Assembly (NCBI GenBank): GCA_017506865.1
Contig: JAFCMP010000223.1
Span: forward strand, 1,488,001-1,552,000
Reading direction: 5' to 3'
Length of the DNA: 64,000 bases
Source of the DNA: Tribonema minus
Taxonomy: Eukaryota > Sar > Xanthophyceae > Tribonematales > Tribonemataceae
The number at the start of each line of letters is the position of its first letter. The stretch's first letter is position 1. Below the pieces are notes generated by a model. That model made no database searches and was not told where the DNA came from. It was given only the letters and a program-made list of their open reading frames with translations. The position numbers and the translations under genes are program-made. This document shows positions 1 through 64,000 of this stretch, in pieces.

Positions 1-199
1 GGGTCAAAGTCAGCGGCAGAGCTGAAGTTGGGGCAACGGCCCGGTGTTGAGGTTTAGCGTCACACTGCCACGACATCTCATGTGCAGCGCTGACTGCTGT
101 AATGTCTGATGCTGTTGTGCAATCCCTGCAGCATGCGCAGATACCGCTGCCGGGCATGGAGGAGCGGCGCGGCGCGTGGACAACGCTGTTCCTAGGTAG

Positions 200-330
200 G
201 TATATGAAAAACGAATCAAAAAGATCGTTGAGCTTTAGGTGACAAGGGATGGTTAGCCGCAAGTGCCTTCCACCAATAGCCGTGGTCGCCGCTGCTGCAG
301 TCATTGGCCACGAGTCAAACAGTGCCACCG
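200..330 (+). repeat. Partial copy of the 36.2 kb foldback element
   Basis: This stretch matches the left arm and adjoining inner part of the element at 36,180-36,605. Shared words include GAATCAAAA, TTTAGGTGACA, GGTTAGCC, AAGTGCCTT and ATTGGCCACGAGTC in the same order and spacing. The second, inverted arm was not found nearby, so this looks like a fragment or solo copy. Confidence 0.7.
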
Positions 331-867
331 TAACCACAGTAGGCAAAAAGACTTCTGTGTGCAAGCTTTTTAGCGTTCGAGGCATGGGTGTTCAGTGTGG
401 TATGTGCCTGACAAATAGAGATGCATACCCCTGCACCTGGGGCATTCAATCAAAGTTGCTATTTGATGCAAATTGACCGTGTTGTTTGACACCGCTGCCA
501 ACCCTCGGCATATGCTGTTGCGGTTGTGTTAGAGGTACGAGGCACAGTGTGTTGAAGTTGTGCACTCTCGATGTGCAGAGGCACGAGGCATGGGCGAACA
601 GTCCGCGAGAGGTGCGCCTTTTTTTTTTTCTCGTCGCATGCAGCGTGCATGAAGCCCCGAGCACGCAGATACCATTGTCCATTGCGACGCGCACATTACC
701 CGCATGTTACAACAGTGACTTTTGTCAACATTAAATGGCTGCTGCATGCACTTGCATGTGTTGAGCGCTGCCGCACTGCGTGGGACAGCGTACCATATAC
801 ATACCCCTCAAGCATTGATTACGCATGAGGTCTATGGCATGCTGAAGTGCTTGTATGTTTTATTTGT

Positions 868-1012
868 ACCTCATTCAGGTCGCGAAGAAGCCCAGACGGC
901 AGATGTCCAGCTTGCTACCAGAATCCACATGTGTCTTGTGAACACTTGAAAATGTCTGGATGCGCATCGACCATCACTTCTAAACGGCATCGGCAAATGG
1001 CACCTCGCCCCC
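868..1012 (+). repeat. Dispersed repeat R1, copy 1
   Basis: This is one of at least four full copies in the window (others near 25,386, 54,838 and 55,235; a fragment near 12,262). Shared order: a GCGCGAAAAAGCCC-like start, AGCTTGCTA, an ACATGTGT-like word, TGTCTGAATGCGCAT-like, ATCACTTCT and finally CAAATGGCA. Copies are diverged and carry no obvious open frame, so this is probably an old non-autonomous mobile repeat. Confidence 0.65.
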
Positions 1013-1789
1013 TTCTGCGCGTTCTTCAATATATTTTGCAGTACATCTTGCTGACCAAACGTATGATGCGTATGCGCTGTTGCAGACTTGCACGATGCCG
1101 TCAGCTTCTGCTTCAGAGCGGCGCCATTCAAGACGCTGGAGTTCATCAAGATATGCCCTAGCGTTAGGGTCAGGAAGGTAAGAATACCTTTCGCGGCTAA
1201 ATGACCCCTGGGAGTTCGTACAGTTCTGCGCTAGATCATCGTGCGCTGCTCCGTGGTGCTCTCTTCCCTAACTTGATCAAAGCGTGTTGAGCCGTTACAA
1301 GTTCAAACCATCACAATAGAATGCATGACTTTGTTGACGTGCTACTCATTGTCACGCATCTGGCAGGATGGCCAAACTGAATCAACTTCGAACTCCGCCT
1401 GCACAAACTCAAGCCTTGTTTGATCTCGCTGTGTAGAAGTCTCACACATTGCTGTCTTACAAAAAGTTCAGAATATCATACTTAAAGCTAGTGCTGAATG
1501 CCATGATTCAGACTGCAATGTTGGTGTGTGAAACGGTGGCATCCATGGCGCATGTAACCTGGGTGGCCACTTCCAAGTGTTTCATTTGCCTTCAAAGCTT
1601 TTCCAATCCACCGGGCACACTGATAATCGGGCCGCCAATGACCTGCCCATGTCGGTGATTGTCCCGTGCTCCATTTCGTTTGCCCCCTGTATACATACAT
1701 GCCTCCATTGACCACATTCCGTGCTCCATGGCGTCTGTATACCCCATATACTTACATACTCTGAAGCCTTATCTCGTACTCCTCGTTTG

Positions 1790-1900
1790 CCGCCAGAATT
1801 TCACGCGTGGAGTTTCATCCAACGCGGTAAATACAGTTCAATCGTTGCCCGCTCATAATCTACCCGTTGGAGATGTGCCTCGCTCCACATCGCATGTATA
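1790..1900 (+). repeat. Junction echo of exon 2003-2188 (start)
   Basis: The stretch reads as a diverged copy of the acceptor region and first ~100 bases of the exon at 2003: CGCCAG, then a TTCAC..GCG..GAGT pattern, AATACAGTTCAA, GCTC.T and GTTGGAGATGT, in the same order as in the exon. It lies just upstream in direct orientation and no longer encodes a continuous frame. Confidence 0.65.
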
Positions 1901-2002
1901 CATACCCCCATGTGCATACATACCTCGCAGCCATACCTTATCCTTTCATTTCTCATTTTCTCATTGCCAAGCCTTATCTGCGTCGCATTCATTCGCCGCC
2001 AG

Positions 2003-5000
2003 GTGTTCACACTGCGCGGAGTGCCATCTGATGCAGCGAACACAGTTCAACCATCGGCTGCTCGTGATCTTCCAGTTGAAGATGTACCGCGCTCCATGGC
2101 GTACCCACTGGGGGTAATGCCCCTGTCCTGGCTGGTGCGCCCTTCTGACATGGCCCCCGTGACAGTGCCGCAGCAGAAGCAGCCCCAGGTGTTGATGAGC
2201 TGACTCATATTCAAGCATACTTCTCAGTCAGCCTGCAGTATGATGACAAAAAGAATCAGAGCCCATACGGGTTCCTGCACCGCGCTGGCGTACCTGGTTC
2301 AGTAATGTATGTGGCGGCACCGCACAGCACAAGCAGCTTCAGGTGCTGGCAAACTGACGCATGAGGGCATGGTTGACGATAGACTAAGTCTGAAGCTTGA
2401 CGATGGGCGTACATGATTTTGGTTCAATATGTAGGTCTCTACTTCAAGTAAATACTTCCATGGCGTGTCCACTGGGGGTAATGCCTAGAATAAGCGTTAG
2501 AGTCAGAGTTCTTGTTTGGGTGAGCGTGGCCCTTCAGACATGGCCGCAGCAGCAGCAGCAGCAGCAGCGGAAGCAGCCTTAGGTAATGACGAGCTGAGCT
2601 GACCCGCATTCAATCATACACACATGCTCCATCAGTCACAAGTATGGTAATGCCGATACCTTTTTGCAAATTAGAGTAGAGAAGGTTTCAGGCCACTGCT
2701 GATTGACCATGATCCTGGGTGCATCATGATCCCATGCAGAGGACTGCTTATACCTGCAAATACTTGTGAATGAGTGCATACCTGTGGAGACACTTCTACT
2801 CCTGAATGAGTGAGCCGAGCATGATACCTCTGCAGCTTTCGTTCACAAAAGTAAAGTCTCAGAAGCTTTCTCATTGTTTTGATTACTCACTCTAGAACGC
2901 TGTCTCTCTGGCCTTTCTGCAAACAGCTAACGGTGTGTCCATTGTCAAATCATTTGAAAACATATGCTCGCATGTATTTTACTTTGACAGGCAAGGCGGC
3001 ACTCTACCGGCACCGTAGCCGGCACGGCCGTTGCTTTTGGGCAGGGCGTTGTGACGCGAAAGGGCAGCCTGGCATCTACTGCTCAGCCGCAGAGCAGGTA
3101 TGTGGGTATGTATGTATCAGAGTATCAGAGGGCCGGTGTGTATGTATGATGTACGTGGGTATGTATGGGAGGGCAACTTGGCATCTTCTGCTCAGGCACA
3201 GAGCAGGTGTGTATGTAGTGATGTAGTTGAAGTACATGACAACTTAGCATCTGAGTGCGCCACCACCAAGCAGATATGTATGCATGTACATGATAACTTA
3301 GCATCTACTGCTCAGCCACAGTGCAGGTACAGTATGTATGTGCACGATAAACTTGCATCTACTGCCCAGCCACAGTGCAGGTACAGTATGTACATGACGA
3401 CAAAAAAACTGCATCTACTGCTTGACCACCACGCAGGCATGTGTGTCTTGGCATCTACTGCAGACTGGCATCCGCTCTTCAATCATAAAACGGGTGTTAA
3501 TGTACATCGACACGCGCGTTGTGGTCGGTGTCAATTTTGCCTCAGCTGCACAGGTACAATGCAGGTATGCATGTGGTGACGAATCTGCATCTACTCCTCA
3601 GCCACAAGAGCAGGTCTGCAATCATGAGTCGTCGTGTGGCATCTGCTCTTGTGATCCTCACTGAAGCACCTAATTGCCCCGCTCCATACACGAGCCCTCA
3701 TTCCACCCCCCCCCCCCCCCCCCCCCACTCGCCCAGTCACGCCATCAAGCCCTCCCCTGCGAGATCCGCCAGCGCGACGCCGCAGCGCAGCGGCAGCAGC
3801 GCCGCCGCCGCCGCTGCCGCCGCTACTCCCACACAACAGAGGCGGCAGCTGTCTCAGACCACTGGTACCCCCCGCCAGACAACTCCGCGCTTGAGCACTG
3901 CTGCTACCATGCAGCAGTTATCTCGCAGCGGCTCGGCAGGCAAGGGCACGCGCGCTGCTGCTGCTGCTGCTGCGGCGGCGGCGGCGGCGGGCGCTGCGGG
4001 TTCGCCCACGCCGGATAAGCACTGCCTCAGTCCGCCGCTGCAGCAGCAGCAGCGCTCAGGGGCATCGCTACAGCAGCAGCGCTCAAGCACATCTGCACAC
4101 CAGCGCTCAGCGGCATTTACACCAGCGGAAGACGATGCTGGCGACGATGGCGATGAAGGCTTCGCGGGAGAGCTGGTGACGCTCGGCCGCGTCACCGCGC
4201 CGCTGCTGCCGGCGCGGCAGCGCGCCGCCACTGCCGCTGCCGCCGCTGCCGTGAGCGCTGCCACACTCGGCGATTGGCAGGTGGAGGACCCTCCTCTGTC
4301 GGCGCGATCAACAGGGGCACGCGCGCACTCGCGCGCCGACAGTGTTTCTGGGGGATCCGCCCGTCGCTCTGGGGGGACGGTGGGGGACCCCCCTTTGTCG
4401 GCACGGTCGACAGGGGGCCCGCTGTCAACAGGAGGACAATCGCGTGCCGCCAGTGCCTCTGGGGGGTCTGCCAGAGAGTCTGGGGGGGCGGCGGAGGACC
4501 CCCCTCTGTCAGCACGGTCGGCAGGGGGAAACGCGCGCGCCAGTGCCTCTGGGGGGTCTGCCAGTCGCTCGAATGGGGGGGCGGGGGAGCCCCCTCTATC
4601 AGCACGGTCGGCAGGGGGAAACGCGCGCGCCGCCAGTGCCTCTGGGTGGGCTGCCAGAGATTATGGGGGGGCGGTGGGGGATCCCCCTGTCTCGGCGCGC
4701 TCAGCAGGGGGACAGCGCGAGCGGCGGCCCTCTTCATCATCGTCGGCGTCAGCGCGGCGCGCAGAAGCGGAGCCCTCGCATCCGCACGGCAGCGGCCGCG
4801 GCTGCGCAACTGGCGCGGTGGCGCCTGATGGGCGGGGTTTGAGCACTGTTGCGCCTGGCAGCATGGGGGCGGGAGATCCCCCACTGTCGGCACGGTCGTC
4901 AGGGGGACAGGATGGGGGGCGGCGGCCCGCGTCATCGTCATCTGCAACTGCGCGGCGAGCGGAGGCGGAGCGCTTCGTTGCGGGCAGTGCCGATGGTGAA

Positions 5001-8000
5001 GCGGCTTTGGGTGTGCGGGCTCTGGTGGGTGAGGCGAGGGGCGAGGGCTGGCGGGTGGAACGCCCGCTGTCGTCGGCGTCGGTCAGGTGAGCGCTGCTGC
5101 ACGCTCATAGGTATGTATAGGCAAATGAAAAATGGCGGCATCGCGTGCTGGCTGCTATCACGCACCTTGGACCTGTCGCTGTGAGTAAGGATGTGGCAGC
5201 AGGCGTGATCGGGTGAGCGCTGCTGCCGCGCTCTCGTGCATGCGCACACATGGGTGCATTCTTTTCCTGGCTGCTGCGCTCTGGTGAATGCGTACATACA
5301 TAGAAATGAGGGAGAGCATTGCTGCACTGTCACACCTAGATTCATGCAAATACACGCAGCACCAGACTTCGAGAAATTTGAAGCCTCTAATGGTATTACA
5401 ATTTTAGTGTCCATGCTGCTGTACTTATATGTGTGTATGGCGTCTTGATGTCGCAAGCACGCAACACCGGCATTGCCGACGCCATTTGTAAATCCGTGGG
5501 CCGTGGCGCCCGTAACTGCACTTCAACTTGAAGATGAAACATACCTGCGGCGAACTTCTTCGCCAGCAATGGGAGCGTCACACAGGTGAGGTTGTGCACT
5601 TCTGTCCTGACCTCTGGTCACCAAGTCCTGTGCAGGTGCTCGTGTTCGCATGTGAGAAACATTTGACAGAATGCACAGATGGAAATGTTCCTGTCGCTTT
5701 TTTGTCTTCGTCCACCGTTCTGTCACTTGATTGCCAGTGATCAGCAGTGATCAGTGGGCTGTTAGCAGCACAAACACATGCGCTGCACGATCTTGCATCG
5801 CCCAGTTTGCAGCTGCCGTCATGGCAAATGGAAAAACTGAGCTTGCATGTTCAGAAGAGGGGGGGGGGGGGTGACACGCCGGTGCATCCGTGGCCAAATC
5901 TACGGCTCAGAGCCATGCGGGAATGGTAAGTGTCGGGGCACGCATCGCTGTGCGGGAGAGTCACCAACGGCGACTGTGTTAATGGGCGCTGCTGAATGCT
6001 GACACGCGCCAGCACATGCTGCCACAGCACTAGGGGGTCCGCTTGCGGATGGGGACGGGGGTTAGGGATAAAGTTAGGCTCAGGTCAGGGTTAACGCTAA
6101 AATGGGGGTTAGGTTTCGGGTTGTGTAACCCGAAACACGGGGGGGGGGGGGGGGGGGGGGCGTTAGCACGCTGCGACGCTCCACCTCGCACGCGCTCATC
6201 TAACGCAACTTCTTTTGCTCTCCTGCAACTGCAGGGGGCTGAGCTCTGGTGATGACAATGCTGAGCGCTGCCATGCGGTGCCGTGTGCGGACGCTGTGCG
6301 CGATGCGCCGTGGCCGCAGGGTGAGCACTGCAACATGTGCATGTCTGATATGTAGACTGTACCATTAATGACCATCATCAACATGCGACAGCGTTTAATG
6401 GACATACCCTGATTCTTACCCTAGTGCAGCTCTGGGCACTCAAGCTGCACAACCCACAGCCGTACAGAGGTTGTGCTGTTCTCGATTCGTGGATCATTTA
6501 TTTCTTTGCTCACATGTCAATGGCAGTGTGTGAGTGTCCACAGTGCCCTACTTCAAAGTGTCCACGTATCTTCAAAGTGCCCACATATCGCGATCACACT
6601 GTGTACAAGGCCTGAGGCATTGGGGCCCATAGCAGTGACTTCACACTTGCGCTTTTCAATTCTTGCACCAGAAGTAACGTACCAGCAGGTACTTCCGTGG
6701 TCGCCCATGTGTGAGTCTTGAACGATACCACTCACCAGCTCACTAATTGGTCCAGGGTAGGGTTAGGGGTCAGGCATTGTATCCGCATCCACCACCGCTG
6801 CTACACAAGTGTGCAGCACAGCACGTTTTGCTGCATCCCCATATACCCAGTAATCACCCGAACGGTCTCTACCCCTTCCTCCCCCCCCCCCTTTGCCCCC
6901 CCCCCTTTCCCCCTTCATGCGCCACCGCACCCACAGCGCGCGGCCTTAACAGCAGCAGCAGTAGCCGGCGCAGCAGTTCAAGCCGGCCCGCCACAGCGCA
7001 GCGCACCGCTGCTGTGGACGATGAACCTCCAGTTGAAGTTGCGCAGGGCTCCGCAGCAGTGCTCATCGGCGTGCTGCGCGGCAGCAGCGCTCAACAACCT
7101 ACGCCGCGACAACGCCTCGCGAGCAACGGCCCCACCTCGCTACCGACATCGGCGGCAGCGGCGCCGCAGCCGAACGGCCGCCCGTTGTCGCATTCGCCAC
7201 ACGAGGCGGTGACGGCGGTGCTAGCGGGCGAGCCGCCGTGGTCCGCATCTAGTGCGCGCACAACACAATCTCACCCATATCATTCTCGACTTACAACGGG
7301 GGAGGCAGGAGCGCAGATCTCAGACTCAGAGTCGGACTCTCGGCGCGCTGCAGGGGGCGAGTCGCCGCCCAGCGGCAGCGCCAGAGGGCCGATGCGGCCC
7401 GCCTCCGCTGCCAGTGCCGCAACAGCAGCGTCGCCACCGCCGCAGCAGCTGCGACCAGTATCTCGTGACCGCAGTGCACCCCCCCGCAGCAGCGCTGACC
7501 GTTCGGCGCCGCCGCCGCAATTTAAACGGGCAGCAGCAGCGAACGTGCACAGCGATGACGCCGGCGACTGGAGCCCACGGTCAGAACCGCAGCAGCAGCA
7601 GCTGTCGCCCCTGGACGCTGCTCTGGGGCACTCAGTGCTCAGCGCCGCTGCAGCACCGCTCAGCAGCGGCAGTGCTCATAGCGCTGCCCGTGCGGCCCGC
7701 TCCAGCGCGGCGGCAGTAGCGCCAGCAGCAGCAGCGCCAGCGCCTGCAGCAGCGCTCAGGAGCAGTCTAGGCAGCGCCGCCGCCGCCGCCGCCGCTGCCG
7801 CTGCGCGCTCTGGCTCGCATGTGGCAGCAACGGCAGCAGCGGCAGCAGCGGCAGCAGCAGCAGCAGCAGCAGCGCCGGTGACAGTGCTCAGCGCTTCCTC
7901 CACGCCGCGCAGCAGCAGCAGCCGCATCCCGTCGCGGCAGGTGCTGGCGGCGGACGATGCGCGCCCGCCCTTTGACAACTCGCTAATAGACGCGTTTGGC

Positions 8001-10408
8001 GCGCTAGAGTTTGCGAGCGACGGCGACGAGAGTCCGCTGCGACCGGCCACGCGCGGCAGCAGCGGAACAGTCCAGCGGAGCGATGCTGCGGTGGCAGCGC
8101 TCAACGGCAGGGGCGCACCACAGAGGAGGTCGGTTCGGCTCGAAAATTGGGGTCGATGGTGCTGTGTGCAGTGTGCTTGAAATGGCTGACGTCGTTGGTA
8201 GCAGCATTATGTAGTACTACCTTGTGTGTGCGTTCAGGCGAAGGCCGCTGCGTTGTTTGAGGTTGGTGGCACCCGTGCGTGCAGCGAGCTTGATGCTTGC
8301 ACACAAGGGCCGAGCGGTGAGCCGAGCACAGCGTGTCAACTCTGCGCTCAAGCCTTGATGACACATGGCTCAGTTATCCAGTTCGCCGCGTGACAGTTAC
8401 TGGCAAATACTGGCAGTTAGTGAAACAGGCAGACAATACAGCCGACAACCGCGCAATCTGAGCCAGTGTCATCAGCGCCTTCCCAGAGGGTATGCATGCA
8501 TCACAGGCTTCACCTAAGCATACCCTATGCTGCCCGCAGCCCCAGCAGCGACATGGATGCCAGCGGAGCGCTGTGGCTGGAACAGTCTCTGAACGTTCCG
8601 CAACGACCAGGCGCCGGCGCACACCCGCAGGTCAGCAACAGCGCTCAACATGCGAGGAGCAACAGTGCTCAGCATATGGGCAGCAGCAGCAGCAGCAAAG
8701 GCAGCAGCGGTCAGCATGAGGGCGAGTTGGAGAGGCGGCGGCGCGCGCTGGAGGACCTGGAAGGGTCCTACCGGGTGAGTCTCAGAGACTCGACTTCTTA
8801 TTCAAGGACTCCATGACTCAGTATCTACCTGGTGACTCACAAGACTCATATGTGTATTCAATGACTCAACAACTCAGTAGCCACCGGGTGAATCGCAAGT
8901 CTCATCTTCGTACTCAATGACTCAAAGACCACAACGCAGTTGCTCACGTGCGCCGTTTGAAACAGTTTTCCATGGCGTGGACGATATTGTAGTCTAGAGC
9001 ACAAGCCAGCGTCCCTGCTTCTGTCCTGATAGTCGACAGCATCGTAGAAGCACTTGCTTCTAAGTCACAACCTTGACTGATCTTGCCCCTGACTGATTTT
9101 CACGTCAGAAAGCATGTACCTTTTTGTTTTTCTGCAGGGTTCGTGAACGAGTGTCTGGTGGTGCTGTTGAGCTCGCACTTTCTTGTGGTTTGTGATGTCA
9201 CACAAGGGGCGCAATCGTGCCTACCTCTGCATAGCGAGGTCGGTGGCAGCAGCACACCACAAGCCAGGAACATGTTGCAATGCAGCACCAGGAGAACTGC
9301 CTCCCAACAACCTGCGCGAGCCTTATCCAGTTTTCAGATTCACATGTGGCTCATCTGCAATGCCCCGACAGCTCAGCCGCGTTTGGTGTAAGCCCAACTA
9401 CTCGTAACCCTAATTGCTCGTAACCCTAACCCTAGCTAAGCACTCATGCCTGTGCACTGAATCGCCGCACTGGCAAATCTAACCAGAGTGAATGCATGAA
9501 CCCAGAGTTCACAGACGCGCCAGCTGCCACGCCGTGCGACAAACCAGCACATTTCAAAGTGTGCTGAGCACTGATGGCTCCCCCCTCGTCCAACGATGTA
9601 CATCAAGTTTGAAGTAGCACAACGCAACGGCGACACACTCTCTTGCCTACTGCGACGCGCGCTTGTGCTAGCGCGCCCTGGCCACGCATGCTGAGCGCTG
9701 CTGCACAATAGAGGTTGGCGCGCTGCGCGACGCGCTGGTGATAGTGCCGCGCCGTGCGGCCATGCAGCACTGCTCCGCAGCCCGCCCATACAGCACGACG
9801 TGCAAGGTGCTGACCGTTGTTGCCGCAAGGCTGTGAGGCGCAGCTCTGTAATTGCGTGCTCGCGTCAGCCACTCACGCAGCACTGCTCAGCAATCCGCAC
9901 CAGGGTACACTCACGCCTCAGCAATGTGCGTGCCACGCGGCAGTGCTCTCAAGGCATCGCTAAATCACTTGGCTGCAGAGGCCCAGCGTACGCTCTCGCG
10001 TACGCGCATCGCACACGCGGAGCACTGACGCGGTCATCGCCTAGATGCAGGGCTGAGGCTAGGGTTACGGTTAGGGTCAGTGGAATATGACTGGACGCCG
10101 CGCCTACCCCCAACTACGCAATACACGCGCTGAGCACTGATGCACCCCCCCCCCCTCCCCCCCTTCTGTTGCAGGCGGAGTTCGGTACGATTGATGATCT
10201 GGAGCTGACCGCCTCACTTGCGGCACTACCGCTCGTTGACGCAGCGCGACCCGACAGTGCAGCACGTCTCAGCAGCGCCAATCGCCTCGACATCGCGCCT
10301 GCAGAGCTCAATTTCGAAGGGCTTTCGTCGCCAGAGCTTGTCATCGAAGGGTCTCTGAGGGGCGGCACTTGGGACCCGCCAGATACAAGCTTTAATGGCT
10401 TCAGGTAG
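2003..10408 (+). CDS. Multi-exon Ser/Ala-rich disordered protein
   Basis: Six exons chain with agreeing phases: 2003-2188, 2991-3097, 3737-5086, 6953-8128, 8540-8774 and 10175-10408. All junctions use GT-AG. The last exon either stops at TAG 10406-10408 or splices at 10404/10405 (CAG|gtaggc). The protein would be about 1,100 residues. It is almost wholly low complexity: Ala, Ser, Pro, Gln and Arg tracts, repeated PQRS- and SAQ-type words, and in exon 3 an imperfect repeat with core DPPLSARS(T/A)GG. Exon 5 ends in a short charged helix (ELERRRRALEDLEGSYR) and exon 6 is acidic and less repetitive. The true first exon was not found. No known domain is recognisable; a scaffold, cytoskeletal or nuclear role would be a guess. 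The coding case rests on the phase-consistent chain and a long GC-rich frame. Confidence 0.6.
2455..2615 (+). repeat. Junction echo of exon 2003-2188 (end)
   Basis: This is a diverged direct copy of the 3' half of the exon ending at 2188 together with the intron start: CCATGGCGT, CACTGGGGGTAATGCC, then GACATGGCC, CAGCAG, AAGCAGCC, AGGT and finally GAGCTGAC.CATTCAA. A shorter trace lies near 2335-2372. The copy keeps an AGGT at the position of the original donor. Confidence 0.75.
3060..3625 (+). repeat. Array of donor-junction echoes of exon 2991-3097
   Basis: The end of the exon (GGCATCTACTGCTCAGCC, then CAGAGCAG) and the following GTATGTATGT intron start recur about six to eight times over ~550 bases with varying spacing (near 3070, 3180, 3248, 3300, 3354, 3408, 3450 and 3590). 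Each unit holds an AG|GT or AGGTRYRT-like donor. It looks like a minisatellite born from a splice junction. Confidence 0.75.
3706..3726 (+). repeat. C21 homopolymer before a splice acceptor
   Basis: There is an uninterrupted run of 21 C ten bases before the CAG|T acceptor at 3736/3737. It stands where a pyrimidine tract is expected. Similar C runs precede the acceptors at 10,174, 39,439, 44,383 and 51,205. Confidence 0.85.
4270..4910 (+). repeat. In-frame tandem repeat in exon 3 of the disordered gene
   Basis: About seven imperfect units of roughly 80-110 bases encode variants of GDPPLSARSTGG followed by an Ala/Ser/Arg spacer (for example SASGGSARESGG). Runs of GGGG and CCCCC interrupt the units. 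The repeat stays open in the coding frame, which supports it being translated. Confidence 0.8.
6050..6160 (+). repeat. Degenerate telomere-like tract and G22 run
   Basis: GGGGTTAGGGATAAAGTTAGG-like sequence (6050-6120) resembles decayed TTAGGG repeats and is followed by an uninterrupted run of 22 G at 6139-6160. It lies inside the intron 5087-6952 of the disordered gene. Confidence 0.7.
8768..8935 (+). repeat. Triplicated splice-donor junction
   Basis: The exon end CTACCGG and donor GTGAGTC are followed by two further diverged copies about 60 bases apart: CTACCTGGTGACTCACAAGACTC and CCACCGGGTGAATCGCAAG-like, each trailed by TCAATGACTCA. The first copy is the functional donor (8774/8775). Confidence 0.75.
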
Positions 10409-10660
10409 GCTAGGGACATGATACGCGTTGCGTAAGATGCATGATGCAGGTGACGGCTGGGCATCAGTTACATGTGTGCCACTGCAATATGCCGGTGTAC
10501 TGGTGTTGTACTCGTTGTGTACAGAATATGACCTGATGACGATTGGTTGTCCTTCCGCCAATTGGCAAGTTCGCGCGTACGAGTGCAGACGCTCCGCAAC
10601 ATGTCCCTATGGCAATACACAAATTTGTCGATGAGTAGCTAAGCGCAAAAGCCGTGTGCC

Positions 10661-11108
10661 ATGGCTGACGACCTCGCGTACGGGCTGAGGGCGTTCCAGG
10701 TCAGTGCTCAGCGCACAGCGCCCGCGGGCGCGATGAAGTTTGACCGCCGTGCCGGCAGAGCTGTGCACTGACACCATGCTGCTGATGTCGAGTGTTGTGG
10801 CGTTGCAAGCAACAACGATGGATACAATAGCACATCATCAGTGTCTCATACAAGCGCGCCCTTGAGAACATAATTTGACCGCATACGTACATCCTCATTC
10901 AGAGGGCCCAGAGCAGTTACTACGTGCATATCTGGCGGCTTTCTGTGTGGAAGTCTGCCATGACCGCATACATGTTCATTGATGAAACTGGCCAAAGCAG
11001 GGAACGTGTGCATCTTCTGCGCGATGCAGGTCTGCTGCGCTGGGTGCGCGCGAAGAAGATTACGACGACGTCATGCTTGCCAGCCAAGCACATCAACCAG
11101 AGGATGAG
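10661..11108 (+). CDS. Candidate start of a second gene (two exons)
   Basis: An ATG in good context (GTGCCATGG) opens a 39-base exon 10661-10699 (MADDLAYGLRAFQ), which splices in phase 0 to 10903-11108. The second exon begins RAQSSYYVHIWRLSVWKSAM and ends at a GAG|gtaacc donor in phase 2. The helical pattern with spaced Trp residues is loosely like Sfi1-type or IQ-like helical repeats, but I cannot assign a family. It could equally be part of the upstream gene if an unseen exon bridges them. The next exon in phase is uncertain; a short stretch after the acceptor at 11471 fits phase 2 but soon meets a stop. Confidence 0.4.
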
Positions 11109-11460
11109 GTAACCCCAACCCTAACCTCAACCCTAAGCCTAGCCCTAGCTACTGTTGCATATAGCTAGGGCAAAATATTCGGGCTAGGTTCAGTAGGGTC
11201 AGTCCTAGCGACATTATCGCTAAACCTAACCCAAACGCTAAGCTTCTGGTGCAGGGCTTGAACTCGCGTAGCCGCAACAACGAGGGCCCTGCGCTTGAAA
11301 AAGTCAGAAGCAGTAGTGTGTCCACCGAGAAGCGGGTGACGAGGTGAATACTGCTGCCGAGCTGCCCTAGGGTTAGAACAAACTTTAGGGTTGTGGTCTA
11401 ACCCTAGCCCTAACCACAAACCCTGGGATCAGCAATAGGGTCAGGATAAGGCCTTGAAGA
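11105..11460 (+). repeat. Degenerate telomere-like repeats
   Basis: CCCTAACC/CCTAAGCC and TAGGGTT words occur repeatedly in both orientations (11110-11160, 11190-11250, 11365-11450). They are scattered and imperfect, as in old interstitial telomeric sequence. Confidence 0.65.
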
Positions 11461-11509
11461 GCCATGTGCAGGTACAGAGACGGCGGTGATGAGGGCTACA
11501 GCGGCTTCA

Positions 11510-11725
11510 CACTTATTTGATGCTGGCGCTAGGCATCACCTGCTGCTGTGTGCACTTGCAAAGGGGACAGATGAACTGCACAAATTGGCTGTCGCCGCCA
11601 GTCTCTTGACGGCAAATTGTATGGCTTTGATGCATTGCCTGCTGCTGTGTGCGCTTTGGAAAGGATATTTGAAGTGCACGAGGCTTCAAGTAGATTGTTG
11701 TCGCCGGTCTCTTGTCTACTTTGAA
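11510..11725 (+). repeat. Tandem duplication, ~108-base unit
   Basis: Two direct copies share ATCACCTGCTGCTGTGTGC/TTGCCTGCTGCTGTGTGCGC, then AAAGG, GAA.TGCAC, TTGTCGCCG and GTCTCTTG. They lie in non-coding sequence between candidate exons and show roughly 75 per cent identity by eye. Confidence 0.65.
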
Positions 11726-12041
11726 GCACAAGTCCTATAACATTGTTTGCGTCTGTGCGGACTTGAGCTGCAGCTGAAGGCTCATACTACAAGTGGCAGG
11801 AAACTGCACGCATGCACCAAAAAGTTGCAGGTGCACATGAAGACACCAGACCGTGCGAAGAGCACGCAGCGAACTGCGATGGTGGTGAACTGGTACGCTC
11901 TGGCTCGCCTACAGTATGCAATGCATGCGAGTTGTTTTGCCATACCAGCATACTGCTTCTGGCAGTGTTACGGTGGGCGCGGTTCGAAGGAGTGCTCAAA
12001 CTTGCGCTCGCTGGATGTCAACACCTGCGCTTTGAACGCAG

Positions 12042-13244
12042 GAGTTCATGTTTGAGGCGCTCAAGGCGTACGCACCCACAACTTCAACTTCAACACCAGC
12101 CGCAGCACCGTTTGCTGAAGCCACAGCATCGCCTCAGCGCTCGGCAGCCGCTGCTATCAGGCGCTCTCAAGGCTCTGATAAGAAGGTACCCCCCAGACCT
12201 GAGTAGAAGGTCACAGTACTTTGTTTCTTAGCTTTTCTACATCAGTACTTCCACGTAGCTTTAATGAATTCTCGCTCAGGGCGCATTGCAGCCCACACTG
12301 TGTCGGAAATGACGACTCAGCTAGAGCTCCATGACAGGATGCCAAGCGAGGTAGCAAGGCAGCAGGGAGGAAGAGAGACTCCGGCTGAAGGACCGTGCTA
12401 AGGAGAAGTGAATATTGAGTGTAATGTCGAGGTCTTGAATAGAGCTGGCACGATAGAGCCAGCTATGTAGTGAGCAGTCCAAGGGACGAGTCTTATGCAA
12501 GGCACGAATAGGTGCAACCTGCTCGTGCACCTGCTCAAGAAAGAGCCAGCTAAGCCAGTCATATCGCTGCAGTTACATGAGAGCATGGTATTCCGACACA
12601 CTGTGCCACCACTTTGGCTTACTCACTTGAAGCATGAAGAGGTATGCGCAACGTATGACCAGAAGTACAGTGTACTTGTCTATTATTTCTGCCATTGCTT
12701 ATCTATCACCGTGCTTCATGACGAAGCATATGCTGGACTGCATGTTTCCGAGGCGCCAGTTCAGCACAGGAGCGCGCACACAACCTTCCTCAAAGTAACC
12801 CCAATCTTAGATGCACCACTCAAAAGTAGCACACTTGAAGTAGTTGCGCTCTACGCGCTCCTGCGCACCCACAACTTCAAGTTGAGGCGCAGTGAACTAT
12901 GGCATTGCGCAGTGTTGCTGCATCTTGAATAGTGAGGCGCATGGCACATGGGCTCTCGTCTCAGAGCCACACGCGGCAGCCGTGCTAAAGCTGTCGTGAC
13001 CTTTGCCCTGGCGTCATCGTCTCTCGGCTTTTTGAGCAAACGCCACTCATCGCCTGCTGGCGCAAATTCGTATAATCAATTGGCGCCAGCCTTTTGTTGT
13101 AAACCTTTTTACACACGAGCGATGCTGCGTGTGTCTGTCGTGCAGGTGCGCGCCAAGCAACGCCTGGCGCACCTCAACTCCAGCAAGACAAGTGCTGGGG
13201 GCGACTCTCCCTCGCAGCAGCACTTGGAAGACACGTCAGACAAG
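12042..13244 (+). CDS. Candidate coding exons of a Ser/Ala/Gln-rich protein
   Basis: Two exons chain in phase 0: 12042-12185 (48 codons, starting EFMFEALKAY, then Thr/Ser/Ala-rich with ASPQRSAAAAIRRSQG) and 13146-13244 (33 codons, starting VRAKQRLAHLNSS). Acceptors are CGCAG and GTGCAG, donors AAG|gtaccc and AAG|gtagtt. Composition matches the disordered gene at 2.0-10.4 kb, so these may be its distal exons or part of the gene starting at 10661. A competing frame across 12042-12230 also stays open but has less coding-like composition. Confidence 0.4.
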
Positions 13245-13553
13245 GTAGTTACAGTCAGGCATGTCGCATCCTTGTCAGAGCTGCATGCGCGATCAGTGTC
13301 AGCTGCTCTCATGTACTGGTGCTGCTTTGTGATAGCGTGGGCTGACAATGCTCAGTGTCCAAAGAGTCGATGTCCGAACAGTTTTTGCAAACCGGCAGCA
13401 CTGTTGGCGTCGGATCGCAACCGTGTGCGATCAGCGATCAAGCGATCCTACCCTCAACCCTAACCCTAAGCGCTTTCAATGTTGGATGTGGCCTCAAGTG
13501 CAAGCACTGCCATGGCGCCTGGCTGATACTGTGAAGTACTTCTACAACAACAG

Positions 13554-13828
13554 GCAACAAGGATAGCACAACGGCTCAAAGGGAAACACCTCTGAACTTT
13601 GAGCTTGAGCCTCGTGTAGTGCCAGTCCAGCACAATCACAATCCAGCTCTCGATGGAACTGGTGATGATGCATGTGCTTTTTGTCGCTGCCATTTGCTGC
13701 GCCAACAGATCAACGACAGGGCCGATGCTGGCGGGACAAGCGACGCTGCGGAGCTCGAGCTGGTGTACAATCCTACCATGAACTGCTACTATGATCCCCG
13801 GACTGCCAAATACTACGCGCCACGATGA
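13554..13828 (+). CDS. Candidate terminal exon ending in an aromatic motif
   Basis: An open segment runs to TGA at 13826-13828. From the CAG acceptor at 13551-13553 it reads through NFELEPRVVPVQ, a CAFCRC cysteine cluster and a C-terminal aromatic stretch, LVYNPTMNCYYDPRTAKYYA. The YYDPxTxKYY core resembles the octamer of OCRE-type domains, though only one unit is present. The phase does not match the exon ending at 13244 unless the weaker AAG acceptor at 13561 is used or another exon lies between. This is probably the last exon of the preceding gene. Confidence 0.45.
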
Positions 13829-15196
13829 GCCTACGAGTCGGCCAACAGCATAGCACACTCTTGTAATGACACGAGCGTTTGATGTGCACAGTAACAGGGG
13901 CATGGCTGCATGCAGCGCGCTGCTGCATGGCGCTTGTCTATTGCTGCCCTTGTTTGGTGTGCCTCTTTGTCTGGCAATGTCACCAACAAAGATGCCGTGG
14001 CTTGGCAGCTGCGGACCTCTGCTTGCGCACACAGCAACTTGCCTACGCTCACGTATAGTGTTTGCATCTCGGGGTTGGCAGCATGAGTTTCATCGAGATT
14101 GAGAACTTGTGTCGCTCCTGACGAGACACCGACTGCTCTTGCAGCACGCATGATATTTCAGAAAATCTGATCGTCTGGGCTTCTATGCGCCTCAAGCGGG
14201 ACAAACCATGGACCCTGGCGGCTCCCTGCACGAGCGCATCTGTCGAGCTCCTGCAATTAGGGGGCACAACACAGTGATATATCATAGTGTGCGGCGCGCT
14301 ACTGATGCTGGCGCATGTCAGTTGCAGTGGACACCCGTGTGCCCTTCCCACACTCGCCCGGCGCATCAAGTAGGTGCTGCCGGAGCACTCTTTCGTGCTG
14401 AACGCGTGCGATGACCCTATGCGCCGCCTGCCGTGCACGGCCGACGTCACCAACGCGGAGGTGCAATGTGCCAGCGGGCAGGTGCGGACCCGGCGGCTCG
14501 GTGTTGGGCGCACCAAGCAAGCCAAGAAAAACCAGTATTCCCGCCATCTTGACGCATTTGACGCGAATCGCGATATTCTTGCGAGCGAGCGCGCTGATCC
14601 ACGCCATGGCGGAGGATTATGTGACGCGCGAGGCGGAGCGGTAAAAGCTGCACCGCCCCGTCTTCGTCATCGCACCGCTTTTTTTCCTCGCAGCACGCTC
14701 AGAAACTCAACCAAGGCCAAACTAGCACGACGTTCTTGACCCGCAGCGCTCGAACAACTCAACCCCCATTGAGCGCTGCCGTGCGCCTCACTGGGAAGTA
14801 GGCGAGTCACGCGTGGAAAACGAAGGACTAAAATCGCGCCCTGCCAGTCAACCCTCCATTGAGCCGTCTGCTTACACGTGAGTACGATGCCACTTTCTTC
14901 TGAAGTGACTGGGAACGGGGCGGCAATCAGGCCTTGCGCAATTTTCTTCTGGCGCAGCGCAGTGCGCGCGTCCCTGCGGCTGAATTGAAGCCATGGGCGG
15001 TGGTAGCTTTGGTCCGTGCTGTGCTGTGATGTGCTGCGCTGCTCCCACTTTTGTTCATTTGATGGTCGTTGTCCTGATGGTGCGCCTATCCTTTTCTCGC
15101 TGCTGCTAATTTAGTTCTGCGTTACCGCTGCTAGCTGATCATGTCGCCGTGTCCCCTCTGCAGTTGACGCGGGCACAAGCACGGTATCGGGAGCTC
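13829..15196. other. Region before the RING genes
   Basis: The stretch holds mostly unsupported short frames. One segment (14374-14481) has some coding character and is listed separately. The last ~200 bases are the likely promoter and 5' UTR of the first RING gene. Confidence 0.4.
14374..14481 (+). CDS. Possible isolated exon
   Basis: A 36-codon segment flanked by TAG| and |gtgcgg begins VLPEHSFVLNACDDPMRRLP. It looks protein-like and keeps phase 0 at both ends, but no partner exon could be chained and the same region is open on the other strand. I do not recognise it. Confidence 0.25.
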
Positions 15197-16778
15197 ATGG
15201 GCGAACTTATCTGGAATGGCGTTGCAGCATACATCGCCCTCGCGATATGCTGCGCCTTGTGGCGGGGGTATCGGGAGAGAAAAGAGAAGGAGCGGCGGCA
15301 GATAGAGCTGCGGCGTCAAGAGGAAGAGCACAGGCGTCAGATGGAGGAACAGCGACAACAGCAGCAGCAAGAGGAAGAGCAGTACTGGCAGGAGCAGCTA
15401 CTGCGGCGGCAGCAACAGGAGCAGTGAGAACGACAGCGACGTGAGCAGCTGCGACGCTTGCAGCAGCAAGAGGAAGCGCAGCAGCTGCTGCTGCGGCAGC
15501 AGCAAGAGAAGCAGCGACAAGAGCAGTTACAACAGGAGCGCGAAAGACAGCGTCAACAAATGCTGCGCCGGCAGCAAGATCAGCAGCGGCAAGAGCAGCT
15601 GCAACGGCAGCAAGAGGAAGAACGTCACCAGCAGCTGCTACGTCGGCAGCAGGAGCAGCAACGACAACAGCAAGAGGAGCTGCGTCGGCAGCAAGAGAAG
15701 CAGCGGCAAGAGCAGTTGAGGTTACGGCAGCAAGAGGAACAACGTCAACAACAGCTGCTTCATCAGCAGGAGCAGCAGCGACAACAGCAAGAGGAACTGC
15801 GTCGGCAGCAGCAGCAGCAGCAGCAGCAAGAGGCACAACGGCTAGAGCACATACGACAGGCGCAGCTGGAACAGCGACACGAGGCTATCCGTCAGCAGGA
15901 GGAGGAAGCGCGTCAGCAGCGGCGACGAGAGAAAAATGCCGAGAAGCAGCGGCGGCGGCGGGCGCGTAAGCAACAGGAGCGGCAGCAAGTGGAGCAGTAC
16001 CGGGAGCAAGAGCAGCAGCACCTTCTGCAACTGCAGCTGCAGCAACAGCAGGAGCAGCAACAGGAGCAGCAGCAGATGGAACAACAGCAGCAGTACGTGC
16101 GGGAGCTGAACCAACTGCGAATGCAGCACGCACAACTACTGCAGCAGCAGCAAGAGGAACAGCAGCGCGGTCAGCAGCTGCAGCAGCTGCTGCAGCAACT
16201 GGAGCAGCAGTGCGCGCAACAACATCGGGAGCAGCTGTTACAGCAGCAGCAGCAGTGGCAGCAAGAGCAACTGGATGATGATGCCACCTGCGTACTTTGC
16301 ATGGACAAGCCCAGGGATCACATCTGTGTGCCATGTGGGCACGTGGCATTCTGCGACAGCCAACGCTGTCAGGCACCCTATGTAAGTGTTTCCTGCTGCA
16401 TCAGTTGAAAACTGCTTGTTGCTCCCATGTTTGTTGCTACAGCTTCGCGCACGTGTGTTTCGATGGCAATCGCATGCTGAAAGTCTTACTGGACACTTCC
16501 ATCATGCTTTGAAGCCTGTCAAAGCAGAATATTGCCGTGAGGCAGGGGCGCGCATGTGAGCCTAGGCAACTGGTTGAGAAAGTCTGACCAGTTACATGAT
16601 ATGCATGCTGCTCGTTATCGTCGGAGCGCCCCTTTTCTAACACTGCACACCTTTGCTACGCTGACTCAGACTCACTCTGCCATTGTCCGCCTCCTGTCAT
16701 GCACTGCAGAAGAGGCACGGAGCCGAGTGTCCGCTGTGCAAGACGGCCGTGCATAGCATCATACGCATCTACCTGTGA
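15197..16778 (+). CDS. Gln-rich coiled-coil RING finger protein, paralogue 1
   Basis: Exon 1 (15197-16381) and exon 2 (16710-16778) join in phase 0. The start is the ATG of MGELIWNGVAAYIALAICCA, which makes a hydrophobic segment (about residues 7-22) suited to a signal anchor. A ~350-residue Gln/Glu/Arg coil follows, then a C-terminal RING: CVLCMDKP, CVPCGHVAFC, a Cys in RCQAPY, and across the intron ECPLCK. This is the compact C3HC4 form found at the C terminus of IAP/MUL1-like E3 ubiquitin ligases, so a membrane-anchored ligase is inferred. An in-frame TGA at 15425-15427 interrupts the coil (CGA to TGA would explain it) while the frame continues on both sides. This may be a pseudogene, a read-through site or a sequencing error. 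TAG and TGA serve as ordinary stops elsewhere in the window. Confidence 0.7.
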
Positions 16779-18139
16779 TCCTGGCCGAACACCGCCAGCA
16801 CGCTATGAACAAGCTTTTCGCTGCGCCTGTGGCAGTGTTCAGGGATTCTGACATGGTGGAATCCGGAAGAACGTGGCCGCTGCCAAAATGCCTTCACATA
16901 TAGCTAGCGCGCACCGTTCCGTATTTCGTGCCTCTGTGCAAAATCATAGAGCACCAGCGAGCTCAATGTCGGACGCCTGAGCAGATGAGCAGCAGTGTCA
17001 TCTTTGCATGATGTAGCGGTTAACAAGAACAGCCTTAGTGGGAAAAAAATGCAGCAGCAGGCAGGTACAAACGGTAATCATCAGCAAGGTATCACGACCA
17101 GCCAGCTGGTTTTAGCGATAGTGACACATACAGCACACACGTGGACTCACACTGTATGCGGTGTGCACTATTGTACTACGTTACACACTTCTAATACAAA
17201 CCTGCTTTGTGCCCAGTGTTCAGCGCATGCCTGCCCACTTATGTGTGCTTGGTCTGCTGATGTACATGCATACATCAATAGATATACATGATGTGTGCCT
17301 GGTGTCTTCATTGCATGCCTGCCCACTGGCATTTGTGTGCGCTGTGCTGCTGGTGCTCCTGCCCGAGGCCACGCTGCAAGCAAAACCCAAACACTGCTTC
17401 AGGTTGCTCTGCAAACTTTGAACGTGTCTGCATTATATTTGGTCTGAGTTGATCTTTTCGCTCTCACACTGTCATTGTCTGGGCTCTTTTGAATGAAGCA
17501 ACTGCTCGCATCGATGTAGTGGCCATGGAGCACACAACTTCCAATGATTGACAGGCAACACACGAAAATATGCACAAAGTTAGCGATTGTTCGATCGTAC
17601 CTGTACTGCTGCAGCGGCGCTCAAGGCCATTGTGCACATACTGTGCAACGCAACACCTGGGCGCACAATACCAGATAGTGCCTCAATTAATGGTGGGTTT
17701 TCGCAACTCTCCAAAGGCGAGTCACGCCCGCATTGAAAACTACTTGAGAACTGACAGGATAAGACGCGGGGCAGCTCGGCTTGCCTCATGTACAAACACC
17801 ACAAGCACAACACCTGCATCAAGCTGTCTGGCCCTTCGCCACTCAATGTGAGTACGACACTTCTCTCTGCAGTACGTCACGCTTCTGCCTACCGGCTGGT
17901 TCTGTCGGGGGCGCTGCCTTGTTGCTACTGCACTGTGCTGATAGTACGTACATGGCTGGTGCTGATCTTGTAAAGGCGCTTGCCGCTTCCTGTCCGTCAG
18001 CAATGCCAGCGCTCTGTTCCTACACTGCCAGCTGCTGACGATGTCTGTTCTCGCTGCTGTCTACTGACAGTCCCACGGTGTCCGCTACCAGCTGGCAGCA
18101 CGCTGGATACAAGCAGCAAGTGCATCCAACCAGGCATCT
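16779..18139. other. Spacer between RING paralogues
   Basis: No gene is supported. The first ~700 bases are the 3' flank of paralogue 1 and recur after paralogue 2. The last part, with ATCTATGG just before the next ATG, is the presumed promoter of paralogue 2. Confidence 0.5.
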
Positions 18140-19952
18140 ATGGAAGCCGTTGTAGTAGGCGGTTTCTTGCTGTTTGGAAGCTGGTTGAAGAATCTGAAAG
18201 AACAGGATGCTTTGCACCTGAAGGAACAGGAGGCATTGCACCTGAGGGAACAGGAGGCACGCAAGCGAGAGCAAAAGGAGCAACAGCAGCAACAAGAGCA
18301 GCGCAGGCAGCAAGAGGAGCAGCAGCTACAACTTTTGCAATGGTTGCGGGAGCACTCAAGTTGCCAATCAGAGGATGAAGAGGTGCTGCGCCAGCGGCGT
18401 AAAGAGCAACGGCAGCAAAAGCTGCTGCACCGGGACCAAGAGAGGCAGCGACGACAGCAGCTGCGCCGACACCATGAGCAACAGCGTAAGCAGCAAGAGG
18501 AGCACCACCATCAGCAGCCGCATCAGCAGCAAGATGAGCAGCATCAGCTGCAGCTAGTTCGGGAGCAAGAAGTGGAAGGGCTGGACCAATCTCAACACGT
18601 GCAGTTCGAGCACCAGCGTCAGCAAGAAGAGGTCAGCAGTCAACAGGAGGAGCAAGTGCTTCAGCAGGGGCAACGAAAGAACAAAGCACAGCGGCAGAGA
18701 CACCAGCGAGCACGTAAGCATCAGAAGCAGCAGCGCGCGCAGCAGCTTCAAGAGCACCAGGAGCAGCAGCGGCGAGCAGAGCAGCAGCATGAAGAAGAGC
18801 AGCAGCAGCATGCAGGACAACAGCGGGAACAGCAACAGGAGCAGCAGCAGACGGAAGAACAGCAGCACCTGCTGCAGCAAGTGCAGGAGCTGCACCAGTT
18901 GCGGAAGCAGCACGCACAATTGCTGCAGTGGCAGCAAGAAGAGCAGCAGCGCTCACTGCAAGTGCAGCAGGAGCTGCAGCATGCGCAACAACAGCAGGAG
19001 CTGCAACAAGTGCAGCAGCAGCGGCAACAACAGCAGTATCTGCAACAGCAAGAGCGTGAAATGAATCACCTACGGAAGCAGCACGCTCGACTGCTGCAGC
19101 GGCAGCAGGAGCAGCAGCAGCGCGCAGTGCGACTGCAACGGGAGCTGCGGCATGCACGACAACAGCGGCAGATGCAACAGGAGCAGCACCAGAGGCGACA
19201 TGAGCAGTATCTGCAGCAGAGAAAGCGTGAGATGAACCAATTGCGGCAGCAGCATGCGCAATCACTGCTACGGCAGCAGGCGGAGCATCAGCGCATTTTG
19301 CGACTGCTACAGGAGGAGCAGCATGCACGACAACAGCAAGAGCTGCAACAAGAGCAGCAGCACCAGCAACAACAGCAGCGTCTGCAGCAGCAAGAGCGTG
19401 AGCTGAACCAACTACGGGCGCAGCATGTACAACTACTGCAGGGGGAGCAGCAGCGGGCAGAGCAGCGGCAGCAGCAGCTGCAGCTGCAGCAAGTGGAGCA
19501 GCAACGCGCGTACCAATAGCTGGAGCAGCTACTGGAAGAGATGCTGCAGCAGCAGCAACAAGAGCAACTGCACAACGACCGTGACACGGCCTGCCTACTT
19601 TGCATGGACAAGCCCAGGAGTCACATCTGTGTGCCATGCGGGCACGTGGCATTCTGCGGCGACCAGCAGTGTCAGGCACCGTATGTAAGTGTTTCTCGCC
19701 TGTTGCTGGTTGCCTCACATATCTGTTTGGCAGCATTTGCTTGCTGCCATTCTGATCATCACCGCAAGCTTTGGTCATGCCGAGCTCAAGCTTTGAAAGC
19801 CCTCTTGCGCGTTCTCACAGTGGTGCGGATCTCAGTGACTCACCGCATCATTTGCTCTTCTGCTGCTTTGTCATGCAACGCAGAGGAGGCAAGGAGCAGA
19901 GTGTCCGCTGTGCATGACGGCCGTGCATAGCATCATACGCGTCTATCTGTGA
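18140..19952 (+). CDS. Gln-rich coiled-coil RING finger protein, paralogue 2
   Basis: Exon 1 (18140-19684) and exon 2 (19884-19952) join in phase 0 at the same codon as in paralogue 1 (CQAPY|RRQGAECPLC). The N terminus MEAVVVGGFLLFGSWLKNL is a short hydrophobic segment. A ~450-residue coil rich in Gln, Glu and Arg follows, with recurring EMNxLRxQHAxLLxxQQE units of about 60 residues. The C-terminal RING reads CLLCMDKP, CVPCGHVAFC, CQAPY, CPLCM. An in-frame TAG at 19517-19519 (context CAA TAG CTG, so CAG to TAG is the simplest explanation) separates the coil from the RING; both sides remain open. A membrane-associated E3 ubiquitin ligase role is inferred from architecture only. Confidence 0.7.
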
Positions 19953-21436
19953 CCGGGTCAAACATCAACAGCACGCTCCAAGCTCTTTGGGTGCTGCTAC
20001 GGTGCCAGTGCTCAGCGGTCTAGGGCTTGATACTGCAGAAGCTGCAAGATTTGGGCCGCTGCCGCAATGTCATCTCACATAGTGAGCAGGTTCTGCCGCG
20101 TAACGTACTGTATGACATGCTGTCACTTTCATGAAAAATCATGCAGCATCAGTACGTTGAATATTAGTCATCTGAGCAGATGAGCAGCAGAGCTTCTGTG
20201 CATAGTTGCGCAGACAACAGCAGCCCCAGCTGAAAGATGCAGCATCACGTACATGGTGAGTATCAGCAAGGTATCAAGACCAACAAGCTGGTTTCGTCCG
20301 TAGCGTCACAAGTAGTAGACGCTGACACTCTTTGCGGAATGCACCAATGTGCCATGTACATGCATATACAGACATACACGAATGTATGCCCAAAGCCTTC
20401 AGTGCATGCTTGTCCACCCATGTTTGCTTGTCTGCTGGTACCCCTGCTTGAAGCCACGCTGCGATCAGAAGGGGACACTGCTGCGCGTTGCGCTGCTTCA
20501 GGTTGCTTTGCAAAGGTGACGTCAGTACTGCACCATTGTTTATTGATGTGCTGCAGTTGAGTCACTCTTATCCATTACCTCGATGCACGATCTGCGGCTC
20601 GTTTTGCGGGGAGCAGGGTTAGCACGGTACACTTTCCAAGCACAAAATGCATCTTACCTCAGGTCATTGTGGGGCAAGCCTGTTTGAGGAATAGGATGAG
20701 CACTGTTGCTAAAAGGCAACCTATTCCTCATCTTGATGGCTTCAAAAATGTCATTCAAGTATTGCATGTGATCTCTGGTGGCAGTTGGTCAGCGTCTACA
20801 ACTGCACGTTTCCAACATGATGCGAATATGCAACAACAAGCAAATCCAGGCAACCAACAACATCGCGCGTGGCGCGAAGCGCCCGCAGAGACAGTGCTAG
20901 ATACTTCGATGAGCATCCTAAATTAAGAACCAGGCTGCGAAAACTTCTACAAGTCACGTGCAAGGATCACAAGCAATGCCCTGAGGCTTTTGGCAGGGAT
21001 CAACGCCATGTTCTTCAAGTAATGTGCTTGTAAATTAGGATAAACGGTCTGTCTACTCATGGCACACAACAATCAAAGGGATTGCGGCATCAGCTCTGTA
21101 TCAGCGCGCTCTGAATGCTATGAGTGCAGCTTCACGTCTGGCACACAACTTCACCCCTCGTACTATCCACCCCGCTCCGGACAGGCAGCTCATCGTGCAT
21201 TGATGCAGTCTGAAGAAATGCTTAGCAGCCGGTAAGCGCGTGACCAACATCTCTCCCACAAAACCCGATACATAGGGCTCAGATAAGCCCTGACCTTGGT
21301 GCTAGGGCTAACCCTCGGCCTACTCCCAGGCGCATGCGCGCAGGCGCCACCGACCTCGCCCCTGCTCACGCGTCAAAGTAGTACTTATTATAGGGGTCGT
21401 GCGTGTAGTACTTAGGGTGCCCGACCTGCCCCCCGC
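19953..21436. other. Region after RING paralogue 2
   Basis: The first ~600 bases repeat the 3' flank of paralogue 1. No gene is supported further on. From 21,372 a tail duplication of the neighbouring minus-strand gene begins. Confidence 0.5.
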
Positions 21437-21500
21437 TCACGCGTCAAAGTAGTACTTATAGGGGTCGTGCGTGTAGTACTTGGGGCGCTCGTCGAGGCGC
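21372..21500 (-). repeat. Tandem duplication of a gene's 3' end
   Basis: The last ~55 bases of the DUF6940-like coding sequence, including its stop, occur twice, about 65 bases apart (21,378 and 21,438). Shared words are CGTCAAAGTAGTACTTAT and GGGGTCGTGCGTGTAGTACT. The outer copy lies beyond the stop codon and is not translated. Confidence 0.85.
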
Positions 21501-24143
21501 ACGTGCAGCCAGTACACGCCCAGCCCCGAGGTGCTCACCCACAGCGGTTGAGCGCTGCTGCCGTTGCCGTCCCCCGAAGAGGGGGCGGCGAGCGTGTCGG
21601 CGACAGCACGGCCCACAGCCTGCCACAGTGCTCGTATTTGCGGCGGCGGCGCGCCGCGCACGAAGGCGGCAAGGTGCGTGTAGGCTGTTGCGGGGATGCC
21701 CTCCTGGTGGCACGGGGAGACCAGGGTGGCGTCGCTGCACAGCAATCAATAATTGGGGATTGTTGGAGGGGGGGGGGGGCGGAGGGGGTGGCGGTCAGCT
21801 GGCGCGGCGTGGCTGGCTGCCGACAAGTGTACGTACATGGCGGATGGGTGTGTAAGTAGCAGTCGGTTTCAAAACAGTGATTCATGGAAATGCCGTGCCT
21901 GTGGAAGCGTCAAAGCGAGGACTGCTGCGATGTGTGCAGCGCAGCAGGTGTCAGACCTTCAGACATGACGCTCCTGAAGTGCCTGCATAACCCTAACCCT
22001 AACCCTAAACCTAACCCTAACCCTAACCCTTTGGACTGCGTGTGTGTGCCTAGCGGCCTAACTAAGCGCTAACCTGGACACTCATTTTCTGAATGATTTT
22101 CAGCCATTCGTGGTGTCTGAGTCCATGAAACGCCAATGACAGAACGCTCGACAATGCAGGTGCTCAGTGGTTTTAAGTTGAAGGCACTTTGGCACATGAG
22201 CACGACTGGCTCAACAATCAAGCCATTCAGCTGCAGCAATCGCCAGTGGCAGCGGCTGCATGACCAGCACTGCATACACGAGGCTCAGGAACTGGGAGCG
22301 TTGCGCGAGCGCTGGTGAGGAAGCTGCAGACGTGAGCCTGAAACAAAACATGTAAGGGATATGTGCTGCCACAGGTGGTTGCGCTCACCACGCAGCGTTG
22401 AGTACACCTTGACGTGTATGGACTTCCAGCAGCGCACGGCTCAAAAAGCAAACCACTCCAACTTGAAGCAACAACGAGTCAATCGACTCCGGGCGTTGTC
22501 ACTGCAATGATACATAGCGCCTCAGAACACGCACCTTGAACACTTCAACAATACAAAAGGGCAGCAGCAGCGCTCACCTGTTGAGGTTGGCAAACACCGC
22601 GACGCCCTCGCCGCAGCCGCCAATGTGGAGCGGAAAAGGGTTCTTCTCCGGCCGCACGCGTGCCAGGGGCGCTGCGTCCGCCAGAATAAACTCAAACGGC
22701 GTGGATGCCGCGGTGGCCTTGGTAACCGGCACGGTCTCCCAAAAGAAGGCCTTGTGCGGCGAGTGTTGCAGCGCGGCCTGGCCAGAGCGAAGGGGGCAGC
22801 GGGGTTGGTGGTGTTGAAGTTAGTGTTGAAGTATAGAAGCGTACGCTGCAGCCTCGCCTGGCAAGAGCGGAAGGCAGCGGAGCCATGACTGTCATACAAT
22901 GTTCATGTCTCCTGGGCGCCAGCCTCAGGAGTGCAACTGTTGAAGTTGAAAGTGAAGTACAGGAATGACCAGGGCGGCGTGGCCAACAAGAAGGGGGCAG
23001 CGAGGCCGTGACCACCACTGGGGGTTTGATGACACACATGTTGATGTTGCAGTACAGAAGGAAAAAGACGAGTGTTTTTGCTGACACATCTGACTGCAGG
23101 ATGTGCTCCTGTTGCTAAGGAAAATGAAGGCGACACATGCCCTGGTGCTGCAGCATGCCTAACCCAGGCGGACATATCAGTAGTGACGTGCCTGGCGCCG
23201 TTTCGGCATAGGCTTGAAGCCTGAGCAGAAGCACTGCCATGCTGGAGAGCCTTTCAAATGCCTCAGACGTACTGCGACAATGTACAGGAGCGCGGCCCAT
23301 GTGAAAAGCTAGAGAATGGTTGCACGTTTTGTTGCTTCTATACTGCTGCATGACCGGCAGCAATAGACGGTCAAGTGCCAATAATACAGTGGGAGGTAGT
23401 TCCACAGCTTGTACACTGTTCGCAACACTGCAGGGTGACAGCACAGGTACTAAGGGTAGGCAGCTCTCAGCTATTTCTATGTCATAGCACATACATGCAT
23501 CCTGGGTATCACTACACACATTTGCGTGCACACAAACATACATCCTAAGGTATACTTCCATGCTTGGCGGCCGGCAACCCGAACCCTAACCCTAAGCCTA
23601 AGGTGGCGGTGACTCAAGCCTCGGCGGGCAGATCGATATACATGTATTAGAAAGTCTCTGACCCGCATCAAGCGCAACTTACTGCAGATTGCAGGTTGAG
23701 TGGCAGCTTGGAACAAGAATGAAACGCGAGAACAAGGCGCCAACAGCCACGTGAACAAGTGCGAACAGTGATTGAACAGCCTGAAACAAACCAAAACAGG
23801 AAAAAAAAAACACCAGCACCAGCACATTCCTCGTCAACGTTCACATCCTTTGCCCCCCGTCCTCCAGAGGTAAATGGAGGGGCTTGTCAGTGCATGTGCC
23901 TGTACCCATACATGCATACCTACCTTCACCTCGCACATGTCTCAGAACCTACATGGTAGCACCACACTGTGGAGTGCCATTGTAGCAGTTCAAAAAGCAG
24001 AAGTGGACCGAGTTGATCGGGACGCTCCCCTCGCGTATACGGCACTCACCGTGAGGCCGTTGGCAAATGCGTCCTCGTCGCTCATTATTGCGTCTATCGC
24101 CTCGCGCCATGTCACCGCCGTGCCGTTGTTGAGCGCTGTATAC
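21437..24143 (-). CDS. DUF6940-like protein, 5' exon not found
   Basis: Three exons chain on the minus strand with agreeing phases: 24143-24050, 22777-22578 and 21734-21437 (31, 66 and 99 codons). The protein reads LNNGTAVTWREAIDAI early, then HSPHKAFFWETVPVT, a GVAVFANLNSDATLVSPC segment, YTHLAAFVRGAPP, and near the end GLGVYWLHVRLDERPKYY. This order matches my recollection of the DUF6940 family, known from bacteria, fungi and algae and of unknown function. The likely first exon lies to the right of 24143 and was not identified; the acceptor there is CTGAAG. The stop is TGA at 21439-21437. Confidence 0.75.
21986..22031 (+). repeat. Interstitial telomeric repeat (CCCTAA)n
   Basis: About seven units of CCCTAA with one CCTAAA variant lie inside the 21735-22577 intron. 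It is the cleanest telomere-type array in the window and implies TTAGGG-type telomeres. Confidence 0.9.
22770..23010 (-). repeat. Acceptor-junction echoes of exon 22578-22777
   Basis: The exon edge and acceptor (plus strand GGCCTGGCCAGAGCGAAGGG, then GGCAGCGGGG) recur in diverged form near 22,855 (GCCTGGCAAGAGCGGAAGG) and 22,975 (GTGGCCAACAAGAAGGGGG). All lie inside the intron upstream of that exon, separated by TTGAAGTT-rich spacers. Confidence 0.7.
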
Positions 24144-26133
24144 CTTCAGTGGAGACAGCGGCAGCAGCAGCAGCGGCGCACTCACAGTCATGTAAACGCA
24201 ATTCTTATTGAGTGTGCATGGATTAAATGCATGTTGAGTGCGCGCATGTGTGGCCACTTCTCGCAATTGCTGAAAAGCGCACTGCCAGATGAAATAGAGT
24301 ATCTTTGTGCTCTTGTGTGTTCGCCTTCTCGTGACCGTTAGAGGTAGAAATCATGATATGCAAGCGCGTTGCCGTATTGGGACATTTCTGTATGTCTATG
24401 CCTCCACCACAACTGGCAAGCTGTGCAATCATTTCGCCCCTCAAGAAACGACCCAAGTGTCAAATCGGGCGCCACCTATTGGCACAAGTAGGCATACAAG
24501 AAAATCCTCAGCTAAACACTTCCAGCCAAGGCAGCCCTGTTGATTTTTGGTTGTGCGCTGCTGCATTATGTGCTACATACTGAGCCCTGCTGCAGAGCTG
24601 TGGGGTTTCACCAACAATAGAACCTCAATAGCAGGAGCGGTGTGCATTGACATCAAGCTGCCAGAGATGGTGCTGAATGTTGAGCTGTTGAACTGAGGGA
24701 GTTGCCAGAGTGCTGATGAACATCATCAAGTCAGTATAAAGCGCCAGTACTGGCAGACACCGTCTTGGCACCAGCACTGAAATCTTTGAGGGCACACGCC
24801 AATTGCAACACAACAGTATCGCAGTTGGTGCAGTGCAGAGCACGTGGTCAGATGAGCCTGCTCTAAGAACTTTCAGCTTTCGGCAGCACTTGCATATCTT
24901 AATTGCTGATGCGTTATGCTGCTGCTTGATGGCGCGCCCAATGATCATCGCGACTTGTTTGGGCCGCACCAGAGGCACGAGAAACAGTGAGCGGCATCCT
25001 GTAGCCCCCTACACACGCTCCCCATTAAGACGCACAACACTCACCGTGTGACACCGACTCCAGCTGATGTCTCCGGAAATTCGTACCCATGGTGATTCGG
25101 AGCTTCCTCTTGTGATCTACGCAGTGGCATCGCAGTGCCCCACCAGAGCACCACCAGAATTGACGCTGTCGCAGCAGCGCACGCTCGCTTGGGTCTGTTG
25201 GTGATCGCCCGTAAACAGCTCTGCATAGACCTGACTATCGCCAGCTTTCTGCTCTGGCTATCATGTCCATGCCCACAGTCCGCAATGGCAATGGCCGAAG
25301 CTGAAGTTCACAGCGTCAGGTCAGCACCTGTCCTGTGCAGAAGGTTTGAGGTTTGAGGGCGGTGACTCGCCAGATGTGCAAAAATCTCGCTTATTAGGGC
25401 GCGAAAACAGCTGCCTGCATGCATCTCAAGAAAGTTTAAAGTGTCTCAATGCGCATTGACAACACTTCTGAACAACATCACCGCATGGCAAATGGCACAT
25501 TGCACCTGTTGACTTAGCTATAGCTGAGCATGTGAACATCTTGTCCATTTTTTTTTTGCCCACCTGCGTGAAATGCATTAATAAATGTAGTTGCAATAGA
25601 CTATGCGACCGCTGTCCACAGGCTCATGAACACCTCCAGACTGACAGTATGACTCCAGGCCTGGGCACAATGCGCAAGCACAATGGCTCTGCAGTCCACA
25701 CACGTCATTTGTAACAAGGTGCAACAGTAGCAGGCCCAAGTGGCAAAATCATGCAAGCCAGTCCCATCGCTGTAAGTACGCGCACTGCTATAGCGTATAT
25801 GTTCAAAGTGTGATCCCACTGACAATGGCACATTTGAGAGCGGCACAGCGCTTTTTTTGCACATCTGCGCACTGATTCGGGCGACAAAGTCTGGAGCAGC
25901 GCAGCGCTGCATGCACAAAGGAGATGAGAAATGCCACTTTGGCAAAGACGGTTCACAACCTGCCCGCCGAGGTGCAACGCCATGTGTATGTAGCAGCGCA
26001 ACTCATATGATCCATACTTCAAAGTCCATTCATGAGTAGAGCGTATCCACACGTACATTGAACGTCCACCTCTCCATGCCAGCACACCGACGCTGCCAGT
26101 GTGCCCGTGACCAACCCCTGTCAGCAATCGCTA
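24144..26133. other. Region between DUF6940-like and LRR genes
   Basis: No gene is supported. It should contain the first exon of the DUF6940-like gene and the 3' flank of the LRR gene. An R1 repeat copy lies at about 25,386-25,500. Confidence 0.45.
25386..25500 (+). repeat. Dispersed repeat R1, copy 3
   Basis: It shares GGGCGCGAAAA, GCATG.ATCTCAAG, AAAGTGTCTCAATGCGCATT, ACACTTCTGAACA and CAAATGGCA with the other copies, in the same order. Confidence 0.6.
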
Positions 26134-27942
26134 CTAGCCGCGACGGATGCAACGGTTCTTCAGTGCCATGACGTCCGCGGTCCGCTTCACGGAAAGCTGG
26201 CAGCCGTCTGCGTATATCCGCGTGAGCCGCTTCAGCCGCCACAGCGCGTCGGGCAGGGCCGCCAGGCGCGCGCAGCGGCTGATGTCCAGCAGCCTGAGCG
26301 CTGCCATCTCGCCCATGCTGTCGGGCAGCACCGCGAGCCGCTTGCAGTGCGCGAGGTTGAGGCACGTGAGCGCGCGCAGTGTGCCGATGGCATCCGGCAG
26401 CGACTCCAGCGCCACGCATGCGCCGAGGTGGAGGTGCGTGAGCGCCTGCAAGTCGCCAATGTTGTACGGAAGCTGCACGAGCCGCGCGCAGGCGCTGACG
26501 TCGAGCACTTTCAGCGCTGGCAGGGAGCAGAGAGCATCGGGTAGCGCGCCGAGGGCAGCACATTCCACGAGCGACAGGCGTGTGAGCGCGCGCAGCGCGC
26601 CGACGGCGGCGGGCAGGCGGCGCACGGCACGGCAGCCCTCTACCTGAAGGTTGGTCAGCGCTGTCAGGCCGCCGATGCTGCTTGGCAGCGTCTCGATCGG
26701 GATGTGCTTCAGCAGCAGCGACACAAGACGCGTCAGACCACCGATGGAGTCGGGCAGCGTCGCGAGGCCCGCACACGCCGCAATCGACAGCTCGGTCAGC
26801 GCCGGCAGGCGGCCGAGGCGCGCGGGCAGACTCGTGAGCGCATTGCACCAGGCCACGTGGAGCGATTCCAGCAATGCCAGATCGCACACGGTGCCGGGCA
26901 GGCGCGAGAGCTGCGCGCAGCCGACGACGCGCAGCTGCTTCAGCGCGGCGAGATCGCCGAGGCTGTCGGGCAGCGTCCGCAGGCCGCTGCAGTTCCTCAC
27001 GTCGAGTGCCGTCAGCGCCGCCAGCTCGCCGATGCTGTCAGGCAGGCGCGCCAGGCCCGCGCAGCTGCTGAGATTGAGCACCGACAGCGACTTCACCAGC
27101 ATCAGCGCATTGATCTGACGGCCCTGGCCCGTGGCGGGAGCAGGCACGCGCATCGGCGGCAGAGTTCTGGCGAGTTCGCACGCTCTGACGCGCAGCGCCT
27201 GCAGCTCGCGCGGAATGCGCGTCAACACGCCCTTCTCGTGGTGCCGCAGGGCGACGAGTGCGACGTCTCTGAGCAGCGTGTCGAAGCTGTCTGCGGTGCG
27301 CGGGGCAGGGCTCAGGGCCAAGGCCAGCAGCGGAACGACGTCGAAGGATCCGCGCAGCTCCAGGCTGACGACGGTTTTGCTGGCGAAGGCCCGGGCAGCT
27401 GCAGGCGGAGGCCGCGGTCCTTGGAGGGTCAGCTGCGCAAACGGCTTCACCTTCTGCTGCATGAGCCTGCACAGGCTCCAGGCCGCCTTGGGGAGCATGT
27501 GGTTCTGCGCTGCCACCGTGAGCGCGAGCGTGAGCGCGTCCAGCCTGGCCGTCTCGCTCTTTGCAGCCTCGAACAGGTTGCGAGTCAAGAAAGCCTCCTG
27601 AAGCAGCTCCTCGGTGACGCAGCTACGAAAATTGTCTCGCCTGGCAGCTATCATCTCTGCAGTCTCCCTTTTGCCCTCCTGAGACTCGCCTTCCCCAGCT
27701 GCCTCGCCGCCAGCAATTGGAGCCACTGCAGTTACTGCGTTTACTGTGCACAGGTGTAATTGTGAAGGCCGTGAGGGGTTGGAACCCAGTTCCTGTAGCT
27801 GCTGGCCCGACTGCGCTGCCGCTGCGTCCAAGGCAGCCAGCTCTTTCCGCTTACTGGCAAGCGCTTTGAGCGCATCTGCCTCAGCTGCAATCTCCTCCCT
27901 TCGACGTCTTACGTCCTGTGTTCCAGATGTAGCGGCGCCCAT
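26134..27942 (-). CDS. Leucine-rich-repeat protein with possible myristoylation site
   Basis: This is a single intron-less frame of 602 residues ending in TAG. The start MGAATSGTQD fits the N-myristoylation pattern (Gly2, Ser6), suggesting membrane attachment. A charged helix (residues ~10-45) and an Ala-rich helical region of ~250 residues follow, with no NB-ARC or kinase motifs visible. From about residue 290 to 590 there are some twelve LRRs of 23-24 residues, of the plant-type pattern (for example LTALDVRNCSGLRTLPDSLG). Such LRRs are protein-binding surfaces common in signalling or resistance-like proteins; the partner is unknown. GC content is high and there are no introns, unlike the neighbours, which could reflect retroposition or transfer. 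Confidence 0.85.
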   Translation of the reverse strand: MGAATSGTQDVRRRREEIAAEADALKALASKRKELAALDAAAAQSGQQLQELGSNPSRPSQLHLCTVNAVTAVAPIAGGEAAGEGESQEGKRETAEMIAARRDNFRSCVTEELLQEAFLTRNLFEAAKSETARLDALTLALTVAAQNHMLPKAAWSLCRLMQQKVKPFAQLTLQGPRPPPAAARAFASKTVVSLELRGSFDVVPLLALALSPAPRTADSFDTLLRDVALVALRHHEKGVLTRIPRELQALRVRACELARTLPPMRVPAPATGQGRQINALMLVKSLSVLNLSSCAGLARLPDSIGELAALTALDVRNCSGLRTLPDSLGDLAALKQLRVVGCAQLSRLPGTVCDLALLESLHVAWCNALTSLPARLGRLPALTELSIAACAGLATLPDSIGGLTRLVSLLLKHIPIETLPSSIGGLTALTNLQVEGCRAVRRLPAAVGALRALTRLSLVECAALGALPDALCSLPALKVLDVSACARLVQLPYNIGDLQALTHLHLGACVALESLPDAIGTLRALTCLNLAHCKRLAVLPDSMGEMAALRLLDISRCARLAALPDALWRLKRLTRIYADGCQLSVKRTADVMALKNRCIRRG

Positions 27943-30927
27943 CTTGCTGCTGCTACTGCTGCTGCTGCACCTCCTTTTGCTGCTGGACTGACCACGGTTG
28001 AGGTGCTGCTCGAGCTGCGCTGCCTAAGGGGGCTGGGGCTTGTGTGGTGTAACGACCTGTAACGACTTTTGGAAGTTGACTCGCCCAAAAATCCCATCCC
28101 ATCCCCGTTCGCAATTTTTTTTGCCTATCAGATCTGGACGTCCATCGACTTGATGCATCGCGCGCCGCAGCGCTGCGCCTTTTCGGGTCTCAGAGAGGCG
28201 CACTGACTGCGTGACGCTCGCAATGGGGTCAGCGGGGAAGGGGGCTCAGGCTCAGCAGCACGCACCCACCACCGCACCGTCCGCAACTGCTGTGCTGCAG
28301 AGGCGGTATTACAGTGGTAGAGTGCGCACACCAGCCTGAGCTCCTCTCTTGATCCCTTGTCGAGAGGCAGCTGCTCACAACCTTGATGGCGCCTGAAGGT
28401 CTCCCATGAAAAGTGCAGGTCTTCGCCCAGCGCGACGTGTTGCGCGCTGGCTGTATCGCCCATCAGAGGGTGCGTCTCGGGGGCTTCACAGTAGACGGAT
28501 GAGCAATGTCGCAGCCGTTGGCGCTGACCGCCACATCCAGCAGCAAGTGCGGCTCGCACGCTTGACGTCGTGTCGGTGACAGCTGCCTAGGCGGTGAGGT
28601 GCTGCCGTGCCCGACGCCGGATGCGCACCTCCTTTTAAAGTGCTGCTGGCAGCTGGCTGTGCGCTGCCGGTCAAGGCCTGCACTACTCCTGTGCCGACAG
28701 CGCACTGAAGCAGCACAAAGTGTATAATGAAGCATGCCGAATGCACTATTCCGTGCTGTCTGTCTGGCTACGGCTGCAGCGACATTAAGGAAGGCCAAGC
28801 CTCCTGCAGCTCACCCAAGTGTCATTCTCATTGCGCAGTCACGGTGGACCACCTGAGCGTCCTGCTGCTGTGCTTCCTGCAGCAAGAAGGGCCAGGCATA
28901 TCATGTGACAACAGCCAGTGCTCGCAGTGTCCGGTCCCGGCGAGTCTTGCTTCAAGACGGTGAGGCGCAATCTGCCTGTTGCAGTGCACATGGTCACTGA
29001 TCATGTATGGCGCCGCGGTAGCGGAACAGCAGCGGCGCTCTTGCTGCCTTGCTCGCTGCGGCCGCGCTTGCCGCCGCCTTCGCCACCGCAATCTCCGCCG
29101 AGCGGCACCGCAACGTCAAAGCTTTCGTTGCTGTTAAGCGTGCGCTGCATCATTTCCTACAGTTAACTGCTGCAATCTGCTCAAACGCCTGCAGCAGACT
29201 ATCGCATGTGAAGGACCCTCTAAGAGAATAACATTGTGGCAACATCAGCATGATGCAGGAGTCCTTGACACCAAGTCAGCAGTGTCAGCTCGATAATACA
29301 TCCAAGCATGTACTTCGAAGTTCATGTGCACAGCAACAGCAGAGGGAGGGAATTTGCCACAAGGTGTTCATGTCGCTTCACCACAACTGGTTCTGCATTC
29401 ACACAAAGGTGTCATGCGCGTGTTTGTTATGTGGCTACGAAGCCAGTGCCAGACCACAATGCTCTCGCTGCAACTTGCACAATTTCTCGCAGGCGCTTCT
29501 TCAAGCAGGCGCCGCTGACTTCAAGTTACTCCCTTGCACGCTTGTCAGCTGGAGCAAGGGCACTGGCTCGGAACCGCTGAGCGCTGCTGCAGCACACATG
29601 GCTCAGCATCAGAGTGTTGCTGGTATCGCTATTGTTGACGTTGACGTACATGTAACCGCTACCCCTATCACTGTTGCTGACGTAAAATGTGCGCGTAACG
29701 GCTGACCAGCTGTGCGCACATGACCAATCTGATTATAGTGCTGTACTCTCATGTCCGCAGCAACGTTGCTGTCATACATGACACACGCCGCAGCTGCTCG
29801 TAAACTAGATGAGCGTTGCCGCTGCGCCACTGCACTACCACTGGCGCTGCTTCATGTGCTCGCCAGCAACAATTGTGCCAGCGCAACAGCGCGGCGGTAC
29901 AGCAGTGTTGCAGGGTTAGGGTCAGGGTTGATGTTAATCTGACCCTGATCCAAACCCTGCCACAGAGTCTCCCCATAATTCATCTGCCACTCAAAGGCGC
30001 AAGTAGACCAGGGATAGCAATGCAGCACACGTGCTATGGCTGTGTAGGCTTCACACCCCTGGCGTGCTTGCTGGCGTTGAGCAGCGCTCCAAGATGCTTC
30101 TCATCTGGCTCCTGGCCTTCATGCGCGTTCTTGTACTGCGAGATGAGAGCATGCAGCACGTGAGACAACAGCGCGTGACGTTACGTAAGACACAGTGAAC
30201 GAATGCGGTGCCCATGTCAACCACAGCCGGACATTTGTTGACATTAATGATGCATGTACGGTAGGAGTTGCATGGCTGTGTCTTTCTGGACTAGCTGCAG
30301 TTCTGCATTCTTGGCCACTGTGTGCTCTTCGGGTGCGACGGAGCGTTGATGCACAAAATGCGACCTGCCAATACGAATGACCAAAGATGTATCTGCAGGG
30401 CAAAACTGACATCAAATCAGCACATGCAGGCAGCCCTGGTGGCTTCTTAGCACTTAATGAAACACTGTGGCAGCAGCTGTGCAAGCAGCAATCACAATAG
30501 CACGCAAAAGTCACATAATCATGCGTACAGCAGTGCTCAGATGCAATCAAGGACAATACTGGGACCACTCAATGTGCATGTCTCGAGGCTGGCAGTGGGT
30601 ATCATCATGCAGGCATGCGTTGCCCGACAACATGACAAATCCCTACGATGTACTGGCTAGTATAGCAGACTACAAGACACAGTTAGTGCATACAAACGCA
30701 TCCACAGACGATGCGGCAGTGGATGCTAGGAACAGCCAAGGACGCAACAATCACGCGCAAGCTGCGGCACAGCAAAGGCATGCTGCGGAGGCAGAGAACG
30801 GCAGTTACGCTCGACAGTTACGCTCATTTGACAGTTACGCTCATTTGACAGTTACGCTCATTTGACAGTTACGCTCATTTGCCAGTTACGCTCATTTGAC
30901 AGTTACGCTCATTCGACGCGAGGAGAG
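27943..30927. other. Long region without a supported gene
   Basis: The part next to 27,943 is the presumed promoter of the LRR gene. Several frames of 60-150 codons exist on both strands but none shows a family signature or chains by splicing. A decayed telomere-like tract lies near 29,905-29,960 and a 17-base minisatellite at 30,801-30,915. Confidence 0.45.
30801..30915 (+). repeat. 17-base minisatellite
   Basis: About six near-identical tandem units of TTTGACAGTTACGCTCA lie immediately downstream of the EF-hand gene's stop. Only one or two substitutions separate the units, so the array is young. Confidence 0.9.
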
Positions 30928-33637
30928 TCACCAGCTCCGTACCTGCTCGATGAGCTCCCGCCTGTACATGTTCTGCTGCAACTTAACCCACGCGCTCTCG
31001 CCCAGGCACGCCTTCTGCATGGCGTCTTGCAATCTGTATACGGGGAACAGCAGCAGGGGGTACCTGCGCGCAGACATGACAATGCTCAGCATGATTGACT
31101 GCGGGTAGCACTGTTGTTGCAGCAGAGAGTACCTTAACGTTGCAGCATCAGATTGCGAGCAGCACAGCAACGACTGCTCGCGGACACCCAGCAAGCGACG
31201 GCAGCACAGACGCCACAATACTCAGCAGTGCCACATTCGCTGGAGCTCATGCGCTGCTGACTGCGTGTGCTATACCTGCACATGATTTCGTCTGCTCTCA
31301 GAGAGGTGTGATTCATGGCGACCTGTGCATTGATGCCATTGCTAGTGACCAGACGGCCCCAGTTAAGCCGCTTTGAGAATCTCACCATGACAACACTCCT
31401 GATCACTGATTAATGTTTTCTGGCAAAGCCATCATTGATGTACAATGCGCTTGCTGCATGCCTCTCACCTTACAGCCCTGCGGCTTTAAAACCCCTGAAA
31501 GGCAGATTATCACTTTGCTGGTCTCACATAGGTACATTCGACTTTGTGCATACCTCTTATCCATAGCCTTGAATTCATTGAAGTCGATGAGCCCATCCTT
31601 ATTCTGGTCAAACTCCTCAAGCGCCAGTTGGAAGTTTCCAGGGAACACTGGCGACGCATTGTTGACGGTATCGAGCAGCTCCATGAACCTGAACTCATTG
31701 ATGCAGCCCGTGTTGTTACTGTCGTACTGCGAGAAACAGACTGGGGGCATGGGGACACGGGGGTAACAAGCAGTGTTCAACACAGCACAGCGCAAGCCAC
31801 ATCACTGTATGCAATAGATCACTACTCCATTTACTGGGTGTTTGTACATACATGGTATCGCGATAAGCAGGCTGAGGCATGCAGCGCTGGTGCTCACGCA
31901 GCAGCGCTCATCACAGCAATGATGATTCACTGTGCAAAACGTATCATTTGCTAGCGAAATGTGTGTTGTGCGTGCAAACTTGTATTTCATATGTGTGCCA
32001 TCTGCAGCATCGTGTTTCATAGTAGTCAAATAACAGACTTGTGGAATGGACACTTTTCCGGGCGTTTGGCACTGCGCAGGGACCCGCCTCGTCACGCGCA
32101 TTAGCGATCCTCCATGAACGGCAAGCACCCGCCGCCGCTGCCGCTGGTGATTGGCACTCGAACTCCAACTTCTGCCTGCGGGTACCGAGCGCAGTCGCCA
32201 GAAACAGTACGGGGCGCCGCTCACTGGCGATGACCGCACACGCACACACAGTACCTGAGCCCTGCTGCTACGCCCCCTCTCCTCACCCCTTCCCCAAACA
32301 CCCACCCCACCCCCACCCCCAAGTTTGCCATGGTTAATACCCCCCCTCTTCGCATGGAACCCGCTGGGCAAGCTCCCCCTGCGCGTGCAAAGTCAGGCAC
32401 AGATATCCCGAGCACTGCTGCCGCGACTCAGAGTCTGACTCACACTGCAGGATCTGCGCGCGTGTGAAGAGGCAGTACGTCAGCACCAGTACGAGCCACG
32501 CGCTGAAGTCCAACGCGCCGTGCGGATCCGCCCCGACGATGCCGAACACCAGCTCCGTGAGCGGCGTGCGCTGAGCGTTGATGTACCAGAGGAACTCCTC
32601 ACAGTCGACACGGCCGGTGCCGTCGGAGTCGAGGCTGCGGAACACGGCGCGCAGCTCGTGCGCCTGCCTGGCGGTTACTGGCGGCAAAACGGCGGGAGGC
32701 CGGGGGGGGGGGAGGGGTGGCGCAGTGGGTGTCTGTTGCGGCTTGTGAAGGAGCAGAAGTGCTGGCTGTTGGAGCTGCCGCCGGGTGCGTACGGCGTGCG
32801 TGGTGGTGGGCTTGGCGCTGGGATTGCGGTGGCCGCTGCCAATCGCAGGCGACTGCTTAAGCTAATTTTCAACTGCCGCGGTGCATGGACGGTTGAGTGT
32901 GTACCGTGAAAGGATGATCAAGTTGAAGCAGGTGCAACACATGTGTGCGTGAAATTGAGTCGCCAACCAGAGCCGGACAAGTATGTGGCCTGAGATGCCT
33001 GGAGCGCACGGCATGCGTTGCATGCACGGTGGCATGCTTCAGGGATGTTGATGACAGCTGCGCGTTACGGGATGGCGGCTGGGCGTCGTGCCAAGCCGGG
33101 AACCCTAACCCCAACCCTAACCGCAACTGTTTTGGTAGTCCAACAAAAGAACACAGAGCCCCCCCCCCTCCCCCCCGCTCCAGCACAAGCGCTCTCGAAA
33201 TGTACTGCATGTGATCTCCATCTTCGACAAGATGTACTTCAATGAACTTCGGTTTCTCTCTACCTGAAGCTGTCAAAGCCGACACGCAAGTCTGTTCTCA
33301 GATTGACGCTTTAAATGGCAGAAGAATGATGTGGGCGACTTGTAGGAGTAGGGTTAGGGTTAGAGATAAGACATAGGTCCCTACCCCTGGCCCTAGCTCA
33401 AAGTCGACACCCATCACTAGCCCCTCAACCTCAAGCCTGACACTGAAGAAACTCACATTGCACCTCCTCCACTTTCTTCAGCGCCCACGGCTCCATGTGC
33501 ACGGCCTCCATCGTGCGCGGTCCGCACAGGCTGTACGCCAGCCTCGCGCACAGCAACAGGTTCCGCCTGCCTTGCCACCGCCGCTCTCTGAAGCTGTCCC
33601 TGCTGCTGCTGATGCTGCTGCGAGCGGCAGCGCACAT
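30928..33637 (-). CDS. EF-hand calcium-binding protein
   Basis: Four exons chain with consistent phases: 33637-33457, 32677-32444, 31740-31554 and 31063-30928, giving 245 residues. The start is MCAAARSSI. EF loop 1 (residues 77-88, DSDGTGRVDCEE) and the last loop (183-194, DQNKDGLIDFNE) are canonical. The second (ADPHGALDFSAW) and third (DSNNTGCINEFR) are degenerate. The C-terminal part KRYPLLLFPVYRLQDAMQKA matches a protist and algal EF-hand family with a conserved PALLYPAFQLQ-like tail. A calcium-sensing role is expected; the target is unknown. The stop TGA lies inside a possible donor context (CAG|gtacgg), so extra 3' exons cannot be fully excluded. Confidence 0.8.
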
Positions 33638-33823
33638 GATGCGTGCGGTGCGCTGAGCGTTGTGCAAATCTAATACTAACCCTAATCCTAACCCTAAGGC
33701 GCGCTGCGCGTGGCTGCAGGCGGCAGAGGCTGATGCTGGTGCTGCTGCAAAATGAAAGGCCTGCTGCGTGTTGCTATCGGCGGCAGCGACTGCTGCTGCT
33801 GCTGTTGCTGCTGCTGCAGCTGC

Positions 33824-33881
<58 letters not shown>

Positions 33882-34405
33882 GCCGTGCCTGATGAATGTG
33901 CATTGCGCCACTGACAGCGTACATAGGGAGCAGGGTGCGCCAGGAATGCTGCACGTCTATGTGCATCCGCCTTCACCTCATGTGCCAGCAGCGGTACTGT
34001 TACTTCCAGCAGTGCATGATTGCTGATTATCTTACTGCGAGCACGAGTACGGATTGTCAATATACCCGGTTTTTGCTGTTTCGTCACAAACAAAACAATG
34101 CCATGCGAAGTCCACAGCTATGCAAAGTCTCATTCCGATGCAGCGCCTTTGAACCGTACACGTAGACCTGGCTTTGGGAAGGCGCAAGCTACTGCTGATG
34201 ATCAACACATCTGCTTGCCGCTTTGACGCATCGGTCCATGTCATTGATGTCACGTGTTTGCGTCAACTGTGCACCTGAGTGCACCGACCTACATTTGCCA
34301 ATAGCGCTGCTGGCGTCAATCGACAGATGCTTGTCTCCTGTTGAGGCATTACCTATTATTGCTCGCACATATGCCGGTTGCTCACATGTGTGCCAGCCCC
34401 ACACC
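33638..34405. other. Upstream region of EF-hand gene with CTG repeats
   Basis: It holds telomere-like CCCTAA words (33,673-33,702) and a (CTG)n-rich tract at about 33,783-33,893 with a pure core of about 14-15 units near 33,825-33,868. No gene is supported apart from the flanks. Confidence 0.6.
33783..33893 (+). repeat. CTG/CAG trinucleotide repeat
   Basis: The tract is mostly CTG with a few TTG, CAG, CCG and CTA interruptions. Read on the minus strand it would encode poly-Ala or poly-Gln, but no convincing exon contains it. Confidence 0.9.
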
Positions 34406-35113
34406 TCACCTGTTGTGTGTCAGTGTGTGCAGCTGCGCGCCTGCCATCACTCCATCGTGCTCCGCCGCCACCTTCGCCCCGCTGGTCCCCCCCAGCGACA
34501 CTGCCGCAGCATGCTTCAGCAATACGTCCACATCAGCCGACGGCCTCAGGCCGTCCGACTCTGGCGGCCGCGCGGAGCTCTGCGACCGATGTGGGGGGGA
34601 ACCTATAGATCTGTGCCGAGGTGATGCTGGTGTCACGGAGCCAGGCACAACTCTGTGGTCACGGGGTCGCCCTGCCGCCAGCAGGTCTCCGTTGGCAGAT
34701 AGAGCTTTGTAGAGCTGATCTCGGATGGGGCTTCCGGTGCTGCACCGAGGCTGCCCTATTGGCGCGTCGCTGCCTGCAGTGGCGGGTGGGCGGGTGTAGC
34801 GCAGGCTGCTTTCTGAACCAGCCCTGCCGATCGCTCGAGGAGTTGGGCTACTGGTTCGGACCAGGGGGCTGAGAAACTTGTTGGTGGTGGCTTGCGCTAC
34901 TTGAGCTGACTGGCGCTTGATCGGTCCGTCTGACGAGCAGCATGGACACTTGGGTTCTGCTGATGATTGTGGAGAGGTCGCCTCATGTGGTGTGCTGACT
35001 TGCAGTGAAGGCCTTGGCATGCTGCGCAGGCTGCAGCCTGCTGGTGGCTGCAGTCGGCGCCGCTTGGTTGGTGGATAGACGTTCTTGCTACCGACGCCGA
35101 CCCGCAAATGCAT
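34406..35113 (-). CDS. Hypothetical disordered protein
   Basis: A single 235-codon frame, stopping at its lower end. It is rich in Ser, Pro, Arg and Ala. It has a basic cluster TKRRRLQ near residue 16 that could be a nuclear localisation signal, a CPCC cluster near residue 57, many SP/TP dipeptides, and a C-terminal more regular stretch (VDVLLKHAAAVSLGG). I recognise no domain. It is divergently placed 280 bases from the elongation factor gene. A 123-codon frame on the other strand overlaps it but is less protein-like. Confidence 0.45.
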   Translation of the reverse strand: MHLRVGVGSKNVYPPTKRRRLQPPAGCSLRSMPRPSLQVSTPHEATSPQSSAEPKCPCCSSDGPIKRQSAQVAQATTNKFLSPLVRTSSPTPRAIGRAGSESSLRYTRPPATAGSDAPIGQPRCSTGSPIRDQLYKALSANGDLLAAGRPRDHRVVPGSVTPASPRHRSIGSPPHRSQSSARPPESDGLRPSADVDVLLKHAAAVSLGGTSGAKVAAEHDGVMAGAQLHTLTHNR

Positions 35114-35393
35114 GTATTACTACTCGATGATTCTGCGATCAAGAGCATCTGCTTTTGGAACTTATCGTTACAACGAGTTGACTCGCAAAAAAAACAAGCA
35201 GTTCAAGCCTTCGCTGCAGCCACTAGCTTTGCCCACAGTCGAGCATCGGAGCATCTGGCCCAGCACTGCCAGCAGCAGCTGCCCTCATTCCTCCCAACAG
35301 CAGTGGACGTCACACAGCAGCTCGGTGCACACTGTTCTCACACCACTAGCGAACCTCAAATCCCACTGGCAGGTCGTACGCACCACAGGCAAG
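35114..35393. promoter_or_regulatory. Putative bidirectional promoter
   Basis: The 280 bases separate the divergent starts at 35113 (-) and 35394 (+). No clear TATA box is visible. It is inferred as a shared promoter only from gene arrangement. Confidence 0.3.
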
Positions 35394-38300
35394 ATGAACA
35401 AGGCACTGATGCAGCGCGCGTTGCAGAAGCGGACAGGACCACCGAAACCGGGAGGAGGGACAGGGGCCAAGCCCACCGCAGCAGCGGCGGTGACGGTTGC
35501 GCCTGCTGCAAAGGTCGTCGGGCCTCCGCCAGAGATGCAGAAGGACTTGGTAGCGGCGAAGGCGGCCAGCGATGCAGGGGACCATGCTGCAGCAGCTTCA
35601 GCTTATCAAAGCATAGTCAAGGTGCGCAGCCCATGTCCTGACTGAGGTCATGTGCCCGTGCAGAATTCTGTGGACTAAGGCTGGTCAACGCGTCACCATG
35701 GTGGTCGTCGCCTAAGCTAAATTTGGCTTGCCATGCAAGGCAGCTTTATGAAGCCAGAAGCATCAGCATTCATAGCGTCCGCTTGACTCAATGCATGTGA
35801 AGCTGCACCACGCGGCTCTGTCCTATGAAATTCCTCTTTTCAGGCCACCCGTCAGACCGTTTCAGCCCAATTCTGAAAAAAAGCTTGGCTCTGATGGTAT
35901 GCCTGTAGAGTCGGGATTAAGCAATAGTTTTGCTGTGATGAAACTCGTTGGCTTCTCACAGGCGCTGAGTTTCGTCGACTGCATACATTTTTCATATGTC
36001 TGCGTCGGCCGCACTGGAACTTCAGGCAGTGGTGCTGCTGCTTGCATGTGTTCATAGCTGTGCTTTTGATTATCGAAGTTGGTTGCGCTGCTTAACTTGC
36101 TAATGTTCTCACTCAACAGAACAACTATGGTTCAATTTGTTGATGCCTCAAATCATCGGGTATTCGAATGCTGTGTTTCGTACAATTATGAAAATGAATC
36201 AAAAGATTGCAGAGCTCTAGGTGACATGGGTTGGTTAGCCTCAAGTGCCTTTCAACAATAACCATGGTCGCTGTTGCTGCAGCAATTGGCCACGAGTCGA
36301 TATAATATTCAGCATGCTCGAGCATTGTGCGTGCCACTTTGTGAAATGAAATTGACTTCCTCTCGCCGAACATCATTCCTCTGGCGTTTGACGCTTACAG
36401 TAAAATCTTGTTTACAACAAATTTACAAGATGATTAACTCAATGCATCATTCATCCTAGCGCAGCACTCAAGCATGATATATGCCATGCTCTGCCGTGGT
36501 GAACTGATCAGCTTAAATACATTATTGGTGGAAGGCACCTGCGGCTAACCACCCGTTGTGACCTAAAGCTCGACCAACCTTTTGATTCATTTTCACATGC
36601 GGGATAGCATTGCAACGGACAAGGGCCATCGTTTGCTGTGTAGCGTCAAGTCATTTAATCTCTCAAGAATGCTGACGCGAACCCAGAAGCTTTCGCGCCT
36701 GTATTGCATGCAGGAAGGCTTTTGACTACTGTTACGTTTTTCAGACACGTTGTACTGTGCAGCATGAAGTCTGTGACTGTACACTCACTACACTGCAGCG
36801 TCTGTTCCTGTCATGTCAAAGGCTCTGCAATGATCAGAGCATTTCTTCCCACAACCCCACACCCTGCAACATGATTGATACAACAGCAGCTTTCCTGCGG
36901 AGCCTGCTCTCTGTAGTCTGCCACCATTCGATGCTTGACACACTGTCTGCATCCTCACATTGCCGCAACAATCTCAGACATACAAGGAGTCGGCTGCAAT
37001 GAAGGACCCCAAGGTGTCGGGCAATGTGCTGCTGCTGTACGGGAAGGCTGCGCTGGCGGCGGGGGACAGGGACGTAGCAGCTGCTCAGCTGGCTGCTGCC
37101 GGAGCGCTGCTGCCTGCCAACCCCCAGGTACATACATACCCCCAACTTGACATACCTACCCTTGTTACATACCTTGGACTGGAGCAGCAGTACCTTGCGG
37201 GGCAGGACTGTGCTGAGGACACTTCTCCTCTGGGGGGCGCGTTTTACGGTTTGATTGTCTGAAGGCAACTGAGTTGTTTTCAGTACAGCATGTATATTTG
37301 TCGACAAGCCCATTGAATAATCAAAATGAGCATACAAGTATTATGCGACACACGCTTCGAAGTATAGACTTTATGTAATGGGAGTGTACCAGTAGAGGCT
37401 TGATGTCCATGTTGACAAATTGCAGACCTGCTTCGCCTCTCTCAGTGATTATTTGTCGCAAAAACACATTTGGGGAGGTCATCTACTAGTGAAAAAACGG
37501 TTACGAACCGGTTACAGTTGCTGCAGAACTCTGACTCTGGTGCTGGTTCGCAGAGGTCTTGCTGCCACGCTTTCAACTTTTTACGTCTTTAAACCAACCG
37601 TGCACGTGTAGGTATACGTGCATACAACATGCCGCCGTTGCTAGCGCACACCTAGTTAGATGACCTCACACTCGAAAAGCAACGCTCAAACGTAGCCGTG
37701 TGCACAAATATCTCACAGGAAAGAGGGTGTGTGGTCTAGCACAATCAACGGTAAATGGTATGTTACGATTAGGGTTGCAATATGTGCTACAATCAGGGTT
37801 AGGAGTGGGCACAAGGTCTGTGGTGCTGTAGTTTGGCAACAGGCATTTCATTTGTGGCCAGCAGTGGTAACCACCGGTAAGGTTGAGATACTTGCAATGC
37901 ATCTACTCGCAGCTGGAAGTGGCGAATCAGCTCAGCACATGCTTTCAATGCGATCATACACACAGAGTGACACACTTATCATAGTGAACATCACGGGCAA
38001 TACATTGTGTCGACTGTCAGAGCACAGCGAGTGTAGCATCGCAGTGCTGCCCATGATGCAGGTCAGACAGGCACCATATCATACCTTACATCAACGCACT
38101 CCAGCAGCAGCCCGTGCACTTTCATTCAGTCAATCATTATCGTGTATAATTGGACTGTGCGCTTGATGCACCTGATTTCGGGTTCCAGGTCATATTTTTT
38201 ATGTGTAGAAGTATGTAGAAGTATGCACTACTCCGGAGTAGTGTCTCAGTTGTTGAACAAGACTGTTGACAACGCTATCATTTTTCAACTGTGCCAATCA

Positions 38301-41300
38301 CAAACTTCAACAGGTGTGGCGGTCGCTTGTGGAGTGCCACGAGGGGACTGGCAACCTGGGCGCGCTGCAGGGGGCCCTTGCGCGTTGCGTGGAAGTAGCG
38401 GAGTCTAAGGGCAACTTCTCACGCTCCAGGCCTCTGCGCCTGCGGCTGGCGGAGGTGCAGGAGGACCTGGGTGACAAGGGAGGTCAGTGTCCGTTACAAA
38501 TGTAACCGTAGAACGGTATCTTTATTTGTTGACATTGACGAGTCAAAGTTATCAGAACAACGGAGTCCAAGGGCACTCTAGGCCTCTGCGCCTGCGGCTC
38601 GCTGAGGTGCATAAGGACACAGGAGGTCAGTGTCAAATACATCACTTACAAATGCAACTCTCAGGCAGAACTACCAATTCTGAACGTGTCTGTCAGTTTA
38701 GAGGACAGAGTCAAGCATGCTGTCCGTGGACCTGACTGGTGGTCAGCGCTACTCACAGTGTAACTGTTGTGCAACTGCAACTGGTGCATAGACGTGGCAC
38801 GCTACTGTGAGGCAGCGCAATGTGTTGCACGCGCCTTCGAGGGAGGCCAGTGGCATATCAACACCGGGGGGGCAGTGCAACAATGTATTGAGGTGGGGGG
38901 TCAGCGTGTTGAAGGTCATGTTGAAGTGCATGCTGATTATTGTGTCTGTGGCTGATACGTCGCAGGCCCTAATGATGCAAGGAAGGCATATCCATTTGCT
39001 TCAGAGGCTTCGTGTTTCGTGTTTCACGCTTACCTGCCTATGGGCCATTTGTACGCTCGGGAGAGGGGCTACGATAGCACATGTCATGCTTGATGCACAG
39101 AGCACTGACGCGCAACGATGTTCATGTGGGCCTACACGCCATACACACATTGACGGTCTCGTGTCATCGGTGAATGCATCAACTCACGTGATTGCTCACT
39201 GTATGGCCGCGCGCAGGCGCGCTGGCCACCTTTCAGGCCTACATCGGAAGGGAAAGAGCTTGTCATAAACCACAGACGGTCTCATTCATTGGTGAATTTG
39301 TCGTTTCACGCGATCGTTCGTTGCACCACGGCCCGCAGTCTCGCTCGCCACCCTCAAGGCCTTTGTCACCAACGGCAAGGCCATAGATTCATCGGTGAAT
39401 TCATCAATTCACATGATCCCCCCCCCCCCCCCTGCGCAGGCGCGCTGGCCACCCTCAAGGCCTTTGTCACCAATGGCAAGGCCATCAACGCCCCCGCAGA
39501 GGACGGCGCCCCTAGCGGCGCTGACGACGAGCTTAACGAGCTCATGCGGCTGCGATGCTCAGCGCTGACGCGCGGCCTCAGCGGAAAGGCGGTTTCGCTT
39601 CCGACAGGGCCCCCCTCCCCCCCCCGTGCCAGGGGGGTGAATGGGGGGGATGGGGGGGGGGAGAGAGGGCGGTCAGCGACGATGGAGGTCATGCCCGCGG
39701 TGAACGGGCGGCGCGCGCCGACGGCTGCCGCCGCTGCCGGTGAGTCACAGCTTGAAGTTAGTGTTGAAGTTAATGTAAAAGGACGATGAAGATTTTTGTC
39801 ATGCCTGCGGTGAACGGGTGGCGCGCGCCGACGGCTGCTGCCGCAGCCGGTGAGTCACGCCTTGAAGTAGGTGTTGAAGATGGACCTCACCTCCATATCT
39901 GCCTAACCCCCCCCCGCAGGCGGCGCGCGCGACGCCAGCCCCTCCAGCGTCCGCAGCGGCTCCACCAACGCGAGCACCATTTTGACTGCACTCCTCTCAC
40001 TGTATATACCTACATGCCCACTCACCTCCATACCTACCTTACCCCCCCCCCCCGGTAGGCGGCGCGCGCGATGCCAGCCCCTCCAGCGTCCGCAGCGGCT
40101 CCACCAACGCGAGCACCGTCTCGACGATCGCGCCGCGCGGCGACGGGGACCCCCCCGTGGCAGGTTGGATTCTGCTGGCAGCGGCGCAGCCTACGCAGAG
40201 CCTGGTGGAGCTGCGCGCGATGGGCGATAGCGAGCGCCTGGAGAGGCTGAGCACGCTGTGCCTGATGCTATCGGGGGAGGAGACGGGGGAGGGGCGCAGG
40301 CGCGCGGCGGTGGCCATCGCAGGTATGTAGTACTTCCAAGTTTGAAGTAGATGTTTGGTGTATTGTTTATGCAGCAAGTGTGTGTACAGAAATGGGGGAG
40401 GGGGGCAGGCGCGCGGCGGTGGCCATCGCAGGTAGTACTTCAAGTTTGAAGTAGGCGTTTTTTTGGTGTCTTGGTTATGCAGCGTGTGTGTGTACAGAAA
40501 TGGGGGACGGGGGCAGGCGCACGGCGGTGGCCATCGCAGGTAGCACTTCAAGTTTGAAGTAGGCTCAAGTGTCTAGAAACGCAGCGTGTGTGTGTTTCAG
40601 GGTTTCAGGGGTGGCATACATGTAGTACAGTGTACTTCCGATGGAAGTAGACTTTGTGTCTTGGGATACGCAGCGTGTGTAAACAGAGGCAGGGTTTCAG
40701 GCGTATCACACATGTAGTACAGTGGACTGGTGATGGACATCTCGTTGTGTACTCACGCGCAAATGAGCGCAGCGTTTCGATGCGATCGGCTGACGTTAGT
40801 ACAGGGCGCAGGCGCGACTCTGTGGCCATCGCAGGTCAACCATAACACGCAACTCACATCCTGTGTGTTATACACGGGAGCATGCATGCACACAGGCCAA
40901 TCGCAGCTAGGACTTGAGGTTTGAAGTCGGGTGTGTTGGTTGCATTTGCATACATGCAGCGCGTGCATGTATGCATCCACGCCATAGTGACAGTGAGAAA
41001 ACATGCCTGCAAGAAGCGTGAACGCTTGGAGAAAGCGCCCTCAAGAGTCGCGAACGACCGGCGTTGCTGTCTGCGGCTGCGCTGAGCTCACTGCATGCGG
41101 CCAGTGCACTTCTTCTGCTCGTTCGATGCAGCAGATGCAAGGAAGCCACGGCATTGTGGCATTGGACCATCAGGAACCGAGTGCTACGGCGCCTTTCACA
41201 GACCATATTGCCATTTTCGGCGGTAGTTTTGCTCGCAATGGCAAGGTCTACATGTGCGTCATGTGCGTCCACGAATGCAAGTGTGTGGTGTGACAGTACG

Positions 41301-44300
41301 CGGCTGCGGTGAGCTCACTGCATGCGGCCAGAGCACTTCTTATACTCGTTAGATGCAGCAGATGCAAGGAAGCAGCAGATGCAAGGAAGCCACGGCATTG
41401 TGGCATTGGACCATCAGGAACCGAGTGCTGCGGCGCCTTCACAGACCATATTGCCCATTTTCGGCGGTAGTTTTGCTCGCAATGGCAAGGTCTACATGTG
41501 CGTCCACGATGCAATTGTGTTGAAGGGAAAGCCTATATTTAACTTGCAACTGGTGTGACCCTGAGGCAAATGCTCAGCGCCACGTATATACAAAGTATGT
41601 CCCTCTCTTACCCCCAACACCTATGTTATACACCCCCTACGGGCTACCTAGCCGCCATCAACCCTGATATCTACTCTTCATCAACCCTAATACGTACCCT
41701 ACCCCAACCCCCCCCCTAACGCCCCCGCGCAGAGGCCATCGCCGCGTCCTCCGCCGAGGCCCCCTGGGTCGAGGCGCAGCTCGCGGGCTTCCTGGCGGAC
41801 GCCTCCGCCCCCACCGCTCGCGAGGGCGCGCTCCTTGCCGTTCAGGCGCAGTCGCAGCTGGCGCGCCACGCCGCAGAGCCGTTTCTCGCGGCGCTGCTGC
41901 CGGCGACGCTGGCGGCGCACGCAGACGCCGCGCCGGCGGTGCGGCACGCGGCGGTGGACGCGGGGCAGGCGCTCGTGCGCGCGCTGAGCCCGCACGCGCT
42001 GCGCCTCGCGCTGCCGAGCGTGCTCGAGGGCATGGACTCGCGCGAGTGGCGCATTAAGGTACGTAGGTATGGTGTTGATGTGGGTAGCCTACATACCCTG
42101 TGCGCGCGCGCTGCGCGCCTCGCGCTGCCGCACGTGCTCGAGGGCATGGACTCGCGCGAGTGGCGCATCAAGGTATGTAGGTAGCTATGGTGTTGATGTA
42201 TGTAGTTCGCCCACTGGAGATGGTGGCAGCGCTCACCGTCTGATTGTGATCATGGCAGGTTCTAGGCTTGATTGTGAACGTGTCCACGCACGTATCGACG
42301 CTGTGGGTGCAGGTTTGCTCTCTGGAGATGGTGGCAGCGCTGGCCTTCAAGTTAGGGTTACTAGTAGAGTCATATTTGCAGTTACTAAGGGTTCAGGTTT
42401 TGATCAACACCTCATGATTCCATGCGCCCGCATTGACAATCTCGCTGCAGGTCGGCTCCTTGGAGATGGTGGCAGCGCTCGCCAGGACGGCGCCCGTGCA
42501 GCTCGCTGCCGCGCTGCCCGAGATCGTCCCGGTGGTGTCGCAGCAGGTGAGCACTGCGCCACTTTGAAGTTGCACTTGCAGTTGCATCGACGACGGTTGC
42601 GCTCGCCACACCGCTCAGCAACCGCTTGGCATTGTAACTGTCGGCGTCGTGGCAGGTGATTGCCGCAGTCACACTTGTACCTTGAGCACATTGATGGCTG
42701 TCATGTGGATTTTATTACGATGCAACGCCACACTGGTCACCACAAGGTGTAGGCCGCCTCCAACTGGAATACTGCAGGAGTATACTTCAGAAGGATCGCC
42801 TACAATTCTCGTACTAATGCTGCTGTTAATGGCAACTCTCGTTCTCCAACGCCAAGCTCAGTGCCTTGTTGAGTAAGAATTTATTCGCATTAACTTTTCG
42901 ACTCCGACTCCGCTGCAGGTCTGGGGCACACACCGCCAGGTGCAGGCCGCCTCCAACCCTACACCTGAATTTTAAAATAATTAATCAGTTTTTCTGTTAA
43001 CCGTGGTGGATATCACTACACACTGCTTTGCGCTCGCGCCGCCGCTGCAAGTGCAGGCCACGCACCGCCAGGTGCAGGCTCATCAGTACTAGTGACAAAG
43101 CTCAGCGCTTTATCCAGCAACCACTGGTTCATGTTCACTTATCGCCTACGCTGCCTCGTCGTCGCCCGCAGGTCTGGGACACGCACCGCCAGGTGCAGGC
43201 GGCCTCCAAGCACGCGCTGCTCGCGGCGTGCGCGTGCATCGCCAATCCCGACATCGAGCCCCTCGTGGACCGCCTCGTCTCGGTCATTGCGCACCCGGAG
43301 GAGACGCTCGCAACGCTAGACGCGCTCATGGCGACGACTTTTGTGACTCGCGTCGACGGCGCCACGCTGAGCGTCATCGCGCCGCTGCTGGGCAAGTGCC
43401 TGCGCGAGCGCGCGGCGGCGATGCGGCGCAAGGCGGCGCGCGTCATCTCCAACATGTGCAAGCTCGTCATGGACCCCGTGGACGTGGCGCCGTTCGTGCC
43501 ACTGCTGCTGCCCGCGCTGCAGAAGGTGCGTGCTCAAGTTCAACAATCAAAGGTTGTAACGTTAACTTGAACATGTCATGGACCCTGTGGACGAGGCGCC
43601 GTTCGTGCTGCTGCTGCTGCCCGCGCTGCAGAAGGTGCGTGCTCCAGTTCAACAATTAAAGAATGTAGCATCACCTTCATGACTTTCGATGTGTTCGTGC
43701 CGCTGCTGCCCGCGCTGCAGAAGGTGCGTTCGGACGGGGCGCGTGCTAAGTTCAACAATCCTGTAGTGGCAACTTCAAATATGCGGACGTGGCGCCGTTC
43801 GTGCTGTTGCTGCAACCCATCACGTCAATCATTCAACGCCAACGTCGCAGAACAGAGTCGGGCTCCGAGTTTCCTTCTGCACGACGCCAGCGCTCAACCC
43901 CCCCCCCACCCTGCCAATTCCAGGCAAAGTATAATCATGTCACAGAGCACTCATGCCGCCACTTCAACTGACACCCTGCCCCCCTTCGCTCCCAATGCAC
44001 CCCCCCTCTCTGCCAGGTCGAGCCAGAGACCTCCAACCCCGAAGTCACCGCCCGTCGCGCAGGAGGCCCTTGACACGCTCGTGCGCGCGCTCGGCAGCAA
44101 AGTAGAATCATGGCATAGAGTACGATGCCACCACATCAACTGACTCCCCCCCCCCCCCCCCCCCCCCCCAACCCCCCTTTCCCTTATCTGCCCCCCCTCC
44201 CTGCCAGGTCGTAGCGGAGACCTCCAACCCCGAAGTCACGGCTGTCGCGCAGGAGGCCCTCGACACGCTCGCGCGCGCGCTCGGCAGCAACGTAGAATCA

Positions 44301-47300
44301 TGTCATAGAGTACAATGCCACCACTTCAACTGACACCCTGCCGCCCTTTTTCGCCCCATGCCCCCCCCCCCTCTCTCTGCCAGGTGGTGGCAGAGACCTC
44401 CGACCCCGAGGTCACGGCCGTCGCGCAGGAGGCCCTCGACACGCTGGTGCGCGCGCTAGGCGGCGGCGCCGCTGCCGCCAAGGCACGCGGCGGCGCCGCC
44501 CCCGGGCCTTCCCCCGAGGAGGTCACCGCGATGCGCGCAGAGATGCTGGGGCACCTGCGCAGGGCTGTCATGGCGCACATGGCACCGGCAGCGGCGGTGG
44601 CGACAGCCGTTTTGTCAGAAGATGGTGAAGATGATGAGGAGGGGAGCGAGGAGGGGGAAGGGGGGGTGGTGGCGGCGAAGTCGCCCATGACGGACGCGGC
44701 GCTGGGCTACGTGGCGGCGCTCTGCACGTCACTGGTGCTGTACGGGCGCGGCGAGCAGGTCAGGCTCAGGAATAGGGTTAGGCTTACGGCGCAGGGTTAG
44801 GGTTTAGGTTTAGGTTTAGGGATAGGGGTTAGGGGTAGGGTTAGGTGCGCGCATGTGTCGTTGTCGTAACGCGCCTGTGCGAATGTAGGGTTAGGGTCGG
44901 TGCCTCTGCTAACCCGACGTGCATGCTGCAATTTGGGTACAGATGAGGGTCAGGCTTAGGGGTCAGGGTACAAATGGGCGTCTGACCGCTGCATGCTGAT
45001 TGCGCAGGTGCTGCTGCTGGTGCTGGCACCCAACTGCAATCACAAGTCCACCTGCAATCACTGCACGCTCTACGAGAGCAACAAGCACGCGTTGCTGCTG
45101 CGCACCTGCGATCGCAGCCTGCCGTACAACTCCGATGCGTTGCCGATTGCTGATGCTCAACCACAATACCCCCACCCACCCTGCATGGCAGTGCCGGCCC
45201 AGCAATTAACTCGCGCTGACGATGCCCATGCTCTGCCGCAATGCCCAGGGCCCCACGGAAGTAAGCGCGTGGCGCTCGGCAGTAATGCCGTACCTGCTGG
45301 CGGCGGGCGCTACGCAGGAGGCTGCGGACGCGGCGTATGCAGCATTTTACGACGCCGCCGCAGGTGCGTCACCCTCGACTTGAAGTATAACTTTATTGTT
45401 TTCAGGATTGAAGTTGAATAAAGTGCTCGCCAGCAGGGAACTTGGTGTGTACTCAATGTGTACTCAATGTGTACTCGGTGCGCCCCCTCTGTGGTGCTAC
45501 TACTTTACGCCACACTCAGCATGCGTGCTCGCCAACGATGGCGACAGCGGCTACGCCGATTTTTCTGCAGCACACGCTCATTGTGTCCTCCATGTGTACC
45601 CCATGCGTAGGCAAGTGGCTCACGACGGCAAGGCGGCATTGCTGACCTGTGTTCGCAAAACAGAAACAAGCATCCGCAACAGCACGCATGCTGCGCTTAT
45701 CACGCACTTTTGAAGCAATGGTGTACCAGATGTGAACTCCACATGTATTCTGTGTGTACCCAGTTCGCGACGGACGACGGCGACGCCGCTGCCGCCACCT
45801 CCAAAACGTACACACAAGTGCCCGTGGTAGCAGCCTCTGTATTCATATCATTGTGTGCTGCGAGTCACTCTGTATGTGCCCGTGATATACATAGCAGCCT
45901 CTGTACTCATCCTTTGAACTACCTAATCGTGTACACTATTTGAACTATGTATGTACTACGTGCGAACCCCCAGGCGCGCTCGCGGCGGACGACGGCGACG
46001 GCGACGCGGCCGACCTCTGCAACATTGAGTTCTCGCTCGCGTACGGCGGCAAGATCCTGCTGCACAACACGCGCTTGCGCCTGCGCGCGGGCCACCGCTA
46101 CGGCCTCATCGGCGCCAACGGCGCGGGCAAGACGACGCTCATGCGCAACATCGCCAACGGCAACATCGACGGCCTCCCCGACGACCTCCGCACCGTGTAC
46201 GTCGAGCACGACATCGTGGGGTCGGACGCAGACACCCCGGTCGCGGAGTTCGTCGCGTCGGTGCTCCCCGCCAGCGACGACGCCGACGCAACGGCGCGGC
46301 GCGCGCGCATCGTGGCGACGCTCAGCGGCGTGGGGTTCACGGACGCGATGCTCGCGGCGCCCGTGTCATCGCTCAGCGGGGGGTGGAAGATGAAGCTCGC
46401 GCTCGCGCGCGCCATGCTCATGAACGCCAACGTCCTGCTGCTGGACGAACCGACCAATCACCTCGACACGACCGCCGTCGCGTGGCTCACGCGCTACCTC
46501 GCCTCGCTGAGCGACGTCACGGTGCTCGTCGTCTCGCACGACACGGCGTTCCTCGACGACGTCGTGACGGACATCCTGCACTACGAGTCGCAGAAGCTCG
46601 TGCCGTACCACGGCAACCTCACGCACTTTGTGCGCCTGCGCCCCGAGGCGAAGTCGTACTACGAACTGGACGCGGCGACGCTCCGCTTCAAGTTCCCCGA
46701 CCCCGGTCCGCTGGACGGCATCAACTCCACCACCAAGTCCATCCTCACCATGAACAACGCCACGTACACGTACCCCGGCGCGGACAAGCCGACGCTCGCG
46801 GAGGCCAGGTATGTATCATAAGCGCGCGTACATACCTACCTTTGTGTACCTATACATACCCCGGGGCGGACAAGCCGACGCTTGCGGAGGGCCAGGGTAT
46901 GCATGTAGGTAACTGCAAAGTGTGAGCGTACCAGGAACCTACCCTGTGCGCTCGCCATGATGCTAGGTGCCGTTCGCCCCCCCCTCCCTCTCGACATTGT
47001 GTACGTGTGCTCCCCAGACGTGCTAGCTTACATTTGGGAGGCTGCGTAACTGAGGTTCTGCTGTTTCGCCAGATAGCATCGCACTCCCGGCAAACAAATG
47101 GAGAGTCGGGGAGGGAGGTACTATCCCGCAGTGACCAACGAGTGCTGATGTACAACTCGCACAGTTGAATAGGGTTCTCAGTAGCCTTCAACCGGACGGG
47201 CACAAGTATCACACGCTTGCGGGTCTGCATCGCTTGCAACTTTGAGTCACGCACATTTTTGAGCCGCTCACAAGTCCGACTCGCCCATGACTCTGTATCG

Positions 47301-50300
47301 CCTAGGCCATCCACTGGACGGCTCTGCGGCATCTGCGCATGCTCACCACACCTACAGAAACGGCCATGAGAGCTGTCATCGCGCTGAGCCCACGCTTAAG
47401 TTGAACTTGCAGCTGTATCAGCGCACGCAACCTAATTCAATTTGCAACTTCTTCTGCCACGTTGCTCCGCGCGCGCAGCCTGAAGCTGTGCCTCGCGTCG
47501 CGCGTGGCCGTCACGGGCGTCAACGGCGCGGGCAAGACGACTCTGATTCGACTCGTCGTGCGCGAGTCGGAGCCCGACTCGGGCGAGATCTGGGCACACC
47601 ACAACCTGCGCATCGCCTATGTTGCGCAGCACTCGTTCCACCACGTGGAGCAGCATTTGTCCAAGAGCCCGGTGCAGTATATGCAGTGGCGGTACGGCGC
47701 TGGCGACGGCACGGACCGGGAGGCGAGTGCCAACAACATGGCCATGAAGCTGACCGCGGAGGAGGAGGAGAGACTCGCCAAGGTGAGTCATTGAGTCTGG
47801 ATGGAGTGAGCGAGTAGGACTCACTGAGGCACTGAGCCGTGTGGGGAGGCAGCAATCACTGGTCGCCATGCGAGTCGATGTGTAATTGCCTGCTGTTGCG
47901 AATGAGTCACTTGGTATCACTCACTTGCCCCACGAGTCATTGTGTGTTTGCAATCGAGTCACTTGATCTTACCCACTTGCCCTGAACGCACACCCCTGAA
48001 CGCACAAGTCGCTTTAAAGTGCATCCTCGGGTTACGCAAGATAGGGCGCGAGGCGCACACACTGACGCAAGCAGCGGCCAGGCACTCAATGACTCACTCA
48101 CTCACTCACTCACTCACTCACTCACTCACTCACTCACTCACTCACTCCACCGACAGGTCGGCGCCGTGGAGCGCATCCTGGGGCGGCGCAAGACGGGGCG
48201 CACGCTCGAGTACGAGTGCTCATTCGTCGGCATGGGCGACGAGTACAACCGCTACATCACGCTCGAAAAGCTCGCCGACATGGGCTGCCAGAAGCTGGTG
48301 CAGCAGGCGGACGCGCGCGTCGCGGCGCAGGCTGCGGGGCTCGACGTGCGCCCCACGACGACGCGCGAGATACAGGCGCACCTCGACGACTTCGCGCTCG
48401 CGCCCGAGTTCAGCGTGCACGGCAAGATCGGCGGGCTGTCCGGCGGCCAGAAGGTGAGGGGTAGGGGTTGGGGTTAGCGCTGCGGTTTGGGTGCGCGCGC
48501 TTGAAGCTGTTGGTGAAGGCGCAGGCATGCAACTACAGTTTGCATGCACAACACTTTGCGCTCGCGCCTGAGTTCAGCGTGCACGGCAAGATCGACGGGC
48601 TGTCCGGCGGGCAGAAGGTGAGGGGTAGACCTAGGGCTAGGGTTTGGGGGTGCGCGCGTTAGGGTTCGCAGGCATGCAATCACAGATTTCTAGCGCCGTG
48701 GTTTATTTGTTTGCGCTCGCGCTCCAAGTTCAGCATGCTTGGCAAGATTCGCGGGCTGTCTGGCGGCCAGAAGGTGAGGATTGCGCTGGGAGTTTTGGGG
48801 TTCAGACGCGGCTTCACTTACATTGAAGCTTTTGAACACCTCGATCAGTTTTCAACACTTAGGCTTGTCCTGTTGATGTTGCAAGTGCGCCGCGCCACTA
48901 GTTTGGTGCCTTTTCGGGTGATGAAAGGCGAGGGGGCGTGCGTGTGAATGTTGATCACTCATGAACAATGGGACTGGTACACCATCTATCTGTTGTATGG
49001 TATGTATACATGGCACACCGCACCAGCAGTAGCAGCAGATGATGATGAGATCATGGCAGCACACCAATAAACAGGGGAGCTACCTGAACTAGCGACGCTG
49101 GCTTGACAAGCACTCAGCTTAGGGTTAGGGTTAGGGTTGCCGCGCTGCCCACGTCACCACACAATGCTGGTTGTGACAGTGCTCGTCAGGTTGCGCGTGC
49201 TTGGCGCTCCTCAGCCATTTATTCATGAATTCATGCGATGCTGCCCCGGCGAAGTCGGGATATTAGGTCGTGCGAGCAACTCAACATAGCAGCACCATTG
49301 TCTCATGAACACTGTAATGCACGCCGCGTTGCTCAGGTCAAGCTTGTGCTGGCGGCGGCGACGTGGAATAGACCCAACCTAATTCACTCAATAAACGCAT
49401 GAATCCACGCTTTACTTCCCCCCCAGGTCAAGCTAGTGCTGGCGGCAGCCATGTGGAACAGGCCCCACCTGCTCGTTCTCGACGAACCCACCAACTACTT
49501 GGACAGGGAGGCACTGGGCGCGTTGACGATTGGCATCAAGGAGTTTGGCGGTGGCGTCATTATGATATCGCACAATCAGGTACGTTTTGGTTTGGACACT
49601 CATGTTGTTGCTGCGTTGAGTAGAAGGGGGGGGGGGGGGGGGGGGGATCACAATTGACATCGAGGCGTTGTGCGGCGGCGCATTCATGACATTGCACAAT
49701 TGGCCCTCCTTGTCTACACAGCCTGTCCTGTCGCGCTGTGCGTTTTTTTCTGTGTTTACAATAAGGAAGGTATTTGCTTGCGCTCGGCCAAATGCCCTGG
49801 GCTTGTGCACCGAGCTCCAACGAGGAGCACAGAAATGCTCTGTCGCTGCCAGTTGCGCGTTGTGCTGCTTAGGCTCACCGGAGAGCACAGCGGTGCGTCA
49901 CCGCAGTCAGTTCTGTGTTGTACTTGAGCCACGCGCTGCCCACGGCGTCTTTCTGCTGGCGCTGCGTCCAGACATTCCTGATCCCCTCTACTGTCTTGCG
50001 AGAACCCTAGGCTTCGGGTCAGCGGAACCGGTGGTGAACGAACCAACATCATTCCATATGGCAATCCGCAAAACCTCATCCGTCCATCACATTATCCACA
50101 TCTACGTCTTTGCTTTCATGCGCTGACTTCAACACTGCACTTGGTGCGTCGCCGCTTGCGCTTTGCAGGAGTTCCTGAGCGCGATCTGCACAGAGACGTG
50201 GACGCTGGAGGCAGGGCGCCTCTACACCAAGGGCGAAGTGCGCGAGACGGCGCTGCGGTTCGCGCGGAAAAAGGTCAGTGCTCAAGCCTATGAAACTTCA

Positions 50301-51427
50301 AGCGTGAAAATTGCGCAGTATGTATGACTGCCGACAAGTGTCTGTGCGCGGGCCGGCAGAACTTCAAATGTTGAAGCTGCAGTGTGCGTGTAGAGCTATA
50401 GTCCCTACTGAAGTGCGCGAGACGGCGCTACGGTTTGCGCAGAAAACGGTCAGTGCTCAGGCCCATGAAACTCCAAGAGTGGAAATTGCGTTGTCCTTCA
50501 GCATGTATGTATGACTGCTGACAAGTGTCTGTGCGCAGGCTGATGGGAGCTCGAGTGTTGAAGCCGCAGTGTGCGTGTAGGTCTGGTGCGTCGATCGGAG
50601 AAACTTCAACTGTTGAAGTTGCATTGTGCGTGTAGGGCTGTAGTCCCCACGGCACTCACAATCAGGAGCGTAGTCACAGTGCAGCAAGAAGAAACAGAAT
50701 TATTGCTCGCACCAGGGCGTGTGCGGCGGCGGTGAGCAGGAGTCAAGGGGGGGTACAGTAGTGCGAGTAGGAATGCCCAGGAAGGTACGAGGCTCACCAG
50801 CATGTCACAGGGCCACGTTAGAATCAGCTCAGGCTTCGACGAGTGCACAAGACACACACATGCTTGTTTCCATATTTGCTGAAGTTTGTCATGTGTACTT
50901 CGCAGTATCATGTACACATTGGGCTCTGCACTCTACGCATATGACCTCAACTTGTGCCCTCGCATGCGTGTCCCCCCCTCTCCCTACACCCCCATCGTCC
51001 CCCCCGCCCCACCCCCTCTTTCCACCACCCTGTGTTCACACCTGCTCTAACCGGATAACAGGCGGGTAGGGGTACTTTTTCCTCGCATCATTGCTTCCCT
51101 ATGCTCAGTTGCCTTCCTTCCCAGCCGAAGACTGTCAATCTGCATGTAACTGCCTTCTGTAACCGCCCTCACACACCCCCCCCCCCCTCCACACACCCCC
51201 TGCAGGACGCGCTCGGCGACGAGCCCGAGGAGGAAGCGGCCAGCGCGGGCTGCACCAACAAGACGGTCTCCTACGACAACCTCATCAACCCCAAGTCCCT
51301 CAAGGCGCTGTCGAAGAAGGAAGTGCGCAAGCTTGCCAAGCTCGCGGAGAAGGCAGAGATACCGCTGCCAGAGTACGTCAGCAAGATCACACGCGCGAGC
51401 CCGGAGTGGAAGTGGCTGTCGGCCTAG
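35394..51427 (+). CDS. Translation elongation factor 3-like ABC-F ATPase
   Basis: Sixteen exons keep frame throughout: 35394-35621, 36978-37127, 38314-38482, 39440-39739, 40059-40322, 41733-42058, 42451-42546, 43172-43525, 44384-44758, 45249-45363, 45974-46808, 47479-47782, 48157-48453, 49427-49579, 50169-50273 and 51206-51427 (4,293 bases, 1,430 residues). Residues ~1-180 form TPR-like helices and ~185-280 a disordered linker; yeast eEF3 (~1,044 residues) lacks this extension. HEAT repeats span ~310-630 ([32 protein letters not shown]). ABC1 has Walker [10 protein letters not shown], signature LSGGW and Walker [15 protein letters not shown]2 has GVNGAGKTT, a chromodomain-like insert ([20 protein letters not shown]), LSGGQ and [11 protein letters not shown]. 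eEF3 drives tRNA release from the ribosomal E site in fungi and some algae. Introns carry many junction echoes, listed separately. Confidence 0.92.
36180..36605. mobile_element. Foldback/MITE-like element
   Basis: Two ~90-base arms in inverted orientation bound the element. The left arm (about 36,185-36,275) reads AAAATGAATCAAAAG, GAGCTCTAGGTGACA, GGTTGGTTAGCC, AGTGCCTTT. The right arm (about 36,515-36,600) carries the reverse complement with GTTAGCCGCAGGTGCCTTCC-like sequence. The ~240-base centre has no open frame. A partial copy lies at 200-330. It sits in intron 1 of the elongation factor gene. Clear target-site duplications were not seen. Best read as a non-autonomous DNA element. Confidence 0.65.
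38561..38655 (+). repeat. Junction echo, end of elongation factor exon 3
   Basis: It repeats the exon end and donor: GGAGTC.AAGGGCA, AGGCCTCTGCGCCTGCGGCT, GAGGTGCA, GGAGGTCAGTGTC and TTACAAATG, about 100 bases downstream of the original. An AGGT donor context is retained. Confidence 0.9.
39150..39500 (+). repeat. Three tandem copies of an acceptor junction (exon 4)
   Basis: Units of ~110 bases each carry GGTGAATT.ATCAA-TCACG.GAT, then GCGCAG or CGCAG, then CGCTGGCCACC.T.AGGCCT. The third copy (39,432 on) is the functional acceptor of exon 4. The earlier two are decayed but keep the AG. Confidence 0.85.
39785..39875 (+). repeat. Junction echo, end of exon 4
   Basis: A near-perfect copy of GTCATGCC.GCGGTGAACGGG, TGGCGCGCGCCGACGGCTGC and the donor CCGGTGAGTCAC, ~110 bases after the original at 39,688-39,750. 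Confidence 0.9.
39905..39985 (+). repeat. Junction echo, start of exon 5
   Basis: CCCCGCAGGCGGCGCGCGCG, GCCAGCCCCTCCAGCGTCCG and CTCCACCAACGCGAGCACC precede the functional copy at 40,059 by 140 bases, with nearly full identity over ~60 exon bases. The upstream copy ends abruptly where the coding sequence continues downstream. Confidence 0.9.
40390..40840 (+). repeat. Serial junction echoes, end of exon 5
   Basis: Copies at about 40,392 and 40,497, with decayed traces near 40,600 and 40,806, carry GGCAGGCGC.CGGCGGTGGC, CATCGCAGGTA and then ACTTCAAGTTTGAAGTAG, as after the true donor at 40,322/40,323. Spacing is ~105 bases. Confidence 0.9.
41071..41506 (+). repeat. Intronic tandem duplication, ~225-base offset
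   Basis: Two ~200-base copies share GAGCTCACTGCATGCGGCCA, GCAGCAGATGCAAGGAAGCC, CATTGTGGCATTGGACCATC and TTCGGCGGTAGTTTTGCTCG. They are about 95 per cent identical; copy 2 contains an extra GCAGATGCAAGGAA. The duplication lies inside intron 5, away from splice sites. Confidence 0.95.
42080..42200 (+). repeat. Junction echo, end of exon 6
   Basis: CGCCTCGCGCTGCCG.ACGTG, CTCGAGGGCATGGACTCGCG and CGAGTGGCGCAT.AAGGTA, followed by TATGGTGTTGATGT, repeat the original at 41,998-42,085 with only a few changes. The copied donor is intact. Confidence 0.92.
42205..42350 (+). repeat. Junction echoes, start of exon 7
   Basis: TGGAGATGGTGGCAGCGCT, the start of exon 7 (42,451 on), also occurs near 42,216 and 42,320. 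The second copy is preceded by a TGCAG|GTTTGCTC acceptor. Confidence 0.85.
42740..43090 (+). repeat. Junction echoes, start of exon 8
   Basis: Partial copies of CAGGTCTGGGACACGCACCG and CCAGGTGCAGGCGGCCTCCA occur near 42,743, 42,917 and 43,050, before the functional copy at 43,172. The 42,917 copy keeps a CTGCAG acceptor. Confidence 0.85.
43572..43830 (+). repeat. Junction echoes, end of exon 8
   Basis: Copies near 43,574, 43,690 and 43,788 carry GGCGCCGTTCGTGCTGCTGC, CCCGCGCTGCAGAAGGTGCG and TCAAGTTCAACAAT-like sequence, as around the donor at 43,525/43,526. The nearest copy keeps the reading frame and donor. Confidence 0.9.
44013..44325 (+). repeat. Two full echoes of the start of exon 9
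   Basis: Units of ~190 bases carry CTGCCAGGTCG, GAGACCTCCAACCCCGAAGT, GCGCAGGAGGCCCTCGACAC and GCGCGCGCTCGGCAGCAA, then TAGAATCATG and CACTTCAACTGACACC. They are copies 1 (44,016) and 2 (44,207); the functional exon 9 at 44,384 is the third. The first has lost the frame. Confidence 0.93.
44145..44169 (+). repeat. C25 homopolymer
   Basis: An uninterrupted run of 25 C lies in the intron, 35-45 bases before an echo acceptor. Run length may vary between individuals or assemblies. Confidence 0.85.
44760..44960 (+). repeat. Degenerate TTAGGG/TTTAGG tract
   Basis: The intron start after exon 9 runs AGGGTTAGGGTTTAGG, TTTAGGTTTAGGGATAG and GGGTTAGGGGTAGGGTTAGG, with more words near 44,886 and 44,945. 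It is a decayed interstitial telomere-like array. Confidence 0.8.
45755..45805 (+). repeat. Junction echo, start of exon 11
   Basis: CCCAGTTCGCGACGGACGAC and GGCGACGCCGCTGCCGCC resemble the functional CCCAGGCGCGCTCGCGGCGG, ACGACGGCGACGGCGACGCG at 45,968-46,005. Confidence 0.65.
46846..46925 (+). repeat. Junction echo, end of exon 11
   Basis: TACATACCCCGGGGCGGACA, AGCCGACGCTTGCGGAGG and CCAGGGTATGCATG repeat the original TACGTACCCCGGCGCGGACA, AGCCGACGCTCGCGGAGG, CCAGGTATGTAT at 46,766-46,818. Confidence 0.9.
48018..48065 (+). repeat. Junction echo, start of exon 13
   Basis: GCATCCTCGGGTTACGCAAG and ATAGGGCGCGAGGCGCACAC are a decayed copy of GCATCCTGGGGCGGCGCAAG, ACGGGGCGCACGCTCGAG at 48,173-48,210. 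Confidence 0.65.
48088..48147 (+). repeat. (CTCA)n microsatellite serving as acceptor tract
   Basis: About fifteen tandem ACTC units end ten bases before the CCGACAG acceptor of exon 13. They replace the usual pyrimidine tract. Confidence 0.92.
48555..48785 (+). repeat. Two junction echoes, end of exon 13 (ABC signature)
   Basis: Copies at about 48,557-48,640 and 48,716-48,785 carry TTGCGCTCGCGC, GTTCAGC.TGC, GGCAAGAT and the LSGGQK-coding CTGTC.GGCGG.CAGAAG, followed by GTGAGG. Both keep the donor. The originals are at 48,389-48,460. Confidence 0.92.
49335..49390 (+). repeat. Junction echo, start of exon 14
   Basis: CAGGTCAAGCTTGTGCTGGC, GGCGGCGACGTGGAATAG and ACCC repeat CAGGTCAAGCTAGTGCTGGC, GGCAGCCATGTGGAACAG, GCCCC at 49,424 on. 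The acceptor dinucleotide is kept. Confidence 0.9.
49648..49705 (+). repeat. Junction echo, end of exon 14
   Basis: GACATCGAGGCGTTGTGCGG, CGGCGCATTCATGACATTGC and ACAATTGG align with GGCATCAAGGAGTTTGGCGG, TGGCGTCATTATGATATCGC, ACAATCAGG at 49,533-49,580. It follows a G21 run at 49,626-49,646. Confidence 0.7.
50385..50640 (+). repeat. Junction echoes, end of exon 15
   Basis: GAAGTGCGCGAGACGGCGCT, ACGGTTTGCGCAGAAAACGG and TCAGTGCTCAGGCCCATGAA (50,410-50,470) copy the original at 50,235-50,293. The intron part (GTATGTATGACTGC.GACAAG, TGTCTGTGCG, TGTTGAAGC.GCAGTGTGCG) also recurs two to three times. Confidence 0.9.
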
Positions 51428-51469
51428 GGGGCCCTCTCGTGTGGATTGCTGGCGTGCATGCGCTGCGCT

Positions 51470-51705
51470 GCTGCCGCCGCCGCCAGCGCAGGTTGCACAT
51501 GGCGGCGGCGCGAAGAGCACAGCGGCGCGGCAGCAGCGCTGCATCGCCTCCGCTGCTGCGCGTCGTGCTGCCACTTTTGGTGTCATCGGGGCTAACCAGC
51601 GCAGTTTGCGCGTGGCGGCAGCGCGAAGAGCGCAGCGGCGCCGCAGCCGCAGCAGCGCGCCGCATCGCCTCTGCTGCCGCGCGTTCGCTTTCGGTTTGGT
51701 CGGGG
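51470..51705 (+). repeat. Tandem GC-rich repeat after the stop codon
   Basis: Two copies of ~114 bases share CAGCGCAG.TTGC.C.TGGCG, GCGCGAAGAGC.CAGCGGCGC and CGCATCGCCTC.GCTGC.GCG. A weaker third trace follows near 51,720. Confidence 0.8.
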
Positions 51706-51942
51706 CTAGGGTTAGGTCATGGTCCGCCAGCCTTCGTTGTATGGCGGCGGCTGCAGCGGTTTCGTTTCCCCGATGGATTATGTGTGCCGTGGCCAGAGCC
51801 ACGCAGGCTCTGCTGCTGTCCAGTTTCGGTGCTTTTTCGTGTGCGGGTTGAGCTGTTCTCTTTTAGCCGAGGGCGGTGTTTGGGGGGAAGGGGGGGGGGA
51901 TGATGCTGTGATACCCCCAGCCACACCCTGCAAGGGCAGTTT

Positions 51943-51970
51943 GGGGGGGGGGGGGGGGGGGGGGGGGGGG
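51943..51970 (+). repeat. G28 homopolymer
   Basis: An uninterrupted run of 28 G, the longest homopolymer noticed in the window. It is capable of G-quadruplex formation and prone to length error. Confidence 0.85.
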
Positions 51971-53215
51971 CGACGGTACGCACCTGTCTTCACTCGATCA
52001 GACCATGGAGCACACATGCGCGCCGTGTTTGACCGCAGCAACAGACCATAACATAACATGAATTTTGATGGAAATCTCGTGTGCGCCAAGCTCAGTGATG
52101 CCCTCTGCTCGCTCTCCTGCTTGCTGCAGGATCTGCTGGCATGCTCTGTTGTTTAGCATCACGCAAGCGGAAGGGGGGAAGGGGGGCAATTTGACGCGCA
52201 TCTGTGCAGTACCTCTGTAGATGTGATGTCGCTGCTCACGTGATCACTCTGGCTGATATGCAGTACATGTTTGGAAATCAACAGTCATGTATGGATAGGC
52301 CAACGATCACTAACGGCCCACGCTTCGATAGACCCTTCGCATTACCATCGTGCAGGGCAATGTGCGTGAGCGAATGAGTCAATGCGGCAGTAGCCCCATG
52401 CATCGCTTTAAAGCATCAACAACTGGAATTACAATTTTTCACAATGCCTATAGCAAGCACTTCACTGCGTCAGTCGATGCCGCAGGCAAGTGAGTTCTGA
52501 TGGCAGGCAGCTGCGCAACAAGCGCCATGAAATTGGACAAGCCTCACGGTCGGACTGTCCGCAATGGCTGAATCGGCTCTGCCTGCTGTGCAGCAACTCT
52601 TAGCATGCTCAGACGTGCAAGTGACACCATAACGCTCAATGGCGTGCTCATGCATGATATACAGCATTTACCTGTGATGTCGTCCAAGGAGCACGTCACA
52701 ACACATTCATGCAACAGCCGAAGCAAGCAATGCTGCGCAAAACCCTACATCTACTCACACATGCCGAGGCGTGGCAAGCAGCACAAGACGCAGGCGGGTG
52801 TCGTGCGCAAGCGGTGATGACAGGCAGCAAAATGCGCGCGCGCGCGCAAAAGAGTCTTGAGACACCAGATCGCTGCTGGTACAAATCCTTGGATTATAAA
52901 AGGGGGGGGGAGGGGGTCTGATCATCTCTGATGCACTGCTGTGTAGTGTGCTTGTGCAGCCCGCTTCATAATGATATGAGTGCACGTGCACTGCTCGGAA
53001 CCTGGGGACTATCCCTGCTAGTAGTACAGGTGGTGTCACGCTCCGGCGACAAATGCGCACCGCACGCTAGCCTGCTTTTGTACAGGGATTAACGCTACTA
53101 ACTACTGTAGCCCACATAAACAATGAAGAGTGCGAGGGGGGGAAGAGGGCCGTGGCGCTGCTGTCCGGTGTATCATCCACCTGCGCTGCTGCTGTGTGCG
53201 TGCGCGTGCTGCCTG

Positions 53216-54031
53216 TTATTGCTGGGTCTTGGCGGTGGCGTGCTTGAGGCAGCAGCAGGTGCCCATGGCCACGTTGGCGCACACTCCTTCTTGGAGGTAC
53301 GACCAGCAGTAGCCAGTGAGTCCCGCTGTGCCCAGGGGGGCCTTGAACCCGGGTATCACCTTCTCGAACTTGAGATGCTGTGGCGCGCTTTGAGCGGCGC
53401 CGTCTTCTTGCGGGTCCGCTGCCTCGACGTCCTCGTCATCTTGAATGTAGTCGCAGCAGAACCTCTGCGCGCACACGAGCACGCGCCTCTGCCCTCCCAG
53501 GTTGACAGGGAGAGCAGGCAGGTCGTGCCCTGTGCAGCGCCCCCGCAGAGTGGGCAGCCACCCCCTGCTGAACTTGGCGATGTTCATGCCGGCGCCGATG
53601 AACCAGCGCCCGGCATTGGGATCCCACCGCCCTCCCGCTGCCCTGCAGGCCTCGACCTCCTTCAGAGGCACGTTGAGATAGACTCTGCGCTTTGTGGCTG
53701 CCATGACTGATACGATGTCCTCCTCCGCATCCTGGCGGTGTTGCTGCTGCAGCCCAGGGCAGGGCACTGGCAGGATGGACGCTGGCGCCTCATGCCTGGC
53801 CTTGATATTGCGTTCCTGCTCGCCCTCTGCTGCTGCTGCTGCTGCTGCTGCCAGCACTGCCGCGGGCGAGGTGCTGCTCTGCGGGGCGCGCTGGCGCTTC
53901 CGTCCCAAGCCGCCCTCGTCACGCGGCACCTTGAGCTCGAACTCCTGCCTGGCCATGGTGGTAATGTTTGCTGCGCTTGCTGCTGCTGCTGCTGCTGATC
54001 GAGTAATGAAGATTGCTCCTGAGCCCATCAC
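53216..54031 (-). CDS. DUF5710 protein with C-terminal CCCH-like finger
   Basis: A single 271-codon frame. An alternative start is the internal MARQEFELK at about 53,958. After Ala-rich linkers and a basic GLGRKRQRA patch, residues ~112-158 form a DUF5710 domain: RRVYLNVPLKEVEACRAAGG, RWDPNAGRWFI and FSRGWLP. That family is a small YLNVP...RWD...WY domain often joined to nucleic-acid enzymes or toprim proteins. An acidic stretch (DDEDVEAADPQED) follows. The end (GYCWSYLQEGVCANV, then CCCLKH) resembles a CCCH zinc finger with unusual spacing (C-x8-C-x8-C-x3-H). Nucleic-acid binding is inferred. A heat-shock element lies 85 bases upstream of the start. Confidence 0.75.
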   Translation of the reverse strand: MMGSGAIFITRSAAAAAASAANITTMARQEFELKVPRDEGGLGRKRQRAPQSSTSPAAVLAAAAAAAAEGEQERNIKARHEAPASILPVPCPGLQQQHRQDAEEDIVSVMAATKRRVYLNVPLKEVEACRAAGGRWDPNAGRWFIGAGMNIAKFSRGWLPTLRGRCTGHDLPALPVNLGGQRRVLVCAQRFCCDYIQDDEDVEAADPQEDGAAQSAPQHLKFEKVIPGFKAPLGTAGLTGYCWSYLQEGVCANVAMGTCCCLKHATAKTQQ

Positions 54032-54497
54032 TCTACACCTCAGCTCTGTGTGTGAGTGCCATTGCCCGCACAGATCTCATTCTCTGAGCGTCTGTGAGCG
54101 TCGCTGACTAAAAAACGAAGCTTCTGGAAGGGCTCGTCAGATATTTCAGGCGTTTGGAGGTTGAAGAAGGGTCTCGAACTTCAACCACGCAGACCGTGTG
54201 AAAGGGCAATTCCAGAAAAACGCTGACGTGTAAGCTGACTCGACTCGACTCAAGACTTGACATCTGTTCATGGAAACCATGAAGAACCATGCAAATAGAA
54301 CAGAAGGCACGCAACTGCTGAGTACATCAGACGTCTTCAAACGGGAGGCACCTGGCCCTGCTATACTTGGGGCACGGCATACATTGCTCCCTGTCCGGCC
54401 AGGAAGTCCTACATTGCCACAGTGCACGTCCTCCATTGCATGTGGTTGACCAACACATATGCCTTTTACAAGACAGTTGCACTGTATAGCAGGACAA
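53784..54497 (-). repeat. Segmental duplication, copy A (promoter and 5' coding)
   Basis: It is nearly identical to 57,368-58,137 in direct orientation, offset ~3.6 kb. It covers the first ~80 codons of the DUF5710 gene, its upstream region and the heat-shock element. Differences are mainly CTG-repeat length, small indels and scattered substitutions. Confidence 0.95.
54116..54130 (-). promoter_or_regulatory. Perfect heat-shock element
   Basis: CGAAGCTTCTGGAAG fits nGAAnnTTCnnGAAn exactly and reads as nTTCnnGAAnnTTCn on the gene's strand, 85 bases before the ATG. A three-unit HSE is the standard binding site for HSF trimers. It is conserved in the duplicate at 57,748-57,762. Confidence 0.6.
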
Positions 54498-54585
54498 TGG
54501 CCATTCATGATACTGTGTTGCACACACAACAAAACATTCTACTTGGCTGCGAGGATGGTAATTGATGCAGTGTGCGCCCACTTTC

Positions 54586-54640
54586 AGGTGTTGTCAATGC
54601 AATGTTGCATCATATGAGATGTGGCGCATTGACAACACCT
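54586..54640. repeat. Hairpin element with 15-base perfect arms
   Basis: AGGTGTTGTCAATGC and its exact reverse complement GCATTGACAACACCT flank a 25-base loop. A degenerate further arm (GTCGATGCAACGAGATG, TTGACAACGCCTGG) follows. Related arms form the larger palindrome at 58,268-58,447. Confidence 0.8.
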
Positions 54641-54837
54641 GTCGATGCAACGAGATGTGTTGCTTTGACAACGCCTGGAAGCACAGTTGCAGTGAGCAGT
54701 GAGATTATTTGGATGTTTCTAGAAAGAGTTGAGAGGGGAGACAGACAAAACAAAAGGTGCACACTAAGGATCACACAGCACAATATGATAGCACCCATGA
54801 ATGACCTAGCTAGGTGTTCTTCAGTTAGGTACTTTTT

Positions 54838-55560
54838 ATTAATTCTCGCTCAGGGCGCGAAAAAGCCCAGATGATTGGCATCTAGCTGTACGGAATCTAC
54901 TTGTCGTATGACAGTCTGAAAGTGTCGTAACGACAATCACTCAAATGCCGCCGCCGCCAAATGGCATATCGGGATCCTCCCCTACGTCCTCCTCCATGTG
55001 CCCCCCCCCCTGGATTCTGCCATGTGTGTCATGACACGGCCAGAGTACGCCATGTGGAGCGCTGCCGACAGAGCCGAGCGTAAGCGCGCCAGGGCGATGC
55101 CCTTAAGAGCTTTAGGGCGCACTCCTCCGGGCACTGACATCCTGCTGCCATACTCCGTCGCCACAGCCTCCAGCAGCTTCCGCCCCTGCTCCCCTATGCT
55201 GCAAATGACCCTATTGCCAAAGTGGCAACTAGTAATTGTCACTGAAGGCGCGAAAAAGCCCTGCAGACGAATGTCAAGCTTGCTATCAAAATATGCATGT
55301 GTTATGTGACACCTTGCAAGTATCTGAATGCGCACTAACAATCACTTCTCCACATCGCCAAATGGCATTTCCCCCCCCACTACATTCTCCATCTGCCCAC
55401 TCCCTTTGGACTCCGCCATGGGTGCCATACAGGGAGCACTGCCAAGAGAGCTGAGCGAATGCGTGCCAGTGGTATGCCTTTTGAGCTAGAAAACTGGCTG
55501 CTCCGGGCACAAACATACATCCTGCTTGCATCTCCGCTGCGACTGTGACGGCCCCCACTA
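54838..55560 (+). repeat. Dispersed repeat R1, copies 4 and 5 in tandem
   Basis: Two copies about 395 bases apart share GGCGCGAAAAAGCCC, ATGTCAAGCTTGCTA-like, ACAATCACT and CGCCAAATGGCAT. Here the similarity continues another ~200 bases (CTCCATCTGCCC, GATTCTGCCATG-like, GCTGCCGACAGAGC-like, TCCGGGCAC, ACATCCTGCT), so the tandem unit is longer than the other R1 copies. Confidence 0.75.
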
Positions 55561-57190
55561 CCACGACTGGCTGCTGCCCATGCGCCTCGATGCATGCAAA
55601 AGTGTCAACTTTGTAGCAGCTCTGATCATAGTGACTACAATGCTGCCTGTGCGCCTCGATGCGTGCAAATAAATCGATCACCAAAAGTGTCAACTTTGTC
55701 GCAGCTCTGATAGTGACTAGAATAGTGGGTCTGTTTGACGGCCTCAGGCTCATGGTGGCGGCAGCACCCGCTCGGGGTCTGCTGTGCCGCCCGCGACGCC
55801 TGTAGCTCCAAACATGTGTTCTCCACCACTGTCCACCACTGGCATAAGCGGTAGCCAGCGCTTCACATCATTGTAGCGGTGACCAGACATCGGCAGGCAG
55901 CTCGATGTCCTACGATCCCGGGGCCCCCGGAGACGCCCTGGAGGGGATGGCATGTAGGTAGCCCTCGTCAACTACCCCTGTGTTAACTCAATGTGCTGCT
56001 GCAGGATGCGCTGCGTGGCCCGCTTGGCGCTGATAAAAACACATTGCGCCTCTGCTCCTCAAAAGAGCAACTAATATGGCGTTCGCCATTTAGTCCGGCA
56101 ACTTCAAAGAAAACTTCAACCGCAACTTGAAGTTCCTGAATGTGCGTTCAACGCTAGCTGAACAATCAACCGTAGCCGTTGCGGGATATATTGGCTCGTT
56201 CAGGAATGACTGCATGTGGCGCTGTGACCGTAATAGGGCAAGCACTCGCGCGCTGCGGTTGCCTGCGACAACTGCTGCAGGTCCGCACCAAGCCCGGTGG
56301 CGACGGCGTCCGCAAGCGCGCTCTGAGTCAAGCGCGCTGGCTACTCTGCAACGGTAGAGCAAATAAATTGAACAAAGCACATGCAGTTCCAGTCTCGCCA
56401 CCTGCTTGATGCTGCGGTGGTGATCAGACTCGCAGTGCTGCGGAGACGGCCCACTGGTATCGGAGGCTGCTGCACAGGCGACTGCTGCTGCAACAGCGGC
56501 AATAGGGCTGCTGGCAGCAGATGTTTCACTAGCAGCTTGTCACCCATCACCGAACGCAGGAATGTGCCAGTCACTGTGGCAGCTGTGGAAATCATCAATC
56601 ATGATGATGACATCTGCATGATGGGCACTCAGTCTGGCAGGCGCACCACTTCTAATGCCGCTGTGCCCTGCAGCATTGCTGAGGCGAAAAGTCCCAGCAC
56701 CTGCACCGAAGGCTGCCGCTGCTGCAGGCGCTGCAGCAGCGACTTTTGCCGCCTGCCGCCACTGCTGCTCGAGCTGCTGTTGCCGCTGGGCAGTTGCGGC
56801 GCCTGCCACATCGGTGGCTGCCGCTGCCGTTGCCGGTTGTAGTGATTTGGCACCCCAGCAGGGGACGGCAACACTGCTAAGTGTGCAAAAGCTTTTAAGC
56901 TCAGTAGCAAAGCCAGAATCACCACATGCGACCGCCGTCAGAATTTCATTGAACTGCTGCGGCGCCGCCTGCTGCCGCTGCCCCTATTGCACTGGCAGCT
57001 GCAACAGCTGCAGCAGCGTCTGCAGCAGCTGTGTTCCCCGCGCTCGCAACAGCTGCGGCAGCCGCAAATGCTGCTAGCACTGCCGGGGCGCTGCTGCGCT
57101 AGCCATGTCACACGGTGCTGCCGCTGCTGCTGCTGCCGGCGGCCCCCTGTCGTTGGGGCAGCTGCTGGCGCCGGCGGAGCAATAACCAAG
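54980..57190 (-). other. Possible Ala-rich protein gene, unresolved
   Basis: Several minus-strand stretches look protein-like: LLEAVATEYGSRMSVPG near 55,180, ALADAVATGLGADLQQLSQA near 56,300, and an Ala/Gln-rich coil (TAQRQQQLEQQWRQAAKVA) at 56,540-56,800. They could be exons of one gene, but I could not chain them by phase, and parts overlap the R1 repeats. No known family was recognised. Confidence 0.25.
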
Positions 57191-57367
57191 TAACTGTGCG
57201 TTGTGTGCTGCAGTGCGATGACATGTGCTTGTTTACTGTAGCCAGCCTATCTTGACACCCCAGAGTGTGAGTGCGAGGATGCTCTATGTCTTGTTCTCAG
57301 CAAGTGAATATGTTGCAGACATGAAGCTCCTAGGGTCAGGGTTTGGAAGTACCCGGAGTACCCTAGG

Positions 57368-57452
57368 GACACTGGTGCCTCATGCCTGACCATGGCCTTG
57401 ATATTCAAGTTGCATTCCGGCTAGCCCTCTGCTGCTGCTTCTGCAACATACA

Positions 57453-57488
<36 letters not shown>

Positions 57489-58137
57489 CGCTGCCGCGGG
57501 CGAGGTGCTGCTCTCCGGGGCGCGCTGGCGCTTCCGTCCCAAGCCGCCCTCGTCACGCGGCACCTTGAGCTCAAACTCCTGCCTGGCCATAGTGGTAATG
57601 TTTGCTGCGCTTGCTGCTGCTGCTGCTGATTGAGTAAGTAAAAGTGCTCCTGAGCCCATCACTCTGCACCTCAGCTCTGTGTGTGAGTGCCATTGCCCGC
57701 ACAGATCTCATTCTCTGAGCGTCTGTGAGCGTCGCTGACTAAAAAAACGAAGCTTCTGGAAGGGCTCGTCAGATATTTCAGGCGTTTGGAGGTTGAAGAA
57801 GGGTCTCGAACTTCAACCACGCAGACCGTGTGAAAGGGCAATTCCAGAAAAAAACGCTGACGTGTAACCTGACTCGACTCGACTCAAGACTTGACATCTG
57901 TTGATGGAACAACCATGAAGAACCATGCAAATAGAACAGAAGGCACGCAACTGCTGAGTACATCAGACGTCTTCAAACGGAAGGCACCTGGCCCTGCTAT
58001 ATTTGGGGCACGGCATGCATTGCTCCTTGCTGTCCGGCCAGGAAGTCCTACACTGCCCCAGTGCACGTCCTCCATTGCATGTGGTTGACCAACACATATG
58101 CCTCTCACAAGACTTGCACTGTGTAGCAGGACAATGC
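57368..58137 (-). repeat. Segmental duplication, copy B
   Basis: This is the partner of 53,784-54,497. It includes the duplicated 5' coding end, promoter and heat-shock element (57,748-57,762). The lower boundary cuts the gene before the DUF5710 domain. Confidence 0.95.
57405..57662 (-). pseudogene. Truncated duplicate of the DUF5710 gene
   Basis: An 85-codon frame begins MMGSGALLLTQSAAAA and continues ITTMARQEFELKVPRDEGGL as in the parent. It then diverges after the poly-Ala tract and stops before the DUF5710 domain and CCCH-like end. It keeps the promoter and so might be transcribed, but probably makes no functional protein. Confidence 0.8.
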
Positions 58138-58267
58138 TACTGTTCTCGACTTATTATACTTCAAACAAGCACCTCCTTCGTTGCATGCCACAATGATTTC
58201 TTGATGAAATGGGTGCAATGCTACGCATGCTATCTGTGAGACTATATATCGATGATCGTAGACGTTG

Positions 58268-58447
58268 CAGAAGGTGTATGCCCACATGTTGTTGATGCAA
58301 CGCATCTCGGTACCTGTACGACACTAGTGTCGATGAAACGCATCTCAGTACCTGTACGACACTACGCATCTCGGCACCTGTACGACAGTAGTGTCGTACT
58401 ACTGTCATACGGGTACCGAAAATTGTTGCATCGACAACACCTGGGCG
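58268..58447. repeat. Imperfect palindrome, foldback element
   Basis: The left arm carries TGTTGTTGATGCAACGCATC, TCGGTACCTGTACGACACTA; the right arm is its diverged reverse complement (TACTACTGTCATACGGGTAC, TTGTTGCATCGACAACACCT). The GTACGACACTA unit is internally repeated three times. It lies in the same relative position as the hairpin at 54,586, beyond the duplicated promoter segment. Confidence 0.75.
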
Positions 58448-58728
58448 CACACAGGCAGCAAGCACAAGAGCGCAGTGGCTGGCCATCACTCTTTTGTCAA
58501 TGAAAAGCTGCAAAGTCTGCTTCTGAGTACGTTTGGGTACGTAGAGCACCAGTCACAAGGTAGGCATGCATGTACATGGTATCAGGTACTCGCGCTCCAG
58601 AAGAGAAGTAAAAACCACAACATTGGCCCTTGTTAACACTGCACTGCATAAGTACTGTATTGACAGTTTCAGCCGAGCTCAACGGCACCTTGCCACTGCG
58701 GTGGTCACATGAGATGTCAATGCGCCAC

Positions 58729-61226
58729 TCACCACTGCAGCCTGCCCTGCTGCTGCGTGGGCACGGGGACAAATGGCTGAGACAGAGGCACCGGCGCCAT
58801 GCACCGCCACGTCGCCACGACAGCAGACTTGTGCCTCATGCGCTGCGCCGCCGCACCGTACCCCTCCACTACTGCAGCCTTTGCCATTCGTGGCGGCATC
58901 ACGCCTGCCGCTGCAACTGTGCGGCCCGGTGCTGGAGCAGCAGCAAAACTGCTGCCGCCCGCCGCCATCCCTGGCGCAACTTCCCCGGCAAAGCGGGGCT
59001 CAAGCTGTGCTGATCCCACGCAATGTTGAAGTTCGTCCTCCCCGTCCTCAACTTCCGGCCCCGGTGGCTCCCTGTGCGGCTGCTGACACACACTATGCAC
59101 GCCCGACTGCACGCGAATGCCGCTGTCTTGCCCGCCCGCGCCGCTGCCGCCATTCGACGCCGGAGAATAAGAATGCCGCTGCCGTCGCCGCGCCGCGCGC
59201 CACGCCGGCCCGCACAGCGGCGTCGCGTCGCCATCGCCCTCTAGCGAGTCCCTCTCGCAGTCGTCTAGCGCGTCCGGCCCCTCCAGGCTGAACATGGACG
59301 GTGGCGCGGTCGACAGCGCCTTGCTGGCGGCAGCAGGGGCGGCGGCGGTGGCAACGGCAGTGGGGCGTCCATGCGACACAGCTGCTGCGCACGGAGCGCC
59401 GCCGCCCCTCCTCTGCGGCGGCGCCGGCGGCAGCCCCGGCGACGGCGCCGTACGCGCCTTACTCATACCGAGCTGCTGCAGCGCCGCTGCCGCCGCCATT
59501 GCTGCCGCCGCTGCTGCGCGCGCGCTGCCCTGGCCGCCCTCCGAGCGCGCGCGGCGCGCCGCGACCGACCCCCCGGGGGCGCGCGGCCGCGGCGGCGGGT
59601 GCAGCGCGCGTGCCGCCTCGTACTCGCGCACGCGCGCGCGGATCTCCTCCGCCTCCGCCGCCACGGTGCGCACCGCCTCCGCCGCCTTGCGCCGCAGCCG
59701 CGCCGCCGTCGCGCGCCGCACGCGCCGCATGCGCTCCTCCTCGTCCTCCAGCGCCTCCAGGTCGAATGGCAGCGGCGGCAGCGGCGGCGGCGGCGCCGCC
59801 GCAGACGAGGCGGCGGTGCTGCACGGCGTGACCGCGGCGGCGGCGCCGGCAGCACCGCTTCCGCCTCTGCCGCCGCCGTTGACGCTGCCGCCGCCGCTGC
59901 GTGCGCTGAAGGGCGCCAATCGCGCGAATGCCGCCGCTGCAGCTGAACGTTGAGCGCTGCTGGCCGGCGTGCCAACGCTCAGCGCGCCTCTCGCGGGCCA
60001 CGCCGCCGCGGCGTCCAGATGCTGCGCCAGCTCGCCCAGCGGCGTGCGCGGCTGCTGCTGCTGCGCCTGCGCCAGGGTGAGCGCTGCTGCGCACTTGATC
60101 TTCTCGAGCTGCGCGCGGCGCGCCTCGTCGCGGGCGTGGGCGCGCTCGCGCTCGGCGCGCGCGCGCCGGCGCTCGCGCGCGAGGTGGCGCGCCACGCGCA
60201 TGGCAGTCTCCCGCTGCAGCTGCTCCGCCTGAGGGCAGCGTGTGCGTACGCAGTGGAGCTGGTGTAAGAAGAGTCATGGTGACTCATGTCTCAGTTCTGG
60301 GCATAGTCAGGCAATTTGGGTTTTGGTAGTGGTGACACTAAGTATCAAGCTTGAATGCGTGCGGCTGTGCGTATGGGGGATTGTCGACTGCGCCTGGCTT
60401 TGTTCAAACAGGGACATGCCGCCTTTTGGAGGGAGCATTTGACCTGGATGACAAGACCTCTGCACCGCTCAATGGCTGTTGAAATTTGGTACAGCTGTTG
60501 TAGCGATGGCCTGGCTGAGCCTAGGCTGCAGTTACTTCCAGCTGAGCTTGCATGTGCACTGTGAGCACAAGCATTACACAAGTATCAGAGCTGCACATTT
60601 GGCACATGTCAAAGGGTTTCTGCCTCACGCATGTCAATGAAGTACAAGTGTTGCACACGCACCTTTGCGACCATGTCAAGATGCACAGCCTGTGCTTCAG
60701 CAGTCAAGCGCGATGTCTCAGCAGACTCGGCATCTCGCCGTGCCCGCCTTTCCAACGTGAGACGCGCAGCGGCCAATTCACGCGCTTCCATAATTTGTCT
60801 CTCCCGCTCCTGCGCCTGGTCTTGCCTTGCGGTGACCAGTGCTTCTTTCGCTGCTGCATCTGCCGCTGCAGCTGCGGCTGCCTGCCGCAAGCGCTCTGCC
60901 ACTCGAGCAGCTGCACGGTGCTGCCCCGGAACAGGCCCTTCAATTACAGGCCAACGTGCTTTGCTCACTGACGTGAAGGAATCTAGCTCCCCGAACTTGT
61001 CCTCGGCCTCAGGACAGAATGGCCGTGCAGTCTTTCGACCTACAGCTCCTGGGCAGTGAGGTAGCTTCGTATGACTTCGTGCCGGCTGGGTAGCATGTTG
61101 TGGCTGCAGCTGCTGCTGCTGTTGTTGGTGCAGCTCATAGCCGCGTGGGATGGGTATGCGAGAGCTTCGCCTCGCCGTCATTGTCGTTGCAGCCCGCCTT
61201 CGGGTGTCGCAGCTGGCGGTTTGCAT
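58729..61226 (-). CDS. Two-exon coiled-coil/disordered protein
   Basis: Exon 1 (61226-60663, 188 codons) and exon 2 (60228-58729, 500 codons) join in phase 0 (AAG|GCG) for about 687 residues. The N terminus is basic with a poly-Gln run. A conserved-looking block ARPFCPEAEDKFGELDSFTS and KARWPVIEGPVPG leads into a ~110-residue Ala/Arg/Glu coiled coil that continues across the junction (AEQLQRETAMRVARHLARER). The rest is Ala, Pro and Gly-rich with another short coil (LEALEDEEERMRRVRRATAA) and an acidic patch. No enzyme motif is visible; a cytoskeletal or centrosomal/ciliary scaffold role is a guess from the coils. Confidence 0.65.
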
Positions 61227-63080
61227 GATTCACCTCTTTGAGCGTTTATTTCAAGTCCTAACACGGGTCATCGTGTCTGCTTATGCTTCCTGTGTGCCGT
61301 GTCCTGCCTTCCCTCACCTCATGTGAGATCACCATCTCCCTCCCCGATCGTCGCGCCTGTTACATTTTTGTGCGGACATGTCCGATGTGGAGGAGGCTTT
61401 TTTCGGCGTCGTCGACACAACTGTTATTAGCAAAGCAAAGCAACCATTTATTTGTTTATAAATAAGCGACAATGTGGAGATGCGCGGCTTTACACCCCCG
61501 TGCACCTGGCGATAATCCCAGGCAGTAGAGTGGAAGCACGCGGTTCCGCAAGGTTGACAGACAACAAGCAAGGACACACGAGAGCGGTGTGCTGTTGCAA
61601 GCTGAGAGTGATTAGGATGCAGGCACGCAGACCATGATGTCCCGCCCGTTACTCTTTTGATCGGATATGACCGATTAAACGCGAACACAATTCCCAGCTT
61701 GGGGGCCATGCTCCGCCGTAAATTAAGCTGCACCTACATGAGGCCGTATGAGACACTGGTTTACGGAACGTGAGCCAACTGAATGTTGAAGACACCTGTT
61801 AGCAACCACAAGCGACAAAACGATTCGATTTGCTCAAGTTTTTTTTCTAGTGGGCCGTCTTGTTGTTAAGAGGGCCAGAACAGGACAAGTAACTAGTGGT
61901 TTGACCAATTCGCCACCCTGACTTGTCTCAGCTGTCGTTCATTCTTGGAAGCAATTGGCTCGAGTGGCAAGAAGGAAGTCTGCCTGCGTGTTTCACAAAT
62001 GGATGGGCGTTACCGATCATGTGGCAAGGTGAGCAGCTCGTAGGACAAGCGTTTTAGCCACGACTTCAAGTTATAGAGCAGATGTGACAGGTGGTCAAGA
62101 GGAGACCAGTCCCGTGTGTTGCTGGCACCTCATTGTGGAGCCTTGCATGCCACACCAGTGCCTGTATCATGTGCTGAAAGTAGCTGTAGCCATGCGGGAC
62201 AGCACCAGACCAGCCGCACCATCTGCAATGCAAGTGACGTCAGCTCCATTGCGGCGATGATATGGGCGGCACAAATCAGCACGCCGTGCACTGCATTGTG
62301 AGGCCATCATTCATCCAAAACTGACTGAAAATTCGACATGCCTTGAACCTTGCATCCGCAAACTGCAGGCGCAGACATGTTCTGATCTGCTGACGCTGAA
62401 AACTCAGCTGAGGCTGCCACCTATGCAACAACCACAGGTGCGCAACAGCTGATGCAGCAGGGCCTCATGTGCCGCTTCGGCAGTCCAACTGGACCACAAC
62501 TTGAAGCAGCACCAACAGGAATATTGAACCCAGATTCACTGGTTTGTGCTGATCATGCGGTTTGTGCTGATCATGCAGTGGCAGATCTCCACCCTCTCAA
62601 GTCAGCTGTTGCGCGGCGCGCAGTGCTTATGGAGGCTGCCACCTGCACGCGATGTGCCACAGCTGAGCATTGATCACTGACCTGAGCACTGGTGGTGTTT
62701 TTCGCTTGGACTGCAGCTGACTAGCATCCACATGCTTTCACCTGCAGGCCATCCTCGCCATTGCGCCCCTTGCTGTTGCTGTCTCAGGCTGGCAGAGAGA
62801 ATTCAGTTGCTCAAGCAGGGTACTTGCAGCAGGGCCACAGCGGTACGCTCAAAGCGTCGCTGATATGGGCTGGGAGCGAGCGGCAAGCAACGCCTGTAGA
62901 CTAGAAGTCTCGCAGCGTTTGGCGCATCAGACAAGGCACCAAAGAAAGCTAGACCAGCAGGAGCGATAACAGTCTTCGCACCAAGTTTATTTATTGTTTA
63001 CTCAGGCTGTTGTGAAGTCGCAATTCCAGTGGCTGACTGAAGTAAACAGCAGTCGCACGAACACAGCTCTTTGAAGCCTC
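61227..63080. other. Region without a supported gene
   Basis: It lies between two minus-strand genes. Only short frames occur. A perfect 17-base direct repeat TTTGTGCTGATCATGCG/A lies near 62,541-62,577. The base composition is less GC-rich than the flanking exons. Confidence 0.5.
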
Positions 63081-63776
63081 TCACGCAGCAACGCTCAGGT
63101 CACTGCCGCTCCCTTGCTCCTTGCCTACTGCTGCTGCTGCTGTGCCTACTTTCAAATGACTGGTAAGTAGCCATGCTTCCCGCGGCTCTATCTCAGCCAA
63201 TGCTTGATGCAGCTGATCGATGTCCAGAAGCACCCTTCTGAGGTTGACAGCGCTGGGTTCCGGCGTTTTCCGGAAGGCCACTGCGTGACGCACTGCTCGC
63301 TCATGCGCAGAGGCATCCCCGCGCGGAAACAGCCCGTACTTGCTCAACGCTGACCGCAGGTTGGACCGTATCTCCATCAGGAAAGTGGCCTCGCTGACTA
63401 GCCAAGCTGCGGTCGCCTGGCACGCCGTCTGTCGAAGCGTGGTCTTGCGGCCCAGCAGGATCAGCTGTGCGCCGACGTGCAAGTCCCACCCATCTAGTAC
63501 CCTGCGCTTGGTGTCCTCCGCAGAGCTGACCTTGACTGCTCCATCGGCAAATCTGAGACTGAAGCCGCCACTAGAGGTGTCGAAGACGACGCGAACGTCC
63601 TTGCGCAGAGCTCCTGGCGTCGTGGAGCTGAGGGAGGCTGGCTCTCGCCACCATGCAAAGAATTCCAGTTTCTGCGGCAGCGGCAGGCGCCGCTTCAGCG
63701 CCCTGCCCTGGTCTTTGGTCAGCACTATAGGAGCTTTTGGGGGAGACAGCCCTTCTGCTCGCGCTTTATTCGCCAT
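63081..63776 (-). CDS. Unrecognised single-exon protein, 231 residues
   Basis: An intact frame starting MANKARAEGLSPPKAP with a stop at its lower end. Residues ~60-115 alternate hydrophobic and polar residues as in beta strands (VRVVFDTSSGGFSLRFADGA, GWDLHVGAQLILLGRKTTLR), followed by helices (ATAAWLVSEATFLMEIRSNL) and a C-terminal helix (DIDQLHQALAEIEPREAW). It has balanced composition and no low-complexity tracts, unlike its neighbours, so it is very likely a folded protein. I do not recognise a family. Confidence 0.7.
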   Translation of the reverse strand: MANKARAEGLSPPKAPIVLTKDQGRALKRRLPLPQKLEFFAWWREPASLSSTTPGALRKDVRVVFDTSSGGFSLRFADGAVKVSSAEDTKRRVLDGWDLHVGAQLILLGRKTTLRQTACQATAAWLVSEATFLMEIRSNLRSALSKYGLFPRGDASAHERAVRHAVAFRKTPEPSAVNLRRVLLDIDQLHQALAEIEPREAWLLTSHLKVGTAAAAVGKEQGSGSDLSVAA

Positions 63777-64000
63777 CTCTGTCTGTAGCCGCCGCTATGG
63801 TCCTACGTAGAACGCCTTGAGTGCCACTTAGGCCACGCGCGCCGCTGCCTCGTCCTCGTCTGTTTCCCGCAGTCGGCGAAAAAACAGTTACATCTTGAAG
63901 TTGTATATTATGTCCTGGACCGCATGGGCTGCGCGCACGATAAATCGGGCTTGCAATAACTAAATCTACGGAGGAGCCGGCGGTTCGGCGCTGGCCGGCG

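Follow-up and report, generated by a model that had tools for sequence, protein, structure and literature searches.

Direct copies of exon-intron borders (echoes) lie in 12 of the 15 introns (3-8 and 10-15) of an eEF3-like gene, far beyond what chance would produce, within the 64,000-nt stretch of Tribonema minus DNA analysed here (the window). We propose, with a probability of roughly 0.7, that these introns grew longer because short stretches of DNA were locally duplicated in tandem, time and again.

We rebuilt the gene at 35394-51427 on the plus strand with 16 exons and 15 introns, GT-AG at all 15, and its outermost splice sites yield a single open frame of 1430 amino acids plus stop. The interval given in the original prediction begins at 38314, which is the start of exon 3; the ATG-bearing frame begins further upstream, at 35394. 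Exons were chosen on reading frame, phase and alignment to eEF3, those numbered 1-4 by phase and frame only:

35394-35621, plus strand, exon 1
36978-37127, plus strand, exon 2
38314-38482, plus strand, exon 3
39440-39739, plus strand, exon 4
40059-40322, plus strand, exon 5
41733-42058, plus strand, exon 6
42451-42546, plus strand, exon 7
43172-43525, plus strand, exon 8
44384-44758, plus strand, exon 9
45249-45363, plus strand, exon 10
45974-46808, plus strand, exon 11
47479-47782, plus strand, exon 12
48157-48453, plus strand, exon 13
49427-49579, plus strand, exon 14
50169-50273, plus strand, exon 15
51206-51427, plus strand, exon 16

The 1101-residue portion that begins inside exon 5 matches yeast eEF3 (lowest E=1.1e-208, over query residues 57-325 and 429-1021), and the HEAT region and two ABC domains align to fungal eEF3. 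The first exons encode a long N-terminal extension (35394-40200), in which exon 2 gave a weak TPR-like match under the family cut-off (PF13428, E=0.015) and a Pfam search of the stretch of exons 3-5 gave no match. GC content is 70% in exons 3-16, 55% in introns 3-15 and 47% in the echo-free introns 1-2. Scans of the whole window for tRNA and Rfam families gave no match.

For the edge test, a 50-nt exon-only probe from each exon edge was aligned to its own intron, and a score of at least 18 was counted as positive, a cut-off that was fixed after the scores had been seen (the weakest positive edge, the exon 13 acceptor, scores 18). An echo was found at 17 of the 30 edges, and introns 1, 2 and 9 contained none at this score with these probes. 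The predicted minimum of 12 introns with echoes agrees with the count obtained, and the edges named in the prediction were matched exactly, namely the donors of exons 3, 4, 5, 6, 8, 11, 13, 14 and 15 and the acceptors of exons 4, 5, 7, 8, 9, 11, 13 and 14. It also foresaw one to several copies per edge; we aligned 27 copies, with two or three at several edges, and left four further matches out of this alignment (three at scores of 14.5-15, and one at 19, 45523-45572). The predicted spacing of 60-190 nt proved slightly narrow, as the nearest copies lie at 87-215 nt and further copies at up to 512 nt. The echoes are as follows, with identical over aligned positions:

38576-38631, plus strand, exon 3 donor echo (exon end 38482), 45/50, floor p
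39334-39384, plus strand, exon 4 acceptor echo (exon start 39440), 42/46; a more decayed second copy at 39220-39270, 36/44
39782-39855, plus strand, exon 4 donor echo (exon end 39739), 57/62; its donor 9-mer equals that of the true site
39918-39986, plus strand, exon 5 acceptor echo (exon start 40059), 63/67; AG retained
40389-40434, 40497-40542 and 40779-40836, plus strand, exon 5 donor echoes (exon end 40322), 40/43, 38/43 and 45/53; a TRF array at 40285-40564 lies here
42098-42178, plus strand, exon 6 donor echo (exon end 42058), 68/74
42308-42345 and 42215-42237, plus strand, exon 7 acceptor echoes (exon start 42451), 28/33 and 22/23
42915-42967, 43047-43079 and 42730-42763, plus strand, exon 8 acceptor echoes (exon start 43172), 42/47, 25/29 and 27/31
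43560-43640, 43693-43729 and 43785-43813, plus strand, exon 8 donor echoes (exon end 43525), 67/75, 31/31 and 28/29; two donor 9-mers equal that of the true site
44202-44288 and 44011-44098, plus strand, exon 9 acceptor echoes (exon start 44384), 71/81 each
45765-45804, plus strand, exon 11 acceptor echo (exon start 45974), 35/40
46848-46900, plus strand, exon 11 donor echo (exon end 46808), 42/47
48018-48049, plus strand, weak exon 13 acceptor-side echo (exon start 48157), 25/32, score 18; starts 13 nt into the exon
48553-48623 and 48710-48779, plus strand, exon 13 donor echoes (exon end 48453), 61/65 and 55/63; donor 9-mer identical in both
49334-49380, plus strand, exon 14 acceptor echo (exon start 49427), 37/44; AG retained
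49634-49700, plus strand, decayed exon 14 donor echo (exon end 49579), 52/66; intron part undetectable, p=0.66
50410-50452, plus strand, exon 15 donor echo (exon end 50273), 35/39; intron part duplicated as well

The same probes aligned to foreign introns scored at least 18 in 1 of 420 trials and at least 17 in 3 of 420, and their reverse complements never reached 18 (0 of 30, maximum 15). Probes taken from the middles of 8 exons, 100 nt or more away from any edge, reached 18 in 2 of 220 overlapping tests; in a previous run of this control, 2 of 89 probes exceeded z=3.5. All 17 echo edges stood at the floor p of dinucleotide-shuffle tests (13 with 200 shuffles, 0.005; 4 with 400 shuffles, 0.0025). 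When 30-nt probes (score at least 15) were moved into the exon, positives fell from 15 of 30 edges at depths of both 0 and 10 nt to 13 of 30 at 20 nt, 7 of 30 at 30 nt, 6 of 26 at 40 nt, 2 of 24 at 50 nt, 1 of 24 at 60 nt and 0 of 18 at 70 nt, and there was no signal at greater depths (6 to 18 edges per depth).

Introners were rejected as a source of the copies, as none of the 28 pairs of the unmasked self-comparison of 38-52 kb links two different introns (homopolymer runs aside) and the exon-edge probes match foreign introns at the low rate given above; the short motif TTGAAG/CTTCAA is common to introns. This motif is strongly enriched across the window (52+42 occurrences, 13+14 expected; for example 40438-40451, 50362-50376 and 50604-50618), and TTGAAGTT/AACTTCAA occurs 24 times in the window where about one occurrence is expected, at places in nearby inverted pairs.

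The nearest copy at an edge carries 29-85 nt of exon together with adjoining intron. Among the 13 events at exons 5-16, the intronic part of the unit was repeated at the offset of the exon part in 10 (p<=0.01) and had no repeat at this level in the other three; the test took 13 of the 17 edges, the four events of exons 3-5 being left out. On our reading of the tandem scan, 8 of the 13 intron parts were also recovered blind at a score of at least 16. A boundary-crossing unit, made of an exon edge and its adjoining intron, is thus present at 9 donor and 8 acceptor edges, with the intron part seen in 10 of the 13 tested. Since the intron side is repeated at the offset of the exon part, the echoes are head-to-tail tandem duplications that straddle the junction; their copies are direct and adjacent with both parts at one offset, which places them in the class of tandem genomic duplications.

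Self-comparison of the masked whole window gave 99 direct against 3 inverted pairs (coding repeats included), which speaks against an inverted-repeat origin, and unmasked self-comparison of 38-52 kb gave 22 direct against 6 inverted pairs, 4 of the 6 being C/G runs. The tandem scan returned 188 raw hits at a score of at least 16, a number that includes coding repeats, where 3 shuffles averaged 1.0, and at this score their density was uneven, with zero hits in 35.0-38.4 kb and dense hits in 38.4-50.7 kb. Further local direct repeats lie beyond the eEF3-like gene, at 1625-2096, 3061-3618 and 54837-55610, and the start of a minus-strand open reading frame (MARQEFELKVPRDEGG...) is present twice, about 3.6 kb apart (53222-53956 and 57486-57590). 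Duplications also occur wholly within introns, the clearest case being:

41060-41504, plus strand, intron-only tandem duplication in intron 5, 219 columns, 86% identity

Under the reading that we prefer, a unit of exon edge, splice site and intron start or end would be repeated head to tail, presumably by slippage, template switching or break repair. The spliceosome would stay on the outermost sites, so that the mRNA would be unaltered and the surplus copy entirely intronic, and alleles that used an inner copy would mostly acquire a frameshift or stop and be lost. The surplus copy would then decay neutrally, the exon copy being kept by selection, and several rounds at one edge would leave between two and four copies when the original is counted.

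A possible but doubtful alternative is that junctions are preferred sites of duplication, made so by transcription or splicing, for example through RNA-DNA hybrids or sharp steps in base composition. The original prediction had described a process that repeatedly duplicates DNA across exon-intron boundaries; this is supported in part, in that repeated duplication across borders stands, and targeting of the borders as such is possible but improbable. A comparison of exon middles with exon ends, set beforehand as one that could refute the claim, favoured it (2 of 220 tests positive for middles, 17 of 30 for ends), yet it does not discriminate, because a unit of about 90-215 nt brings an exon middle into an intron only when it extends to that middle, and wholly exonic duplications would be removed by selection. 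The absence of exon-middle copies therefore follows from unit length whether placement is random or directed at junctions.

Duplications that lie within an intron or span a junction can persist as long as splicing stays on the outermost sites. We addressed placement through the surviving loci of exons 3-16, at which 17 junction-straddling duplications stand against 6 intron-only ones (score at least 16; near 40598, 41060, 45446, 45828, 47896 and 50344). These locus counts are our own judgement, in which several offsets at one place were merged, and two of the intron-only loci adjoin echo arrays. The random-placement null was run in 12 settings, combining present or shortened introns, inclusion or omission of introns 1-2, and three detectabilities of intron-only duplications, of which 0.62 corresponds to the 8 of 13 events recovered blind; unit and exon-part lengths were entered by hand (106 for the exon 4 acceptor, for which the scan value is 101). 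Random placement predicts a junction-straddling share of 23-38% at equal detectability and of 32-50% when intron-only duplications are 62% as detectable. At that detectability the boundary excess at exons 3-16 had P=0.00014 with present introns, and P=0.018 with introns from which the recognised duplications had been subtracted, both of which favour targeting of the junctions. When intron-only duplications were taken to be just 40% as detectable, in shortened introns, P rose to 0.145, which speaks against it, and over all 12 settings (17 of 23 loci) P ranged from <0.00001 to 0.145. In earlier runs P lay between <0.0001 and 0.45 when exons 5-16 were considered, with 13 boundary loci among a total of 15 to 19, and between <0.0001 and 0.062 for 17 of 23 loci.

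Two further observations fit duplication directed at junctions: the step in GC content between exons 3-16 and introns 3-15, with the echo-free introns 1-2 lower still, and the clustering of exon parts close to the junction, their mean rescaled position being 0.34 where uniform placement gives 0.5 (KS p=0.028). Selection against long exon copies gives equally short exon parts, so that either cause could account for them. The boundary excess in most settings, taken with these short exon parts, suggests that placement is perhaps not wholly random. We consider it possible, although on balance improbable, that in this lineage some genes undergo tandem duplication preferentially at their exon-intron junctions, as hot spots of a process linked to transcription or splicing, where introns grow from their own edges and the spliceosome reliably picks the outermost of near-identical sites.

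Two other genes of the window bear on this question. In the gene with a DUF6940 domain (last exon, Pfam PF22086, E=9.7e-34) a duplication spans the stop codon instead of a splice junction, with a unit of about 55 coding nt including the stop together with flank, and in the EF-hand gene one exon end has a weak echo:

21366-21494, minus strand, tandem duplication across the stop codon (stop at 21437) of the DUF6940 gene, its coding end copied into the 3' flank at an offset of about 71
32162-32211, EF-hand gene, weak echo of the exon end at 32444 within the adjoining intron, score 19

The duplication at the stop codon has the same geometry and outcome as the echoes although no splice site is involved, the first stop codon presumably preserving the protein, and this suggests a general process. 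Ten exact splice edges of the two genes gave this one weak echo, whereas the eEF3-like gene has echoes at 17 of 30 edges (Fisher p=0.013), a result that also argues against junctions as such being the target. In an earlier test of 21 rough edges, three of them from exons 1-2 of the eEF3-like gene, the DUF6940 stop edge stood at floor p, edges of the EF-hand gene, an LRR gene and exon 1 had p of 0.01-0.03, and the remainder were higher. The scarcity of echoes in other genes and their absence from 35.0-38.4 kb indicate that duplication activity is uneven. This counts against the general process that we favour, as a genome-wide process by itself does not explain why introns 1-2 are empty and the other genes have 1 echo in 10 edges. 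Other features of the window include a 17-bp minisatellite in an intron of the EF-hand gene (30813-30917, 6.2 copies, 96% matches), telomere-like TAACCC/TAGGGT arrays within introns (21988-22030 and 44773-44845) and two glutamine-rich frames (15428-16408 and 18068-19519), with RING-finger-like segments in the first of these and in the following frame, 19520-19930.

The echoes appear to decay as unused copies would be expected to. Across the 27 copies, differences from the exon fell at codon positions 1, 2 and 3 in 38/445, 36/447 and 76/446 cases (8.5, 8.1 and 17.0%; chi-square p=1e-5), which is the expectation for a copy that decays freely at about 8% per site and an exon under constraint at the first two codon positions but not at the third, the third-position excess being accounted for by the exon lineage alone. 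The alignments contain 29 gaps at a mean divergence from the exon of about 11%, and from this and the codon-position pattern we conclude that the echoes probably behave as dead DNA.

That the echoes are instead functional, as cassette exons, alternative exon ends or decoy sites that regulate splicing, is improbable. Their splice dinucleotides are intact in 19 of 20 covered echoes (12 of 12 GT and 7 of 8 AG; 7 of the 27 copies lack alignment cover), and the donor 9-mer is identical to that of the true site in 5 of the 12 donor echoes tested. By our own arithmetic this retention of GT and AG is not clearly above the roughly 84% expected under neutrality if 8% of sites have changed, and a local alignment is prone to leave out ends that differ. 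Of the two exon 9 acceptor copies, the nearer one includes 84 nt (28 codons) of open frame at 44208-44291 with AG and GT on either side, which, judged from sequence, could serve as a cassette exon, and the exon 6 donor echo (at 42173), the sole one of the 12 tested, would keep the frame open (+114 nt, 38 codons). Among the 20 of 27 copies tested, reading through to the echo site ran into a stop for 11 of the 12 donors and all 8 acceptors. The site taken was always the closest GT or AG, and at the exon 3 echo this may not be the one that matches. These stops, the 29 gaps and the codon-position pattern, which fits a decaying copy, all argue against function, and at 19 of the 20 echo sites the predicted reading frame also makes it unlikely that the stretch separating the copies is spliced out as a new intron.

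The original prediction had raised the caveat of assembly error. Uncollapsed haplotypes or stitched reads are a very improbable source of the echoes, given copies about 11% off the exon with 29 gaps and varied identities and offsets, and an outer frame that is open throughout. Birth of the introns from an AGGT segment of an exon that was duplicated in tandem (the Rogers model), although a mutation of the same kind, is hardly credible here, as it predicts similarity of the intron 3' end to the upstream exon end and of the intron 5' start to the downstream exon start, and these were found at 0 of 15 and 0 of 15 introns (highest score 11, threshold at least 18), a result that holds for traces still readable, since very old births may have decayed.

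Local tandem duplication, our preferred explanation, has known counterparts. The internal tandem duplications that affect FLT3 and other human genes in leukaemia are likewise short tandem units that may extend into an intron; unlike the echoes of the eEF3-like gene, they are somatic and selected for a change of the protein. The original prediction knew of no named description of introns built in this way, which proved correct in part. Tandem genomic duplication is a named and recognised route of intron gain in the portions of the literature considered here (PMC3443670, PMC2891723, PMC4974935), and a duplication crossing an intron-exon boundary has been published for a potato RdRp gene (Ma, Lan and Niu 2016, PMC4974935); a gene with most of its junctions duplicated into its introns was not found among the titles and abstract openings of open PMC papers, nor was such a density.

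As far as those portions go, the potato case, the closest known counterpart, resembles ours in that the unit comprises the 3' side of an intron and the 5' side of an exon and that parental splice signals were copied; it is a single event, in which a new intron was made with the help of a cryptic donor that the upstream copy of the exon supplied (PMC4974935), whereas the eEF3-like gene has 17 such edges, with copies inside existing introns and apparently no new intron. Intron gain of the Rogers type (Hellsten 2011, and Gao and Lynch 2009, via PMC4974935 and PMC3443670; a table in the latter holds 188 events) shares the mutation class, the duplicated splice sites and a protein that may stay unchanged, but the unit there, so far as these sources describe it, is exonic, and the cross-similarities it predicts are missing here (0 of 30). 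In Drosophila, Lehmann et al. (2010, PMC2891723) traced novel intron positions to tandem duplication or to sliding, and there, too, tandem duplication was followed by intronization of one copy; in the part of that report considered, the new positions (7 such introns) came from coding sequence with a proto-splice site, and arrays of existing junctions do not appear. What is new in the eEF3-like gene is the density of boundary-crossing duplications and the location of the surplus copies inside existing introns, the class of mutation being already known.

The lengthening of introns is usually attributed to transposons. In this gene, tandem duplications, mostly straddling junctions, would have contributed some 40% of the combined length of introns 3-15, or about 4.0 kb out of 9.2 kb, an estimate that counts the subtracted offsets as added length and includes one intron-only case. 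The gene would also offer a natural test of splice-site choice, in that 5 of the 12 donor echoes carry the true 9-mer, yet it is the outermost sites that are predicted to give the protein. If the process proves to be genome-wide, events of intron growth could be counted and dated directly.
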